Source of the DNA: Lysobacterales bacterium
GTDB taxonomy: Bacteria; Pseudomonadota; Gammaproteobacteria; Xanthomonadales; Ahniellaceae
Reading direction: 5' to 3'
NCBI GenBank assembly: GCA_016182785.1
Contig: JACPFU010000003.1
Coordinates: forward strand, 186,001-250,000
Length of the DNA stretch: 64,000 nucleotides
Shown piece by piece: positions 1 through 64,000 of the stretch; positions within the stretch are counted from its first letter, which is position 1; each line of letters begins with the position of its first letter. The notes under the pieces are model-generated. The model worked only from the letters and a program-made list of their open reading frames with translations, was not told where the DNA came from and did not search any database. The position numbers were made by a program, and so were the translations under genes.

Positions 1-210
1 CGGCACCGGCGAGCACCGAGGACATCGCGCGTCGACGCGTGGTGGATGTTTCGGCGAGCAGGACAGCGGTCAAGGCATTGCTCTCGGATCCCTCGGTCGC
101 CCGAGACTAAACCCTTCGCCGGCGGCTTTCCATGCGGCACGGGCACCGGAAGCGACGGTCTGACACGGATCGTTGCAAGGAATGGTCACCGCGCTGCAGC
201 CAATGCCGAG
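1..210. other. Non-coding or unresolved left edge
   Basis: I see no supportable gene here. The reading frames that cross it are short or antisense, start without a ribosome-binding site and match no family I recognise. The stretch lies upstream of the transporter operon, whose regulatory sites begin at about 211. The tail of a gene to the left of the window cannot be excluded for the first ~100 bases. Confidence 0.4.
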
Positions 211-249
211 TGTTCGCTGTCGGAACCACGGACTGTCCGCGAACGGACA
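211..249. promoter_or_regulatory. Tandem palindromes, likely enhancer sites of the NtrC-type regulator
   Basis: Bases 234-249 form a perfect 16-bp palindrome, TGTCCG-CGAA-CGGACA. A degenerate copy, TGTTCG-CTGT-CGGAAC, lies at 211-226, 23 bp away centre to centre, which is about two helical turns. Both are about 75-115 bp upstream of a consensus sigma54 promoter, the usual place for an upstream activating sequence. The only NtrC-family regulator in the window is encoded at the far end of the same gene block, so it is the natural candidate to bind here. The binding itself is inference. Confidence 0.7.
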
Positions 250-319
250 CGTGGACAACACATCTTCGTGGCTCGGCGTCTTCCATCAATTGCATCAACG
301 ACTTGCAGCAACGGCGCAT

Positions 320-334
320 TGGCACGGCGATTGC
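320..334 (+). promoter_or_regulatory. Sigma54 (RpoN) -24/-12 promoter
   Basis: TGGCAC-N5-TTGC at 320-334 matches the sigma54 consensus, with GG (321-322) and GC (333-334) ten bases apart. Counting from the -12 C puts transcription start at about 346, and the adaptor ATG is at 347. The message would therefore be leaderless or nearly so, unless a second promoter lies further upstream. Tandem palindromes upstream and a sigma54-activator gene downstream in the same block support the call. Confidence 0.8.
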
Positions 335-346
335 GCCCAAGGGGCC

Positions 347-1600
347 ATGGACATCTCCCGCCCCGACCTGAAACAGAAGAAGCGCCGCCGCCAGTTTGTG
401 TACGTGGGCGCCGGAATCCTCACGCTGATCGCGATCGCCTTCGGGCTTTATGCGATCGAACCGGCGGCGCCGAAGGTGGCGCGGGCGCAGGTGTGGATCG
501 ACGCGGTGAAGCGCGGCGAGATGAAGCGCGAGGTGCGCGGGCCGGGCACGCTGGTGCCGAAGGATGTGCGCTGGATCGCCGCGGAAACGACGGCGCGCGT
601 CGATCGCTTCCTGGTCAAGCCCGGTGCGCTGGTGAGCGCCGACACCGTGATCATGGAGCTGTCCAACCCCGAGGTGATGGACCAGCTGCTCGCGGCACGT
701 TCGGAAGTGACCGCGGCCGAGGCCGACCACGCGGCGCTGCGCATGAATCTGGAATCGCAGGCGCTGGACCAGCGCGCGAACATGGCCGGCATCGAGGCTG
801 ACTATGAATCGGCGCGACTGCAGGCCGAGGCCGAGGCTGACCTGAACCAGAAGGGCATCATCTCCGACATCAACTTCCGCCGCTCCGAGCTGACCGCAGA
901 ACGCCTCAAGGTGCGCCTCGACATCGAGCAGGAGCGCATCGCCAAGTTCAAGGACACCATGTCGGCGCAGCTCGCCGCCGGGCGTGCACGCATCGAGCAG
1001 CTGCGCAACACGCTGGCGCTGCGCGAGCGCCAGGCCGACTCGCTCAAGCTCAAGGCCGGCATCGACGGCGTGCTGCAGCAGGTTCCGGTCGAGGTCGGCC
1101 AGCAGGTTGCGCCCGGTACCAACCTGGCGCGCGTGGCGCGGCCGGACGTGTTGATCGCGGAGCTGCGCATTCCCGAGACCCAGGCCAAGGACGTGCTGGT
1201 CGGCCAGAAGGTCGCGGTCGACACCCGCAACGGCATCGTCGAGGGCCTGGTCGCGCGCATCGATCCGGCGGTGTTGAACGGCACCGTGCAGGTCGACGTC
1301 GATCTGGTCGGCGCGCTGCCCGCCGGAGCGCGCCCGGACCTGTCGATCGACGGCACCATCGAGATCGAACGCCTCGCCGACGTGCTCTACGTCGGCCGCC
1401 CCGCCTACGGCCAGCCGCAGTCCGACACCACGCTGTTCCGGGTCGATGCCAAGAGCGGCATCGCGACGCGGGTGCCGGTGAAGCTCGGACGCGCCTCGGT
1501 CACCGTGATCGAGGTCAGCCGCGGGCTCGCCGAAGGCGACCAGGTGGTGCTGTCCGACACGGAGCAATGGGACAAGTACGACCGGTTGAAATTGCAATGA
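347..1600 (+). CDS. HlyD/MacA-like periplasmic adaptor (membrane fusion protein)
   Basis: This is a 417-residue adaptor subunit that should bridge an inner-membrane ABC transporter to an outer-membrane channel. It starts with a short basic tail (KQKKRRR) and one membrane anchor at about 17-37. A lipoyl/barrel half follows, then a long Ala/Glu/Arg-rich coiled-coil hairpin at about 110-230, the second lipoyl half and a C-terminal beta domain. The ATG at 347 was preferred over upstream in-frame starts because the basic tail and anchor then sit at the N-terminus, as is usual in the family. The reading frame upstream of 347 looks non-coding. The sigma54 promoter ends 12 bases before this ATG. The gene is first of a block with two ABC ATPases and five permeases, which makes it the adaptor of that transporter. 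The substrate is unknown. Confidence 0.88.
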   Translation: MDISRPDLKQKKRRRQFVYVGAGILTLIAIAFGLYAIEPAAPKVARAQVWIDAVKRGEMKREVRGPGTLVPKDVRWIAAETTARVDRFLVKPGALVSADTVIMELSNPEVMDQLLAARSEVTAAEADHAALRMNLESQALDQRANMAGIEADYESARLQAEAEADLNQKGIISDINFRRSELTAERLKVRLDIEQERIAKFKDTMSAQLAAGRARIEQLRNTLALRERQADSLKLKAGIDGVLQQVPVEVGQQVAPGTNLARVARPDVLIAELRIPETQAKDVLVGQKVAVDTRNGIVEGLVARIDPAVLNGTVQVDVDLVGALPAGARPDLSIDGTIEIERLADVLYVGRPAYGQPQSDTTLFRVDAKSGIATRVPVKLGRASVTVIEVSRGLAEGDQVVLSDTEQWDKYDRLKLQ

Positions 1601-1657
1601 CGCGAACATGCTTTTCCCCTCTCCCTGCCGAACCACCACACGACACGAGCCAACGCC

Positions 1658-2425
1658 ATGACCGCAGCCACTTCCTCCCTGATCCAGCTCCGCGACATCC
1701 AGAAGGTGTTCTTCACCGACGAGGTCGAGACGCATGCGCTGGCCGGCGTGCACTTCGACCTGGCGCGCGGCGAGTACGTCTCGATCTCCGGGCCATCGGG
1801 CTGCGGCAAATCGACGCTGCTGTCGATCCTCGGCCTGCTCGATACGCCGACCGGCGGCAGCTACACGCTGAACGGCACCTCGGTGGAATCGATCAATGCC
1901 AACGAGCGCGCGCGCATCCGCAACCGCGAGATCGGCTTCATCTTCCAGGCCTTCAACCTGATCGGCGATCTGAGCGTGTTCGAGAACGTCGAGCTGCCGC
2001 TGACCTACCGCGACGGCATGGGCAAGGCCGAGCGCCGCGAGCGCGTGCAGGAAGCACTCGAGCGCGTCGGCATGGCGCATCGGCTCAAGCATTTCCCGGC
2101 GCAGCTTTCGGGCGGCCAGCAGCAGCGTGTTGCGGTGGCGCGTGCGCTGGTCGGCAAGCCGTCGATCCTGCTCGCCGACGAACCGACCGGAAACCTCGAC
2201 TCGAAGAACGGCGAAGCGGTGATGGAACTGCTCGACGAACTGCACAAGGGCGGCGCGACCATCTGCATGGTCACGCACGACCCGCGCTACGCGGAGTTCG
2301 CGAGCCGCAAGATCTTCATGTTCGACGGCCGCGTCGTCGACGAGGAAACCCTGCATCGCCTGCGCAAGGAAGAGGATGCACGCCTGTTCAAGCGCGTCGC
2401 ACCCGTGTCCGGCCAGGCCGCCTGA
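1658..2425 (+). CDS. ABC transporter ATP-binding protein (MacB/LolD type)
   Basis: This 255-residue nucleotide-binding subunit powers the neighbouring FtsX-type permeases. All ATPase motifs are intact: Walker A GPSGCGKST (45-53), Q-loop FIFQ near residue 97, signature LSGGQ (150-154), Walker B ILLADE (170-175), D-loop NLD (179-181) and switch histidine in VTHD (H207). Sequence and length fit the MacB/LolD class of exporter ATPases. The ATG at 1658 begins just before the conserved N-terminal strand. It lies 57 bp after the adaptor stop and 5 bp before the next small gene, so co-transcription is very likely. It appears fully catalytic, unlike the second ATPase of the block at 14898. Confidence 0.93.
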   Translation: MTAATSSLIQLRDIQKVFFTDEVETHALAGVHFDLARGEYVSISGPSGCGKSTLLSILGLLDTPTGGSYTLNGTSVESINANERARIRNREIGFIFQAFNLIGDLSVFENVELPLTYRDGMGKAERRERVQEALERVGMAHRLKHFPAQLSGGQQQRVAVARALVGKPSILLADEPTGNLDSKNGEAVMELLDELHKGGATICMVTHDPRYAEFASRKIFMFDGRVVDEETLHRLRKEEDARLFKRVAPVSGQAA

Positions 2426-2430
2426 GGAGC

Positions 2431-2622
2431 ATGACCATGAACGCGAATTGCCCATCGAACGATCGCAACCTTCGCCCGCACGATGGCGAGGTCTGCCGGC
2501 TGGTGACCGAACTGGTGCGCGCGCTGCCGTCGATCGCGCTCGGCACGGATCGACCGGCGCATGACGCGCGCTCGCGCGCGGCCGAGTTCGCCGCTGCGCT
2601 GGCAGCGCGCCGCACGCACTGA
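2431..2622 (+). CDS. Small 63-residue protein of the transporter operon, unknown function
   Basis: The frame opens at an ATG preceded by GAGGAG and is packed exactly between the ATPase stop (5 bp before) and the first permease start (9 bp after). The spacing and ribosome-binding site suggest it is translated. The protein is hydrophilic, with no signal peptide or membrane segment. It has two cysteines in its first third and an Ala/Arg-rich C-terminus. I recognise no family. It could be a small accessory or regulatory subunit, or only a chance frame in GC-rich DNA, so the call is moderate. Confidence 0.5.
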   Translation: MTMNANCPSNDRNLRPHDGEVCRLVTELVRALPSIALGTDRPAHDARSRAAEFAAALAARRTH

Positions 2623-2631
2623 GGAACGACC

Positions 2632-5079
2632 ATGAGCGCATTCCTGCACGACCTGCGCCTGGCGCTGCGCCAGTTCCGCCACCGCCCCGGATTGTGGGCT
2701 GCGGTGGTGCTGACGCTCGCGCTCGGCATCGGTGCCAACGCCGCGGTGTTCCACGTGTTCGAGCGGCTGCTGCTGGCGCCGCTGCCCTACGCCAACGACG
2801 AGCGCCTGGTGCTGGTCTACAACACCTATCCGAAGAATGACCTCGAGTACGCCGGCACCTCGGTGCCGGACTACCTCGATCGCAAGACCCAGGCACCGTC
2901 GCTCGAAGACCTCGGCCTGTTCTTCACCCGTGGCATGACCTTGCTCGGCGGCGACGAGCCGCGGCGGGTGCAGATCACCCGCGCAACGCCTTCGTTCTTC
3001 ACCACGCTCGGGGTCAAGCCGGCGCTCGGCGCGGTGTTCGGCGAGGCCGAGGCCGGCGGCAGTGGCGAGTCGGTGGTGGTGATCACGCACGGCCTGTGGC
3101 AAAGCGCGTTCGGCGGCAGCCGCGACGTGCTCGGGCGCGAGCTCAAGCTCGACGGCGGCAGCTGGCGCGTGATCGGCGTGCTGCCGCCCGGGTTCGCGGT
3201 GCCGCTGGAAGAATCCGACGCGATCGTGCCGGCGGTGTTCACCCCGGAGCAGGCCTCCGACGCATCGCGCGGCAATGAATTCTCGGCCTCGGTCGGGCGC
3301 CTGCGCGCCGGCGCGCAGATCAGCCAGCTCAATGCCGAGCTCGATGCGATCGTCAAGCGCAACGCCGACCGCCTGCCCGAGGACTACCGCACCTTCTTCG
3401 ATGCCAGCGGGTTTACCGGCCGCGCCAAGCCGCTGCGCCAGGCGATCGTCGGCGATGTCGCCGGCACCCTGCGCATGCTGCAGGCGGCGACCTTGCTGGT
3501 GCTGCTGATCGCCTGCGCCAACGTCGCCAACCTGCTGCTCGCGCAGCACATCGCGCGCACCCGGGAATACGCGGTGCGCAGCGCCATCGGCGCGCGCTCC
3601 GGGGATCTGATGCGCCAGGCGCTGGCGGAGGCGGTGCTGGCGGCGCTGGTCGGTGCCGCGGTCGGCCTGCTGGTTGCGCACGCGGTGCTGGCGGTGATGT
3701 CCGCGCTGGCCGGCAACGCGCTGCTGCTGCGCGATATCGACCCGGTGCTGCCGTGGGCCACGCAGGCGCTGACCGTGGCCGCCGCGCTGGTGTTGGTGCC
3801 GCTGATCGCGGCGCTGCCGATCGTGTTTGCCGGTCGCACCGCGCCGGCGCTGCGCTTGCGCGATGCCGGTCGCAGCGGCAGCGGCGGCGTCGCCGCCGGT
3901 CGTGCGCGCAGCGGCCTGGTGGTGGTGCAGCTGGCGCTGTCCTCGGCGCTGCTGGTCGCCGCCGGTTTGCTGATGCGCAGCTACCTGCGGGTGACCGCGG
4001 AATCGCCGGGGTTCTCCGCGCACGGCGTGCTGACCGCGTTCGTCGAGCTGCCCGAGAGCCGCTATCCCGATCCGGTCGCGCAGCGCGCGTTCTTCGACCG
4101 CGCCCGCGCCGCCGCCGCTGCCATTCCCGGCGTCGAGCGCAGCGGCTGGATCACCGGCCTGCCGTTCACGCCGTTCGGGTTCGGTGCCTCCTACGCCGTG
4201 CGCGGCCTGGAACTGGCGCCCGGGGTGTTGCCGCACGCGCAGATCCGTCTCGCCGACGGCGACTACTTCAAGGCGATGGATATCCCGGTGCTGCGCGGGC
4301 GCGTATTCGGCGAGGCCGATCGCAATGGCGAGCCGGTGGTGGTGATCGACGAACTGCTGGCGAAGAAGTACTTCGCCGACCGCGATCCCATCGGTGGCTA
4401 TCTCGCACGCGGCGATGGCCAGGCCGAAGACACGGTGTGGATGCGCGTGATCGGCGTGGTCGGCACCGTGCGCGGGCAATCGCTCGCGGAGACGCCGAAC
4501 AAGGAGACGATCTACGCGCCGGTCGGCAGTTTCCCGATCGGGATGTCGACGCTGGTACTGCGCAGCAGCATCGACCCGGACACGATGGCGGCGACGCTGC
4601 GTCGCACGCTGCGCGATCTCGATCCGCAGCTGGCGCTGTACGACGTGCAGACGCTGGACGCGCGCATCGACGCCTCGCTCGGCCTGCGCCGCGCTCCGTT
4701 GGCACTGGTCGGTGCGTTCGCGACCACGGCGCTGCTGCTCGCGGTGGTCGGCCTGTACGGCGTGCTTGCGTTCGTGGTCGGCAGCCGCAGCAGCGAGATC
4801 GGCCTGCGCATGGCGATCGGCGCGCGCGGCGGCGACGTCGTGCGCATGGTGGTCGGGCAGGGCGTGCGCCTGGTCGGCGCCGGTCTGGTGCTCGGGTTGC
4901 TGCTGGCCGCGGCTGGCGGCGGCGTGCTGTCGACGCAGCTATTCGGCGTCGGCGTGCTCGATCCGCTGACCTTCCTTGCGGTGGCGGCGGTGCTGCTGCT
5001 GGCGGCGCTGGTCGCCTGCATCGCGCCGGCGCGCCGCGCCGCTGCAGTCGATCCGATCGACGCCCTGCGCAGCGAGTGA
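2632..5079 (+). CDS. Duplicated MacB/FtsX-type ABC permease 1
   Basis: This 815-residue inner-membrane permease has two MacB-like periplasmic domains, each tied to FtsX membrane helices. Helices are visible at about 21-43, around 285-310, 330-355, 375-400 and 425-445, and in a final bundle from about 690 to 805. The FtsX signature near residue 310 (TREYAVRSAIGAR) recurs as SEIGLRMAIGAR near residue 725. The C-terminus (PARRAAAVDPIDALRSE) is typical of MacB/FtsX permeases. The double architecture is about twice the length of a standard MacB membrane half and resembles the 'ADOP' duplicated permeases known from Acidobacteria. A GAGGAAC ribosome-binding site precedes the ATG. It is the first of five tandem paralogues. 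Confidence 0.9.
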   Translation: MSAFLHDLRLALRQFRHRPGLWAAVVLTLALGIGANAAVFHVFERLLLAPLPYANDERLVLVYNTYPKNDLEYAGTSVPDYLDRKTQAPSLEDLGLFFTRGMTLLGGDEPRRVQITRATPSFFTTLGVKPALGAVFGEAEAGGSGESVVVITHGLWQSAFGGSRDVLGRELKLDGGSWRVIGVLPPGFAVPLEESDAIVPAVFTPEQASDASRGNEFSASVGRLRAGAQISQLNAELDAIVKRNADRLPEDYRTFFDASGFTGRAKPLRQAIVGDVAGTLRMLQAATLLVLLIACANVANLLLAQHIARTREYAVRSAIGARSGDLMRQALAEAVLAALVGAAVGLLVAHAVLAVMSALAGNALLLRDIDPVLPWATQALTVAAALVLVPLIAALPIVFAGRTAPALRLRDAGRSGSGGVAAGRARSGLVVVQLALSSALLVAAGLLMRSYLRVTAESPGFSAHGVLTAFVELPESRYPDPVAQRAFFDRARAAAAAIPGVERSGWITGLPFTPFGFGASYAVRGLELAPGVLPHAQIRLADGDYFKAMDIPVLRGRVFGEADRNGEPVVVIDELLAKKYFADRDPIGGYLARGDGQAEDTVWMRVIGVVGTVRGQSLAETPNKETIYAPVGSFPIGMSTLVLRSSIDPDTMAATLRRTLRDLDPQLALYDVQTLDARIDASLGLRRAPLALVGAFATTALLLAVVGLYGVLAFVVGSRSSEIGLRMAIGARGGDVVRMVVGQGVRLVGAGLVLGLLLAAAGGGVLSTQLFGVGVLDPLTFLAVAAVLLLAALVACIAPARRAAAVDPIDALRSE

Positions 5080-5092
5080 ACGCCACCGGAGC

Positions 5093-7609
5093 ATGACCAT
5101 GATTGCAAGCGCCCTCAGCTCGCTTCGCCAGGCCTGGCGTGCCGTCTGGACCCGGCCGCTGCCGAGCCTGCTGGTGATCGTCACGCTGGCGATCGGCATC
5201 GGCGCAACCAGCGCGATGTACGCGCTGTTCGCGCAGCTGGTGTTGCGGCCGCTGCCGGTAGCCGCGCCCGAGCGGCTGCTGAACCTGGTCGACCATGGCG
5301 AACGCGAGGGCCAGGTCAATGCCAACATCGGCGGCGGTCGCGAGAGCGTGTTCAGCTATCCGCTGTACCTGGACCTGGCGGCGGCGACCGACGCGGTCGA
5401 GGGCATCGCCGCGCACCGCAGCGCCGAGGCCAGCCTGGCCTGGCGCGGCGCGACGCGCAGCGGTCGTGCGATGGCGGTGTCCGGTAATTACTTCGCGCTG
5501 CTCGGACTCCAGCCCGCGCTCGGGCGGCTGCTCGCGCCGCAGGACGACCGCGTGCCGAACCAGGCCGATGCGGTGGTGCTCGCGCATGACTACTGGCGCG
5601 ACGCTTTCGGCGGCCGCAGCGACGTGCTCGGCCAGACGCTGTCGGTGAACGGGCGCGCGCTGGCGATCGTCGGTGTCGCGCCGGCGGGGTTCTTTGGCAC
5701 CACGATCGGCGTGCGGCCGATGGTCTACGTGCCGATCACGATGCCCGATCCGGCGCAGGCCGGTGCATCGCCGAGCCCGTTCGAGCGTCGCGACGTGCAT
5801 TGGCTGTACCTGTTCGCGCGGCTCGCGCCCGGGCGCGATGCGGACGCCGCCGGCGCGCTGCTCGGCGCGCACTACCAGGCGCTGATCGAACAACGCGAGT
5901 GGCCCGCAGCGCGCGACCAGAGCCCCGAGGCGCGCGAGCGCTTCTTCGCCAAGCGCCTGCTGCTCATGCCCGGTGCGCGCGGCCAGAGCCGCGTGCCGGA
6001 ACGCGCCGGGTTGCCGGCGACGCTGCTGTTCGTGCTCACCGTGATCGTGCTCGCCACCGCCTGCGCCAACATCGCCAACCTGCTGCTGGCGCAGGGCTCG
6101 GCGCGGCTCGGCGAGATGGCGCTGCGCGCTTCGCTCGGTGCCTCCGCGGCGCGTCTGTTGCGACAGATGCTGGCCGAGGCGTCGCTGCTCGCGCTGCTCG
6201 GCGCGCTCGCGGCATTGCCGGTGGCGATGCTCACCCTGCAAGGCGTGGCCGCGATCTTGCCGGAACAAGCCGTGGCCGGGGTCGAGGTCGGCCTGTCGCC
6301 CTCGATGATCGCGTTCGCGCTGGCCGCGGGGGCGGTGACGGCGCTGGTGTTCGGGTTGTTTCCGGCCTGGCAGCTGTCGCGCACCACGCCGCAACAAGCC
6401 TTGCGCGCGCAGTCGGCGCAGACGCTCGGCGGGCGCGGCGGCGGGCGCCTGCGGCTGGTGCTCGCGACCACGCAGATCGCGGTGTCGCTGGCGCTGCTGG
6501 TGCTGGCCGGCCTGTTCGCGGCAAGCCTGTGGCATGCCGAACGCATCGACACCGGCCTGCCGGTCGAACGCCTGACCGTGTTCACGCTCGCGCCCGAGCG
6601 CAGCGGCTACGACGCCGCGCGCGCCGAGCAGTTGTACCGGCGCGTCAGCGACGACCTCGCGGCGCTGCCCGGAGTGCGCGCCGTCAGCACCGCCGAGGTC
6701 GGCCTGTTCTCCGGCTCGAACATGCAGTCGAACGTGGCCGTGCAAGGCTATGCCGGCGATCCGCGATCGAGTTTTGCCTGGGTCAACGTCGGCGGACCCG
6801 GGTTCGTGCAGGCGCTCGGCCTGACGTTGATCGCCGGTCGCGACTTCAGCATTGCCGACGCGCCCGACGCCACGCCGGTCGTGATCGTGAACCGCCGCTT
6901 CGCCGAGCGCTTCGGGCTCGGCAGCGAGGCCGTCGGCAAGCGCATGAGCCAGGGCCAGGGCGGGCCGCTGGACCTGCACATCGTCGGCGTCGTCGCCGAT
7001 GTCGGCTACAGCGACCTCAAGGACGAAGTGCCGCCGCAGTTCTGGCTGGCACGACCGCAGGCCGGCGGCGGCCGGCAGACCTTCTACGTGCACGCAAGCC
7101 TGCCCGCCGAACTGGTGATGGCGGCGGTGCGCGCGCGCGTCGCCGCGATCGATGCGAACCTGCCGATCGACGCGCTGCAGCCGTTCGCGGCACAGCTCGC
7201 CGACAACCTCGCCAACGACCGCATGGTCGGCACCCTCTCTGCCGCGTTCGCGTTGGTCGCGACCTTGCTTGCGGCCACCGGCTTGTTTGGCGTGCTCTCG
7301 TACTCGGTGGCACAGCGGCAGCGCGAGATCGCGCTGCGGCTCGCGCTGGGTGCGGCACCGGCGCGACTGTCGCGCATGGTGTTCGGCCAGGTGCTGCGCA
7401 TGACCGCGGTCGGCGGCGGCATCGGCCTTGGCCTCGCGCTCGCGCTCGGTCGCGGTGCGGAATCGCTGTTGTTTGGCATCGGCGGTCGCGATCCGGCGAT
7501 CTATGCGGCGGCAGCGACGGTGCTGATCGCGACCGTGTTCGTCGCCGCCTGGTGGCCGGCGCGCCGCGCCGCGCGCACCGAACCGATGCAAGTGCTGCGA
7601 GGAGAGTGA
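5093..7609 (+). CDS. Duplicated MacB/FtsX-type ABC permease 2
   Basis: This 838-residue paralogue of the preceding permease starts 13 bp after it. The ATG at 5093 (with a second ATG at 5099) follows CCGGAGC. The open frame upstream overlaps permease 1 and is not the real N-terminus. The first helix lies at about 22-45. The first FtsX core has ANIANLLLAQGSARLGEMALRA-type sequence near residue 330, the second has REIALRLALGAAPAR near residue 745, and the C-terminus is PARRAARTEPMQVLRGE. The region between the first core and the second anchor is slightly longer than in its siblings. It is expected to export a substrate or transmit force with the operon ATPases; the substrate is unknown. Confidence 0.9.
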   Translation: MTMIASALSSLRQAWRAVWTRPLPSLLVIVTLAIGIGATSAMYALFAQLVLRPLPVAAPERLLNLVDHGEREGQVNANIGGGRESVFSYPLYLDLAAATDAVEGIAAHRSAEASLAWRGATRSGRAMAVSGNYFALLGLQPALGRLLAPQDDRVPNQADAVVLAHDYWRDAFGGRSDVLGQTLSVNGRALAIVGVAPAGFFGTTIGVRPMVYVPITMPDPAQAGASPSPFERRDVHWLYLFARLAPGRDADAAGALLGAHYQALIEQREWPAARDQSPEARERFFAKRLLLMPGARGQSRVPERAGLPATLLFVLTVIVLATACANIANLLLAQGSARLGEMALRASLGASAARLLRQMLAEASLLALLGALAALPVAMLTLQGVAAILPEQAVAGVEVGLSPSMIAFALAAGAVTALVFGLFPAWQLSRTTPQQALRAQSAQTLGGRGGGRLRLVLATTQIAVSLALLVLAGLFAASLWHAERIDTGLPVERLTVFTLAPERSGYDAARAEQLYRRVSDDLAALPGVRAVSTAEVGLFSGSNMQSNVAVQGYAGDPRSSFAWVNVGGPGFVQALGLTLIAGRDFSIADAPDATPVVIVNRRFAERFGLGSEAVGKRMSQGQGGPLDLHIVGVVADVGYSDLKDEVPPQFWLARPQAGGGRQTFYVHASLPAELVMAAVRARVAAIDANLPIDALQPFAAQLADNLANDRMVGTLSAAFALVATLLAATGLFGVLSYSVAQRQREIALRLALGAAPARLSRMVFGQVLRMTAVGGGIGLGLALALGRGAESLLFGIGGRDPAIYAAAATVLIATVFVAAWWPARRAARTEPMQVLRGE

Positions 7610-7610
7610 G

Positions 7611-10028
7611 ATGCGCAACTGGCCGGCGGTGTTCGCGACCGAACTCGGCAACGGACTGCGCCAGCTGCGACGGCGGCCGGCGATCAGCGCGCTGATCGTG
7701 CTGATCCTTGCGCTCGGGCTCGGCTCGGCGCTGTTCGTGCTGACCGCGGTCGACGCCATGGTGCTGCGACCGATGCCGTTTCCGGAGCCGGAGCGGCTGG
7801 TGCAGATCGGTCGCGTGGACGAGTTCGGGGACGAGGGACTCGGTGCCATCAACTCGCAGGACTTCCTCGACCTGCGTGCCGGGCTGTCGCAATTCGAGGC
7901 GGTCGAGGGCTTCTACCAGGCGACCATGAATCTGGCCGAGGGCGCCCGCGTCGAACGCCACGAGGGCGTGTTCGTCAGCGGCGGGCTGTTTGCGCTGCTC
8001 GGCCAGCAGGCCGCGCTCGGGCGCACCGTCGCGCCGGCGGACGACACCCCGGCAGCGGGCGTGCGCGTGGTGCTGTCCGACCGCGTCTGGCGCGAGCGTT
8101 TCGGCGCCGACGCCGGCGTCATCGGCCGCGCGGTGCGCCTGAATGCGCAGCCGGCCGAGGTCATCGGCGTGATGCCGCCGGGGTTCGCGTTTCCATTCAC
8201 CGGGGAAATGTGGGCCGCGGGGCGGCACGCGCCAGGCGAGGCCAGCGCGCAGCAGCGCGAGTTCGAGGTGCTGGCGCGGCTTGGCGCCGGCGCAAGCATG
8301 GACAGCGCCGCGGCCGAGCTGCAGACGCTGTGGCCGCGACTGCAGGCGGCGCGCCCCGAGCTGCGCCGCGATGTGCGCCTGGCGCTGCTGCCGGCGGCGT
8401 GGCGCTTCGTCGACGGCGGTGCGCGCAACGTCGTGTCGCTGATGCTGCTCGCCGCGATCTCGGTGCTATTGGTCGCCTGCGCCAATGTCGCCAACCTGCA
8501 GCTGGCGCAGTTCGCCGAGCGCAGCCGCGAGCTGGCGTTGCGCGCGGCGATCGGCGCCGGACGCGGACGCCTGCTCGGCTCGCTGCTGGCCGAGACGCTG
8601 GTGCTGAACCTGGTTGCGGTCGCGCTCGCGGCTGCGTTCACGCATTGGGCCGGCACCGCGACGCTGCGCTACTTCGTCGAGGCCGGCGACGGGCCGGCGT
8701 ACTGGATCAGCTTCGCGCTGACGCCGCGGGTCGCGTTGTGCGGCATCGCGGTGGCCTTCGCGAGCACGCTGTTTGCCGGCCTGTGGCCCGGCTGGCGCGC
8801 CTCCGGGCTGGCGCTGAACCGGGTGCTGGCGAGCCATGGCCGCAGCGGCCTGACGGCGCTGCCGCTGGTGCGCACGCTGATCGTCGCGCAGATCGCCATT
8901 TCGTTCGTGCTGCTGCTGGGTGCCGGGCTGGTCTGGCGACTGCTCGATGGCCGCAATCACTTCGACCTGGGCATCGGCGTGCCGACGCAGCAACTGCTCA
9001 CCGCGCGCGTTGCGGTGTTTCCGGAGAAGTTCCCGGACGCGGCCGCGCGCGTGGCTTTCTTCGAGCGCGTCGGCGAGCGGCTGCGCGCCGAGCCCGGCGT
9101 GGTCGCTGCCACCGTGGCCGAAGCCACGCCCGGGTTCATGGCCGGCGGCGCGCAGGTGCGCATCGAAGGCACCGATCCGCAGTTGCCGCGCGCGACTGCG
9201 TTGCGCAGTTCGATCGACGACCAGTTCGGTCCGACCTACGGTGTGGTCGCACTCTCCGGACGGCTGCCGGATGCGCGCGACCGCGCCGACACGCAGCCGG
9301 TGGTGGTGGTCGACCAGCGCTTCGCCGCGCGCCACTGGCCGCAGCAGGACCCGCTCGGGCGGCGCCTGCGCCTGGCCGACGACGGTCCGTGGATCGAGGT
9401 GGTCGGCGTGGTCCGCGCGTTGACGCTCGAAGACGTCGATGACCCGCTGCTGCCGTCGCTGCTGTTGCCGATGCGCCAGCAGCCGGTGCAGTTCGCGACC
9501 ATCGCGGTGCGCACCGCGGGCGATCCGGCGGCATTCGCGCCGCGGCTTGCCGAGATCGTGCGCGAGGTCGATGCCGACACGCCGGTGTACTGGGTGCGCA
9601 CGCTGGCCGATGCGCTGGCGCGCGATCGCGCTGGCGATCGCTTCCTGTCCGGCCTGTTCGCGATCTTCGGCGCGGTCGGCCTGACGCTGGCCGGCGCCGG
9701 GCTGTTCGGCGTGCTGGCGCAGGTGGTGCAGGCGCGCACCCGCGAAATCGGCGTGCGCCGCGTGGTCGGCGCCAGCACCCGCGCCATCGTCGCGCTGGTC
9801 ACCCGCGACAGCACGCGCCTGCTACTCGCCGGTCTGGTTTTCGGTGCCGCGCTTGGCCTGCCGTGGGCCTGGCTGCTCGCCCGCGCAGCGCCCGACCTGA
9901 ACCCGTTCGACCTCACTATCTTCGCTGCGGTGGCGGTGCTGGTGCTGTTTGCCTGCCTGCTCGCCGTGCTGTTCCCCGCCCGCCGCGCGCTAGCGATCGC
10001 GCCGGCCGAAGCGTTGCGCGCCGACTGA
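7611..10028 (+). CDS. Duplicated MacB/FtsX-type ABC permease 3
   Basis: This 805-residue member of the tandem permease family has its ATG one base after the previous stop, with GGAGAG upstream, so translation is probably coupled. It has an N-terminal helix at about 25-46 and a first FtsX block with CANVANLQLAQFAERSRELALRAAIGA-like sequence (given in part) near residues 286-315. The second block contains TREIGVRRVVGAS near residue 720, and the C-terminus is PARRALAIAPAEALRAD. It resembles permease 4 more closely than permeases 1 and 2: both carry VFPE(K/Q)FP just after the mid-protein helix and DTPVYWV or NTPVYWV before the last helices. Confidence 0.9.
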   Translation: MRNWPAVFATELGNGLRQLRRRPAISALIVLILALGLGSALFVLTAVDAMVLRPMPFPEPERLVQIGRVDEFGDEGLGAINSQDFLDLRAGLSQFEAVEGFYQATMNLAEGARVERHEGVFVSGGLFALLGQQAALGRTVAPADDTPAAGVRVVLSDRVWRERFGADAGVIGRAVRLNAQPAEVIGVMPPGFAFPFTGEMWAAGRHAPGEASAQQREFEVLARLGAGASMDSAAAELQTLWPRLQAARPELRRDVRLALLPAAWRFVDGGARNVVSLMLLAAISVLLVACANVANLQLAQFAERSRELALRAAIGAGRGRLLGSLLAETLVLNLVAVALAAAFTHWAGTATLRYFVEAGDGPAYWISFALTPRVALCGIAVAFASTLFAGLWPGWRASGLALNRVLASHGRSGLTALPLVRTLIVAQIAISFVLLLGAGLVWRLLDGRNHFDLGIGVPTQQLLTARVAVFPEKFPDAAARVAFFERVGERLRAEPGVVAATVAEATPGFMAGGAQVRIEGTDPQLPRATALRSSIDDQFGPTYGVVALSGRLPDARDRADTQPVVVVDQRFAARHWPQQDPLGRRLRLADDGPWIEVVGVVRALTLEDVDDPLLPSLLLPMRQQPVQFATIAVRTAGDPAAFAPRLAEIVREVDADTPVYWVRTLADALARDRAGDRFLSGLFAIFGAVGLTLAGAGLFGVLAQVVQARTREIGVRRVVGASTRAIVALVTRDSTRLLLAGLVFGAALGLPWAWLLARAAPDLNPFDLTIFAAVAVLVLFACLLAVLFPARRALAIAPAEALRAD

Positions 10029-10051
10029 TCTGCCTCTGCCAAGGAGTTGTC

Positions 10052-12472
10052 ATGACCGTCCCGTTTGCTTCCGACTTCCGCCATGGCCTGCGCCGGCTCG
10101 GCGCGCGACCGTGGTGGTTCGCGCTCGCCGCCGGCGTGCTCGGCGTCGGCCTCGCGGCGACGCTGTACGTGGTGTCGATGATGCATGGCCTGGTGTTCTC
10201 GCCGACGCCGTTGCTCGATACCGAACGCAGCGAGCAGATCGGCCTTGCGGACCCGGCCAACCCCGACGAGATCGACGCGATGCCGCTGGCCGATGCGCGC
10301 GCATTGCTGCCGGCGATGAGCGGCTTCGAGCAGGTCGGGCTGGCTGCGCGCGGCACCGTCAACCTGGCGGCGGATGCCACGGTGGCGCGCCATGCCGGTG
10401 CCTTTGTCAACGCCGAGCTGTTCGCGCTGCTCACGGTGCGGCCCATGCTCGGGCGTGCGATCGAACCCGCCGACGAGGCCGCCGGTGCGGTCGCCGCGGT
10501 GGTGATCGGGCATGGACTCTGGCGCGACCGCTTCGGCGCCGATCCGACGGTGATCGGGCGCGAGGTGCGGGTGAACGCGCGCGCGGCGCGCATCGTCGGA
10601 GTGATGCCCGAGGACTTCACCTTCCCGCAGCTGGAGGAGATCTGGGTCGCCCTGCCGGTGGCCGATACCAGTGCCGCGGTGCAATCGCGCGAGGTCGAGA
10701 TGTTTGCGCTGCGCCGTGTCGGCGTCAGTCGCGAGCAGGCGGTGGCGCCACTCGCCGCAGCCTGGTCGCGGCAGATCGCGGCCAAGCCGGCGAGTGAGCG
10801 CGATGCCTTGCTGCGCACGCTGCCGGCGCGCGAGTACTTCGTCAGTCGCCAGACCATGAACATCTTCGGCGCGCTGCTGGTGACTGCATTCGGCGTGCTG
10901 CTGCTGGCCTGCGCCAACGTCGCCAACCTGCAGATCGCCGGAGTGGTGCGACGCGCGCCGGAGCTGGCCTTGCGCGCTGCGCTTGGCGCCGGGCGCGCGC
11001 GCATCCTCGCTTCGGTGCTGGCCGAATGCCTGGTGCTGGTGCTGGTCGCGCTGCTGCTGGCGTTGCCGTTGGCGCAGTGGGCGGTGGGTTGGACCGTGCG
11101 CACGCTGGTCGAAACCGGCGAAGGCCCGGCGCCGTGGATGCAGTTCGGAATCAGCCCGGGACTACTGGCGGCGTGCGCGGCGCTGGCGCTGGTCGCAGTG
11201 CTCGCTGCCGGCCTGGCACCGGCCTGGCGTGCGGCCGCGCTCGGTCGCGCCGACAGCTTGCGCGAGGGCGGTCGCGGCACGCGCAGTGGCGGCGGTCGCA
11301 TCGGCCGTGTGCTGGTGGTCGGGCAGGTGGCGCTGTCGTGCGTGCTGCTGGTGGCCGCCGGCGTGATGGTGCAGGGATTGCAGGCCGCGGCGCGTGTCGA
11401 TACCGGCGTGCGCGTGCCGCCCGCGCAGCTGCTGACCGGGCGCATCGCGGTGTTCCCGGAACAATTTCCCACCGCCGCCGAGCGCATCGCGTTCTACGAG
11501 CGCGTGCTGGCGCGGCTGCGCGCACATCCCGATGTGGTCGCGGCCAGCCTCAGCGAAAGCCTGCCGGCGTCCAACGCATCCAGCGCACGCCTGCAGGTCG
11601 ATGGCATCGCCGCCGCGGCCGAGGCGCCCACGGTGTGGCGCTCGGCAGTAGACACCGCGTTCCTGTCCACGATCGGTCTGGCGCCGCTGCATGGCCGCGG
11701 TTTCGACGCGCGCGATGGTGCCGACGCACAGCCGGTCGCGATCGTCGACGCGCGCTTCGCCGAACGCTGGTGGCCGGGGCAGGACGCGCTCGGCCGACGC
11801 ATCCGGCTCGATCCGGAGGACCCGGCCGCGCCGTGGCGAACCGTCGTCGGCGTGGTGCCGACGATGCAGCTCGACGAACTCGACGATACGCCGCGGCCTT
11901 CGGTGCTGCTGCCGCTGGCGCAGGACGCGCCCGCCTTCATGAGCCTGCTGGTGCGCGTGCGTGGCGACGCCCAGGCGTTCGCGCCGACGCTGGCGGCGCT
12001 GGTGCGCGAGGTCGATGCGAACACGCCGGTGTACTGGGTGCTGCGCTTCGACCGCGTGCTCGCCGCGGCGGTCGCCGGCCAGCGCATCCTGGCCTGGATC
12101 TACGGGTTGTTCGGCGCCTCCGGGCTGCTGCTCGCTGCGGCCGGTCTGTACGGCGTGCTGGCGCAGTGGGTCGAGGCGCGCACGCGCGAATTCGGCGTGC
12201 GCCGCGCGGTCGGTGCCAGCGGAGTGCGCATCGTGCGCCAGGTCGCGAGCAACGCCGCGTGGCTGGTCGGCATCGGCCTGGCGATCGGCGCCGCACTGGC
12301 CTTGCCCTGGGCCGCGGCGATGATGGCCGACATCGGTTACGCCGGGCAGGACATCGGCGGCGTGCTGTTCGCCGTGCTCGCGACCATCGCCGCCTGTGCC
12401 GTGCTCGCGGTCCTGGTCCCCACCCGTCGTGCGCTTGGCATCGCGCCGAGCGAAGCGCTGCGCAGCGAGTGA
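10052..12472 (+). CDS. Duplicated MacB/FtsX-type ABC permease 4
   Basis: This 806-residue permease starts at the ATG at 10052, which has AAGGAG eight bases upstream and lies 23 bp after permease 3. The earlier in-frame starts fall inside permease 3. It has the same duplicated layout: a first helix at about 24-45, a first FtsX core (CANVANLQIAG) near residue 290, a mid-protein helix at about 428-448, and a second core with TREFGVRRAVGASG near 715. The C-terminus is PTRRALGIAPSEALRSE. Shared motifs with permease 3 mark the two as the most recent duplicates of the set. Confidence 0.9.
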   Translation: MTVPFASDFRHGLRRLGARPWWFALAAGVLGVGLAATLYVVSMMHGLVFSPTPLLDTERSEQIGLADPANPDEIDAMPLADARALLPAMSGFEQVGLAARGTVNLAADATVARHAGAFVNAELFALLTVRPMLGRAIEPADEAAGAVAAVVIGHGLWRDRFGADPTVIGREVRVNARAARIVGVMPEDFTFPQLEEIWVALPVADTSAAVQSREVEMFALRRVGVSREQAVAPLAAAWSRQIAAKPASERDALLRTLPAREYFVSRQTMNIFGALLVTAFGVLLLACANVANLQIAGVVRRAPELALRAALGAGRARILASVLAECLVLVLVALLLALPLAQWAVGWTVRTLVETGEGPAPWMQFGISPGLLAACAALALVAVLAAGLAPAWRAAALGRADSLREGGRGTRSGGGRIGRVLVVGQVALSCVLLVAAGVMVQGLQAAARVDTGVRVPPAQLLTGRIAVFPEQFPTAAERIAFYERVLARLRAHPDVVAASLSESLPASNASSARLQVDGIAAAAEAPTVWRSAVDTAFLSTIGLAPLHGRGFDARDGADAQPVAIVDARFAERWWPGQDALGRRIRLDPEDPAAPWRTVVGVVPTMQLDELDDTPRPSVLLPLAQDAPAFMSLLVRVRGDAQAFAPTLAALVREVDANTPVYWVLRFDRVLAAAVAGQRILAWIYGLFGASGLLLAAAGLYGVLAQWVEARTREFGVRRAVGASGVRIVRQVASNAAWLVGIGLAIGAALALPWAAAMMADIGYAGQDIGGVLFAVLATIAACAVLAVLVPTRRALGIAPSEALRSE

Positions 12473-12480
12473 GGCATCCG

Positions 12481-14901
12481 ATGCGAATCTTTCTGGGTGA
12501 TCTGAAGTCCGGGCTGCGCCAGCTGCTGAGCCAGCCGTGGTCGAGCGGTTTCGCGATCGGTGCGCTGGCGGTGTCGATCGGTGCCATCACTGCGTTGTTC
12601 GCAGCGGCGAACGCGTTGCTGCTGCAACCGGTGCAGGGCATCCGCGAACCCGAGCGCATGATCGAGACCGGCCGCGGCAACGAGGGCCGGCTCGACACCA
12701 TCTCGGCGCCGCTGCTGCGCGCCTTCAACGAACCATCGACGACGATCGAGGGCATGTTCGGCTGGTCGCTGCTGCCGGTAAACCTGGTTGCCGGCAGCGA
12801 GCCGACGCGCGCGTTCGGTTTCCTGGTCAGCGAGAACTACTTCGACCTGCTCGGCGTGAAGGCGCAACGCGGGCGCCTGTTCTCGCCGAGGCTGGATGCG
12901 CGGCGCGGCGCCAGCCCGCATGCGGTGATCTCGCATGCGGCCTGGCAGAAGCACTTCGGCGGCGATCCCGACATCGTCGGACGCAACGTGAGCCTGAACG
13001 GGCAGTCCTTCCTGGTGATCGGCGTGACCGACCGCGCGTTCCGCAGCCATGTCTCGCTGCTGTCGCCGGATGTCTACGTGCCGCTGTCGATGCAGCGCCA
13101 GGTGCAGCCCTCCAACGGCGACCTGCTCGACGCGGTCGGAGCCTACTGGCTGCTCTCGGCAGCGCGCCTGAAACCGGGCGCGACCATCGAGAGCACGGCG
13201 GCGGAGCTGCGCGCGCGCATGGCTGCGTTCGAGCGCGAACATCCGCAGGAACGCGAGCGGGAACAGACCATGGGCGCGTTGCCGCTCGGTGCATTGCCGG
13301 CGGACATCGCGCAGGGCTTCGGCATGTTCAGCGGCGCCATGCTGGTGCTGGTGTTGATGGTGCTGCTGATCGCCTGCGTCAACGTCGCCGGCATGATGCT
13401 GGCGCGCGGCGAGGCGCGTGCCGGCGAGCTGGCGGTGCGCAGCGCGCTCGGGGCCGACCGCTGGCGGCTGACGCGGATGCTGTTCAACGAGTCGCTGCTG
13501 CTGGCCGCGATCGCGACCGCGTTCGGCGTGCTGATCGCACGCATGCTGCTCGGCGCGGTCGCTCTGGGTGCGTTGCCAACGCCCTTTCCGATCGACGTGT
13601 CGCTCAATCTCGGCGCGCGTCCGCTGCTGGCCTCGGTCGCCGCGGCGTTCCTGGCTGCGCTCGTGTTCGGCATGTGGCCGGCCTGGCGCAGCGTGCGCAA
13701 TCGGCTCGGCGACGCCGCGCGCAGCATTGTCGGTCAGCGCAGTCGCACGCGCGAGCTGCTGGTGGTCGCGCAGGTGGCGCTCACCGTGGTGTTGCTGGTG
13801 GCTTCGGCACTGTTCCTGCGTGCGCTCGATCGTGCCCATGCGGTCGAACTGGGTTTCCGCGTCGAAGGTGTGTACACCGCCGACATGGATCTGGAGCCGA
13901 CCGGCTATGACGCCACGCGCCAGCAACAGGTGGCCAGCGCAATCGTCGCGGCGGTCGCCGCAACGCCGGGGATCGAACGAGCCAGCTATGCGCGCGTGGT
14001 GCCGCTGTCGGGATCGACCATGGTGCTCGGCGAGGTTGGGGAAGAACCCTTGCCGGAGGCGACGCGATTCGCTGCCGCCAACGTGGTTTCCGCCGACTAC
14101 TTCCGCACCCTCGACCTGCGCGTGCAGGGCGAGCAATTCAGCGATCGTCATCGGCGCGATGGCGACAAGGTGATGATCGTGAACGAAACGCTGGCCCGCG
14201 CCCTGTTCGGTGCCGAGCCGGCGATCGGGCGCAGCGTGAAGTTCGTTGGTGTCGAAGGCGGCCAGGTGCGCATCATCGGCGTCGCCGCGAACAGCCGCTA
14301 CGCGAAGCTGAGCGAAGACCCGCAACCGTTCCTGTACCTGCCGGCGACCCAGCATGAGTTCGCGCAGTATTCGTTGCTGGTGCAATCGGCATTGCCGCAG
14401 CCGGAGATCGCGCGTGTCGTGCGCGATGCCTTTGTGCGGGTCGATGCGAGCTTGCCGCGTCCACCGCTGCATGCGCTGGTCGACACCGTGGCGCTGAACC
14501 TGTTGCCGCAGCGCATCGCCAGTGGCGTCGCCGGCGTGTTGGGGCTGCTCGGCCTGTTGCTGGCCGGTATCGGCACCTATGGGCTGATCGCGCATTTCGT
14601 TGCCAGCCGCACCCGCGAGATCGGCGTGCGCCTGTCGATGGGCGCGACGCCGCGCCGCATCGAGCGCGACGTGCTGCAGCGCGGGCTGCGCCTCGGCGGC
14701 ATCGGTCTCGGCATCGGGCTGGCACTCGCGGTCGCGCTGGCGATGGCGATGTCGGGGCTGGTGTTCGGTCTGCAGGCAGGCGATGTCACCGCCTTCGTCG
14801 CGGCAGCGCTGGTGCTGGCGCTGGCGGTCTTCCTCGCCAGCTGGTTCCCCGCGCGCCGTGCCGCGCGCATCTCGCCGATGACGGCGCTTCGCCACGAATG
14901 A
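12481..14901 (+). CDS. Duplicated MacB/FtsX-type ABC permease 5
   Basis: This 806-residue fifth paralogue begins 8 bp after permease 4. The ATG at 12481 was chosen because the basic/hydrophobic N-terminus (MRIFLGDLKSGLRQL and a helix at about 22-44) matches that of the other permeases. The first FtsX core has GELAVRSALGADRWR near residue 315, and the second has TREIGVRLSMGATPRR near 715. The C-terminus is [17 protein letters not shown]. Its last codon overlaps the next ATPase by four bases (ATGA), so this permease and the second ATPase are probably translationally coupled. Confidence 0.9.
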   Translation: MRIFLGDLKSGLRQLLSQPWSSGFAIGALAVSIGAITALFAAANALLLQPVQGIREPERMIETGRGNEGRLDTISAPLLRAFNEPSTTIEGMFGWSLLPVNLVAGSEPTRAFGFLVSENYFDLLGVKAQRGRLFSPRLDARRGASPHAVISHAAWQKHFGGDPDIVGRNVSLNGQSFLVIGVTDRAFRSHVSLLSPDVYVPLSMQRQVQPSNGDLLDAVGAYWLLSAARLKPGATIESTAAELRARMAAFEREHPQEREREQTMGALPLGALPADIAQGFGMFSGAMLVLVLMVLLIACVNVAGMMLARGEARAGELAVRSALGADRWRLTRMLFNESLLLAAIATAFGVLIARMLLGAVALGALPTPFPIDVSLNLGARPLLASVAAAFLAALVFGMWPAWRSVRNRLGDAARSIVGQRSRTRELLVVAQVALTVVLLVASALFLRALDRAHAVELGFRVEGVYTADMDLEPTGYDATRQQQVASAIVAAVAATPGIERASYARVVPLSGSTMVLGEVGEEPLPEATRFAAANVVSADYFRTLDLRVQGEQFSDRHRRDGDKVMIVNETLARALFGAEPAIGRSVKFVGVEGGQVRIIGVAANSRYAKLSEDPQPFLYLPATQHEFAQYSLLVQSALPQPEIARVVRDAFVRVDASLPRPPLHALVDTVALNLLPQRIASGVAGVLGLLGLLLAGIGTYGLIAHFVASRTREIGVRLSMGATPRRIERDVLQRGLRLGGIGLGIGLALAVALAMAMSGLVFGLQAGDVTAFVAAALVLALAVFLASWFPARRAARISPMTALRHE

Positions 14902-15575
14902 GCCGAGCCATGATCGAACTGCGCAATCTCGAACGTTCCTATCCGATCGCGACCGGACGCAGCTGGGTGCTGCGCAACATCCGGCTCGCTATCGGCGAGG
15001 GCGACTTCGTCAGCATCACCGGCCCCTCGGGTTCGGGCAAGACCAGTCTGCTCAACGTGCTCGGCATGATGGATCACGAGTGGAGCGGCGAGTTCCGCTT
15101 CGACGGCCAGCAGGTGCAGGGGATGAATCCAAGACAGCGCCAGGCATTCGCGCGCGACAAGGTCGGTTTCATCTTCCAGCACTATCACCTGATCGACGAT
15201 CTGAGCGTCGCCGAGAACCTCGACCTGCCCTTGCAGTATCGCGACGTGCCGGCCAAGGAGCGCGCCGCGCGCGTTGGCGACGTGCTCGACCGTTTCCAGA
15301 TCGTCGGCAAGAAGGACCTGTATCCGAACCAGCTCTCCGGCGGCCAGCAGCAACTGGTTGCGGTCGCCCGCGCGGTGATCGCGCGGCCGCGCTTGCTGCT
15401 CGCCGACGAACCGACCGGCGCGCTGCATTCGAGCCAGGGCCAGATGATCATGGACCTGCTGCAGCAGTTGAATCGCGAGGGCACCACGATCGTGCAGGTC
15501 ACCCACAACGAGGCCTACGCGAAGATGGCCAAGCGGGTGGTGAGCCTGTTCGATGGCTGGCTGACCGAAGCGTGA
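14898..15575 (+). CDS. Second ABC transporter ATP-binding protein, D-loop altered
   Basis: This 225-residue nucleotide-binding protein belongs to the same MacB/LolD class as the ATPase at 1658. Walker A GPSGSGKT (42-49), Q-loop Q94, signature LSGGQ (146-150), Walker B LLLADE (166-171) and the switch histidine (H203) are all present. The D-loop, normally LD, reads ALHSS (175-179), so the conserved aspartate is a histidine. The arginine that usually follows the signature (QQQR) is leucine. It may therefore be a weaker or asymmetric partner of the first ATPase. It overlaps permease 5 by 4 bp and is followed by 144 bp of repeat-bearing spacer before the regulator gene. Confidence 0.9.
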
Positions 15576-15582
15576 CGCTCTT

Positions 15583-15680
15583 CCCTCTCCCTCGATGGGA
15601 GAGGGGCAGGGGAGAGGGTGAATTCGGAGCGGTGTCGCCGCGTGCCCCCTCTCTCCCGCGAGGCGAGAGAGGAGAAGGCA
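15583..15680. repeat. Intergenic CCCTCTCCC/GGGAGAGGG palindromic repeat
   Basis: Two adjacent imperfect inverted repeats made of CCCTCTCC and GGAGAGGG blocks lie at 15583-15618 and 15645-15672. Elements of this composition are common between genes in Xanthomonadales and related high-GC Proteobacteria. Its place between the transporter genes and the regulatory pair could give a partial transcription stop or mRNA end protection. Family membership is from memory, not from a search. Confidence 0.6.
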
Positions 15681-15719
15681 GGTCGGCGAATCCCCTGGAG
15701 CTACGGTTAGTATTCGAAC

Positions 15720-17093
15720 ATGTCCACTCTCCCCATCCTGATCGCTGACGACCAGCGCGATGTGCTCGAAGCGCTGCGCATGATGCTCAAGGCCGAGGGC
15801 CTGGCCTGCGTCACCGTGTCCGATCCCGAGGCAGCGGTCGCGGCGGTGAAGCGCCAGCATTTCGCCTGCGCGCTGCTCGACTTGAACTACAGCCGCGACA
15901 CCACCTCGGGGCGCGAGGGCATTGAACTGATCCAGCAGTTGCGCGCACTTGAGGCGCAGCTGCCGATCGTGGTGATGACTGCCTGGGGCACGATCGATCT
16001 GGCGGTGCAGGCGATGCGTCACGGCGCCGCCGACTTCGTCGAGAAGCCCTGGGACAACAATCGCCTGCTGACCATCCTGCGCAATCAGATCGCGCTCGGT
16101 CAGGCGCAGCGGCGTGTGGCCCAGCTCGATGCCGAGAACAGCTACCTGCGCGGCGACGAGGCGGAAGGCTTCATCGCGCAGTCGAAGGCGATGCAGCCAG
16201 TGCTGGAGCTGATCCGCCGCGTCGGGCCATCGGACGCGAACGTGCTGATCACCGGCGACAACGGCACCGGCAAGGGCGTGATCGCCAAGCACCTGCACGA
16301 GGCTTCGCGTCGCGCCGAGCGGCCGTTCATCAAGGTCAACATGGGCGGCGTGCCCGAGCACCTGTTCGAGGCCGAGATGTTCGGTCACGTCAAGGGCGCA
16401 TTCACCGACGCCAAGTCCGACCGCGTCGGCCGCTTCGAGGTTGCCGATGGCGGCACCTTGTTCCTCGACGAGATCGGCAACATCCCGCCCTCGCAGCAAC
16501 CCAAGTTGCTGCGCGTGCTCGAAGACCACGAACTGGAACGCGTCGGCTCCTCGCGCACGCTGCAGGTCGACGTGCGCGTGGTGTCGGCGACCAATGCCGA
16601 TCTCGCCGCGCTGGTCAGCTCCGGCGGCTTCCGCAAGGACCTGCTGTTTCGGCTGAATACCGTCGAGATCCGCCTACCGCCGCTGCGCGAACGGCGCGAG
16701 GACATCGCCGCGCTGACCGCGCACTATCTCGCACGCTTCGGCGAGCGCTACGGCCGCCCCGAGTTGCGCGTTGCGCCCTCGGCGCTGCGCCAGTTGGAGG
16801 GCTACCACTGGCCGGGCAACGTGCGCGAGCTCGGGCATCTGGTCGAACGCGCGGTGCTGATGACCGTCGGCGACACCATCGAGGACTTCGCGCTCGACCC
16901 GAGCCTGCCGCCGGTGGCGAAACACGCCGCGGTTGCAACCGAGGCCGCGACCATCGAACAGGCCGAGGAAGCCATGATCCGCAACGCCCTCGACCGCACC
17001 GGCGGCAACGTGCTCAAGGCCGCTGGGCTGCTCGGACTCAGTCGCGGCGCGCTGTATCGGCGGCTAGAGAAGTACGGCTTGCGCAGCGACTGA
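15720..17093 (+). CDS. Sigma54-dependent response regulator (NtrC family)
   Basis: This 457-residue activator has three domains. The receiver (1-120) has the acidic pair D10/D11, phospho-acceptor D54 and K109. The AAA+ domain (about 148-385) has Walker A GDNGTGKG (179-186), Walker B GGTLFLDE (244-251) and arginine-finger region [10 protein letters not shown]. The Fis-type helix-turn-helix is at about 415-455. The sigma54-contacting loop reads GAFTDA (226-231) instead of the usual GAFTGA. It is paired with the histidine kinase one base downstream. The matching sigma54 promoter and palindromes lie upstream of the adaptor at 347, so it probably activates the transporter block. The ATG at 15720 starts directly before the first receiver strand. 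Confidence 0.94.
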
Positions 17094-17094
17094 C

Positions 17095-18468
17095 ATGCGC
17101 CTGCTGCCCGGCATCGACAAGGAACCCGGCCGCAAGCCGCAACTGAGCTACGAGAGCGCGATCCTGCTTTCCGCGCTCGCGATCCTGCTGCCGCCGCTCG
17201 TGGTGGCGTTACTGCTGGTCGGGTGGTCGGGCGCGCGCGAGCACTGGTTGATGCTGCTGATTCCGGCAGTGCTGGTGTCGCTGCTGCTGGCGCTGCGGCT
17301 GCGCGCGCGCGTGGTGTTCCCGCTGTACACGCTGTCGAACCTGCTCGAAGCGTTGCGCGAAGGCGACTACTCGCTGCGCGGCTCGCGCGCGCGTCGCAAC
17401 GACGCGATCGGCGAGGTGATCTGGGAAGTCAATGCGCTGTCGCAGACGCTGCGCGAGCAGCGGCTGCGTGTCGAGGAGACGATGGCGCTGCTGTCGAAAG
17501 TGGTTGCCGAGATCGACATCGCGGTGTTCGCCTTCGACGTGCACCGCAACCTGCGCCTGATCAATCCCGCCGGTGCGCGTCTGCTGTGCCGGCACCCGCG
17601 CGAGGCCGAGGGCCGCAGCGCCGAGGAACTCGACCTCGCCGATTGCCTTGCGGTCGAAGGCGCGCAAACCTTGCGCCGCAGCTTTCCGGGTGGCGAAGGT
17701 CGCTTCGACGTGCGCCGCAGCACCTTCCGCGAAGGCGGCCTGCCGCATGAGCTGATCGTGGTCACCGACCTCAGCCGCGCACTGCGCGAAGAGGAACGCC
17801 AGGCCTGGCAGCGACTGATCCGAGTGCTCGGGCATGAACTCAACAATTCCCTGGCGCCGATCAAGTCCATGGCCGGCACCCTGCGCGCGATGACCGCGCG
17901 CGAGCCCCTGCCCGAGGACTGGCGCGACGACCTCGCCACCGGCCTTGGTCTGATCGAAGATCGTGCCGAGGCGCTGACGCGCTTCATGCTCGGCTACACC
18001 ACGCTGGCGCGACTGCCGCCGCCGGCCAAGCGCGACACCGACATCGGCGCGCTGCTGCAGCGGGTCGCGCAGTTGCAGCAGGGTATCCGCGTGCATTGCG
18101 ACTGCGATGCCGTGCGCGACGTCAGTGTCGGCATCGACCCCGACCAGATCGAACAGGCGCTGATCAACCTGCTCAAGAATGCCGCCGAAGCGATGCAGCA
18201 GCGCGGCGATGCGCAACTGGTCGCGAGGCTCGAACAGGACGGCTCCGGCAGCGGCGCCCGGTTCCTGGTCATCGAGATCATCGACAGCGGCCCCGGCCTC
18301 GCCGCCACCGACAACCTGTTCGTACCGTTCTTCACCACCAAACCTGGTGGCAGCGGCATCGGCCTCGTGCTCGCGCGCCAGATCGCCGAAGGCCACGGCG
18401 GCTCGCTCACCCTCGAAAACCGCCGTGATGCGAAGGGCTGTGTGGCGCGGTTGGTGGTGGGGGTTTGA
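17095..18468 (+). CDS. Membrane sensor histidine kinase (NtrY/AtoS-like)
   Basis: This 457-residue kinase has two closely spaced membrane helices (about 22-45 and 51-70) with almost no periplasmic loop. It probably senses a membrane or cytoplasmic signal rather than a periplasmic ligand. A HAMP-like linker (72-125), a PAS domain (about 132-225) and a HisKA helix with LGHELNNSLAPIK (phospho-acceptor H247) follow. The ATPase domain has the N box LINLLKNAAEAM, G1 DSGPGL and G2 GSGIGLVLA. It starts one base after the response regulator stop, so the two form a cognate pair. The LNNSLAPI version of the H box is typical of kinases that partner NtrC-type regulators. Confidence 0.93.
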   Translation: MRLLPGIDKEPGRKPQLSYESAILLSALAILLPPLVVALLLVGWSGAREHWLMLLIPAVLVSLLLALRLRARVVFPLYTLSNLLEALREGDYSLRGSRARRNDAIGEVIWEVNALSQTLREQRLRVEETMALLSKVVAEIDIAVFAFDVHRNLRLINPAGARLLCRHPREAEGRSAEELDLADCLAVEGAQTLRRSFPGGEGRFDVRRSTFREGGLPHELIVVTDLSRALREEERQAWQRLIRVLGHELNNSLAPIKSMAGTLRAMTAREPLPEDWRDDLATGLGLIEDRAEALTRFMLGYTTLARLPPPAKRDTDIGALLQRVAQLQQGIRVHCDCDAVRDVSVGIDPDQIEQALINLLKNAAEAMQQRGDAQLVARLEQDGSGSGARFLVIEIIDSGPGLAATDNLFVPFFTTKPGGSGIGLVLARQIAEGHGGSLTLENRRDAKGCVARLVVGV

Positions 18469-18507
18469 TTGGGGCGGGGATGTGGGGGTGGGGGTGTCGC
18501 AACCCCA

Positions 18508-18584
18508 ATCGCGCCGTTGCCGGCGCTCCTACAAACGGCCACGAAACCGCGCGCTGTTTGTAGGAGCGCCGGCAACGGCGCGAT
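18508..18584. repeat. REP palindrome, 29-bp perfect arms (left copy)
   Basis: Bases 18508-18536 and 18556-18584 are exact inverted copies separated by a 19-base loop. The arm runs from ATCGCGCCGTTGCC to CTCCTACAAAC. A second copy lies at 19344-19419 on the other side of the RAYT gene, the usual arrangement for a RAYT and its REP elements. It lies just after the kinase stop and may also act as a transcription stop. Confidence 0.88.
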
Positions 18585-18610
18585 AAACGCATCACACGTG
18601 CCGTTCGGCC

Positions 18611-18662
18611 GCAACGGCGCGATCAACCCGCCGCGACGCGCGATCAACCCGCCGCGACGCGC
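18611..18662. repeat. Short direct repeats (GCGATCAACCCGCCGCGACG)
   Basis: Two adjacent copies of a roughly 20-bp unit lie at about 18618-18661. A partial, related GGCGCGATC motif follows near 18672. The same GATCAACCCGCCGCGA core returns twice on the far side of the RAYT gene, at 19417-19434 and 19453-19470, so the unit is part of the REP island. No coding potential is seen here. Confidence 0.7.
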
Positions 18663-18771
18663 CATCATCACGGCGCGATCCACCCACCGCCACACGTCAT
18701 CCGAAATTTCGCATCCATCATTCCGCCATCGCCTGATGTCGGGCGCGGTCCGGGTCGGCGACATTGGCGGC

Positions 18772-19245
18772 ATGAACCCATGCTTCCAAAGGCGCGGCCA
18801 TGCGGCCTTGCGACGGGGTCGCTCCTCGATGAGCGGCTGGTGCTATCTGGTGACTACGGTGACCGCCGACCGGGAGCCGTGGTTCAGCGAGCCACAGGTG
18901 GCCGCCGCAGTCGCTGCACGGCATCGGGATGACGCGCTATTCCGAGATGCCGTGTTGCACGCTTGGGTGCTGATGCCGGACCACTGGCACGGGGTGATCC
19001 AGCTGGGTGACCACACGTCGCTGTCGTCACTGATGAACCGTTTCAAGACGAGCACCGGCATTGATGCCAACAGGGCCATGCGGCGTCGTGGCAGGCTCTG
19101 GGCGCGCGGCTTCCATGATCGCGCGCTGCGCGATGATTCCGAGCTGGATGCCGCGGTCGAATACGTCCGACGCAATCCGGAACGTGCGGGGTTGTGTGTC
19201 GATGGGGGCGCGTACCGATGGATGGGGACGGACGGTGACCGATGA
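18772..19245 (+). CDS. REP-associated tyrosine transposase (RAYT), Y1_Tnp/HUH family
   Basis: This 157-residue single-stranded-DNA transposase of the IS200-like RAYT group carries the HUH motif (MPDHWHG, metal-binding H71/H73) and a catalytic tyrosine in the context VEYVRRNPERAG (Y131). Both are characteristic of this family. The start is uncertain: 18772 retains the LRRGRSSMSGWCYLVTTVT segment that aligns with other RAYT N-termini, while 18736 and 18829 are possible. Flanking palindromes with perfect or near-perfect arms are its likely substrates. RAYTs are usually single-copy, vertically inherited genes that mobilise REP elements rather than themselves. The stop codon shares its last base with the first unit of a 33-bp tandem repeat. 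Confidence 0.88.
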   Translation: MNPCFQRRGHAALRRGRSSMSGWCYLVTTVTADREPWFSEPQVAAAVAARHRDDALFRDAVLHAWVLMPDHWHGVIQLGDHTSLSSLMNRFKTSTGIDANRAMRRRGRLWARGFHDRALRDDSELDAAVEYVRRNPERAGLCVDGGAYRWMGTDGDR

Positions 19246-19343
19246 TCGCGCGGTGGATGGGGTGGTATCGCATCCCAATCGCGCGGTGGATGGGGTGGTA
19301 TCGCATCCCAATCGCACGGTGGATGGGGTGGTATCGCATCCCA
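19245..19343. repeat. 33-bp tandem repeat, three units
   Basis: Three head-to-tail 33-bp units begin at 19245, 19278 and 19311 and differ at one position (GCGCGG versus GCACGG). A fourth begins at 19344 and grades into the right REP palindrome. Each unit ends with TATCGCATCCCA. The array starts at the last base of the RAYT stop codon. The units are contiguous with no spacers, so this is not a CRISPR array. Confidence 0.9.
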
Positions 19344-19419
19344 ATCGCGCCGTGGCCGGCGCTCCTACAGACGGCCCGAAACCGCGCGCTGTCTGTAGGA
19401 GCGCCGGCAACGGCGCGAT
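19344..19419. repeat. REP palindrome, 29-bp arms (right copy)
   Basis: Arms at 19344-19372 and 19391-19419 are inverted copies with one mismatch and an 18-base loop. Compared with the left copy at 18508, the arm tips changed on both strands (CAAAC/GTTTG to CAGAC/GTCTG), so pairing is preserved. It lies between the RAYT gene and the 3' end of ybaL, which is encoded on the opposite strand. Confidence 0.88.
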
Positions 19420-19454
19420 CAACCCGCCGCGACATTCCACGAACGGCGGCGCGA

Positions 19455-21146
19455 TCAACCCGCCGCGACACGGGCACGCATCTCCGCAACCACATGCTCG
19501 CCGATCGCGCGCGCAAGTTCCTGTTCGCCCATGAACACCTCGCCGACGCGTTCGGCGCGCAGCAGTTCGGCTTCGTCGTCGCTGTGTGTGCGCACCACGC
19601 ACAGGATCTTCGGGTTCAGCAGCTTGGCGACCTCGATCATCTTGCGTGCGTCGATGGCGTCGGGCAGTGCCACCACCATCATCGCGGCGCGCGCGACATG
19701 GGCCTGGATCAGCGTTGCGGGTTCGACCGCGTCGCCGCAGACCGCGGGCAGGCCTTGTGCGCGCAAGGCCTCGATGCGCTCGCGGTTTTGGTCGGCGACC
19801 ACGAACGGGATGCCTTCGACGCGCAAGCGCTCGGCGAGGCGGCGACCGACGCGGCCGAAGCCGACGATCACCACCTGTCCGGTCAGCAGGCGCTGGTCGG
19901 TGCTCATCGGCAGTTCGGCCAGCGGGTCGGCGCTCTGCTCCATGAAGCGCGCCAGTCGCGACTTCGAGCGCACCCAGTCCTGCAACGGGGCGATGCCGCG
20001 CAGCAACAGCGGGTTCAACGCGATGGTGATGAGTGCTCCGGCGACCACCAGTTGCCGCGCGCTTTCCGGCAGCAAGCCGGCGCTGATCGCAATGGCGCAC
20101 AGGATGAACGAGAACTCGCCGATCTGCGCATCGACCGCGCCGATGGTGAGTGCGGTGTTGAGCGGATAACCGAGCGCGCGCACGGTGATCGTCGCCACCG
20201 TCATTTTGCCGAACACGATCAATGCGACCACGACTGCGATGTGCAAGGGTTGCTCGACCAGCGTGGCCGGATCGAGCAGCATGCCGACCGAGACGAAGAA
20301 CAACACCGCGAAGGCGTCGCGCAGCGGCAGCGATTCCTCGGCGGCGCGGTGGCTCAGTTCCGACTCGCGCATCATCATGCCGGCGAAGAACGCGCCGAGC
20401 GCGAAGCTGACATCGAATAGCCGCGATGCACCGAACGCCACGCCGAGCGCGATCGCGATCACGCTCAGCGTGAACAGTTCGCGCGAGCCGGTGCCGCCGA
20501 TCATCCACAGCAGTCGCGGCAGCACACGCTTGCCGATCACCAGCATCGACAGCACGAACGCGACCAGCTTCAGCACGGTCCACGCCAGCGCCGGCCCCAG
20601 ACCCGCGCTGCTGCCTTCGCCGAAGATGGCGCCGAGGTGCGGCAGCAGCACCAGCGCCAGGATCATGACCACGTCCTCGACCACCAGCCAGCCGACCGCG
20701 ATGCGTCCGGTGTGGGTGTCGAGCAGATGCCGCGACTCGAGCGCGCGCAGCACCACCACCGTGCTCGCCACCGACAGCGACAGCCCGAACACGGCGGCGG
20801 AGAGCCAGGGGAAACCGAAGGCGTGGCCGGCAATGGTGGCGAGCGCGCCGGATACCGCGATCTGCACCAGTGCGCCGGGAATGGCGACGCGTTTCACTTC
20901 GAGCAGATCGTCGATCGAGAAGTGCAGGCCGACGCCGAACATCATCAGCATGATGCCGATCTCGGCCAGCTGCGAGGCGAGCTTGAGGTCGGCATCGAAC
21001 CCCGGCGTGGCCGGGCCGAGGATTACGCCGGCGAGCAGGTAGCCGATCATCGGCGGCATCCGCAGCCGCGCCGCGCCGAGCCCGAGCAGGGTCGCAAGGC
21101 CAAGGCTGGCAGCGATCGTCGTGATCAGGTTGAGGTCGTGCGGCAT
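19455..21146 (-). CDS. ybaL: Kef-type cation/proton antiporter with NAD-binding domain (YbaL-like)
   Basis: This 563-residue inner-membrane protein of the CPA2 family has an N-terminal Na+/H+ exchanger domain of about a dozen helices (residues 6-385). Its opening helices (MIGYLLAGVILGP) and antiporter core are typical. A C-terminal TrkA-N/RCK domain has the Rossmann motif GFGRVG (429-434). Length and domain order match E. coli YbaL (558 residues), and it lacks the extra C-terminal parts of KefB/KefC. The start at 21146 follows a strong CCAGGAGGG site; the frame upstream of it looks non-coding. The last codons and stop lie inside a copy of the GATCAACCCGCCGCGA repeat, so the repeat supplied the C-terminal end. 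Confidence 0.9.
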   Translation of the reverse strand: MPHDLNLITTIAASLGLATLLGLGAARLRMPPMIGYLLAGVILGPATPGFDADLKLASQLAEIGIMLMMFGVGLHFSIDDLLEVKRVAIPGALVQIAVSGALATIAGHAFGFPWLSAAVFGLSLSVASTVVVLRALESRHLLDTHTGRIAVGWLVVEDVVMILALVLLPHLGAIFGEGSSAGLGPALAWTVLKLVAFVLSMLVIGKRVLPRLLWMIGGTGSRELFTLSVIAIALGVAFGASRLFDVSFALGAFFAGMMMRESELSHRAAEESLPLRDAFAVLFFVSVGMLLDPATLVEQPLHIAVVVALIVFGKMTVATITVRALGYPLNTALTIGAVDAQIGEFSFILCAIAISAGLLPESARQLVVAGALITIALNPLLLRGIAPLQDWVRSKSRLARFMEQSADPLAELPMSTDQRLLTGQVVIVGFGRVGRRLAERLRVEGIPFVVADQNRERIEALRAQGLPAVCGDAVEPATLIQAHVARAAMMVVALPDAIDARKMIEVAKLLNPKILCVVRTHSDDEAELLRAERVGEVFMGEQELARAIGEHVVAEMRARVAAG

Positions 21147-21189
21147 CGGCCCTCCTGGCTCGGCCGGGGCAACGGTAGCGCACCCGCAA

Positions 21190-21297
21190 GCGCCAGTGGG
21201 AGCAGTTGGCCGTGATCGCGGCTTGGAAGCCGCTCCCACTGGCGCCCCTCAAGCGTTGTTCGGAGAAATCGTGGGAGCGGCTTCCAAGCCGCGATTC
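21190..21297. repeat. REP-type inverted repeats between tyrA and ybaL
   Basis: A 14-bp perfect stem (21190-21203 with 21232-21245) encloses the sequence GATCGCGGCTTGGAAGCCGC. An inverted copy of 21214-21239 lies at 21271-21296 (core GTGGGAGCGGCTTCCAAGCC). This core belongs to a different REP type from the one around the RAYT gene. The pair lies downstream of tyrA and upstream of ybaL and may form a transcript-end hairpin. Confidence 0.8.
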
Positions 21298-21312
21298 CGA
21301 ACTGGCTGCGAG

Positions 21313-22437
21313 TCACCCCGCCTTCGGCCCCTGCGCATCATGCATCTTGCGCAACAGTTCGGCGCTTTCGGCCAGCAGTCTTGGGGCCAGTTCGCCGAAG
21401 TAGCCTTGCACATCGCGGAAGCGTGCGATCAGCCCGTCGCGGTCATCGCTGCGCACCAGCGCCAGCAGTTCGTCGAGTGCGTGGCGGTATTCGGAGATCA
21501 GCTCGGGCAGGTGCTCGGCTTGCAGCATGATGTCGGTGTAGAGCATCGGGCTCTGCGCGAACAGGCGTCCGACCATCGCCAGTTCGAGCCGGTAGATCGG
21601 CGAACTCAGGCGCAGCAGTTGTTCCAGGTCCGCCGGTTGCCGGCTCAGGAACACGCCGTAGGCGATTGTGGTGAAGTGGCGCATCGCCTGGATCATCTGC
21701 ATCGCCTGGTCATGCGCGGCGGGCGATTCCTCGCGCAGCAATCCGCCCCAGGCTTCGAGCTGGCGCAGCAGCCAGTCGTAGCGTTGCGCATCGCGGCCCG
21801 GGCAGACGACGATGACCTGCTTGACCAGACTCCTCACGTCCGGGCCGAACATCGGGTGCAGGCCGACCACCGGCCCGGCATGCGCTTCGAGCATTGCCGC
21901 GAGCGGAATCTGCTTGACCGAGGTGATGTCGCAGAGCACGCAGTCGGGCGGGAGTTTCGGCAACGCGGCGATCACCTGCGCAGTGCGGTCGATCGGCACC
22001 GAGACCACCACCAGCCCGGCATCGGTGACCGCCGCCGCAAGTTCGTCGAGGTTGTCGACGTCGATCACGCGCACGACGTAACCGGCGCGCTCGAACAGAC
22101 TCGCCATCAGCCGGCCCATGGCGCCGCGACCGCCGATGATCACCACCGGTGTGCGCACATCGCCCACCGCCGGTAACGAGGTTTCCTGCGAGCTGTACGA
22201 GCCGCGCATGACCCGGCGCAGCACGTCCTCGACCAGGTCCGGATCGGCGCCGGCGGCGCGCGCCTGTTCGCGACGCGCGCCGAGCAGTTCGGACTCGCGC
22301 TCGGGCACGTACAGCGCGAGCCCGCGTTCGCGCTTGAAGGCGCCGATCGCGGCCGTGACACGGCTGCGCGCGACCAGCAGCTCGACCAGTTGCTGGTCGA
22401 TCGAGTCGATCTGTTGGCGGAGTTCGTCGATGCTCAT
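21313..22437 (-). CDS. tyrA: Bifunctional chorismate mutase / prephenate dehydrogenase
   Basis: This 374-residue T-protein makes 4-hydroxyphenylpyruvate for tyrosine synthesis. Residues 1-90 form an AroQ-type chorismate mutase domain (IDSIDQQLVELLVARSRV start, catalytic Arg/Lys/Glu-rich helices). From about 97 the prephenate dehydrogenase domain begins with the NAD-binding GGRGAMGRL. Conserved HPMFGPD follows near residue 193, and the helical C-terminal half ends the protein. Length matches E. coli TyrA (373). It starts 26 bp after the mutS stop on the same strand, so the two may share a transcript. Confidence 0.95.
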   Translation of the reverse strand: MSIDELRQQIDSIDQQLVELLVARSRVTAAIGAFKRERGLALYVPERESELLGARREQARAAGADPDLVEDVLRRVMRGSYSSQETSLPAVGDVRTPVVIIGGRGAMGRLMASLFERAGYVVRVIDVDNLDELAAAVTDAGLVVVSVPIDRTAQVIAALPKLPPDCVLCDITSVKQIPLAAMLEAHAGPVVGLHPMFGPDVRSLVKQVIVVCPGRDAQRYDWLLRQLEAWGGLLREESPAAHDQAMQMIQAMRHFTTIAYGVFLSRQPADLEQLLRLSSPIYRLELAMVGRLFAQSPMLYTDIMLQAEHLPELISEYRHALDELLALVRSDDRDGLIARFRDVQGYFGELAPRLLAESAELLRKMHDAQGPKAG

Positions 22438-22463
22438 GGCGGGTTCCGGGAATCGGCGCGGGG

Positions 22464-25028
22464 TCAGTGCACGAGGGACTTCAATCGATACAGCGCTTCG
22501 AGCGCATCGCGCGGGCTCATCGTGTCCGGATCGAGCGCGCGCAACGCGTCGAGCGCCGGCGGCGTCGTATCGAACAAACCGAACTGCCGCGGTTGCTCGG
22601 CGGTGACGGCGGGCGCGGGCCGCTCCGGCGGACGCGCTTCCAGTGCCAGCAGGCGCGCACGCGCGGCATTGATCACCGGCTTCGGCACGCCCGCGAGTGC
22701 CGCGACCTGCAGGCCGAAGCTGCGATTGGCCGGGCCGTCCTTCACCGCGTGCAGGAACACCAGCGCATCGCCGTGCTCGACCGCATCCAGATGCACGTTG
22801 GCGACGCCGTCGATCTCGCCGGCGAGCGCGGTCAACTCGAAGTAGTGGGTCGCGAACAGGGTGTAGGCACGGTTGGTGCTGGCCAGGTGTACGGCGCAGG
22901 CGAATGCGAGCGCGAGGCCGTCGTATGTGCTGGTGCCGCGCCCGACTTCGTCCATCAGCACCAGGCTGTGTTCGGTCGCGTTGTGCAGGATGTTCGCGGT
23001 CTCGCTCATCTCGACCATGAAGGTCGATTGCCCGGCGGCGAGGTCGTCACCGGCACCGATGCGGGTGAAGATGCGGTCGATCGGTCCGATGCGCGCCGCA
23101 TCGGCTGGCACGAAGCTGCCGATATGCGCGAGCAGCACGATCAATGCGGCCTGGCGCATGTAGGTACTCTTGCCGCCCATGTTCGGTCCGGTGATGACCA
23201 GCATGCGTCGCGACGGATCGAGTTGCAGTCCGTTCGGCTCGAACGGGTCAGTGCGCACCGCTTCGACCACCGGATGACGGCCGCGGCTGATCTCGATGCC
23301 GGGTGCGTCGACCAGTTCCGGCATCGCCCAGTTCAGCGCGTGCGCACGTTCGGCGAGCGCCGCCAGCACATCGACTTCGCTGAACGCGGCCGCGGCGTCG
23401 CGCAGGGCTTCCAGGCGCGTGTTCAGTGCATCGAGAATCTGTTCGTACAGCGCTTTCTCGCGCATCAGCGCGCGTTCCTTGGCGGAAAGCACCTTGTCCT
23501 CGAACTGCTTCAGTTCCTCGGTGATGTAGCGCTCGGCGCCCTTGATCGTCTGTCGCCGCGTGTAATGCGTCGGCGCGCGCTCGGCGTGCGCGTGGCTGAT
23601 CTCGATGTAGTAGCCGTGCACGCGGTTGTAGCCGACCTTCAGCGTCGCGATGCCGCTGGCGGCGCGTTCGCGTGCTTCGAGATCGATCAGGAACTGGTCG
23701 GCGTTGGTGGACAGGGTGCGCAGTTCGTCGAGTTCGGCATCGAAGCCATCGCGCAGTACGCCGCCGTCGCGCAGCAGCACCGGTGGCTGTTCGAGGATGG
23801 AACGGGCGAGCAGGTCAGCGCTGTCGTCATGGCGGCCGAGTTGTGCGCCGAGTGCATGCAGGTGCGGGCTGTCGATCGCCACCAATCGCTGCTGCAGGTC
23901 GGGTGCCAGGCGCAGCGCGTCGCGCAGCGTCGACAGGTCGCGCGGCCGCGCCGAGCGCAACGCGATGCGGGTGAGGATGCGTTCGATGTCGCCGATGCCG
24001 CGCAACAGTTCGCGCAGCGACGATAGCTGGCCGGATTCGATCAGCGCCGCGATCGCCTGGTGCCGCAGTTGCAGCACATGGCGGGTGCGCAGCGGACGAT
24101 GCAGCCAGCGCCGCAACAGGCGTCCGCCCATCGGCGTGACCGTGCTGTCGATCACCGAAAACAGCGTCGCGCCGCTGCGGCCGCTGGTCTGCGCATCGAG
24201 TTCGAGATTGCGCCGGGTGGCGGCATCCATCGCGATGGTGTCGTCGCTGGATTCGACCGCGAGCCGGGTCAGGTGCGGCAGCGCCGAGCGCTGGGTGTCC
24301 TTCAGGTACGCGAGCAGTGCGCCGGCGGCGCCGACCGCAAGTTTCAGCTCCGCGCAACCGAATCCGCGCAGGTCGCGGGTGCCGAAGAATTCGCAGAGCG
24401 CGCGCTCGGCGCTGTCGTGTTCGTAATGCCAGGGCGGGCGCCGGCGCGCGCCGGTCACCGCGACCACGGCTTCGGGCCAGCGCACGTTTTCATCGAGCAG
24501 GATCTCGGCCGGTGCCAGGCGCGCGAGTTCGGCGAGCAGGGCTGCCTCTCCAATGATCTCGCCGAGGGTGAAGCGACCGCCGGCGACATCGACGCAGGCC
24601 AAACCTGCGCGATCACCGGCGCGGGTCAGCGACACCAGCAGATTGTCGCGACGTTCTTCGAGCAGGGCCTCGTCGGTCAGCGTGCCCGGCGTGATCACGC
24701 GCACGACCTTGCGTTCGACCAGGCCCTTGGCGAGCGCCGGATCGCCGATCTGCTCGCAGATCGCCGCCGACTCGCCGAGCTTGACCAGTTTGGCGAGATA
24801 ACCCTCGACCGCGTGATAGGGCACGCCCGCCATCGGGATCGGCTGCCCGGCCGACTGGCCACGCTGGGTCAGGGTGACATCAAGCAATCGCGCCGCCTTG
24901 CGTGCGTCGTCGTAGAACAACTCGTAGAAGTCGCCCATGCGGAAGAACACCAGCGTGTCCGGGAATTCCGCCTTGGCGCGGAAGAACTGGCGCATCAACG
25001 GAGTGTGCTGGGAGTAATCGTCGGACAC
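22464..25028 (-). CDS. mutS: DNA mismatch repair protein MutS
   Basis: This 854-residue mismatch-recognition ATPase has the Phe-X-Glu mismatch-reading motif ([11 protein letters not shown]) near residue 38. Connector, lever and clamp domains follow. The ATPase has Walker [10 protein letters not shown] near residue 612 and Walker B/D-loop [16 protein letters not shown]. The start is taken as the GTG at 25028, because the first residues ([14 protein letters not shown]) align with the usual MutS N-terminus and total length equals the family norm (E. coli 853). The open frame upstream of the GTG runs antisense through dsbC and pncC. It is divergent from dsbC with a 147-bp gap. Confidence 0.95.
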
Positions 25029-25175
25029 GGTAGACGCGGTCGGGGAACAGGGCCGCGCAGTGTAGCGGCGGTGGGGCGGGCGCATCGACCTGGGGGCAGT
25101 GGCGAGCGCGGAACTTGTGCGCGCGCGCCGAGTCGCAGGCTGGCCTCGATCGGAAGGCGATGCACGGAGTGGATC

Positions 25176-25904
25176 ATGAAGCAGTGGCAGGTGCTGGCAT
25201 TGGCGCTGGTGGCGGGAGCCGCGCAGGCGGATGAGGCGGCGGTACGCGCCGCGGTGCAGCGGCTGCTGCCGAATGCGGCGATCGAGTCGGTGCAGCCGGC
25301 GGCGATGGCGGACGTGTTCGAGGTGGTGGCCAATGGCGAGGTGGTCTATGTCAGCGCCGATGGCGAGCATCTGCTGCAAGGGCGGCTGTACGACGCGCGT
25401 CAGCGCACCGACCTGACCGCGAGCACCGAGAACGGGCTGCGCCGCGCTGCGCTCTCGAAGGTGGGCGAGGAGAAACGTATCCGCTTCGCTGCCGCCGACG
25501 AGAAGCACCGCATCACCATCTTCACCGACGTCGACTGCGGCTACTGCCGCAAGCTGCACAAGGAGATGTCGGCGATCAATGCTGCTGGCATCACTGTCGA
25601 TTACCTGATGTTTCCGCGCGCCGGGCAGCCTTCTGCGTCGTTCGACAAGGCCGCGTTCGTCTGGTGCGCGGCGGATCGACAGGAAGCGCTGACTGCGAGC
25701 ATGCTCAGTGGCGAACTCGATGCCGCGAAGCGCCGCTCCTGTGCCCATCCGATCACCGACACGATGAAGCTCGGGCAGCGTCTGGCCCGGCTCGGCACGC
25801 CGACCATCATCGCCAGCGATGGCGCCGTGCTCGGCGGCTACTTGGAACCCGCGCAGTTGGTGCAGCGGCTGGCGTCGGTGAAGGAGGCGCCGGCGCAGCC
25901 GTGA
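25176..25904 (+). CDS. dsbC: Periplasmic thiol:disulfide isomerase DsbC
   Basis: This 242-residue DsbC/DsbG-family isomerase reshuffles wrong disulfide bonds in periplasmic proteins. It has a signal peptide ([18 protein letters not shown], cleavage near 18), a short N-terminal dimerisation domain (about 20-80) and a thioredoxin domain. The active site is CGYC (121-124) in [13 protein letters not shown], the cis-Pro loop is GTPTII, and a second pair of cysteines is present. Length fits E. coli DsbC (236). It starts 147 bp from mutS on the opposite strand and ends 31 bp before pncC. Confidence 0.92.
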
Positions 25905-25935
25905 TCGACAGCGTCGTGGCTGGCATACTTCGCCG

Positions 25936-26448
25936 ATGAAGCCCGATGCCGAACTTGCCGATGACGAATTGCATGCGCGTGCCGCCGAGTTCGGTGCGCG
26001 CCTGCTCGAAGCGCGCCTGAAACTCGCCACCGCCGAGTCCTGCACCGGCGGCTGGGTGGCCAAGGTCGTGACCGAAGTGCCGGGCAGTTCCGCCTGGTTC
26101 GACTGCGCCTTCGTCGCCTACAGCTACGACGCCAAGGAAGCCATGCTCGGCGTGCCGCGGCAGACGCTGGAACAGCACGGCGCAGTCAGCAGCGAGACCG
26201 TGGTCGAGATGGTGCGCGGCGCGCTCTCGCGCTCGCGCGCCGACATGGCCGTCGCCATCACCGGCATCGCCGGACCCACCGGTGGCACCCGCGACAAACC
26301 CGTCGGCACCGTTTGGATCGCCTGGGGCTTCGGCCACCACCCACCCGCCGCGCAGGTGTTCCACTTCAACGGCGACCGCGACGCCATCCGCCGCGCCACC
26401 GTCGCTGCGGCATTCGAAGGCCTGGAGCGGTTGCTGGCGGGAAGGTGA
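25936..26448 (+). CDS. pncC: Nicotinamide-nucleotide amidohydrolase (CinA C-terminal family)
   Basis: This 170-residue protein is the stand-alone CinA C-terminal domain, which deamidates NMN to nicotinate mononucleotide in pyridine-nucleotide recycling. Family hallmarks are [14 protein letters not shown] near residue 30 (the Ser-Cys-Thr-Gly-Gly active-site loop), a conserved Tyr in [14 protein letters not shown], and [12 protein letters not shown] near 110. It lacks the N-terminal MoCF-like domain of full CinA. As in E. coli, it lies directly upstream of recA. The ATG at 25936 gives a protein of the usual PncC length. Confidence 0.9.
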
Positions 26449-26751
26449 GGGGTCACGCGTGGGTAGTGAACGCACCGGGCGCCGCAGTGCGGTTCGGAGT
26501 GTGACCGAGCTCTGAGCGTGCCTGCATCCCGCCGCGGCGTGTTCCTTGCCCCTCTGTCTGAATGAGAGCACGCGAAACCAGGCGGGCCGGGCGCACTTTC
26601 CGAAATCTCGCAGGCCCAGGTCGGATCGTCACCGAAGCGGCACACCGGGCTGTGGGATACTTTGCGCATCACTGGGCGGCCGTCTCGCGATCTGAGAATG
26701 CGGGGTGCGAGGCTGCGTCCATCCTTTCCACTCCGACTCGAGGACCTCCCC
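26449..26751 (+). promoter_or_regulatory. recA upstream region with candidate -10
   Basis: This 303-bp gap holds no supportable gene. A possible extended -10 (GGGATACT, core 26656-26661) lies about 90 bp upstream of recA, with no clear -35. An inverted repeat CACA-N6-TGTG (26641-26654) abuts it. I find no E. coli-type LexA box (CTGT-N8-ACAG). The -10 and any operator role for the inverted repeat are tentative. Confidence 0.3.
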
Positions 26752-27789
<1,038 letters not shown>

Positions 27790-27794
27790 GTGGT

Positions 27795-27815
27795 GGCGCT
27801 GCAGCATGCAGCGCC
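27795..27815. repeat. Perfect hairpin just after recA
   Basis: A 9-bp perfect stem with a 3-base loop (GGCGCTGCA-GCA-TGCAGCGCC) starts six bases after the recA stop. It has the shape of a transcription terminator but no T run follows. It could be a weak or Rho-assisted stop, or a scar at the left junction of the restriction-modification insert. Confidence 0.5.
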
Positions 27816-27875
27816 GCGGCGCCTGCCTGCCGGGCAAGGATCGCGTGCCACTGTTTTTCGCCAGGATGCACAACC

Positions 27876-28532
27876 ATGACACTGCCTCGGCTCGACCTCG
27901 AACGGCTGCTCGCGGAGGCAGCGGTCTTTTGCGCAGAGCAGTCCGGCCGTGCCGAGAAGAGCTTGTATGGGGTCACGGATGGCAAGGCGGTCGGCACCTA
28001 CATCGAGCATCGCTTCAAGCTCCATCTGGGAGCGAGATATCAACTCGATTCCGGCAATTCAGCCAAGGGAATCGACTTTCCGAGCCTCGATGTGGACATC
28101 AAGGTCACCAGTGCTCGACAGCCGCAGTCCTCGTGTCCGTTCAATTCGGCGCGGCAGAAGGTATACGGGCTTGGCTACCACTTGGTCGTGTTTGTCTACG
28201 ACAAGTTCGACGATGCGAGGCGGAAGTCCGCGCAGCTGCGCTTGTTGCATGCGATCTTCATCGACAGGTCGCGCACCGCGGACTTCCAGACGACTCGGCG
28301 CCTGCGCGAAATCCTCGACGCCGAAGGCAACCGTGATGACTTGATCGCATTCATGCATGACCGCAACTTGCCCGTGGATGAAGTGGGTGCGATGGAACTG
28401 GCTGAGGAACTGTTGGTGCGTCGCCCGGAGCAGGGCTATCTGACCATCTCGAATGCGTTGCAGTGGCGCCTCCAGTACGGTCGAGTGATCGACGAAGCCG
28501 GGTTGGTCGACGGAATCAGGCGGGTGCGTTGA
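27876..28532 (+). CDS. Predicted type II restriction endonuclease
   Basis: This 218-residue protein precedes a DNA adenine methyltransferase gene by 2 bp, the usual layout of a type II restriction-modification pair. A likely PD-(D/E)XK nuclease core is visible: E44 in GTYIEHRF, D67 in GIDFPSLD and D74-I-K76 in VDIKVTS. A Gln/Ser-rich stretch ([16 protein letters not shown]) and strand [11 protein letters not shown] follow. I cannot name the recognition sequence. The ATG at 27876 was chosen over upstream in-frame starts that lack sequence character. It begins 86 bp after recA. Codon choice here is visibly less GC-biased than in neighbouring genes, which fits horizontal acquisition. Confidence 0.78.
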
Positions 28533-28534
28533 GC

Positions 28535-30139
28535 ATGCGGCGCAAGGAAACATCGAAGTGGGAGTTCGGCGACTTCCAGACGCCCGTGGACCTGGCGTCG
28601 GCAGCGGTGGCGCTGTTGTCCAGACGCGGCCTGGCGCCGGCCACCATCATCGAGCCGAGTTGCGGTGTGGGCGCATTTCTGGTGGCCGCCCTGCGAGCAT
28701 TTCCGAGGGCGGAATGCGTGCTTGCCGCTGACATCAACCCGGAGTATCTGGCCGAGGCGGGCAAGGCTGTCGCGGATATCGGGGAGGGCGGGCGATGCGA
28801 GTTGCTTCACGCCGACTTCTTCCGAGCCGATTGGCGCCGCCTGATCGCGTCGAAGCGGATGCCGCTGCTGGTGCTGGGCAACCCGCCGTGGGTGACCAGC
28901 GCGGAACTGGGTTCGCTGCGCAGCGAGAACCTCCCGGAGAAGTCGAACTTCCAGCAATTGCGGGGCATCGAGGCGATCAGCGGCAAGAGCAACTTCGACA
29001 TCTCCGAGTGGATGTTGATCGAGTACCTGCGTTGGCTGGAGGGCCGCGAGGGTGCCGTTGCCGTCTTGTGCAAGACCTCTGTGGCCAGAAAGGTCCTGGT
29101 GCATGCGTTGCTCGGAAACGCGTCGCTCTCGAGCGCGGACATGCATCTGATCGATGCCAAGCGGCATTTCGGCGCTGCCGTGGACGCTTGTCTTCTGGTC
29201 ATGACGATCGGTCCGCAGAGGACCACGAATGAGTGCAACGTGTTCCAGTCGATCGAGGCCGATCGGCCACTTCGGAGCATCGGCTTGCGTGACGGCTGCC
29301 TGGTTTCCGACGCCAGTGCCTATGATCGCCACCCACACCTTCGCGGCGCGGATGCTGCCTACACCTGGCGCTCCGGCATCAAGCACGACTGCTCCAAGGT
29401 CATGGAACTGGAACCGGACGGACACTCCTTCCGCAATGCCCTGGGCGAATCGGTGTTGCTGGAAGGGCGATATCTCTATCCGATGCTGAAGAGCTCGGAT
29501 GTCGCCAGCGAAAGCGGCATTCGCTATGGCCGGAAGTACATGCTGGTCACACAGTCTGCGGTTGGTGAAGACACATCGTCGATCCGGAACTTGGCGCCGT
29601 TGACGTGGAGCTACCTGGAACGGCATCGGGCCTCGCTCGACAAACGTGCGAGTTCCATCTATCGAAACCGTCCGAGGTATTCCGTGTTTGGCGTCGGGGA
29701 CTATGCGTTCGCGCCCTGGAAACTGGCGATCTCGGGCTTCTACAAATCGCTGACGTTCAAGGTCGTCGCCCCGGTGCGGGGCCGCCCCGTCGTGTTTGAC
29801 GATACGGTCTACTTCCTGCCGTGTTGGACCGCAGAGGAGGCGGATTTCGTCGCGGACTTGCTGAATTCGGAGGTGGCGCAGGCGTTTCTCGGATCGCTGG
29901 TGTTCTGGGACGACAAGCGGCCGATCACGATCGAGGTCCTGAAGAAGCTGAACCTGCGTGCGCTTGCTGCCGAAGTGGGCCGTGAAGTCGAGTATGCGGG
30001 ACATGCGCGACGCCGCCGGGACCTGCAGGCGGAGTCCTCGGGTGGGCAGATGGCGCTTGGAGTCGCAGAAGCCCCTGCTGAGTACGCCACGCCTGGTTCC
30101 AAGGTTTCCCGAAGGCGAACGGTTGTCGCCGCGGAGTAG
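28535..30139 (+). CDS. Type II N6-adenine DNA methyltransferase
   Basis: This 534-residue methyltransferase should protect host DNA from the endonuclease encoded 2 bp upstream. Motif X is FGDFQTP (11-17), motif I (AdoMet binding) is EPSCGVGAF (40-48), and the acidic motif II is in ADINPE (D67). Motif IV is GNPPW (115-119), which indicates N6-adenine methylation. The long C-terminal half probably holds the target-recognition domain; specificity is unknown. Motif order X-I-IV with a C-terminal recognition region is typical of gamma-class enzymes. ATG 28535 is taken because the motif X region starts about ten residues later. Confidence 0.88.
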   Translation: MRRKETSKWEFGDFQTPVDLASAAVALLSRRGLAPATIIEPSCGVGAFLVAALRAFPRAECVLAADINPEYLAEAGKAVADIGEGGRCELLHADFFRADWRRLIASKRMPLLVLGNPPWVTSAELGSLRSENLPEKSNFQQLRGIEAISGKSNFDISEWMLIEYLRWLEGREGAVAVLCKTSVARKVLVHALLGNASLSSADMHLIDAKRHFGAAVDACLLVMTIGPQRTTNECNVFQSIEADRPLRSIGLRDGCLVSDASAYDRHPHLRGADAAYTWRSGIKHDCSKVMELEPDGHSFRNALGESVLLEGRYLYPMLKSSDVASESGIRYGRKYMLVTQSAVGEDTSSIRNLAPLTWSYLERHRASLDKRASSIYRNRPRYSVFGVGDYAFAPWKLAISGFYKSLTFKVVAPVRGRPVVFDDTVYFLPCWTAEEADFVADLLNSEVAQAFLGSLVFWDDKRPITIEVLKKLNLRALAAEVGREVEYAGHARRRRDLQAESSGGQMALGVAEAPAEYATPGSKVSRRRTVVAAE

Positions 30140-30152
30140 GGAGCCATCTCGC

Positions 30153-30614
30153 ATGCGCAAGGACAAGCCCCCGCCGACCCCGCGCGAACGCGCGCTGGCG
30201 CTGTTGGCGCGGCGCGAGCATTCGGCGCGCGAGTTGCAGCGCAAGTTGGTGCGCAAGGGAGTTGCGGGTGACGACGCGAAGGCGGCAGTCGGCGAACTGG
30301 GCGAGCGCGCATGGCAGGACGACGCGCGCTTTGCCGAGTCGCTGGTGCGCCGGCGGGCGTCGGACGGGTACGGGCCTTCGCGCATCCGCGCCGAGCTGGC
30401 GATGCACCGGATCGGGCGCGAGGCGGCGAGTGCGGCGATCGCTGCCGCCGAGCCGGATTGGCTGGGCATCGCGAAGCGGGTGTTCGCGGCGAAGTACCGT
30501 GATGCGGCCGGCGTCGACGCGCGCGAGCGGCAGAAGCGTGCGGCCTGGTTGGCTGCGCGCGGGTTCGACGCGGCAATGGTCCGGGCAGTGACCCGCGCCG
30601 ATCCCGAGGACTGA
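30153..30614 (+). CDS. recX: Regulatory protein RecX
   Basis: This 153-residue RecX controls RecA filament growth. It is made of three-helix repeats with family signatures: ALALLARREHSARELQRKL near residue 14, WQDDARFAESLVRRR near 52 and GYGPSRIRAELAMHRI. It normally follows recA directly. Here it starts 13 bp after the methyltransferase stop and 2.36 kb after recA. The start at 30153 excludes an in-frame upstream stretch that overlaps the methyltransferase gene. It converges on the diguanylate cyclase gene with a 13-bp gap. Confidence 0.92.
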   Translation: MRKDKPPPTPRERALALLARREHSARELQRKLVRKGVAGDDAKAAVGELGERAWQDDARFAESLVRRRASDGYGPSRIRAELAMHRIGREAASAAIAAAEPDWLGIAKRVFAAKYRDAAGVDARERQKRAAWLAARGFDAAMVRAVTRADPED

Positions 30615-30627
30615 GCGACCCGCCGAT

Positions 30628-32631
30628 TCAGGCCAGTTCGATGCGGTTGCGACCGGCGTTCTTGGCGCGATACAGCGCCGCGTCGGCGGTGGCGACCAGA
30701 CGATCGATGCCGCGTCGCTCTGGGCATTCGGCGGCGGCCACGCCGATGCTGACGCTGGCACGGATCGAGATCGCCCCGTACTGGAACGGCGCGCGGTCGA
30801 TCGACGCGCGCACGCACTCGGCGATCTCCGCGGCGCGCCTGGGCTCGGTGTCTTCGAGCAGCGCGATGAACTCCTCGCCGCCCCAGCGTCCGAAATGCGC
30901 TTCCGCCGGCAGCGCCGCGAGCATCCGCTGTGCCGCTTCGCGCAGTACCTCGTCGCCCGCCAGATGGCCGTGCTGATCGTTGATCCGCTTGAAGTGGTCG
31001 ATGTCGATCAACAGCACTGCCAGCGATTGCCGGTGCTCCTGCACCGCGCCCAGCACTTGCGCGAAGCGGGCGACGATCGCGCCGCGGTTGGCGATGCCGG
31101 TGAGTGCGTCGGTGTTGGCGACGCGTTGCAGTTCGATCGAACTCTCGGCGAGTGCGGCGTGCAGCCTGCGCGTTTCCTGGTAGCGGCGGTGCGAGAGCAG
31201 GGCAAATCCGGCGAGTAACGCCAGCCCGACCATCAGTCCGACACCGACGATGCGCTGACGGGTGATGCGCAGCGCCTGGATCTGGTTGTCGCGCGCCAGC
31301 AGCGAGCGCTCGGTCTCGGCGCGTTGCGCCGCCAGCGACCCTTCGAGGATGGCGACGCGGCGGCCGGCGATATCGATCGCGAGGGACTTGTCGAGTTCCT
31401 GGAATGCCTTGCGCGTGGCCATCGCCGCGGCCACCTCGCCGGTGGCCAGTTCGATGTCGGAGAGTTCGTCGAGTGCGGTGCGTTCGAGCACCTTGTCGCC
31501 GAGCTTGCGGGCCCCTTCGACCGTGGCGCGGCCCTCCTTGAGCGCGTTCTGCAGGTCGCCACGGACGCGCGCCACGCGCATGCGGTTGGCATGGATCTGC
31601 ACCTGGTCGCGGATCGCCACCGAGTCGTGCAGCGCGAATGCGCGCCGCGACCAGTCCTCGGCTTCGTCGATGCGCCCTTGCGCCAGGCGCGCGTCGGACA
31701 GGGCGGTGAACGAGTTGACCTTGTTCGGCGGGCTGCCGAGTTTGATCGAGGCGTTGGCCGCTTCCTCGCCGTGGCGCGCGGCTTCCTCGATCTGGCCCAG
31801 TTCCAGCAGTGCCCGCGACAACTCGCCGCGCAGTGCGATGCCTTCGCGCACGTCGCGCGGGCCGAGGTGCTTGAGCGCCTCGCGGATGTTCTGCGCGGCG
31901 AGTTCCTCGTCGTCGAGGTTGCGATGCAGGAATCCAAGCATGCGATAGGTGCGCGCCAGTTCCGAGGTATCCGCGGTCGCACGCGCGAGGTCGAGCGCCT
32001 GGTGGTGGTGCGCGAGCGCGTCGGCGAACTTGCCCATCCGCGCCAGCACCAGGCCGAGCGCGTTCAACGCGCGCGCCTGCTGGCGTCGATCCTGGCCGGC
32101 CAGCGCCAATTCCGCGGATTGGCCGAAGTAGCGGATGGCGGCCTCGAAATGGCCGAGCTTGCGCTCCAGCACGCCGCGGTTGTATGCCCACAACGAGCGC
32201 CAATCCTGCCGGCCGGCAGCGCTCGCGATCGTCTCCATCTCGCCGAGCACTTTGGCTGCACGTTCGGCGTCGCCGCGGTTGGCGTACATCGAGGCGAGAC
32301 GACTACGTGCGGCGATGGCGAGATCGTCGGCGTGCTCGCGGGTGGCGATGGTGGCCGCTTCGCCAAGCAGCGCGTAGGCGCGCTCCGGCTGTTCGAGTTC
32401 GTCGCAGAACTCGCCCATCGCAAGTCGAGTCCAGCCATCGGCGAGGGAGTTCGACTCGGTCTGCCCCCAGCGTTCGACCTCGCTCAGCAGGTCCTCCGCC
32501 GGACGCGTGCGATCGGAACGCAGCGCCGCGATTGCGGGGGGCTCGGTCGTCGCTCGCGTCTCGCTGGCGGCACTGGTGAACCCGGTCCGGGACCACAGCA
32601 GCAGCATGACCAGGGCGAGGCGGCGTGTCAT
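30628..32631 (-). CDS. TPR-domain diguanylate cyclase, membrane bound
   Basis: This 667-residue protein makes the second messenger c-di-GMP. It has a signal sequence or N-terminal helix (MTRRLALVMLLLW) and a long periplasmic array of TPR-like helical repeats (about 40-440). A transmembrane helix (461-480) and a GGDEF domain (about 505-667) follow. The active-site loop is RWGGEEF (GGEEF at 584-588), preceded by LLIDIDHFKRIND. The usual RxxD inhibitory site five residues before GGEEF is absent (PAEA). The periplasmic TPR part suggests sensing of a peptide or protein partner. The start at 32631 puts a signal sequence at the N-terminus; the in-frame extension beyond it overlaps the alaS promoter and start. 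Confidence 0.9.
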   Translation of the reverse strand: MTRRLALVMLLLWSRTGFTSAASETRATTEPPAIAALRSDRTRPAEDLLSEVERWGQTESNSLADGWTRLAMGEFCDELEQPERAYALLGEAATIATREHADDLAIAARSRLASMYANRGDAERAAKVLGEMETIASAAGRQDWRSLWAYNRGVLERKLGHFEAAIRYFGQSAELALAGQDRRQQARALNALGLVLARMGKFADALAHHHQALDLARATADTSELARTYRMLGFLHRNLDDEELAAQNIREALKHLGPRDVREGIALRGELSRALLELGQIEEAARHGEEAANASIKLGSPPNKVNSFTALSDARLAQGRIDEAEDWSRRAFALHDSVAIRDQVQIHANRMRVARVRGDLQNALKEGRATVEGARKLGDKVLERTALDELSDIELATGEVAAAMATRKAFQELDKSLAIDIAGRRVAILEGSLAAQRAETERSLLARDNQIQALRITRQRIVGVGLMVGLALLAGFALLSHRRYQETRRLHAALAESSIELQRVANTDALTGIANRGAIVARFAQVLGAVQEHRQSLAVLLIDIDHFKRINDQHGHLAGDEVLREAAQRMLAALPAEAHFGRWGGEEFIALLEDTEPRRAAEIAECVRASIDRAPFQYGAISIRASVSIGVAAAECPERRGIDRLVATADAALYRAKNAGRNRIELA

Positions 32632-32692
32632 GGCACGATGGTAGAGCAAGCCGTCGTGCGCTGCTGATGCCGGCCAGCGCACCGATCCGAGC

Positions 32693-32720
32693 TTGGCGTC
32701 GGGCCCGGCTCGGCTAGAAT
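32693..32720 (+). promoter_or_regulatory. Sigma70-type promoter of alaS
   Basis: TTGGCG (32693-32698) and TAGAAT (32715-32720) are separated by 16 bp and lie 30 bp upstream of the alaS ATG. They fit a housekeeping promoter. The divergent diguanylate cyclase start lies 62 bp away. Confidence 0.6.
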
Positions 32721-32749
32721 CGACGGTCTTTCGCATCCCCGGAATCCCA

Positions 32750-35383
<2,634 letters not shown>

Positions 35384-35405
35384 GCCACCACCCGGGGCGC
35401 GCTGC

Positions 35406-36302
35406 GTGTTCGACTGGAACGACGTGCAGGTCTACCTCGCGATTGCCCGCGGCGGTTCGCTCGCGGCCGCGGCGCGCACGCTGAAGGTGAATCACTCGAC
35501 GGTGTTCCGCCGCCTGAATGCATTCGAGGAGGCGCTCGGCGTGCGCCTGTTCGAACGCCTGCCGAACGGTTACGCGCTGACCCCGGAAGGCGACTCGATC
35601 CGGGCCGAGGCCGAAGCGGTCGAGGGCAACGTGATCGCGCTCGGGCGCAAGATCGCCGGGCGCGACTTCGCCCTGCGCGGCGACATCCGCGTCACCGCAC
35701 CGCATGGGCTGGCGACTGGATTCCTCGCCCAGTACCTGCCTGACTTCATCGCCCGCTACCCGGGCATCCGCATCGAGATCGCAGCGTCGGATTCCGATTT
35801 CGACTTGAACCGGCGCGAGGCCGACGTTGCGTTGCGCGCCACCACGCAGCCGCCCGAGCACCTGGTCGGGCGCCAGGTCGCCGCGTTGTGCTGGTGGGTG
35901 TACGCGAGCCCGGCTTACCTCGAGCGCATGGGGCGCCCCACCGGGATGCAGGACCTGAGGAAGCATCGCGTGATCGGCGCCGACGCCGCATTCCAGCGCC
36001 TGCCGGTGTTCGCCTGGTTGGCCCGCAATCTGCCGGACGACGCGATCATCGCCCGCGCCGGGGATCTTGAGACCATGGCCGCATTGGCCGGCGAGGCGGT
36101 CGGACTGGCGCTGCTGCCAAGCGACCAGCACACCCCGCGCCTGCAGCGGTTGTTCGCGGTCGAGCCGGCCTTCAGCGGCCAGCTGTGGCTGCTGACCCAT
36201 CCCGACCTGCGGCAGGTTGCGCGCATCCGCACCTTCATGGAGTTCCTTGCCGAGCGACTGCGCGGCGATCCACGGCTGGCCGCTGGCGTGGCGTCTTCCT
36301 GA
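35406..36302 (+). CDS. LysR-family transcriptional regulator
   Basis: This 298-residue regulator has an N-terminal winged helix-turn-helix (residues 1-60; GGSLAAAARTLKVNHSTVFRRLNAFEEAL, shown in part) and a substrate-binding effector domain from about 88. It starts with GTG at 35406, the only start that leaves the DNA-binding domain whole, 22 bp after alaS. The IRVTAPHGLATGFLAQYL beginning of the effector domain resembles the subgroup whose members often act on nearby or distant metabolic genes. No divergent target gene sits beside it, so its regulon cannot be read from context. Confidence 0.9.
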   Translation: MFDWNDVQVYLAIARGGSLAAAARTLKVNHSTVFRRLNAFEEALGVRLFERLPNGYALTPEGDSIRAEAEAVEGNVIALGRKIAGRDFALRGDIRVTAPHGLATGFLAQYLPDFIARYPGIRIEIAASDSDFDLNRREADVALRATTQPPEHLVGRQVAALCWWVYASPAYLERMGRPTGMQDLRKHRVIGADAAFQRLPVFAWLARNLPDDAIIARAGDLETMAALAGEAVGLALLPSDQHTPRLQRLFAVEPAFSGQLWLLTHPDLRQVARIRTFMEFLAERLRGDPRLAAGVASS

Positions 36303-36341
36303 GCCGTTCAGGCTGCGCGCCCATCCCCGGACACCTTCCCC

Positions 36342-36347
36342 TATAAT
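36342..36347 (+). promoter_or_regulatory. Consensus -10 box upstream of the OmpA-family gene
   Basis: A perfect TATAAT lies 55 bp before the ATG of the porin gene. No good -35 is found at 16-18 bp spacing, so recognition may rely on the strong -10 or on an activator. Confidence 0.55.
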
Positions 36348-36402
36348 CGCGCGCCGTTGTCCTGGGGCCCCGGGACAGCGCCATACCTACAAGGAGACTC
36401 CG

Positions 36403-37500
36403 ATGAACCGTAAGCAACTTTGCGTCCTGGTCGCGCTCGCGATCGGCGCCGGCGCCGTTTCGGCGCAGGACTACGACAACCGCTGGTATATCGCGCCCGC
36501 GCTTGGCTTCTCGCACAACGACAACGAGCGCTTCGTCGATTCCGACGACACCGCGTTCACTTCGATCGGTGTTGGCCGTTTCATCGGAGAGAACAGTTCC
36601 TTGGATCTGACACTCGACCATACGACGCGAAATTTCGGCAGCCAGCACCATTTCATTGGCAACTTCAACAGCTTCGGCCTGAGCGTCTCGCTGCGCCATT
36701 ACTTCACCGACTGGTCCTGGCGTCCGTACGTGAAGGCCGGCCTGGGTGTGGTGCGAGCCCATGCCACTGATCAGTTGCATGGGGCGGGATCGAATGACAG
36801 TTCCAGTCCCATGTTCGACGGCGGCTTCGGGTTCGGTCATGACTTCAGCGACGCGATTGCGATGCGCTCGGAGCTGACCTACCGCTACGACATGGACGAC
36901 GAGTCGATCCCCGGACAGGACCACTTCGGCGACTGGATCGCGAGCGTGGGTCTGACCATCAAGCTTGGCGAGCGCGCAGCCCCTGCGGCAGCCGCTGCCA
37001 CCGACCCGGCCGCGGAGCCGGCTGCGGCGGTGGAGACGCCGGCTGCTGCCGACTGCAGCACGCTCGATGACGACAAGGACGGCGTGAACAACTGCGATGA
37101 CAAGTGCCCGACCTCGGCCGCCGGCGAAGCCGTCGGTGCGGACGGCTGCGCTGCGGCGGTGGTGATCGACCTGCGCGGAGTCAACTTCGCGTTCGACAAG
37201 TCCGAGCTGACCGCGGAATCGATCGCGATCCTCGACCAGGCGGTCGATGTGCTGAACCGCTATCCCGCGCTGAAGGTGGAAGTCGCCGGCCACACCGACT
37301 CGGTCGGCACCGACACCTACAACCAGGGACTCTCGGAGCGCCGCGCCAAGGCCGTGTACGAGTACCTGACCGGCAAGGGCATCGCCGCGGATCGTCTGTC
37401 GGGCCCGAACGGCTACGGCGAAGCCAAGCCGATCGACACCAACGACACCTCGGAAGGCCGCGCCCGCAATCGCCGCACCGAACTCGTCAAGCAGCAGTAA
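36403..37500 (+). CDS. OmpA-family outer-membrane protein
   Basis: This 365-residue outer-membrane protein has a signal peptide (MNRKQLCVLVALAIGAGAVSA, cleavage before QDYDN) and an eight-stranded beta-barrel domain (about 22-190). An Ala/Pro-rich linker follows, then a calcium-binding type 3 repeat (DDDKDGVNNCDDKCP, about 221-237). The C-terminal OmpA peptidoglycan-binding domain has NFAFDKSELT, HTDSVGTDTYNQGLSERRA and the closing NRRTEL. It tethers the outer membrane to the cell wall. AAGGAG precedes the ATG at 36403 and a strong terminator follows the stop, so it is probably monocistronic. Confidence 0.93.
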   Translation: MNRKQLCVLVALAIGAGAVSAQDYDNRWYIAPALGFSHNDNERFVDSDDTAFTSIGVGRFIGENSSLDLTLDHTTRNFGSQHHFIGNFNSFGLSVSLRHYFTDWSWRPYVKAGLGVVRAHATDQLHGAGSNDSSSPMFDGGFGFGHDFSDAIAMRSELTYRYDMDDESIPGQDHFGDWIASVGLTIKLGERAAPAAAAATDPAAEPAAAVETPAAADCSTLDDDKDGVNNCDDKCPTSAAGEAVGADGCAAAVVIDLRGVNFAFDKSELTAESIAILDQAVDVLNRYPALKVEVAGHTDSVGTDTYNQGLSERRAKAVYEYLTGKGIAADRLSGPNGYGEAKPIDTNDTSEGRARNRRTELVKQQ

Positions 37501-37517
37501 TTCCGCTTCAATGAAGA

Positions 37518-37551
37518 AACAAGAAACCCCGCCTCGGCGGGGTTTCTTGTT
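37518..37551 (+). terminator. Rho-independent terminator of the OmpA-family gene
   Basis: A 16-bp perfect stem (37518-37533 with 37536-37551, core ACCCCGCC/GGCGGGGT) has a tight CCTCGG tip and a T-rich descending arm (GTTTCTTGTT). It lies 17 bp after the porin stop. The symmetric A/T-rich flanks mean it could also stop transcripts from the left-going strand, namely the accA-vapBC side. Confidence 0.9.
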
Positions 37552-37563
37552 GAAGGGTTGGCT

Positions 37564-37959
37564 TCAGAGCAATCGCGAGGGCAATCCCGCGCGATTGAGC
37601 AAGGAGACCGCCTGCCGGTCGAAGGACACGAAGACCTCGGCTCCCAGCCACTGGCTCTCGTGGGCGAGGATTGCATCGGCGAAATCGCCCCCGGCCTCCA
37701 AAAGCGCCAGTCCAGCGTCCACTGCCGACCGGTTCATGGCGACCTTCTCGGTGGCCGCGAGCGCACGAATTGCCGCGGCAATGTCCGCGACGTCGAAGCG
37801 ATAGACCTTGCGCAGCACCCAGACAAGCTCGCACAAACAGGGAAGTGACACCGCAATGAGCGTGGCTTCGGTGAGTGCCTTGTCGGCTGCGCGCGCCTGC
37901 CGCACATCGTCGCGCACCACGCTGCGCACCAGCACATTGGTATCGACCGCCAGCTTCAT
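37564..37959 (-). CDS. vapC: VapC-type PIN-domain toxin
   Basis: This 131-residue PIN-domain ribonuclease is the toxin of a toxin-antitoxin pair. The four acidic PIN residues are in place: LAVDTNVLVR at the start (Asp), LCELVWVL (Glu), DFADAILA (Asp) and VSFDRQA (Asp). The start at 37959 gives MKLAVDTNVL and overlaps the antitoxin stop by four bases (ATGA), as is usual for coupled toxin-antitoxin genes. The cellular RNA target is unknown. Confidence 0.88.
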   Translation of the reverse strand: MKLAVDTNVLVRSVVRDDVRQARAADKALTEATLIAVSLPCLCELVWVLRKVYRFDVADIAAAIRALAATEKVAMNRSAVDAGLALLEAGGDFADAILAHESQWLGAEVFVSFDRQAVSLLNRAGLPSRLL

Positions 37960-38207
37960 CTCTTCCCGGCCCAACCGCCGGCGGCTGCAGCCGCGATCTC
38001 TTCCAGCGTGGCGACCTTGTTGCGCTTGCCCGCGAGCAGGCCGAGAAAGCCGTCGATGCTTCCGCTCGGTCGCGCAGCGCGCAGCTGTGCCCGCCCATCG
38101 GGCAGCAGATCAAGCTCGATCTTCTCGCCGGGCTGGATTCCGAGGTGTTGCAGTACTTCCTTGCGGAACGTGACCTGACCCCGGGCGGTGACGGTGAGGG
38201 TGCTCAT
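37956..38207 (-). CDS. vapB: AbrB/SpoVT-family antitoxin (VapB-like)
   Basis: This 83-residue antitoxin has an N-terminal swapped-hairpin AbrB DNA-binding domain (STLTVTARGQVTFRKEVLQH, then LGIQPGEKIELDLLPDG). A C-terminal tail that should wrap the toxin follows. Antitoxins of this kind bind their own promoter and repress the operon. The ATG at 38207 is preferred because the AbrB fold starts at the second residue. It lies 84 bp beyond accA and overlaps the toxin gene by 4 bp. Confidence 0.85.
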   Translation of the reverse strand: MSTLTVTARGQVTFRKEVLQHLGIQPGEKIELDLLPDGRAQLRAARPSGSIDGFLGLLAGKRNKVATLEEIAAAAAGGWAGKR

Positions 38208-38291
38208 GTGGATGCGCCTGGTGACCTCGGTGCCGGCATGGTAATGCAAGACTGCATTACCTCCAATTCGACACCAACGTTACAGGGATCC

Positions 38292-39251
38292 TCACGCCGC
38301 CTGGTACTGCCCCATGCCACGCAGCTTTTCGTAGCGCTGGGTGAGCAGGACGTCGGTGTCGAGTTTCTCGAGTTCGGCGATCTGCCCGAGCACCAGTGCC
38401 TTCAGGTTCTCGGCGGTGGTCTTGGGGTCGCGGTGGGCGCCGCCGAGTGGCTCCGGGATGATCCGGTCGATCAGTCCGTGCTCGATCAAGCGCGCGGCGG
38501 TCAGGCCCATGGCTTCGGCGGCATCGCGTGCGCGTTCGGCGCTGCGCCACAGGATCGAGGCGCAGCCTTCGGGGGTGATCACCGAGTAGGTGCTGAACTG
38601 GAGCATGTTGACGCGGTCGCCGACACCGATCGCGAGCGCGCCGCCGGAGCCGCCTTCACCGATCACCGTGCATACGACCGGAACGCGCAGCTTCGACATC
38701 TCCAGCAGATTGCGCGCGATCGCTTCGGACTGGCCGCGCTCCTCGGCGCCGACGCCGGGGTAGGCGCCGGGCGTGTCGATCAGGGTCAGCACCGGCAGGC
38801 GGAAGCGCTCCGCCATGTGCATCAGGCGCAGCGCCTTTCGATAGCCTTCCGGGCGCGGCATGCCGAAATTGCGGCGGATCTTCTGGCGCGTGTCGCGACC
38901 CTTCTGGTGGCCGATGATGACGACCCCCTTGCCGTCGATGCGGCCGAGGCCGCCGACGATGGCGGCGTCGTCGGCGAAGGCGCGATCGCCGGCGAGCTCA
39001 TGGAATTCCTCGCAGATGTGGCCGATGTAGTCGAGCGTGTACGGACGCAGCGGATGGCGCGCGAGTTGGGCGATCTGCCATGCGCTCAGGTTTTGGAAGA
39101 TCTCGACGGTCTTCTCGCGCAGCTTGCCGTCGAGCTTGCGGATCTCGCTCTCGAAGTCCAGCGACTGCCCCTGCGAACTGGCGCGCAGTTCGCGCAGCTT
39201 GTCTTCGAGTTCGGCGATCGGTTTTTCGAATTCGAGGATGTTCTGGTTCAT
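38292..39251 (-). CDS. accA: Acetyl-CoA carboxylase carboxyltransferase subunit alpha
   Basis: This 319-residue subunit works with AccD to move the carboxyl group from biotin carboxyl carrier protein to acetyl-CoA, the first committed step of fatty-acid synthesis. Conserved segments include the N-terminal helix ([18 protein letters not shown]), [16 protein letters not shown] and the oxyanion-forming [17 protein letters not shown]. The length is identical to E. coli AccA (319). The start at 39251 was chosen over an ATG three codons upstream because MNQ begins the conserved helix. It follows dnaE on the same strand, as in E. coli. Confidence 0.97.
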
Positions 39252-39287
39252 CGGACGCATCCGGGCAACGGGACGGCCATGATAGCG

Positions 39288-42764
<3,477 letters not shown>

Positions 42765-42819
42765 CGCGGCACAGTAGCCGTGGCCCGGAGGCGGCTCAAG
42801 GCTTGACATGGCCGCACGC

Positions 42820-43401
42820 TCAGGCGAACAGGCCGGGTGCGATCAGGCGCTTCACCGGCGCGAAGCTGCGACGGTGTGCGGGGCAGGGGCCGAGGCGTTC
42901 CAGTGCGGCCAGGTGCTCCGCTGTCGGATAGCCCTTGTGCGCGGCAAAGCCGTAGCCCGGATGCACCGCGTCGAGTTCGACCAGCAGCCGGTCGCGGTGC
43001 ACCTTGGCCAGGATCGAGGCGGCGCTGATCTCGGCGATGAGCGCATCGCCGTCGACGATCGCGCGTGCCGGGCAGGGCAGGTCCCTGGGCAGCTTGTTGC
43101 CGTCGATCAGCGCCTCGTCCGGCGTCGCCGCCAGCCCGCGCAACGCGTCGCGCATGCCGAGCAGCGTGGCCTGCAGGATGTTGAGGCGGTCGATCGTCGC
43201 GGCATCGACCTCGATCACGCAGAAGGCCAGCGCGCGTGCGCGGATCTCGCCATCCAGCGCCAGGCGCTGCGCCTCGCGCAACTGCTTGGAGTCGGCGAGC
43301 CCGGCGATCGGTCGTGCCGGATCGAGAATCACCGCGGCCACCACGACCGGCCCCGCGAGCGGCCCGCGCCCAGCCTCATCGACCCCGGCGCGGCGCTTCA
43401 T
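42820..43401 (-). CDS. rnhB: Ribonuclease HII
   Basis: This 193-residue enzyme removes ribonucleotides from RNA:DNA hybrids and nicks at single misincorporated ribonucleotides. Signatures are the opening [16 protein letters not shown] (first catalytic Asp and Glu), [10 protein letters not shown], and [15 protein letters not shown] with a further acidic residue. Length fits E. coli RnhB (198). The ATG at 43401 overlaps the lpxB stop by 4 bp; upstream in-frame codons belong to an antisense shadow of lpxB. Confidence 0.95.
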
Positions 43402-44555
43402 CGCCGCTCGATGACCTCGGCGATGGCGTCGGCGGCGGCTTCCGAACCGCCGCCGGAGAGCAGCGGCAGCAGGGTCGAGAGTTGTGTCTGCATCAGCTCC
43501 ATGCCCGGTTCGTCGCGGAACAGTGCCAGCAGCGCGTTGGTGATCTTCTCGACCGTGCAGTCGTCCTGCAGCAGTTCCGGCACCACGGGGCGGTTGAGCA
43601 GGATGTTCGGCAGCGACACGTGTTTCGACTTCAACAGGCCGAACCAGCGCACGATGCGATAGCTCATCGGGTGGATGCGGTGCGCGACTACCATCGGTGT
43701 CTCCGCGAGGCCGGCTTCGAGCGCGGCGGTGCCCGATGCCGTCAGCACCGCGTCGGCGGCCCACAGCACTTCATGCGCGCGTCCCTCGAAACACTGGACC
43801 TGGCCGCGCACGCGCAGCCGCGCGAGGATCGCGTCGAAGGCCTTGGCGCATTCGCTGTCGGCCATCGGCGCGACCAGGCGCAGACCGCTGATCGCGTTCG
43901 CGCACTGCAGCGCGGCCTGGACGAAGATCTCGCCGAGGCGTTCGATCTCGCCGATGCGACTTCCGGGCAGGATCGCCAGCACCCGTCCCTTCGGCGCCAG
44001 TTCGAGCGCGGCACGCGCTTCGCCCTGGGGCAGGCGGTGCTCGAAGCGTTCGGCCAGCGGATGCCCGACGAAGCGCGCGTCGACCCCGAAGCGCGCGTAG
44101 ATCGGCGGCTCCATCGGGAACAGGCAGAGCACGCGGTCGGCCGACGCCCCGATCTTCCGGGCGCGCCCCGGGCGCCACGCCCACACCGACGGGCTGACGT
44201 AATGCACGGTGCGGATGCCGGCGCGCTTGAGCTTGCGCTCGACGCCGAGGTTGAAGTCGGGCGCATCGATGCCGACGAACACGTCCGGTTGCCACGCGCG
44301 CAGGCGGCGCACCATCTCGCGGCGCAGGCCAAGCAGGCGCGGCAGGTGTCGCAGCACCTCGAACAGGCCCATCACCGCGAGTTCCGAGGCGTCGTGCCAG
44401 GTGTCGCAGCCGGCGCGGCGCATGCGGTGCCCGCCGATGCCGGCAAAGCTTGCGCCCGGGTAGCGCTGCCGGAGCTGTGCGATCAGCTCGGCGCCGAGTT
44501 GGTCCCCGGAGGTTTCACCGGCGACCAGGGCGATCCGCGGGGCGCGCATGGCCAT
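43398..44555 (-). CDS. lpxB: Lipid-A-disaccharide synthase
   Basis: This 385-residue family-19 glycosyltransferase joins UDP-2,3-diacylglucosamine and lipid X to form the lipid A disaccharide at the inner-membrane face. Family signatures include the N-terminal [44 protein letters not shown] (given in part) and FVGHPLAE. Length matches E. coli LpxB (382). It lies between lpxA and rnhB and overlaps the latter by 4 bp. Confidence 0.96.
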
Positions 44556-44559
44556 GGAC

Positions 44560-45330
44560 TCAGCGGATCAGCGAGCGTTCCGAACGCCCGATGAATTCGG
44601 CCAGGATGCGCAGCTCTGCCGTCGCCTCGGCAGCGCGCGCGATCTCGGCGCGGGCTTCGGCCAACGGCATGCCGGACAGGTACAGGGTGCGGTACGCGCG
44701 CTTGATCGACATGATCGATTCGGAGGAGAAGCCGCGGCGCTTGAGCCCCTCGGAGTTGATGCCCTTGGGCTCGGCGTAGCTCCCGGCGACCACGGTGTAG
44801 GGCGGCACGTCGCGGTTGATCACCGCGCCCATTGCAGTGAAGGCGTGCGCGCCGATCTGGCAGAACTGGTGTACCAGCGAGAAGCCGCCGAGGATCACGA
44901 AATCGTCGACGCGGACGTGCCCGGCCAGCGACGCGGCATTGGCGAAGATGCAGTCGTTGCCGACGATGCAGTCGTGCGCCATGTGCACGTAGGCCATGAT
45001 CCAGTTGCGGTCGCCGATGCGGGTGACGCCGCCGCCGTCGGCGGTGCCGCGGTTCAGCGTGACGAACTCGCGGACCATGTTGTCGGCGCCGATTTCAAGC
45101 CGCGCCGGCTCGCCGCGGAACTTCTTGTCCTGGGGCGCGGCACCGATCGAGCAGAACTGGAAGAACTGGTTGCGCGGGCCGATCCGGGTCGGGCCCTCGA
45201 TCACCACGTGCGGGCCGATCACGCAGTCGTCGCCGATCTCGACGTCGGCGCCGATGATCGAGAACGCGCCGATCGACACGTTGGCGCCGATCCGCGCGGA
45301 CGCATCGATGATGGCGCTGGGGTGGATCAT
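44560..45330 (-). CDS. lpxA: UDP-N-acetylglucosamine acyltransferase
   Basis: This 256-residue left-handed beta-helix enzyme adds the 3-hydroxyacyl chain to UDP-GlcNAc in the first step of lipid A synthesis. Hexapeptide repeats run from MIHPSAIIDASARIG to about residue 190. The catalytic histidine lies in YVHMAHDCIVG (near 125). The C-terminal helical domain follows (GLKRRGFSSESI). Length fits E. coli LpxA (262). The ATG at 45330 overlaps the fabZ stop by 4 bp; the long in-frame extension upstream overlaps fabZ and is not coding. Confidence 0.96.
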   Translation of the reverse strand: MIHPSAIIDASARIGANVSIGAFSIIGADVEIGDDCVIGPHVVIEGPTRIGPRNQFFQFCSIGAAPQDKKFRGEPARLEIGADNMVREFVTLNRGTADGGGVTRIGDRNWIMAYVHMAHDCIVGNDCIFANAASLAGHVRVDDFVILGGFSLVHQFCQIGAHAFTAMGAVINRDVPPYTVVAGSYAEPKGINSEGLKRRGFSSESIMSIKRAYRTLYLSGMPLAEARAEIARAAEATAELRILAEFIGRSERSLIR

Positions 45331-45800
45331 GCGCCGGCTTCCGGTGCCGCACACAGGATCTCGGCGCTGGCCACTTCGCGTTCGCCGACCAGGGCCCGGC
45401 ATTCGTACAGCCCCATGCGCCGGATCAGGCGTTTCTGCTTGACCTCCAGCAGCAGCTGGTCGCCGGGCACGACGGTGCGCGAGAAGCGCGCCTTGTCCAC
45501 GCGCACCAGGTAGTAGAGCTGGTTCTGGCCGCGCTCGATGCCGTTCGACAACTGCGTCAGGATGCCAGACGCCTGCGCCATCGCCTCGATCACCAGCACA
45601 CCCGGCATCACCGGGTGACCGGGGAAGTGCCCGGTGAAGCATGGTTCGTTGACGGTCACGTTCTTGACTGCGAGCACGCGCTGGTTCGGCACGAACTCGA
45701 TCACCCGGTCGACCAGCAGGAACGGGTAGCGGTGCGGCAGCATCGCCATGATCTCGGTGACTTCGATCGGCAGCTTCACCGCGCCGGGCAGGTCATTCAT
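45327..45800 (-). CDS. fabZ: 3-hydroxyacyl-ACP dehydratase FabZ
   Basis: This 157-residue hot-dog-fold enzyme dehydrates 3-hydroxyacyl-ACP during fatty-acid elongation and competes with LpxA for the same substrate. The catalytic histidine is in FTGHFPGHPVMPGVL and the glutamate in LVIEAMAQA. MLPHRYPFLLVDRV is the standard opening segment. The start at 45800 gives a normal-length protein (E. coli 151). The gene overlaps lpxD by 8 bp and lpxA by 4 bp. Confidence 0.96.
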   Translation of the reverse strand: MNDLPGAVKLPIEVTEIMAMLPHRYPFLLVDRVIEFVPNQRVLAVKNVTVNEPCFTGHFPGHPVMPGVLVIEAMAQASGILTQLSNGIERGQNQLYYLVRVDKARFSRTVVPGDQLLLEVKQKRLIRRMGLYECRALVGEREVASAEILCAAPEAGA

Positions 45801-46809
45801 CAGGCACTTCCCCAAGGAGTTTGCGCACGCGGCGTGCGAGCAGGTCGAGCTGGCCGAAGCGTGCCGCATTCCTGCGCCATTCGCGTTTCGGCTGGATCGG
45901 TGTACCGGAAACGTACTCGCCGGGTTCGCGCAGATCGTGCGTAACCAGGCTCATCGCGCCCACCGTTACCCGGTCGGCAATCTCCAGATGGCCAATGATA
46001 CCGGCGCCGCCGCCGATCAGGCAGTGGCGGCCGACGCGGGTACTGCCGGCGATCGCGGCGCAGCCGGCGATCGCGGTGTGCGCACCGATGCGGACGTTGT
46101 GGCCGATCTGGATCTGGTTGTCGAGGCGCACGTCCTCTTCCAGCACCGTGTCCTCGATCGCGCCACGGTCGATCGTCGAGTTGGCGCCGATCTCGCAGTC
46201 GTCACCGACCAGCACGCCACCGAGTTGCGGCACCTTCAGCCAGGCGCCGCCATCGAAGGCCAGGCCGAAGCCGTCGGCGCCGAGCACGGCCCCGGGGTGG
46301 ACCAACACCCGCGCGCCGAGGCGTACCCGCGTCACCAGCGTCACCCTTGCCACCAGGCGCGTCGCGGGTCCGACCTCGCAGTCGTCGCCGATGATGCAAC
46401 CCGGACCGATTTCCGCACCGGCGCCGATGCGCACGCGGGCGCCGATGCAGCAGTGCGGCCCGATGCTGGCGCTGGCGTCGATCTCGGCATCGTCCGCGAC
46501 CACGGTGCCGGGATGCACGCCGGGTGCCGGTGCGCGGTGCGGCTCGAACAGTGCGGCGATGCGCGCGAAGTCGGCATAGGGATTGGCGCTGATCAGCACG
46601 GTTCCGCGTGCCTCGTCGGCGTCACGCGCCGCAAGGACCACTGCCGCCGCGCCAGTCGCGGCAAGTTGGCGGCGGTAGGCGGGATTGGCGAGGAACGCGA
46701 TGTGGTCCGGCCCGGCGGCGGCCAGCGTGGCGACGCCGCGGACGACGCCATCTCCGCTGCCACGCAGTTCCAGCGCGAAGCGTCGGGCGATCTCGGTGAG
46801 CGTGTGCAT
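45793..46809 (-). CDS. lpxD: UDP-3-O-(3-hydroxyacyl)glucosamine N-acyltransferase
   Basis: This 338-residue trimeric acyltransferase carries out the third step of lipid A synthesis. A uridine-binding N-terminal domain (1-100; HIAFLANPAYRRQL) precedes a left-handed beta-helix of hexapeptide repeats (about 105-310). The catalytic-histidine segment is NQIQIGHNVRIGAHTAIAG. Length fits E. coli LpxD (341). The start at 46809 gives MHTLTEIARRF; the ATG shares one base with the skp stop (TGATG). Confidence 0.95.
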   Translation of the reverse strand: MHTLTEIARRFALELRGSGDGVVRGVATLAAAGPDHIAFLANPAYRRQLAATGAAAVVLAARDADEARGTVLISANPYADFARIAALFEPHRAPAPGVHPGTVVADDAEIDASASIGPHCCIGARVRIGAGAEIGPGCIIGDDCEVGPATRLVARVTLVTRVRLGARVLVHPGAVLGADGFGLAFDGGAWLKVPQLGGVLVGDDCEIGANSTIDRGAIEDTVLEEDVRLDNQIQIGHNVRIGAHTAIAGCAAIAGSTRVGRHCLIGGGAGIIGHLEIADRVTVGAMSLVTHDLREPGEYVSGTPIQPKREWRRNAARFGQLDLLARRVRKLLGEVPDE

Positions 46810-47360
46810 CAGCGTCCCGGCGCCGGCGCCGCTTCGCGCCTGAGGCGCGCGAGCACGGCGTCGGTGATGTCGATCTGCGCGCTCGCGTACATCACCGGCG
46901 CCTGCACCACCAGGTCGAGCTGGTTCTCGCGCGCGTGTGCGATCACCGCGGCTTCCAGACGCGGCCACTGGCGGTTGAATTCCTCGTCCTGGCGCGCCTT
47001 CAATTCCTCGGCCAGGCGCTTGCGCGTGCGTTCGATCGACTTGCGCAGGGCACCGATCTCGCGTCGCAGCGAATCGGCCGCCGCCTTCGGCAAAATCGCC
47101 GCATCACGGCGTTCGCGTGCCTCAAGTTCCAGCAGACGCGCCTGCTCGGTCTGCAGCGCGGCGTCACGCTGGCGGAACTCCGACTCCAGCTTGCGCCGCG
47201 ACTCGACCACCTGCGGCGCCTGGTCGATCAGCCGCTTCATGTCCACGTAGCCGATGCGCGCCGACTGCGCGAGAGCCGCAGCCGCGAGCAGGACCAAGAC
47301 AGCGCCGACGAGCGTCCTTGCGGCAAGGCCAAGGCGCGCTGGCACGGTGCTGGCAGCCAT
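46809..47360 (-). CDS. skp: Periplasmic chaperone Skp/OmpH
   Basis: This 183-residue periplasmic chaperone carries unfolded outer-membrane proteins to the BAM machine. It has a signal peptide (hydrophobic 13-30, cleavage near ALAQ-SA), a beta-strand start (RIGYVDMKRLIDQAP), and long charged tentacle helices (about 55-135). A closing strand (LDLVVQAPVMYAS) and a typical ITDAVLARL end follow. It lies between bamA and lpxD, as in most gammaproteobacteria. Confidence 0.92.
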   Translation of the reverse strand: MAASTVPARLGLAARTLVGAVLVLLAAAALAQSARIGYVDMKRLIDQAPQVVESRRKLESEFRQRDAALQTEQARLLELEARERRDAAILPKAAADSLRREIGALRKSIERTRKRLAEELKARQDEEFNRQWPRLEAAVIAHARENQLDLVVQAPVMYASAQIDITDAVLARLRREAAPAPGR

Positions 47361-47375
47361 CGCTCGCGTCCGACC

Positions 47376-49808
47376 TCAGAACTGCTGCCCGAACGAGAAC
47401 TGGATGCCCTCGGTGCGGTCGCCGTCCTGCTTCTTGATCGGCGTGGCGATGTTGATCACGATCGGACCGACCGGGGCCTGCCACTTCAGCGACAGCCCGA
47501 CCGAGGCGCGCAATTCGTCGGCATCGAACGCGTCGAAGTCGCGGAAGACATTGCCGACGTCGAAGAAGGCCGAGAGCTGCGCGGTGTCCGAGTCGCCCTT
47601 GGTCATTGGCGTCGGGATGATCATCTCCAGCGAGCCCACGGTCTTGAACGCGCCGCCGAGCGGTTGCCGATAGGTGGAATTGACGCTCGATGCTTCGCTC
47701 GGACCGAGGGTGTTGTCCTCGAAGCCGCGCACCGAGCGCACGCCGCCGGCGTAGAAGTTCTGGTAGAACGGCAGCGCATCGGTTTCCCCATAGCCGTCGC
47801 CGTAGCCGAGTTCGGCCTTGGCCAGCAGCGCATAGTCGCCCCACAGCGGGAAGTAGCGACCGATCTCGTAGCCGATCTTGTAGTACTCGAGGTCCGAGCC
47901 GGGCAATGCGATCTCGGCACCGATGCGCTGGTAGGTGCCGCGGGTCGGCGCAAAGAACTTGTTGCGCGAATCGCGTTGCCAACCGGCCTGCATCGACCAG
48001 GTGTTGATCGTCCACTTGCGCAGTCCGCCGGTGCGGGTGCAGGGAGTGTTGACGTCGGTATCGGTATCGGGGCCGGTACCGTCGGTATCGGTATCCGGGC
48101 CGTCGCAAAAGGACGCGTAGGTGTTGCGCGCGCGATCGCCGAGTTCGTCGACCAGGTTCTGGATCAACGAGGCCGGAGTCGAGCCGTCGAGGGTGGTGAT
48201 GTCGTTCTTGTCGATGCCGAGCGAGAGCGAGAGCGTGTCGACTTCGGTCAGCGGGATACCGAACAGCACCTCGCCGGAGGCGGTGTCCGAGGTGTAGGCG
48301 GCGAGATTGGCGTCGGCCTGGTCGAGCTGGCGCACGCTCAGGTTGTAGCCGATGCTGAGCCCGTCGTCGGTGAAGTAGGGATCGAAGAAGTTGAAGTCGA
48401 AGCGCTTGACGTAGGCATTGTTCTGGATCGTGGTGCCGACGGTGTTGCCGCTGCCGAGGAAATTGCGCTGGGTCAGCGAGACCGAAGTGATCACGCCCTG
48501 CACCTCGGAATAGCCGACGCCGAACTGGAAGCTGCCCGCGCTCTGCTCTTCAACGGTGAAGTTGACGTCGACCTGGTCTTCGCTGCCCGGCACCTTCGGG
48601 GTTTCGACCGTAACTTCCTTGAAGTAGCCAAGACGTTGCAGGCGCGCCTTGGAGCGGTCGATCGCGACCTGCGAGAACCAGGCGCCCTCGAGCTGACGCA
48701 TTTCGCGGCGCAGCACCTCGTCCTGGGTGCGCTGGTTGCCGATGAAGTTGATGCGGCGCACGTAGGCGCGCTTGCCCGGGTTGACGAAGAAGGTCACCGA
48801 GACCTCGCGCTTCTCGCGATCCACCGACGGCACCGGCGTCACCTCGGCGAAGGCGTAGCCGATGTTCGACAGCACCCGCGTCATGTTCTCGGCGGCGCGC
48901 TCGAGCTGGCCGCGCGAATAGGTCTGGCCGGGCTTCGAGAACACGTAGTTGCGCAGCACCTCTTCCTTGACCACGAGGTCACCGGTGAGCTTGAAGTCGG
49001 CGAGCTTGTAGATCTCGCCTTCGCGCACGTTGGCGGTGATGAACAGCTCCTTGCGGTCCGGGCTGATCGAGACCTGGGTGGACTCGACCGCGAAGTCGAC
49101 ATAGCCGCGGTCCTGGTAGTAGGACGCGAGCTTCTCCATGTCGCCCGAGAGCTTTTCGCGCGAATACTGGTCGTCGCGCTTGTACCAGCTCAGCCAGTTC
49201 GAGGAGCTGGACTCGAAGTCCTCGATGATGTCCTCGTCGCTGAATGCCTGGTTGCCGACGATGTTCAGGTGGCGGATCTTGGCCGCCTTGCCCTCGCTCA
49301 CGGTGATCTTGATCGCGACGCGGTTGCGGTCCAGCTGTTCCACCTCGGGCTTGATGCTGACGTTGTACTTGCCGCGGTTGTTGTACTGGCGCACCAGCTC
49401 CTGGGTCAGGCGGTCGAGTTCCAGGCGGTTGAAGGTCTCGCCCTCGGTCAGGCCGATCTCGCGCAGGCCCTTCATCAGGTCCTCGGTCTTGAGGTCCTTG
49501 TTGCCGGTGATCTCGAGCTTGGAGATGGCCGGTCGCTCGGACAGCTTGACCACCAGGATGTCGCCCTGGCGGGAGAGTTCGATGTCATTGAAGAAACCGG
49601 TCTTGAACAGCGCGCGCACCGCCTCCGAGGCCCGTGCCTGGTCGATGGCGTCTCCCTTCTCGATCGGCAGGGCACTGAACACGGTGCCGGCGGGGATGCG
49701 CGTCAGGCCTTCGAGGCGGATGTCGGAGACGACGAAGGAATCGAAGGCGGCGGCATTCTGCGCGCACAGCGAAGCAACCAGGACCAGCGCAGCAATACGT
49801 TTCATCAT
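47376..49808 (-). CDS. bamA: Outer-membrane protein assembly factor BamA
   Basis: This 810-residue core of the BAM complex inserts beta-barrel proteins into the outer membrane. It has a signal peptide (MMKRIAALVLVASLCAQNAAA), five POTRA domains (about 22-420) and a 16-strand barrel to the C-terminal FSFGQQF. The lid-loop motif VRGF is in GGVRSVRGFEDNTLGP. Length matches E. coli BamA (810). One barrel loop (about 566-590) holds two GPDTDTD repeats bounded by two cysteines. Two adjacent ATGs (49808, 49805) are possible starts. It lies downstream of rseP and upstream of skp. Confidence 0.97.
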   Translation of the reverse strand: MMKRIAALVLVASLCAQNAAAFDSFVVSDIRLEGLTRIPAGTVFSALPIEKGDAIDQARASEAVRALFKTGFFNDIELSRQGDILVVKLSERPAISKLEITGNKDLKTEDLMKGLREIGLTEGETFNRLELDRLTQELVRQYNNRGKYNVSIKPEVEQLDRNRVAIKITVSEGKAAKIRHLNIVGNQAFSDEDIIEDFESSSSNWLSWYKRDDQYSREKLSGDMEKLASYYQDRGYVDFAVESTQVSISPDRKELFITANVREGEIYKLADFKLTGDLVVKEEVLRNYVFSKPGQTYSRGQLERAAENMTRVLSNIGYAFAEVTPVPSVDREKREVSVTFFVNPGKRAYVRRINFIGNQRTQDEVLRREMRQLEGAWFSQVAIDRSKARLQRLGYFKEVTVETPKVPGSEDQVDVNFTVEEQSAGSFQFGVGYSEVQGVITSVSLTQRNFLGSGNTVGTTIQNNAYVKRFDFNFFDPYFTDDGLSIGYNLSVRQLDQADANLAAYTSDTASGEVLFGIPLTEVDTLSLSLGIDKNDITTLDGSTPASLIQNLVDELGDRARNTYASFCDGPDTDTDGTGPDTDTDVNTPCTRTGGLRKWTINTWSMQAGWQRDSRNKFFAPTRGTYQRIGAEIALPGSDLEYYKIGYEIGRYFPLWGDYALLAKAELGYGDGYGETDALPFYQNFYAGGVRSVRGFEDNTLGPSEASSVNSTYRQPLGGAFKTVGSLEMIIPTPMTKGDSDTAQLSAFFDVGNVFRDFDAFDADELRASVGLSLKWQAPVGPIVINIATPIKKQDGDRTEGIQFSFGQQF

Positions 49809-49932
49809 CACTCCATCAATGGCCGCGGCGGCGCATTTGCGCAGTCGCGGAGCCCGGGTCTTGCGACCCCGGCGGGTTGGGCGCAGGCCGGCGCGCATGC
49901 ATGGTGCGCGCCGTACCGGGAAAGGAAGGTGG

Positions 49933-51264
49933 TCAGCGGAACAGGCCGGAGAGGTCGTTGAAGAAGGCCAGGCCGATCAGGCCGGACAGCATCACCAAAC
50001 CGACGTACTGACCGGCGACCAGCACCCGTTCGCTGACCGGACTGCCTTTGATCAGTTCGATAAGGTAATACAGGATATGACCCCCGTCCAAGATCGGGAT
50101 CGGCAGCAGGTTCAGGATCGCCAGACCCAGCGAAACCGCGCCGAGGAAGCCGAGGAACCATGGCAGCCCCTCGCTGGCGCTGAGGTTCGCGACCTGGGCG
50201 ATGGTGATCGGGCCGGAGAGGTGTTTGGTCGACAGCGCACCGAGCACCATGTCCTTCAGGAACTGCAGCGACTTGCTGCTGACCTCCCAGGCTTCGCGGA
50301 GGGCTTCGGGAAATGCCGCGAGCGGGCCGTGGACGCGGATGTGGTCATAGCGGTCGCCCGGTCCGACGCCGAGGCGGTAGACGGTCTTGCCGGCTTCCTG
50401 CTCGGCCTTGGGCTTGGCGAGCAGGGTCAGCGATTCGCGCTCGCGCTCGACCAGCAGCGCGACTTCACCGTCGAGCGCATGGCGCTGCAATGCCGCGCGC
50501 AGTCCCTCGAAATCGGTGATCGACTCGCCATCGACGCGCAGCACCAGGTCGCCGGGCTGCAGGCCGGCGCTGGCACCAGCGCCGCCGGCGATGACCTGGC
50601 CGACCAGCGCCGACTGCACGCGATGCAGGCCGATCTGCTCCCACAACGACTCGTCGGGCACGTCGCGGCCGATGCTGGCGAGCGGCAACGTATGCACGCT
50701 CTCGTCGCCCTCGGCATCGACCACGCTCAGGCGCGCATCGCGCCGATACAGGGCCGCCTCGAACACCGCGCGCGTCACCGCGGACCACGCGTCCACTGCG
50801 TTCCCGTCGATGGCGGTGACGCGCATGCCGGACTTCAGATCCGCCTCCGCGGCCATGCCCGTGGTGGTGCCGAGGACCGGCTGGAAGTCGGGCTTGCCGA
50901 CCATGAACATGATCCAGAACACCAGCACCGCCAGCAGCACATTGGCCGCCGGACCGGCTGCGGAGACGGCGATCTTCTGCCAGATCGGCTTGCGGTTCAG
51001 GGCCGAGTGCAGCTGCTCGGGCGGCACGTCCTCGGCGCGTTCGTCGAGCATCGACACGTAGCCGCCGAGCGGAATCGCGGCGAGCACGTACTCGGTGCCG
51101 TCGCGACCGAATCGCGACCACAGCGGTTTGCCGAAGCCGATCGAAAAGCGGTGCACCTTCACGCCGCAGCGACGCGCCACCCAGAAATGGCCGAATTCGT
51201 GGAAGGTCACCAACAAGCCGATGGTGACGATGTACCAGAACAGTGCAGCGACAACTTCAGTCAT
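49933..51264 (-). CDS. rseP: Site-2 intramembrane zinc protease RseP
   Basis: This 443-residue inner-membrane metalloprotease cuts anti-sigma factor RseA and leftover signal peptides. The zinc site is HEFGH near residue 20 in the first helix, with the second ligand motif in [11 protein letters not shown] near residue 390. Two PDZ domains lie between (about 115-200 and 205-290). The start at 51264 overlaps the dxr stop by 4 bp; an ATG three codons upstream is also possible. Length is close to E. coli RseP (450). Confidence 0.95.
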
Positions 51265-52442
51265 GCCTTCCAATCCTGCAGCATGCCGACGGCTGCGGCA
51301 CGCGCGGCACGATCGACTTCGATGATGGCTTCGAGTGTATCGGCGGCTTCGTTAACAGAATGCTGAAGGCCGTGGTCGATCACGCGCTCGATGTCGAGGA
51401 ACCCGATGCGGCCGGCGAGAAAGCCCGCCACCGCGACTTCGTTTGCGGCATTGAGCACGATCGGTGCGCAGCCGCCGGCGGAAAGCGCTGCGCGCGCGAG
51501 GCCGAGGCAGGGGAAGGCGATCGGGTCGGGTGGCTCGAACTCCAGCCGCGCCACCTCCACCAGATCGAGCCTGGCGACGCCGGCGTCGATGCGCTGCGGC
51601 CACGCCAGCGCATTCGCGATCGGGGTGCGCATGTCCGGGGAACCAAGCTGCGCCAGTTGCGAACCGTCGGCGTACTCGACCAGCGAGTGCACGACGCTCT
51701 GCGCGTGCACCAGCACCTCGATGCGCGAGGGATCGATCCCGAACAGGCGCTGCGCCTCGATCACTTCGAGGCCCTTGTTCATCAGCGTCGCCGAGTCGAC
51801 CGAGATCTTGCGACCCATTTTCCAGCGCGGATGGGCACAGGCCTGGGCCACGCTGACGTTGCGCAGCTCGGCCCGCGACCAGCCGCGGAACGGGCCGCCG
51901 GACGCGGTCAGGATCAGCCGCGTGATGCCCGCCGCGTCCGCGTCGCGCGCGTAATCGCGCGGCAGGCACTGGAAGATGGCGTTGTGCTCGCTGTCGAGCG
52001 GGATGATGGTGGCGCCGTGGGCGCGGGCAGTGCGCACCAGCAGTTCTCCGGACATCACCACGGCTTCCTTGTTCGCGAGCAGCAGGCGCTTGCCCGCGGC
52101 CGCGGCTGCGAGCGTCGAGGCGAGGCCGGCGGCGCCGACGATGGCGGCGACCACGGTGTCGAAGCGCGCGTCGGCGGCAATCGTGTCGAGCGCGCCGGCG
52201 CCCGCCATCGGCAGCGTCGCCAGACCGCGTTCGCGCAGGGCATGGGCCAGTGCATCGAGCAGCGCCGGGTCGGCGATCACCGCAACCTCGGGCGCGAAAC
52301 GTGCACACAACTCGACCAGCGCGGGCACGTCGCGGTGTGCGCTCAGCGCTGCGGCGCGAAACCGTTGCGGGTGACGGGCGATGACGTCGAGCGTGCTGGC
52401 GCCGATCGAACCGGTCGCCCCGAGGATGGCGACCTGCTTCAT
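51261..52442 (-). CDS. dxr: 1-deoxy-D-xylulose-5-phosphate reductoisomerase
   Basis: This 393-residue NADPH enzyme makes MEP in the non-mevalonate isoprenoid pathway. The NADPH-binding motif is [18 protein letters not shown] at the start. The metal/substrate site is in [33 protein letters not shown] (in part), and the C-terminal [12 protein letters not shown]. Length fits E. coli Dxr (398). The ATG at 52442 overlaps the cdsA stop by 4 bp. The much longer in-frame extension upstream runs in the shadow of cdsA. Confidence 0.97.
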
Positions 52443-53293
52443 GAGCCGAGGACTTGGCGTCCGGCGACGAAGATCGGCAGCGCCGCGAACAGCGAGTCGA
52501 AGCGGTCGAGCACGCCGCCGTGGCCGGGGAACAGCGATCCCGAATCCTTCGCCTGCGAGTGGCGCTTGATCAGGCTCTCTAACAGATCGCCGATGATCGA
52601 GAAGACCACGGTGACGACGCCGAGCGCGACGAAGGGTGCCAAGCCCGCAAGCGGTACCGCGAGGGCAAAATGGCCGAAACCGAGCGCAAACAGCGCGCAA
52701 CCGGCGAGCGCGCCGTACACCCCGGCGGTGGTCTTGCCCGGGCTGATGTTGGGCGCGAGCTTGGTGGTGCCGAAGCGGCGTCCGGCGAAGTAGGCGCAGG
52801 AGTCGGCGCACCACACCAGCAGCAGCACGTAGAGCAGTCGCAGCGGCCCGCCATCGGCGTCGTGCAGCACCACCGCTGCCGACCAGGCCGGAACGATCGC
52901 CAGCGCGCAGGCCATGGTCTTGATCGCGAGCGAACGTTTGCGCGCCTGTTCGCCGAAGTGATAGTGGCGCAGCCACCACGGCGCCAGGAACCAGAAGGCG
53001 ACGCCGCACCACACCGTCTGCATGCGCGCGAGGTCGCTCGCGAACCAGACGCTGGTGCCGAGCACGGCATGGGTCGCGAGCAACAACGCCCGTGCCGCCG
53101 GCGACTGCCAGCCGGAGAGGCGTGCCCATTCCCAGACGCCGACCAGGAACACCAGGCCGAGCGCGGCCGCAAACCACACCGTCGGCATCCACAGCACCCC
53201 GGCAATCGCGGCCGGCGCCAGCACCAGCGCGGTGAGCGCGCGTTCGCGCAGGCCGCCGGGCGGCGCCTTGGGCGTGGTCGCGGTGTCGCTCAT
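52439..53293 (-). CDS. cdsA: Phosphatidate cytidylyltransferase
   Basis: This 284-residue polytopic enzyme makes CDP-diacylglycerol, the branch-point precursor of all phospholipids. About eight hydrophobic segments are visible. The C-terminal signature segment runs [23 protein letters not shown] and then [14 protein letters not shown], with the paired aspartates that bind metal. The ATG at 53293 overlaps the uppS stop by 4 bp. Length is typical (E. coli 285). Confidence 0.95.
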
Positions 53294-54042
53294 GCGCCCG
53301 CTCCGCCGCTTGCGCCGCGGCCGCCGAAGCGACGCTCGCGACGTGCGTAGTCGGCGAGCGCGGCATCGAGGGTGCCGGCGTCGAAGTCCGGCCACAGCAC
53401 GTCGCTGAACCAGAGTTCGGCGTAGGCCAGCTGCCACAGCAGGAAGTTGCTGACGCGGGTTTCGCCACCGGTGCGAATGAACAGGTCGAGCGGCGGCAGG
53501 TCGGCGAGGCAGGTGTAGGCATCGAACACCGACTCGTCGATGCGCGCTGCATCGAGTTCGCCCGCGGCCACCGCGCGGGCGACGCCGCGCGCCGCCTGCA
53601 CGATGTCCCAGCGGCCGCCGTAGTTCGCGGCGATGTTCAGCTGCAACCGGGTGGACGCTGGAGCGCGCTCTTCGCAGCGGTCCATGCGTTCGCGGATCGG
53701 GGCGGCAAAGGCCGCGCGCTCGCCGATGAAGCGCAGGCTGACCCCGTTGGCGACCAGTTCGTCGACCTCGCGGTCCATCGCCTTCATGAACAGCTCCATC
53801 AGCGTGCCGACCTCTTCTTCCGGGCGCTTCCAGTTCTCACTGGAGAACGCGAACAGGGTCAGCGTCGGGATGTGTCGACGGATGCAGGCCTCGACGCTGG
53901 CGCGCACGGCCTTGACTCCCTCGTGGTGGCCGAAACTGCGCGGGCGATGACGCGCCTCGGCCCAGCGACCGTTGCCATCCATGACGATGGCAACGTGCCG
54001 GGGCAGGCGTTGTACGGCGATCGCCGGGTCGATGATGCTCAT
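53290..54042 (-). CDS. uppS: Undecaprenyl diphosphate synthase
   Basis: This 250-residue cis-prenyltransferase makes the C55 lipid carrier for peptidoglycan and O-antigen precursors. Signatures are [16 protein letters not shown] (catalytic Asp in the first P-loop-like segment), [21 protein letters not shown] and the C-terminal [19 protein letters not shown] (in part), followed by [12 protein letters not shown]. Length fits E. coli UppS (253). It lies 19 bp downstream of frr. Confidence 0.96.
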
Positions 54043-54061
54043 GCGGCGCGACTGCGGCCGC

Positions 54062-54625
54062 TCACAGCGACATCAGTTCCTGTTCCTTGGCCTTGCAGAC
54101 ATGGTCGACATCGGCGACATAGCGGTCGGTGAGCTTCTGCACGTCCTGCTCCGCCTTGCGTTCCTCATCCTCGCTGATCTGCTTGTCCTTGAGCAGTTCC
54201 TTGACCTGGTGCATGGCATCGCGGCGGATGCCGCGAACCGCGACCTTGGTGTTCTCGCCCTCGTGCGCCACGTGCTTGGCCAGTTCCTTGCGGCGCTGTT
54301 CGGTGAGCGGTGGCAGGTTGATGCGGATCACCGTGCCCGCGGTGTTCGGGGTCAGGCCGAGGTCGGAGGCCAGGATCGCCTTCTCGATCGGCGCCACCAT
54401 CTGCTTCTCCCACGGGGTGATGGTGAGCGAGCGGGCGTCGACCACGGCGACCGCTGCGCACTGGTTCAACGGCATGTCGGAACCGTAGTAGTTGACCTTC
54501 AGGTGATCGACCAGCGTGGTGCTGGCGCGGCCGGTACGGAGCTTGGCGAGGTCGTTTTTCAACGATTCGATGCTCTTCTTCATGCGGTTTTCGGCTTCGG
54601 TCTTGATGGTCGCGATCATGGCCAT
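54062..54625 (-). CDS. frr: Ribosome recycling factor
   Basis: This 187-residue factor, with EF-G, splits ribosomes after termination. It has the two-domain L-shape signature: helices with NRMKKSIESLKNDLAKLRTGRAS (in part), the hinge domain (ITPWEKQMVAPIEKAIL) and the long C-terminal helices (VRGIRRDAMHQVKELLKD). The ATG at 54625 is 2 codons before another ATG; both are plausible. A GNAT gene separates it from pyrH, which normally precedes frr directly. Confidence 0.96.
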   Translation of the reverse strand: MAMIATIKTEAENRMKKSIESLKNDLAKLRTGRASTTLVDHLKVNYYGSDMPLNQCAAVAVVDARSLTITPWEKQMVAPIEKAILASDLGLTPNTAGTVIRINLPPLTEQRRKELAKHVAHEGENTKVAVRGIRRDAMHQVKELLKDKQISEDEERKAEQDVQKLTDRYVADVDHVCKAKEQELMSL

Positions 54626-54672
54626 GCTTCGGATCGTGGGAAAGGCGCGGAGTATAGCCGTCGGCCGCGGGT

Positions 54673-55199
54673 TCAGGGCGAAGCCGCGGCCAGGCGAAGC
54701 CCCAGCGCCAGGTCGTCCTCGGTCTGGTCGACGAAGGTGTAGGGCACCTGCCCGATCTGTGCGAAGCCGTAGCGGGCATAGAAGCGCAGGGCGCGCGCGT
54801 TGCCGGCGTAGACGCACAACCACAGCAGGTCGGCGCCGCCTTCGCGGGCGCGCTCGGCGACGGCGTCGAGCAGGCGCCGGCCGAGGCCGCTGCCGTGGGC
54901 GTTGGCGGCCACGTACAGGCGCTTGACCTCGACCGCTTCACGCGCCGCGACCGGGGCTGCAGCCCGATGCCATTGCACGAAACCGAGCAACTCGTCTGCG
55001 CGCAGCGCGAGCAGCAGCGACTGCGTCGGATCGGCGAGCCAGCCGCGCACCGCGTCGTCGGAAAGCACGGTGTCGCAGTGTCGCGCGATGCGCCCGGCGT
55101 CGTGGCTCGGTGCGTAGGTGGCGGCGAAGCTCGCGCGGGCGAAGGCGGCCAATGCTGCGGCGTCGTCCGGCCGCGGCCCGCGCAGGGTCGCCTCCGCGC

Positions 55200-55203
<4 letters not shown>
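54673..55203 (-). CDS. GNAT-family N-acetyltransferase
   Basis: This 176-residue acetyltransferase has a GNAT fold: an N-terminal strand-helix pair, [22 protein letters not shown] (shown only in part) with the acetyl-CoA pyrophosphate loop (G-S-G-L-G), and a later [17 protein letters not shown], the typical C-terminal signature. The substrate is unknown. It is inserted between pyrH and frr and overlaps pyrH by 4 bp, so it is co-transcribed with translation genes. That position is compatible with protein or ribosomal-factor acetylation but does not prove it. Confidence 0.88.
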
Positions 55204-55928
<725 letters not shown>

Positions 55929-55994
55929 GGTCGGGTCCTTGAGTCATGCAGTGGCGGGATCTTGCACACGCGACGTGCAGCCGCCGCGCGTGCC

Positions 55995-56022
55995 AAAAAA
56001 AAGGGGAGCGTCGCCGCTCCCC
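55995..56022 (-). terminator. Rho-independent terminator after tsf
   Basis: Read on the minus strand, an 8-bp perfect stem GGGGAGCG/CGCTCCCC with a short loop is followed by eight T residues. It starts six bases after the tsf stop and separates rpsB-tsf from pyrH and the rest of the cluster. The downstream genes may rely on read-through or on a promoter of their own. Confidence 0.93.
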
Positions 56023-56027
56023 CCGGT

Positions 56028-56903
56028 TCAGGCCAGTCCGGCCTGTTTCATCACTTCGGCGGCGTAGTCCTCGACCACCTTCTCGATGCCCTCGCCGACC
56101 GCGATGCGGTGGTAGGCGACGACCTCGGCCTTGCCGGCCTTGAGCGCGGCATCGACGGTCATGTTGGTGTCGATGACGTAGGCCTGGCCGGTCAGGCTCA
56201 TTTCCGACAGGGTCTTGTTGATCTTGCCGGAGATCATCTTCTCCTGGATCTCGGCCGGCTTGGCCTTGTCCTTGTCCGACATCTGGGCGAGGGCGATTTC
56301 CTTTTCCTTGGCCGCGATCTCGGCCGGGACGTGCGCCGGCGAAATGTAGGGCGGATTCATCGCCGCGACGTGCATCGCGATGCCGCGCGCCAGTTCGGCG
56401 TTGCCGCCCTTGAGGTCGACCAGCACGCCGATGCGCCCGCCATGCACGTAGGCACCGACGGTGCCGTCGCTCTTGATCGCGACGATGCGGCGCAGCTGGA
56501 TGTTCTCGCCGAGCTTCAGCACCAGCGCCGAGCGCAGCTCCTCGACCGTGCCGCCGGCAGCGGCGACGCCCTTGAGCGCCTCGACGTCACGGGCGCCGGA
56601 GGCGAGCGCGGCCTTGGCCACGAGTTCGCAGAAGCGCACGAAGTTCTCGTCCTTGGCGACGAAGTCGGTTTCCGAATTCACTTCGACCATGACCGCATTG
56701 CCGCCCTCGGCGGCCATCGCGATGCGGCCCTCGGCGGCGATGCGGCCGGCCTTCTTGTCGGCCTTGGCCAGGCCCTGCTTGCGCAGCCATTCCATCGCCG
56801 TTTCGATGTTGCCGCCGTTTTCGGTCAGCGCCTTCTTGCATTCCATCATGCCGACGCCGGAACGCTCGCGCAGTTCCTTGACCATGCTTGCGGTGATTTC
56901 CAT
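56028..56903 (-). CDS. tsf: Elongation factor Ts
   Basis: This 291-residue protein is the nucleotide-exchange factor of EF-Tu. The N-terminal UBA-like domain ([24 protein letters not shown], in part) holds the signature. The core has [14 protein letters not shown], and the C-terminal module ends with the [13 protein letters not shown] type. A GAGAGG ribosome-binding site precedes the ATG. It is separated from rpsB by a terminator-like hairpin and from pyrH by a second one. Length is near E. coli EF-Ts (283). Confidence 0.97.
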
Positions 56904-56921
56904 GACTACCTCTCGATGCTT

Positions 56922-56951
56922 AAAAAAAGCGCGGCGGGAGCTCCGCCGCGC
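56922..56951 (-). terminator. Intergenic terminator/attenuator between rpsB and tsf
   Basis: Read on the minus strand, a 9-bp G/C stem (GCGCGGCGG/CCGCCGCGC) with a 5-base loop is followed by seven T residues, 19 bp before the tsf ATG. Because tsf is normally co-transcribed with rpsB, the hairpin probably works as a partial stop that sets the S2 to EF-Ts ratio. Confidence 0.85.
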
Positions 56952-56996
56952 AGGATCCTTTGCGCTGCCGCGGCACGCGCCGCGGCGTGGCCGGGC

Positions 56997-57926
56997 TTAC
57001 TCGGCGGCGGGCGCAGCCGGCTTCGGGCCGCGCGACGGCGCGCGCTTGGCACCCGGGCCACCCGGGCCCGGCTTGCCGCCGGGGCCGCCCGGGCCGCGAC
57101 GGTTCGGTGCGCCTGGCTTGCGGTCGCGGTCGTTGCGACCACCACGGTCGTCACGGCGGCGCGGCGCATCTTCCTTCGCGACCGGATTGCCGGCGGCGTC
57201 GAGTTCGACGAACTCGTCCTTGGCGCCGGCCGGGATCGCCGGAGCTGCGGCCTTGCCTTCGAGCACGGCGTCGGCAGCGGCGGCGGCGTACAGCTGCACC
57301 GCGCGGATCGCGTCGTCATTGCCGGGGATGATGTAGTCGGCCAGCGACGGGTCGTAGTTGGTATCGACCACGGCGATCACCGGGATGCCGAGGGTGCGCG
57401 CTTCCTTGATCGCGATTTCCTCGTGGCCGACGTCGATCACGAACAGCGCGTCCGGCAGCGAGTTCATGTTCTTGATGCCGCCGAGCGAGCGTTCCAGCTT
57501 TTCCTGCTCGCGCTTGAGCGACAGCACTTCGTGCTTGACGCGCTTCTCGAAGCTGCCGTCGGTGTGCATCGCCTCGATTTCCTTCAGGCGCGCAACCGAC
57601 TGGCGCACGGTGCGGAAATTGGTGAGCATGCCGCCGAGCCAGCGGTGGGTCACGAACGGCATGCCGCAGCGCGTGGCTTCGGACTTGACCGCTTCGCGCG
57701 CCGAGCGCTTGGTGCCGACGAACATCACGCTGCCGCGCTTCTGGGCCATGCCGGACAGGAAGTTCATCGCGTCCGTGAACAGCGGCATGGTCTTTTCAAG
57801 ATTGATGATGTGGATCTTCCCGCGCGCGCCGAAAATGTAGGGCGCCATCTTGGGATTCCAGTAACGGGTCTGGTGACCGAAATGCACGCCGGCTTCGAGC
57901 ATCTGGCGCATGGTGACTTGAGGCAT
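56997..57926 (-). CDS. rpsB: 30S ribosomal protein S2 with long C-terminal extension
   Basis: This 309-residue S2 begins [25 protein letters not shown] (in part) and has the normal fold to about residue 228, with [28 protein letters not shown] and [20 protein letters not shown]. The last ~80 residues are an added low-complexity tail, first Ala/Asp/Glu-rich, then Arg/Asp-rich, then [15 protein letters not shown]-type repeats. E. coli S2 has only 241 residues. It is first of the rpsB-tsf unit. AAAGGAG precedes the ATG, and its leader holds a promoter and two hairpins. Confidence 0.97.
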
Positions 57927-57943
57927 GGTGAACTCCTTTGGCT

Positions 57944-58022
57944 GAAACACAACCGCGTCCGGAAATGGAGCGCGGATCGTGTTTCGGGGTTGGACCTCCA
58001 CGTTTCCGCCCGGACCGACCCC
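57944..58022 (-). promoter_or_regulatory. rpsB leader with two hairpins, candidate S2 autoregulatory site
   Basis: Read on the minus strand, the leader folds into two adjacent hairpins. One is at 57944-57985 (stem GAAACAC...GTGTTTC continued by CCGCG/CGCGG). The other is at 57986-58022 (GGGGU..GG/CC..ACCCC with one mismatch). The proximal hairpin ends 18 bases before the rpsB ATG. In E. coli and relatives S2 represses its own mRNA through a structured leader. Position and structure here fit that role, but I could not align it to the known motif. Confidence 0.55.
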
Positions 58023-58092
58023 GTTCGCGAGCGAAAGGGCACCCCAGTCCGGGTGACGAAGCGTGTGCGGATTCGGCACGATTGCCGTGTGC

Positions 58093-58110
58093 TGTCGGAT
58101 CGATCCGACA
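58093..58110. promoter_or_regulatory. Perfect 18-bp palindrome just downstream of the rpsB -10
   Basis: TGTCGGATCGATCCGACA is fully symmetric and begins about ten bases inside the -10 on the minus strand, around the expected transcription start. It could be an operator or a stabilising 5' hairpin of the rpsB message. No protein is known from context. Confidence 0.5.
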
Positions 58111-58120
58111 AAGCCGCGGG

Positions 58121-58150
58121 ATTCTAGCCGCCCCGCCGCAGCGGCTGCAA
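58121..58150 (-). promoter_or_regulatory. Sigma70-type promoter of rpsB
   Basis: Read on the minus strand, TTGCAG (58145-58150) and TAGAAT (58121-58126) are 18 bp apart. The predicted start lies near 58113, which gives a leader of about 187 bases before rpsB. The spacer is very G/C-rich, as is usual for stable ribosomal-protein promoters. Confidence 0.6.
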
Positions 58151-58230
58151 GCGCGCCGATCGCCCCGGCTGCGGGCGTGGTCGGTTCTGCTAGCCTTCGC
58201 GGCCTTCCGCACCCAGCCGCCATCGCCTCC

Positions 58231-59619
58231 ATGAGCCTGACCAAGCCCCGCACCATGCCCGGTGTGCTCGAACTGTTGCCGCTGGAACAGATCGCCTTCC
58301 AGGGCGTGCTCGACGGCATCCGCCGCAACTTCGAGCGCTTCGGATTCCTGCCGGTGGAAACGCCCGTGATCGAACTCAGCGAGGTGCTGCTGACCAAGAC
58401 CGGGGGCGAGACCGAGCGCCAGGTCTACTTCGTGCAATCGACCGGCAGTCTGAAACAGGGCGACGAGCCGGAACTGGCACTGCGCTTCGACCTGACCGTG
58501 CCGCTCGCGCGCTACGTCGCCGAACACGAACACCAGTTGCAGTTCCCGTTCCGCCGCTACCAGATGCAGCGCGTCTACCGCGGCGAATCGGCGCAGCGTG
58601 GGCGCTTCCGCGAGTTCTACCAGTGCGACATCGACGTGATCGGCAAGGACGCGCTGTCGGTGCGTTTCGACGCCGAGCTGCCGGCGGTGATCCACGGCAT
58701 CTTCTCCGAACTCGCGATCGGACCGTTCACGATCCAGATGAACAACCGCAAGCTGATGCGCGGCTTCTTCGAGCGTGTCGGCGTGACCGATCCAGAGCAG
58801 CAGGGCCTGGTGCTGCGCGAGGTCGACAAGATCGACAAGCGCGGCGAAGCCTATGTGCGCGATGCCCTGATGGGCGAGCAGTTCAAGCTCGGCGCCGACG
58901 CGGTCGCGCAGATCCTCGCCTTCATCGCGCAGCGATCGAATGGGCATGAGGATGCGGTCGCGAAGCTCGACGCGCTCGGCGGCGGCAACGCCATGCTCGA
59001 GGCCGGCGTCGCCGAGCTCAAGGAGGTGCTGGCCTTCGTGCGTGCGCTCGGCGTTCCGGAAGCGAACTACGCGATCAACTTCTCGATCGCGCGCGGCCTC
59101 GACTACTACACCGGCACCGTCTACGAAACCACGCTGAATGACCATCCGCAGATCGGTTCGATCTGTTCGGGCGGGCGTTACGAGAACCTGGCTTCGCACT
59201 ACACCAAGTCGAAGCTGCCGGGCGTCGGCATCTCGATCGGACTGACCCGACTGTTCTGGCAGCTGCGCGAGGCCGGCCTGATCGGCACCGCGAGCAGCAG
59301 TGTGCAGGCGATGGTCGCGCTGATGAACGAGGCCGACTTGCCGAAGTACATCGAACTCGCGACCCAGTTGCGCGCGGCCGGCATCAACACCGAAGTGCAG
59401 CTGGAGCCGAAGAAGCTCGGCAAGCAGTTCCAGTATGCGTCCAAGGCGGGCATCCGCTTCGTGCTGGTGTTGGGCGAAGACGAGATGGCCAAGGGCACGG
59501 TGTCGGTGAAGGACATGCCGCGCGAACTGCAGTACGAGGTGGCGCGCGCAGAACTGGCGAAGACGCTGCGGGTCGAGATCGAACAGTTGGCGGCGATGCC
59601 GAAGGGGCTGGCCTCGTGA
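58231..59619 (+). CDS. hisS: Histidyl-tRNA synthetase
   Basis: This 462-residue class II synthetase has motif 1 near residues 30-60, motif 2 with [25 protein letters not shown] (in part) and the histidine-binding [13 protein letters not shown] signature. It has the glycine-rich GGRYENLAS and an HGTP anticodon domain at 370-462. The ATG at 58231 begins [11 protein letters not shown], after which the TPG-type start of HisRS is recognisable. It is divergent from rpsB across a 304-bp control region and overlaps the following lyase by 4 bp. Confidence 0.96.
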
Positions 59620-61499
59620 GCGCGACCGTGATTCGACTGGATGGACATTCGCTGACGCGCGCCGATGTTGCTGCGCTCGCCGCCGGCGCAAGCGTTTCGC
59701 TGGCGCCGGAGGCGCTGAGCCGCGTCGCGCGTGCCGCCGACTTCCTGGCCGAAAAGGTGACGGCCGAGGAACCGATCTATGGCGTCAACACCGGCTTCGG
59801 CAGCAATGCCGACAAGCTGCTCGGTGCGCGCCGTGCGCGCGACGACCTGCCCGGCGGCAATCCCGAGTCGAACGCGCTCAGCCTGATGGAAGAGCTGCAG
59901 CACAACCTCGTGATCACGCACGCCGTTTGTGTCGGCGAGCCGTTCTCCGAGTCGATCGTGCGCGCAATGCTCGGCATCCGCATCAACACGCTGTTGCGTG
60001 GACATTCCGGCATTCGTGTATCGACGCTGGAATCGCTGGCGGCGATGCTCAATCGCGGCGTGATCCCGGTGATCCCGGCCAAGGGTTCGGTCGGCGCCTC
60101 GGGCGACCTGGCGCCGCTGTCGCATCTGGCGATCGTGCTGCTCGGTGGCGGCGAGGCCTTCTACCAGGGCGAGCGCATCGCCGGTGCCGAAGCGCTGCAG
60201 CGTGCCGGTCTGACGCCGGTGCGGCTGTCGTTCAAGGAAGGCCTGGCGCTGAACAACGGCACCACGCAGATGCTGGCGCTGGGCGCGCTGGCGCTGAATC
60301 GCATCGAGCAAACGATCCGCACCGCCGATCTCGCTGCGGCGATGACGCTGGAAGCCTTCGCCGGCCGTTCGGGCGCGTTCCGGCCCGAGGTGCATGCGCT
60401 GCGCCCGCATCCGGGGCAAGTCGAGACGGCGGACTCGTTGCGTGGCCTGGTCGCGGGTTCGACCCTGGTCGACATTCCCTACCACCTGGTGCCGCGTTTC
60501 CGCACCTGGTTGGCCGATGCCTGGAACGAGCCCGAGGATCAGGCGCAGCGCTTCGATCTGAGCTGGGACTGGGTGCCTTCGAGCCAGCGCCACGGGCGCG
60601 AGAAGTTCTACACGCGCTTCCTGCCGTTCAAGGGCGGCAAGAAGCACCAGCCGCAGGACGCTTATTGCCTGCGCTGTATTCCGCAGGTGCATGGCGCGGT
60701 GCGCGATGCCTGGGCGCAGGCGGCACGCGTCATCGACATCGAACTGAATTCGGTCACCGACAATCCGCTGGTGTTCCCGGACCAGCCCGGCGCGCGCGAG
60801 ATCGAGGACCAGGTGATCTCGGCCGGTCATTTCCACGGCATGCCGTTGGCGCTGGTGCTGAGCTACCTGAAGGTATCGATCCCGGTGCTCGCGAGCATCT
60901 CGGAGCGGCGCACCAACAAGTTGCTCGATCCGGCCAACAACGACGGGCTGCCGGCGTTCCTGATCGGCAACGAGGATGCGACCGACTCCGGCTTCATGAT
61001 CGTGCAGTACACCGCAGCGGCCCTGGTCAACGACCTGGCGACGCGCGCGCATCCGGCGTCCGTGTATTCGATTCCGACCAGCGCCAATGCCGAGGACCAC
61101 GTGTCGATGGGCGCGAACGAGGCGCGCCATGTGTTCGACATGTGCGAGGACCTGGAGCGCGTGATCGCGCTCGAGCTGTACACCGCGGCGCAGGCACTCG
61201 AATACCGTCAGGACATGCTCAATGCTGCGCGCCGCCTCGCCGCGCGCGGTGATCTGGGCATGCTCCGTCGCAAGATCAGCAATGCGCCGCGCGAAGGCAC
61301 GGTGGAAGCTGCCGCGTTCGATCGCGATTGCGAAGCCCTGCTCAAGGCGCTGGCGACCGCGGATTCGTTCCACCCGTCACCGCGCGTGGCCCAGGCATTC
61401 GCCGCGATCCGCGAACGCATTCCGTTCATGAGCCGCGACCGCGCCATGGACGGCGACATCCGCGCGATCTGCGAATGGGTGCGCAGCGAGACGCCCTGA
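59616..61499 (+). CDS. hutH: Histidine/aromatic amino-acid ammonia-lyase (MIO family), with insertion
   Basis: This 627-residue enzyme forms the MIO cofactor from A161-S162-G163 ([15 protein letters not shown]). The inner-loop tyrosine is Y55 (YGVNTGFG). His102 (VITHAVC) occupies the position that favours histidine in HutH and differs in phenylalanine-specific enzymes. Two features are odd. A segment of about 65 residues (282-346, with WDWV and KFYTRFLPF) lengthens it beyond the usual ~510. The HutH glutamate after NFH is methionine (HFHGMP, M409). It starts at GTG 59616, overlapping hisS by 4 bp. An MIO lyase is certain; histidine as substrate is likely but unproven. Confidence 0.8.
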
Positions 61500-61518
61500 G
61501 GCGCCGCGCCACCTGGGG

Positions 61519-62031
61519 TCACTGGATGTCGGTTGGCGTGCAGGCGTAGGACTGCTGGCTGACCGAGCTGAGCCCGTAGGGCGAGGTGACGGTGAGTCGC
61601 ACGCTGCCGCCATGGTTCGACAGGCAGTCGATTGACACCGCGCTGTCACCGGCGCCCGGGGGATAGCCGAGGTGCAGCATGCCGCTGACCTGCCAGCGAT
61701 AGGTCAGGCCCGGGCCGATCGGCCAGGCCTGGCAAAGCAGGGTGCCACCGGAGTAGGTGCATTCGCTGAAGGTGAACTCGGCCGGCGGCGGCTGCGTGCG
61801 ATGCACGCACATGCGCTCGCTGCCCGGGCAGTTGCCATCGTCGTCGTCATCATCGTTGGCGAGCAAGGCGTTGCCATCGAGGCCGCCCGGCAGTTGCGGG
61901 TGCACCAGGATGCCGTAGAAGTTCGGGTCCGGGCAGACGATGCTGGCCAGGGTGTAGGGATCGCAGAACGCGAATGCGGTTCCGGCGACCGTGGAGCCGA
62001 TCAGGAGGGACAACAGGGTCTTTCGCAGCAT
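61519..62031 (-). CDS. Secreted Cys/Asp-rich protein, unknown function
   Basis: This 170-residue protein has a clear signal peptide (MLRKTLLSLLIGSTVAGTAFA). The mature chain has several cysteines (for example C23, C33, C68, C75) and a run of six aspartates (60-65). I recognise no domain. The Cys spacing suggests a disulfide-stabilised, possibly calcium-binding exported protein. The start at 62031 makes the signal peptide N-terminal; an in-frame ATG nine codons upstream would add a hydrophilic leader. It is convergent with the lyase gene (gap 19 bp). Confidence 0.7.
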   Translation of the reverse strand: MLRKTLLSLLIGSTVAGTAFAFCDPYTLASIVCPDPNFYGILVHPQLPGGLDGNALLANDDDDDDGNCPGSERMCVHRTQPPPAEFTFSECTYSGGTLLCQAWPIGPGLTYRWQVSGMLHLGYPPGAGDSAVSIDCLSNHGGSVRLTVTSPYGLSSVSQQSYACTPTDIQ

Positions 62032-62149
62032 GGGTCTGGGCTCGATGGGAAGGGGCACGGAAACGCGGCGCGGGAGGATAGCGGCGTGCTTCCAGCAGGG
62101 CTACTCGGAATTCGACGGGCCGGTCGATCACCCGTCGATCCGGTGCGGC

Positions 62150-64000
62150 CTACGGCAACCGGGCAAGCAGCTTGCGGTGCGCGTTTCGTTCCGATTCGCT
62201 GGCTTGCGACAGGGCGGTGCCCGCGCGCTGCGAGCGCAGCAGTTCGGCCGCGCGTTGCGGCTCGGCCGCTGCCAGCAGCGACTCGGCCCAGAGCCGCAGC
62301 ACGAACGCGGTGAACGTGGCCGCGGCGCCGTGGCGCGCGACCGCGTGGCGATAGAGCTGCTCGTACTCCCGGTCGAGGACGGTCCGCGGCGCGGCCAGCG
62401 CCTGCATCGCTTCGAGGCGGTTGACGTGGGTGCGGAGTGTTTCCGGATGCGACTCGCCGAGTCGACTGCGCTGGGTCTTCCAGGCGGCTTCGTATTCCGC
62501 GAGCGCGGCCCGGGCGTCGCCGCGCACCAGCTGCAGGTTGCCGACCAGCACGCGACCGCGCGCGGAGATCGGCGAGTCGGTGCCGAAGTCGGATTCCAGT
62601 CCTTCCTGCACCTGACGGGCGAGTGCGAGCGCGTCGTCGTGGCGACCCTGGCGGCGCAGGATCACGATGCGCAGCATGCGCGTCAGCAGGTGTTGCGTGT
62701 GCAGCGGCGGCAACGCCGACTGGTGCCGTTCGAGCAGCGCCAGCGTGGCATCGGCATCGGCCAGGCGGTCGAGGCGCAGCAGCGCATCGACCTCGGCGCG
62801 GCGGCCGGCGGCAAGCAACGCGTCGTCTGCGGCGCTCTCGCTGCGCGTCGCCGACGCCTGACCGAGCACCGCCAGCGCATCCTCGACGCGTCCGCTGCGC
62901 ACCAGCCAGCGACCGCGCTCGATCAGCCAGGAGGTGCGCAGCTCCGGTGCTGCCGGAGGTTCCGCGCCGAGCCAGGCATCGGCTTCGTCGAGTGCACTGG
63001 CGGCGACCAGGCTGCGGGCCTTGAGAATGCCGACGCGCGCGCGCAGGTCCTCGGGCAGCGGCGTCTGCGCCTGCACCGCGACGACGCGGTCGAGCACTTC
63101 GTCGGCCTCGGCCGAAAGCCCGAGTTCGAGCATCACCTCGGCGATGGTCGCGGCCAGGGTGGCGAAGGCCAGCGGTTGTTGCGCCCGGTGGGCTTCCAGC
63201 TGCGGCAAGGTGGCGCGCAGCAGGTCCGAAGCCGACACCAGTTCCCCGCCCATTCGTGCCGGATCGGCGGACAGGAACGCCTCGCGCAGGATCGCCAGCG
63301 CCTGCTCGGCCTGGTCGCGCTCGGCGCGGATGCGGATGTTCTGCAGCGACACGATCCAGGCCGCGGCGACCAGCGACAGCGCGAGGGCCGCGCCCAGCGC
63401 GACCGCGAGGCGATGGCGCGCAACGAAGCGGCGCAGTCGATAGACGCGGTCGCTGCCGCGCAGCGAAATCGGCAGTCCTTGCTGCAAGCGTTCGAGGTCG
63501 GCGTCCAGCGCCTCGACCGACGGATAGCGTTCGCCCGGGCTCTTGCGCAGGCAGCGCAGCACGATGTCGCCGAGATCACCGGAGAGGCTGCGCCCCAGGT
63601 GGCGGCGCGACAGGTGGCGGGCGGTGAGCGCGGCGTCGTCGAGCGCTTGCGCCGCGGTCGCCATCGAGACCGGGGCCTGGTGCACGATGCGCTCGATCAG
63701 TTCCGGGATGCTGCTGGTGGCGGCGTCGAATGGCGGCCTGCCGGACAGCAGTTCATAGAGCAGGATGCCGAGCGAATAGACATCGCAGCCGACGCCGACC
63801 GGTCCGCCGCCGAGCTGCTCGGGTGCGGCGCTGGCCAGCGACAGGAAGCGTTCGGCGGTGGCGGTGCGGGCGTCGACCACGCTTTCCGCGATCGACTTGG
63901 CGATGCCGAAGTCGACCAGCTTGGGTTGGCCGTCGGGCAGCACCAACACGTTGCTGTTCTTCAGGTCGCGGTGCACGACCAGGCTCTGGTGGGCGTACTG
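62150..64000 (-). CDS. Membrane Ser/Thr protein kinase with helical-repeat extracellular region, partial
   Basis: The frame runs off the right edge, so the N-terminal lobe (P-loop, Lys, Glu) is missing. Visible are the catalytic HRDLKNSNVLV, the DFG loop (LVDFGIAKS), the APEQ segment (SAAPEQLGG) and DVYSLGILLYELLSGRPPF. A transmembrane helix (AVALGAALALSLVAAAWIV) follows about 200 residues after HRD. About 400 residues of TPR-like helical repeats then run to the stop at 62150. This build is common in kinases of Xanthomonadales and other multicellular or predatory bacteria. Its target is unknown. Confidence 0.9.
   Translation of the reverse strand, partial: QYAHQSLVVHRDLKNSNVLVLPDGQPKLVDFGIAKSIAESVVDARTATAERFLSLASAAPEQLGGGPVGVGCDVYSLGILLYELLSGRPPFDAATSSIPELIERIVHQAPVSMATAAQALDDAALTARHLSRRHLGRSLSGDLGDIVLRCLRKSPGERYPSVEALDADLERLQQGLPISLRGSDRVYRLRRFVARHRLAVALGAALALSLVAAAWIVSLQNIRIRAERDQAEQALAILREAFLSADPARMGGELVSASDLLRATLPQLEAHRAQQPLAFATLAATIAEVMLELGLSAEADEVLDRVVAVQAQTPLPEDLRARVGILKARSLVAASALDEADAWLGAEPPAAPELRTSWLIERGRWLVRSGRVEDALAVLGQASATRSESAADDALLAAGRRAEVDALLRLDRLADADATLALLERHQSALPPLHTQHLLTRMLRIVILRRQGRHDDALALARQVQEGLESDFGTDSPISARGRVLVGNLQLVRGDARAALAEYEAAWKTQRSRLGESHPETLRTHVNRLEAMQALAAPRTVLDREYEQLYRHAVARHGAAATFTAFVLRLWAESLLAAAEPQRAAELLRSQRAGTALSQASESERNAHRKLLARLP

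Follow-up and report, generated by a model that had tools for sequence, protein, structure and literature searches.

Positions 211-347 of the window (i.e. of the whole 64-kb stretch of DNA that was analysed) very probably constitute the sigma-54 promoter of an ADOP/MacB-type exporter operon, which is governed by an NtrC-type switch and whose adaptor gene starts nearly without a leader. The anatomy of the region, i.e. the predicted elements, their order, the fixed 12-14 nucleotides between -12 and ATG, the lack of a Shine-Dalgarno sequence and the specificity for the adaptor, is seen by sequence and comparison. The advantage would most likely lie in keeping translation going while canonical initiation is impaired, or in a set adaptor-to-permease ratio. 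The elements before the adaptor gene are the following.

211..226, no strand assigned: degenerate second operator TGTTCGCTGTCGGAAC, with 3 mismatches and 23 bp from the perfect copy; the tandem arrangement is conserved
234..249, no strand assigned: perfect palindromic operator TGTCCG-CGAA-CGGACA (TGTCCGCGAACGGACA), predicted binding site of the regulator encoded at 15720; the same motif precedes orthologues and one further gene of this genome
293..305, + strand: IHF-like site CATCAACGACTTG, 1 mismatch to WATCARNNNNTTR; counterparts are found in orthologues
320..334, + strand: sigma-54 core promoter TGGCACGGCGATTGC (-24/-12), 11 of 11 consensus positions; kept in 81 of 85 orthologues
346..347, + strand: predicted start of the transcript at A347 or, less probably, at C346, with a tolerance of about 3 nt in the upstream direction; it is placed by the 12-13 nt from the -12 C and by the pyrimidine before A in 79 of 81 orthologues

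They are followed by a ten-gene block that begins just inside the start of the window and runs from the adaptor through the histidine kinase (347-18468).

347..1600, + strand: periplasmic adaptor of the HlyD/RND_mfp type, N-terminus MDISRPDLKQKKRRR (family profile matches)
1658..2425, + strand: ABC ATPase 1, MacB/LolD/DarD-like (family profile scan)
2632..5079, + strand: permease 1, ADOP family (TIGR03434), 760.9 bits against a cut-off of 622.3
5093..7609, + strand: permease 2, ADOP family, 713.3 bits
7611..10028, + strand: permease 3, ADOP family, 640.9 bits
10052..12472, + strand: permease 4, ADOP-like, 591.5 bits, just below the cut-off
12481..14901, + strand: permease 5, ADOP family, 670 bits
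14898..15575, + strand: ABC ATPase 2, MacB/DarD-like (family profile scan)
15720..17093, + strand: NtrC-type response regulator, the predicted activator, with receiver, Sigma54_activat and Fis HTH_8 domains (domain matches; linkage to the adaptor in relatives)
17095..18468, + strand: sensor histidine kinase, partner of the regulator (domain matches)

Four of the five permeases pass the curated cut-off of TIGR03434 (622.3), and the product of 10052-12472 can be called ADOP-like only. Identity with the darobactin exporter DarBCD was rejected by the corresponding models, since the scores are far under all three cut-offs (DarC 90.8 vs 450, DarB 27.9 vs 700, DarD 256 vs 375). A possible reading frame of 63 residues lies between ATPase 1 and permease 1 (window 2431-2622). 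The kinase gene is followed by an ORF resembling a REP-associated (Y1-type) transposase (window 18469-19360), and tandem repeats of 21 bp (18608-18678) and 33 bp (19245-19355) are located in and beside it. At one locus of a relative (L212, G213 C1, around 96000) the first 12 adaptor codons run straight into the end of the ATPase, i.e. there is an operon-internal deletion, and the truncated adaptor still has the operator and the leaderless sigma-54 promoter in front.

TGGCACGGCGATTGC is the sole occurrence of TGGCA-N6-TTGC within the 64-kb window, and its GG (321-322) and GC (333-334) have the GG-N10-GC spacing that is required. A gene for RpoN is present elsewhere in the genome (PF04552 match, E 1e-67). 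TGTCCGCGAACGGACA is likewise the only match to the palindrome with at most one mismatch in the window, where 0.32 are expected. The elements named in the original prediction were all recovered: the perfect TGTCCG-N4-CGGACA palindrome (234-249), the degenerate copy 23 bp away (211-226, 3 mismatches), the TGGCAC-N5-TTGC motif directly before the adaptor gene (320-334, 11/11 consensus positions, conserved among orthologues) and the NtrC-type activator and kinase about 15 kb downstream (15720-17093 and 17095-18468).

Could the palindromes and the -24/-12 elements be chance matches in GC-rich DNA? Shuffled versions of the window contain such a palindrome, with one mismatch or none, in 31 of 100 cases, so the evidence from the window by itself is weak, and we relied on the comparison with relatives. 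A palindrome search upstream of orthologous operons, as suggested by the original prediction, found the palindrome, its tandem copy, the -24/-12 elements and the spacing to the ATG all conserved. Operators were counted by scoring 10 fixed positions. At most one mismatch was found in 44 of 81 orthologue upstream regions, where 0.8 would be expected by chance, and an additional site at 20-23 bp from the best-scoring one, i.e. at two helical turns, was counted 42 times as against about 2. The composite of operator and sigma-54 core occurs 30 times in 250 genomes and the reversed pattern 0 times. The IHF-like site is present with at most one mismatch in 29 of 81 orthologues (3.2 expected), and in 23 of these 29 it is at -57 to -54 from the ATG. 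It counts against our proposal that only these 44 of 81 orthologues have a near-perfect operator. Nevertheless, because operator, promoter (81/85 at a fixed spacing) and composite are conserved in relatives, a chance origin is practically out of the question.

In 85 of 99 tabulated cases the adaptor and the regulator gene are no more than 45 kb apart, and in 75 of these 85 the regulator gene is downstream and on the same strand. From this linkage and the co-conservation we infer that the 15720 regulator binds the operator at 211-249. Its sigma-54 activation domain has GAFTDA where GAFTGA is canonical, i.e. one residue is different, and this counts against the proposal. Natural variants of the GAFTGA loop exist. 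In several relatives (L222, L223, L224, L234) the second ATPase, encoded near the regulator, is preceded by an operator and a sigma-54 promoter of its own, and its leader is normal, which indicates that the block can split into two units.

If C334 is taken as -12, +1 falls on 346, and the ATG of the adaptor occupies 347-349. Sigma-54 start points scatter by 2-3 nt. For C. jejuni, the published gap between sigma-54 motif and start point is 8-13 nt (PMC3847290), which would allow about 343-348 as the start here. Judged by the position of the promoter, the adaptor transcript is predicted to be leaderless or nearly so, with a leader of about 0-3 nt. In other words, the start near 346 proposed by the original prediction stands, and its statement that this start abuts the ATG at 347 is better read as a leader of that length.

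We looked for the adaptor in the order (128 of 398 genomes) and among named bacterial contigs, and 85 distinct orthologue upstream regions from the same order were used for comparing the spacing. It is conspicuous that 81 of the 85 have strong -24/-12 elements with a predicted leader of 0-2 nt, i.e. the -12 C is 12-14 nt before the ATG; the predicted leader is 0, 1 and 2 nt long in 10, 60 and 11 regions, respectively. The identity of the adaptor proteins reaches down to 35%, and the stretch from -43 to -29 relative to the ATG is randomised in these regions, with no more than 0.13 bits at any position. Shared ancestry of undiverged DNA therefore does not account for the fixed spacing. The constant distance between the -12 element and the ATG points to selection. 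It spans families f1, f2, f3, f4, f7, f9, f11 and f12 of the order, and on a tree built from the first 160 adaptor residues only, with two long branches, the leaderless label changes 4 times as against 28 for shuffled labels. Three of the four exceptions among the 85 regions form one clade (L127-L129), and in two of these three the regulator gene precedes the adaptor by about 1.7 kb in the same orientation. The sisters of this clade, L091 and L101, have kept the leaderless site although their regulator is likewise upstream.

In Acidobacteriota and a few further phyla, the sigma-54 leader of the adaptor measures 3-16 nt or 50-76 nt, or a clear site is lacking, which means that the adaptor family as a whole is not strictly leaderless. 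A very short leader may thus be old in the family and strict only in this order. Remoter adaptor-like genes with the same kind of operator (L205, L217-L220) have GTG or TTG starts or long leaders, i.e. leaderlessness is not general to adaptors.

The start codon is ATG in all 81 leaderless-type orthologues, and the base before it is C in 75, T in 4 and A in 2. A pyrimidine is thus at -1 in 79 of 81 adaptors as compared with 22 of 30 ATPase starts from the same loci (Fisher p=0.0004, uncorrected for relatedness; the control of 30 is small and the sequences are related). Such a pyrimidine-A step, lying where transcription is expected to begin, favours initiation on the first base of the start codon. 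Positions -4 to -2 from the ATG, however, are enriched in G (46-51 of 81 orthologues), which makes a leader of 2-3 nt possible.

The latter observation bears on the nearest rival reading, a real sigma-54 promoter with a leader of 2-5 nt (e.g. from the G run at 341-344), in which the tight spacing reflects compactness and the adaptor has no translation mode of its own. The G enrichment, the scatter of sigma-54 starts by a few nucleotides and the 3-16 nt leaders of acidobacterial relatives agree with it, whereas the pyrimidine-purine preference (79/81) favours the A of the ATG. We regard this reading as rather unlikely, and its consequence differs little from that of a leaderless start: as such a leader leaves no room for a Shine-Dalgarno sequence, translation would still be leaderless-like.

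In 72 of the 81 relatives the region from -20 to -5 contains no stretch of at least 4 nt that matches a Shine-Dalgarno sequence, and matches there are no commoner than in two neutral windows. The AAGGGG before the adaptor of the window is only 2 nt from the ATG. The permease genes at 2632, 7611 and 10052 have GAGG- or GGAG-type sites upstream. The fold of the first 60 nt of the adaptor mRNA is weak (z +1.8), which is compatible with leaderless initiation and not specific for it. The missing Shine-Dalgarno sequence also argues against an additional, unrecognised upstream promoter, since the leadered adaptor mRNA that it would supply, with the sigma-54 start being secondary or giving a transcript poor in translation, is expected to use one. 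Our promoter scan covered the sigma-70 and sigma-54 types, which leaves this alternative some room, but no sigma-70-like site was found in window 1-700, and we consider it improbable.

An adaptor that starts further downstream, at the in-frame GTG codons at 398 or 404, would turn the sigma-54 leader into one of about 50-60 nt. Two relatives of the same genus do have ATG codons there; downstream start codons are not conserved, however, and a KKRRR stretch ahead of the membrane helix would be lost. The MD- N-terminus at 347 is kept in 81 of 81 orthologues and is mostly common to the other phyla also (MDI-type), some of which have a Shine-Dalgarno sequence before it; L021, a relative from another phylum, has a clear GAGGAGG before its MD- start. 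Moreover, an in-frame stop is present at most 5 codons upstream of the start in 13 leaderless relatives. The start codon at 347 therefore looks secure, and the downstream start is very improbable.

Are other genes under sigma-54 control leaderless as well? In the same genome, sigma-54-like sites give leaders of 25 nt for glnA, 58 nt for a type IV pilin-like gene, 19 nt for a secreted protein and 23 nt for a small exported protein (gene names read from N-termini), each with a GGAG-type Shine-Dalgarno sequence. Outside this genome, ATPase genes that share the operator and promoter carry leaders of 21-27 nt, and some of these leaders contain Shine-Dalgarno-like sites. A hand count in 250 genomes gave no excess of other leaderless sigma-54 genes (44 non-adaptor matches vs 38 in the reversed control). 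Since the leaders of non-adaptor genes under this operator and promoter measure at least 20 nt and mostly include Shine-Dalgarno sites, the very short leader is specific to the adaptor. In other words, the predicted leaderless trait appears to follow the adaptor gene and not the sigma factor or the regulon. The leaderless transcript of the original prediction is strengthened, as far as sequence comparison can do so, by the conserved spacing, the missing Shine-Dalgarno sequence and the leadered controls of its own genome.

In front of the small exported protein gene (G000 C6:9049) the perfect operator recurs, and the 86 bp that separate it from the -24 element equal the distance at the adaptor. 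The locus spans C6:8914-9282 (L002, L175, L207), and its product has 78 residues, a signal-peptide-like N-terminus and no Pfam match. The gene with a perfect operator is conserved in two genomes of the same genus (L196, L197), and convincing homologues were not found beyond the genus. The protein is possibly the signal or the cargo of the regulator. The genome contains 20 palindromes with at most one mismatch; among the 15 examined, only C6:8914, besides the window site, pairs with a strong sigma-54 site at the right distance. A further candidate, C33:293340, was rejected, since the site that it has at 86 bp is weak and lacks the GG.

The following course of events is proposed. The kinase (17095) would phosphorylate the NtrC-type regulator (15720), which would bind as dimers at two sites two helical turns apart (211-249). 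Bending near 293-305, for which IHF is the presumed agent, would bring the regulator to the sigma-54 polymerase held at 320-334, and ATP hydrolysis would open the promoter. Transcription would start from A347 of the ATG or at most about 3 nt upstream, and the adaptor mRNA, being leaderless or nearly so, would be translated without a Shine-Dalgarno sequence. We tentatively suggest, as a possibility, that leaderlessness is a selected, gene-specific translation mode: one enhancer-binding protein would drive several sigma-54 genes, with the adaptor mRNA alone being leaderless, and this would serve translation when initiation is blocked (by ribosome-directed compounds or a shortage of initiation factors) or set adaptor/pump ratios.

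Sigma-54 promoters, leaderless mRNAs and ADOP exporters are each already known. Our literature search, which ran outside subscription papers and supplementary start-site tables, found no description of the exporter operon or of a conserved, gene-specific leaderless sigma-54 promoter, and single leaderless sigma-54 cases may sit unremarked in published start-site maps. Leaderless mRNAs are widespread, but selection for any given one is hard to establish. Here, one gene appears to keep the leaderless arrangement across much of an order, under a tightly regulated, inducible promoter. The sister genes of the regulon are built-in leadered controls, so the purpose of leaderless translation becomes directly testable. 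In addition, an uncharacterised two-component system gains a predicted operator and a predicted regulon, i.e. the exporter operon and the small exported protein.

With ADOP permeases (TIGR03434) and MacAB/DarBCD-type exporters the operon shares the adaptor, FtsX/MacB_PCD permeases and DarD-like ATPases; it differs in that five permeases and two ATPases are found in one block. Xylella fastidiosa belongs to the same order as the source of the window. NtrC-family sigma-54 promoters such as that of glnA, including the one of X. fastidiosa (PMC3224663), resemble the present one in the TGGCACG-N4-TTGC core, the upstream activator sites, the IHF-like site between these and the core, and a cognate two-component regulator. 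Transcription of X. fastidiosa glnA begins 35 nt ahead of the ATG, and a Shine-Dalgarno sequence is predicted for this gene (PMC3224663), whereas the ATG of the adaptor sits at the predicted start point itself. In this respect the adaptor resembles natural leaderless mRNAs (S. meliloti, PMC3616915; B. japonicum, PMC4842269; L. interrogans, PMC5243855), which have the 5' end at or within a few nucleotides of the AUG, as is predicted here, and no Shine-Dalgarno sequence. The motif upstream of the leaderless starts of B. japonicum is a sigma-70-like extended -10 (PMC4842269), in contrast to the sigma-54 core in front of the adaptor.

Follow-up and report, generated by a model that had tools for sequence, protein, structure and literature searches.

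A type II restriction-modification gene pair between recA and recX in a Lysobacterales genome

The recA-recX site offers a natural experiment, the gap between these two genes usually being shorter than 200 bp. In the window (the whole stretch of 64,000 nucleotides from a Lysobacterales bacterium that was analysed), recA and recX are separated by two further genes. What are these genes, how did they come to this site, and does their position connect restriction with the response to DNA damage? recA occupies positions 26752-27789 of the plus strand (345 aa; Pfam RecA PF00154, 6.4e-144; NCBIfam TIGR02012, 1.6e-171) and recX positions 30153-30614 of the same strand (153 aa; Pfam domains RecX_HTH1, HTH2, and HTH3 all over the cut-off). 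Between them, likewise on the plus strand, a gap of 86 bp (27790-27875) is followed by the gene of a predicted type II restriction endonuclease (R, 27876-28532, 218 aa, PD-(D/E)xK) and the gene of a predicted DNA adenine methyltransferase (M, 28535-30139, 534 aa, with gamma-class motif order and NPPW). All four genes are co-directional, the ORFs of R and M are intact, and R is separated from M by 2 bp and M from recX by 13 bp. The distance from the recA stop to the recX start is 2363 bp, in agreement with the 2.36 kb of the initial annotation. The positions 27795-30152 given there for a restriction-modification (R-M) pair span roughly all of the recA-recX interval and do not mark the gene limits. 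A GGGAG sequence lies immediately 5' of recX, and an Rfam search of positions 26400-30800 matched no RNA family.

R was compared with sequence families as well as with solved structures. It matched the NCBIfam type II restriction endonuclease family NF052465 with 1.7e-100, which exceeds the curated cut-off, and the PADLOC REase_II model with 2.5e-94; a Pfam search gave no match to R. In an alignment of 41 relatives the residues E44, D67, D74, and K76 are invariant, and their spacing in the sequence is that of a putative PD-(D/E)xK site. The AlphaFold2 model of R (pLDDT 89.9, pTM 0.86) retrieved almost only restriction enzymes and MutH as neighbours in a structure search of solved structures. 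Alignment of the model gave Z scores of 9.0 for NlaIV, 8.5 for MvaI, 7.7 for BcnI, 7.7 for HincII, and 7.6 for EcoRV; values near 8 are not decisive by themselves but agree clearly with the sequence families. Foldseek returned weak, not significant E-values for the model (best 0.03), and no restriction enzyme of solved structure matched R in sequence. The predicted fold is EcoRV/HincII/MvaI-like, so that R combines the two marks of a type II R-M endonuclease, a (predicted) restriction-enzyme fold and conserved catalytic residues. No recognition site was proposed for the pair, as R has no relative of solved structure.

M matched the PADLOC MTase_II model with 1.9e-163 across 474 residues, and Pfam gave weak methyltransferase matches only. 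The protein carries the motif I-like sequence EPSCGVGAF as well as the motif IV sequence NPPW, which in this order are consistent with an N6-adenine methyltransferase of the gamma class. In an alignment of 57 sequences, G115, N116, P118, and W119 are invariant, and E40, P41, G44, N116, P118, and W119 are 98-100% conserved. Both the SAM motif (EPSCGVGAF) and the (D/N/S)PP(Y/F/W) motif (in GNPPW) expected of a type II R-M methyltransferase are therefore found in M, and its gene adjoins, at a distance of 2 bp, a gene of the R endonuclease family. The view that an R-M pair sits between recA and recX was borne out by these two intact ORFs with strong R-M model matches and by the identity of their flanks. 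Taken as genes, the two form a standard type II R-M system, and what is unusual is their address. A decaying remnant without function might also look like this, given that some relatives in the family have no methylase partner and in two the frame of R is broken by a stop codon; since in the window both ORFs are full length and the family-invariant residues are kept, we consider this very unlikely.

No ORF for a controller protein was found in the gap between recA and R, in line with the earlier remark that no controller gene was visible. Such an absence is ordinary for systems in which R precedes M, EcoRI and Eco29kI being examples. The codon use of the pair was likewise found to be less GC-biased, as had been noticed: GC3 is 0.76 in R and 0.785 in M, compared with 0.854 in cinA, 0.928 in recA, and 0.864 in recX. 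The GC content of the pair departs only moderately from that of the host and does not call for a recent acquisition.

The spacing of recA and recX was compared in related species. The R gene was absent from 60 relatives, including two congeners and seven family members, some of these genomes being incomplete. Among 52 genomes of the order in which recA and recX share contig and strand, the gap ranged from 4 to 747 bp, with two exceptions: the window genome (2366 bp in this comparison) and one genome whose recA and recX are 533 kb apart. Of the congeners, the better-covered one has a gap of 60 bp. Its DNA is 86% identical to the window in recA up to the stop codon and 74% identical in recX, starting 3 bp before the ATG. 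This comparison agrees with the proposal that the pair was inserted between ancestrally adjacent genes, and an arrangement present throughout the family, which would have meant an old insertion, was not observed. The absence of R from relatives, the short gap of the congener and a GC3 below that of the neighbouring genes support a pair foreign to the lineage and a lineage-specific acquisition.

The 57-bp spacer of the congener contains a GC-rich hairpin (GACGCCCCGG-TGGATTG-CCGGGGCGTTTTC), which is terminator-like but is followed by four T's only and falls under the threshold of the scanner. This spacer gave no convincing alignment to the sequence on either side of the R-M pair and has therefore been replaced or has diverged. 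At the ends of the pair no target duplication, IS element or integrase was found, and flanking repeats were not beyond chance; an insertion via an IS element or with target duplication was rejected on this ground. Taken as a whole, the locus is very probably an ordinary type II R-M system that this lineage acquired horizontally and that took its place between recA and recX.

The R family has a patchy distribution across many phyla. Relatives with 49-67% identity occur in Planctomycetota, Chloroflexota, Cyanobacteria, Verrucomicrobia, Pseudomonadota and others, as well as on nine plasmids and in three viral contigs, and the family is present in six other genomes among 369 of the class. In most of 80 loci from many phyla, the order R then M is kept with tight coupling, and where M was found it mostly begins no farther than about 30 bp from the end of R. 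The tight spacing is therefore a trait of the family and not an adaptation to the recA-recX site. Neither recA nor recX stood beside the R family in any of the 80 loci, and in the class genomes in which the R family, recA and recX could all be placed, no family member lay between the two genes; the idea that the same R-M pair occupies this site elsewhere was thus rejected. At fifteen loci, cyanobacterial R relatives have no recognisable M relative in the surrounding DNA that was compared; they may have a different partner or be solitary nucleases.

Inspection of the tables placed recA and recX together in about 130 of the 142 class genomes having both. The description of recA-recX as a highly conserved pair stood for nearly all relatives, but elsewhere in the class the pair is interrupted by other genes. 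In five class genomes, 1.3-4.4 kb separate recA and recX, and these intervals carry a phosphonate-binding protein with a histidine kinase, a PAS-GGDEF-EAL protein (in two genomes, both of one genus), a DUF547 protein, or a transporter with other genes. In all, seven loci of other gammaproteobacteria were noted with unrelated cargo in the interval: a phosphonate-binding protein with a hybrid histidine kinase, a PAS-GGDEF-EAL gene, a DUF547 gene, transporter, EVE and ZapA-like genes, a CMD-family gene, and a small secreted protein. The neighbourhood of recA and recX tolerates insertions, which occurred independently in several gammaproteobacterial lineages and with unrelated cargo. A general hotspot for R-M systems was rejected, as the other interrupted intervals carry unrelated genes and no R-M system. 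The interval is interrupted now and then, and the window is the sole R-M case seen. A literature search found no paper treating recA, recX, restriction-modification and insertion together.

The initial annotation had also suggested that co-transcription with recA would tie restriction to the DNA damage response. The genome contains one LexA_DNA_bind gene, with an ImuA-like ORF next after it, and the perfect palindrome CTGTAAATGTTTACAG lies just upstream of this lexA. Allowing up to two mismatches, no second occurrence was found in the genome, and allowing up to three, none was found in the window, including upstream of recA. A looser LexA-box pattern occurred in the window in chance numbers only and never near recA. 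For the pair to belong to the SOS regulon through recA, the promoter of the transcript should contain a LexA box; at recA no such box was found, and recA is probably not under this LexA. This removes the basis for a link between restriction and damage, unless recA is induced otherwise, and the suggested tie was not upheld. LexA-based damage control of the pair was rejected because the genome search finds the box at lexA only. The broader reading, that the pair is co-transcribed from a DNA-damage-induced recA promoter and that restriction rises during the damage response, could draw on the shared direction of the genes and the gaps of only 86, 2, and 13 bp between them, on the want of a sigma-70-like promoter inside the region, on a hairpin after recA without an adjacent U tract, and on Vibrio cholerae, in which read-through from SOS genes induces neighbouring genes (PMC5963079). 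Against these points, the single occurrence of the perfect box of the sole lexA away from recA, and the chance numbers of the looser pattern, make it quite unlikely.

Several further elements were observed around lexA and recA. A palindromic element, CGGGGTCAGAGTGAATTTCCGG ... CCGGAAATTCGCTCTGACCCCG (about 74990-75070 of contig C43 of the window genome, G000; locus L144), lies in frame within lexA, in the linker that joins the DNA-binding domain of LexA to its peptidase domain. About 20 half-sites like it occur in the genome, often as inverted pairs. The congener also has a long LexA linker, though its sequence is another one. Upstream of recA, in the leader, the congener carries the palindrome CGCGATTTGAGAAATCGCG (about 2560-2605 of L113), which is not kept at the corresponding site of the window, about 26685-26705.

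Transcription signals were searched around the pair. A scan of positions 26440-30700 for sigma-70-like promoters found none (0.4 expected by chance), the scan covering one promoter type only; promoters of GC-rich genomes are often missed by scans of this kind. The recA-R gap contains a hairpin with a perfect 9-bp stem (GGCGCTGCA-GCA-TGCAGCGCC), without a U tract directly after it but with TTTTT about 38 nt downstream. The fold of the gap was not exceptional against shuffled sequences (z -0.96), and the terminator scan called none in the gap. A strong promoter and a terminator isolating the pair, which would have spoken against co-transcription, were accordingly sought and neither a sigma-70-like promoter nor a clear terminator emerged. 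Upstream of recA, the sequence GGCTGTGGGATA(A/C)T at 26640-26665 is common to the window and the congener and is a candidate -10 region of recA; other members of the family have similar sequences near recA.

From the sequence, read-through from recA and expression of recX from the R-M transcript are both possible. Constitutive recA read-through could express the pair without damage control, and recX would then close a transcript running through recA, R, M and recX. The short gaps between co-directional genes fit this reading, as does the close spacing of recA and recX in nearly all relatives. It is weakened by the strong hairpin after recA, by a larger structure ending near TTTTT, and by the R-M relatives elsewhere, which need promoters of their own, so that the unit probably brought one. 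We regard constitutive read-through as a rather unlikely alternative.

An ordinary acquired R-M system would work at this site as follows. The unit would have replaced or displaced the roughly 57-bp recA-recX spacer. R would cut a short DNA site wherever it is unmethylated, and M would protect the host copies by adenine methylation. Since R precedes M by 2 bp, as it does in the rest of the family, translation of M would probably rely on coupling and/or on a promoter within R, by analogy with EcoRI and Eco29kI. With only 13 bp between M and recX, recX would most likely lie at the 3' end of the R-M transcript and not depend only on recA read-through. We infer the activity and specificity of the system, the structure of its transcript and its effect on recX in this way. 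In the window genome, one transcript may encode both a restriction enzyme and RecX, a regulator of RecA. Slips of restriction enzymes are repaired through RecA. It is conceivable, though unlikely, that recX has been rewired by the exchange of its hairpin spacer for an R-M unit whose transcript includes it, with the RecX level following R-M expression. In that case RecA activity would change as well in cells that cut their own DNA once methylation is lost.

R-M genes have been described as inserting into genomes and as occurring within operons (PMC3031569 and references there). The window pair resembles such mobile units in its insertion but differs in that no target duplication was seen. At the level of structure, the predicted fold of R aligns over most of its length with the EcoRV/HincII/MvaI/MutH branch (VIA Z 7 to 9, 120-150 residues), although identity is only 10-14% and Foldseek was not significant. 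In EcoRI and Eco29kI, R precedes M in one operon without a controller gene, internal and reverse promoters are present, and a promoter within R serves as a further source of methylase expression (PMC3874152). The window pair has in common with them the order of R before M and the lack of a controller. The closest counterparts are the systems combining the NF052465 family (PADLOC PDLC03454) with the methyltransferase PDLC03310, which both window proteins match nearly end to end. These systems, which occur across many phyla and also on plasmids, show the same R-then-M order with gene ends overlapping or nearly touching, and differ from the window pair in their address, none of the 80 standing beside recA or recX.
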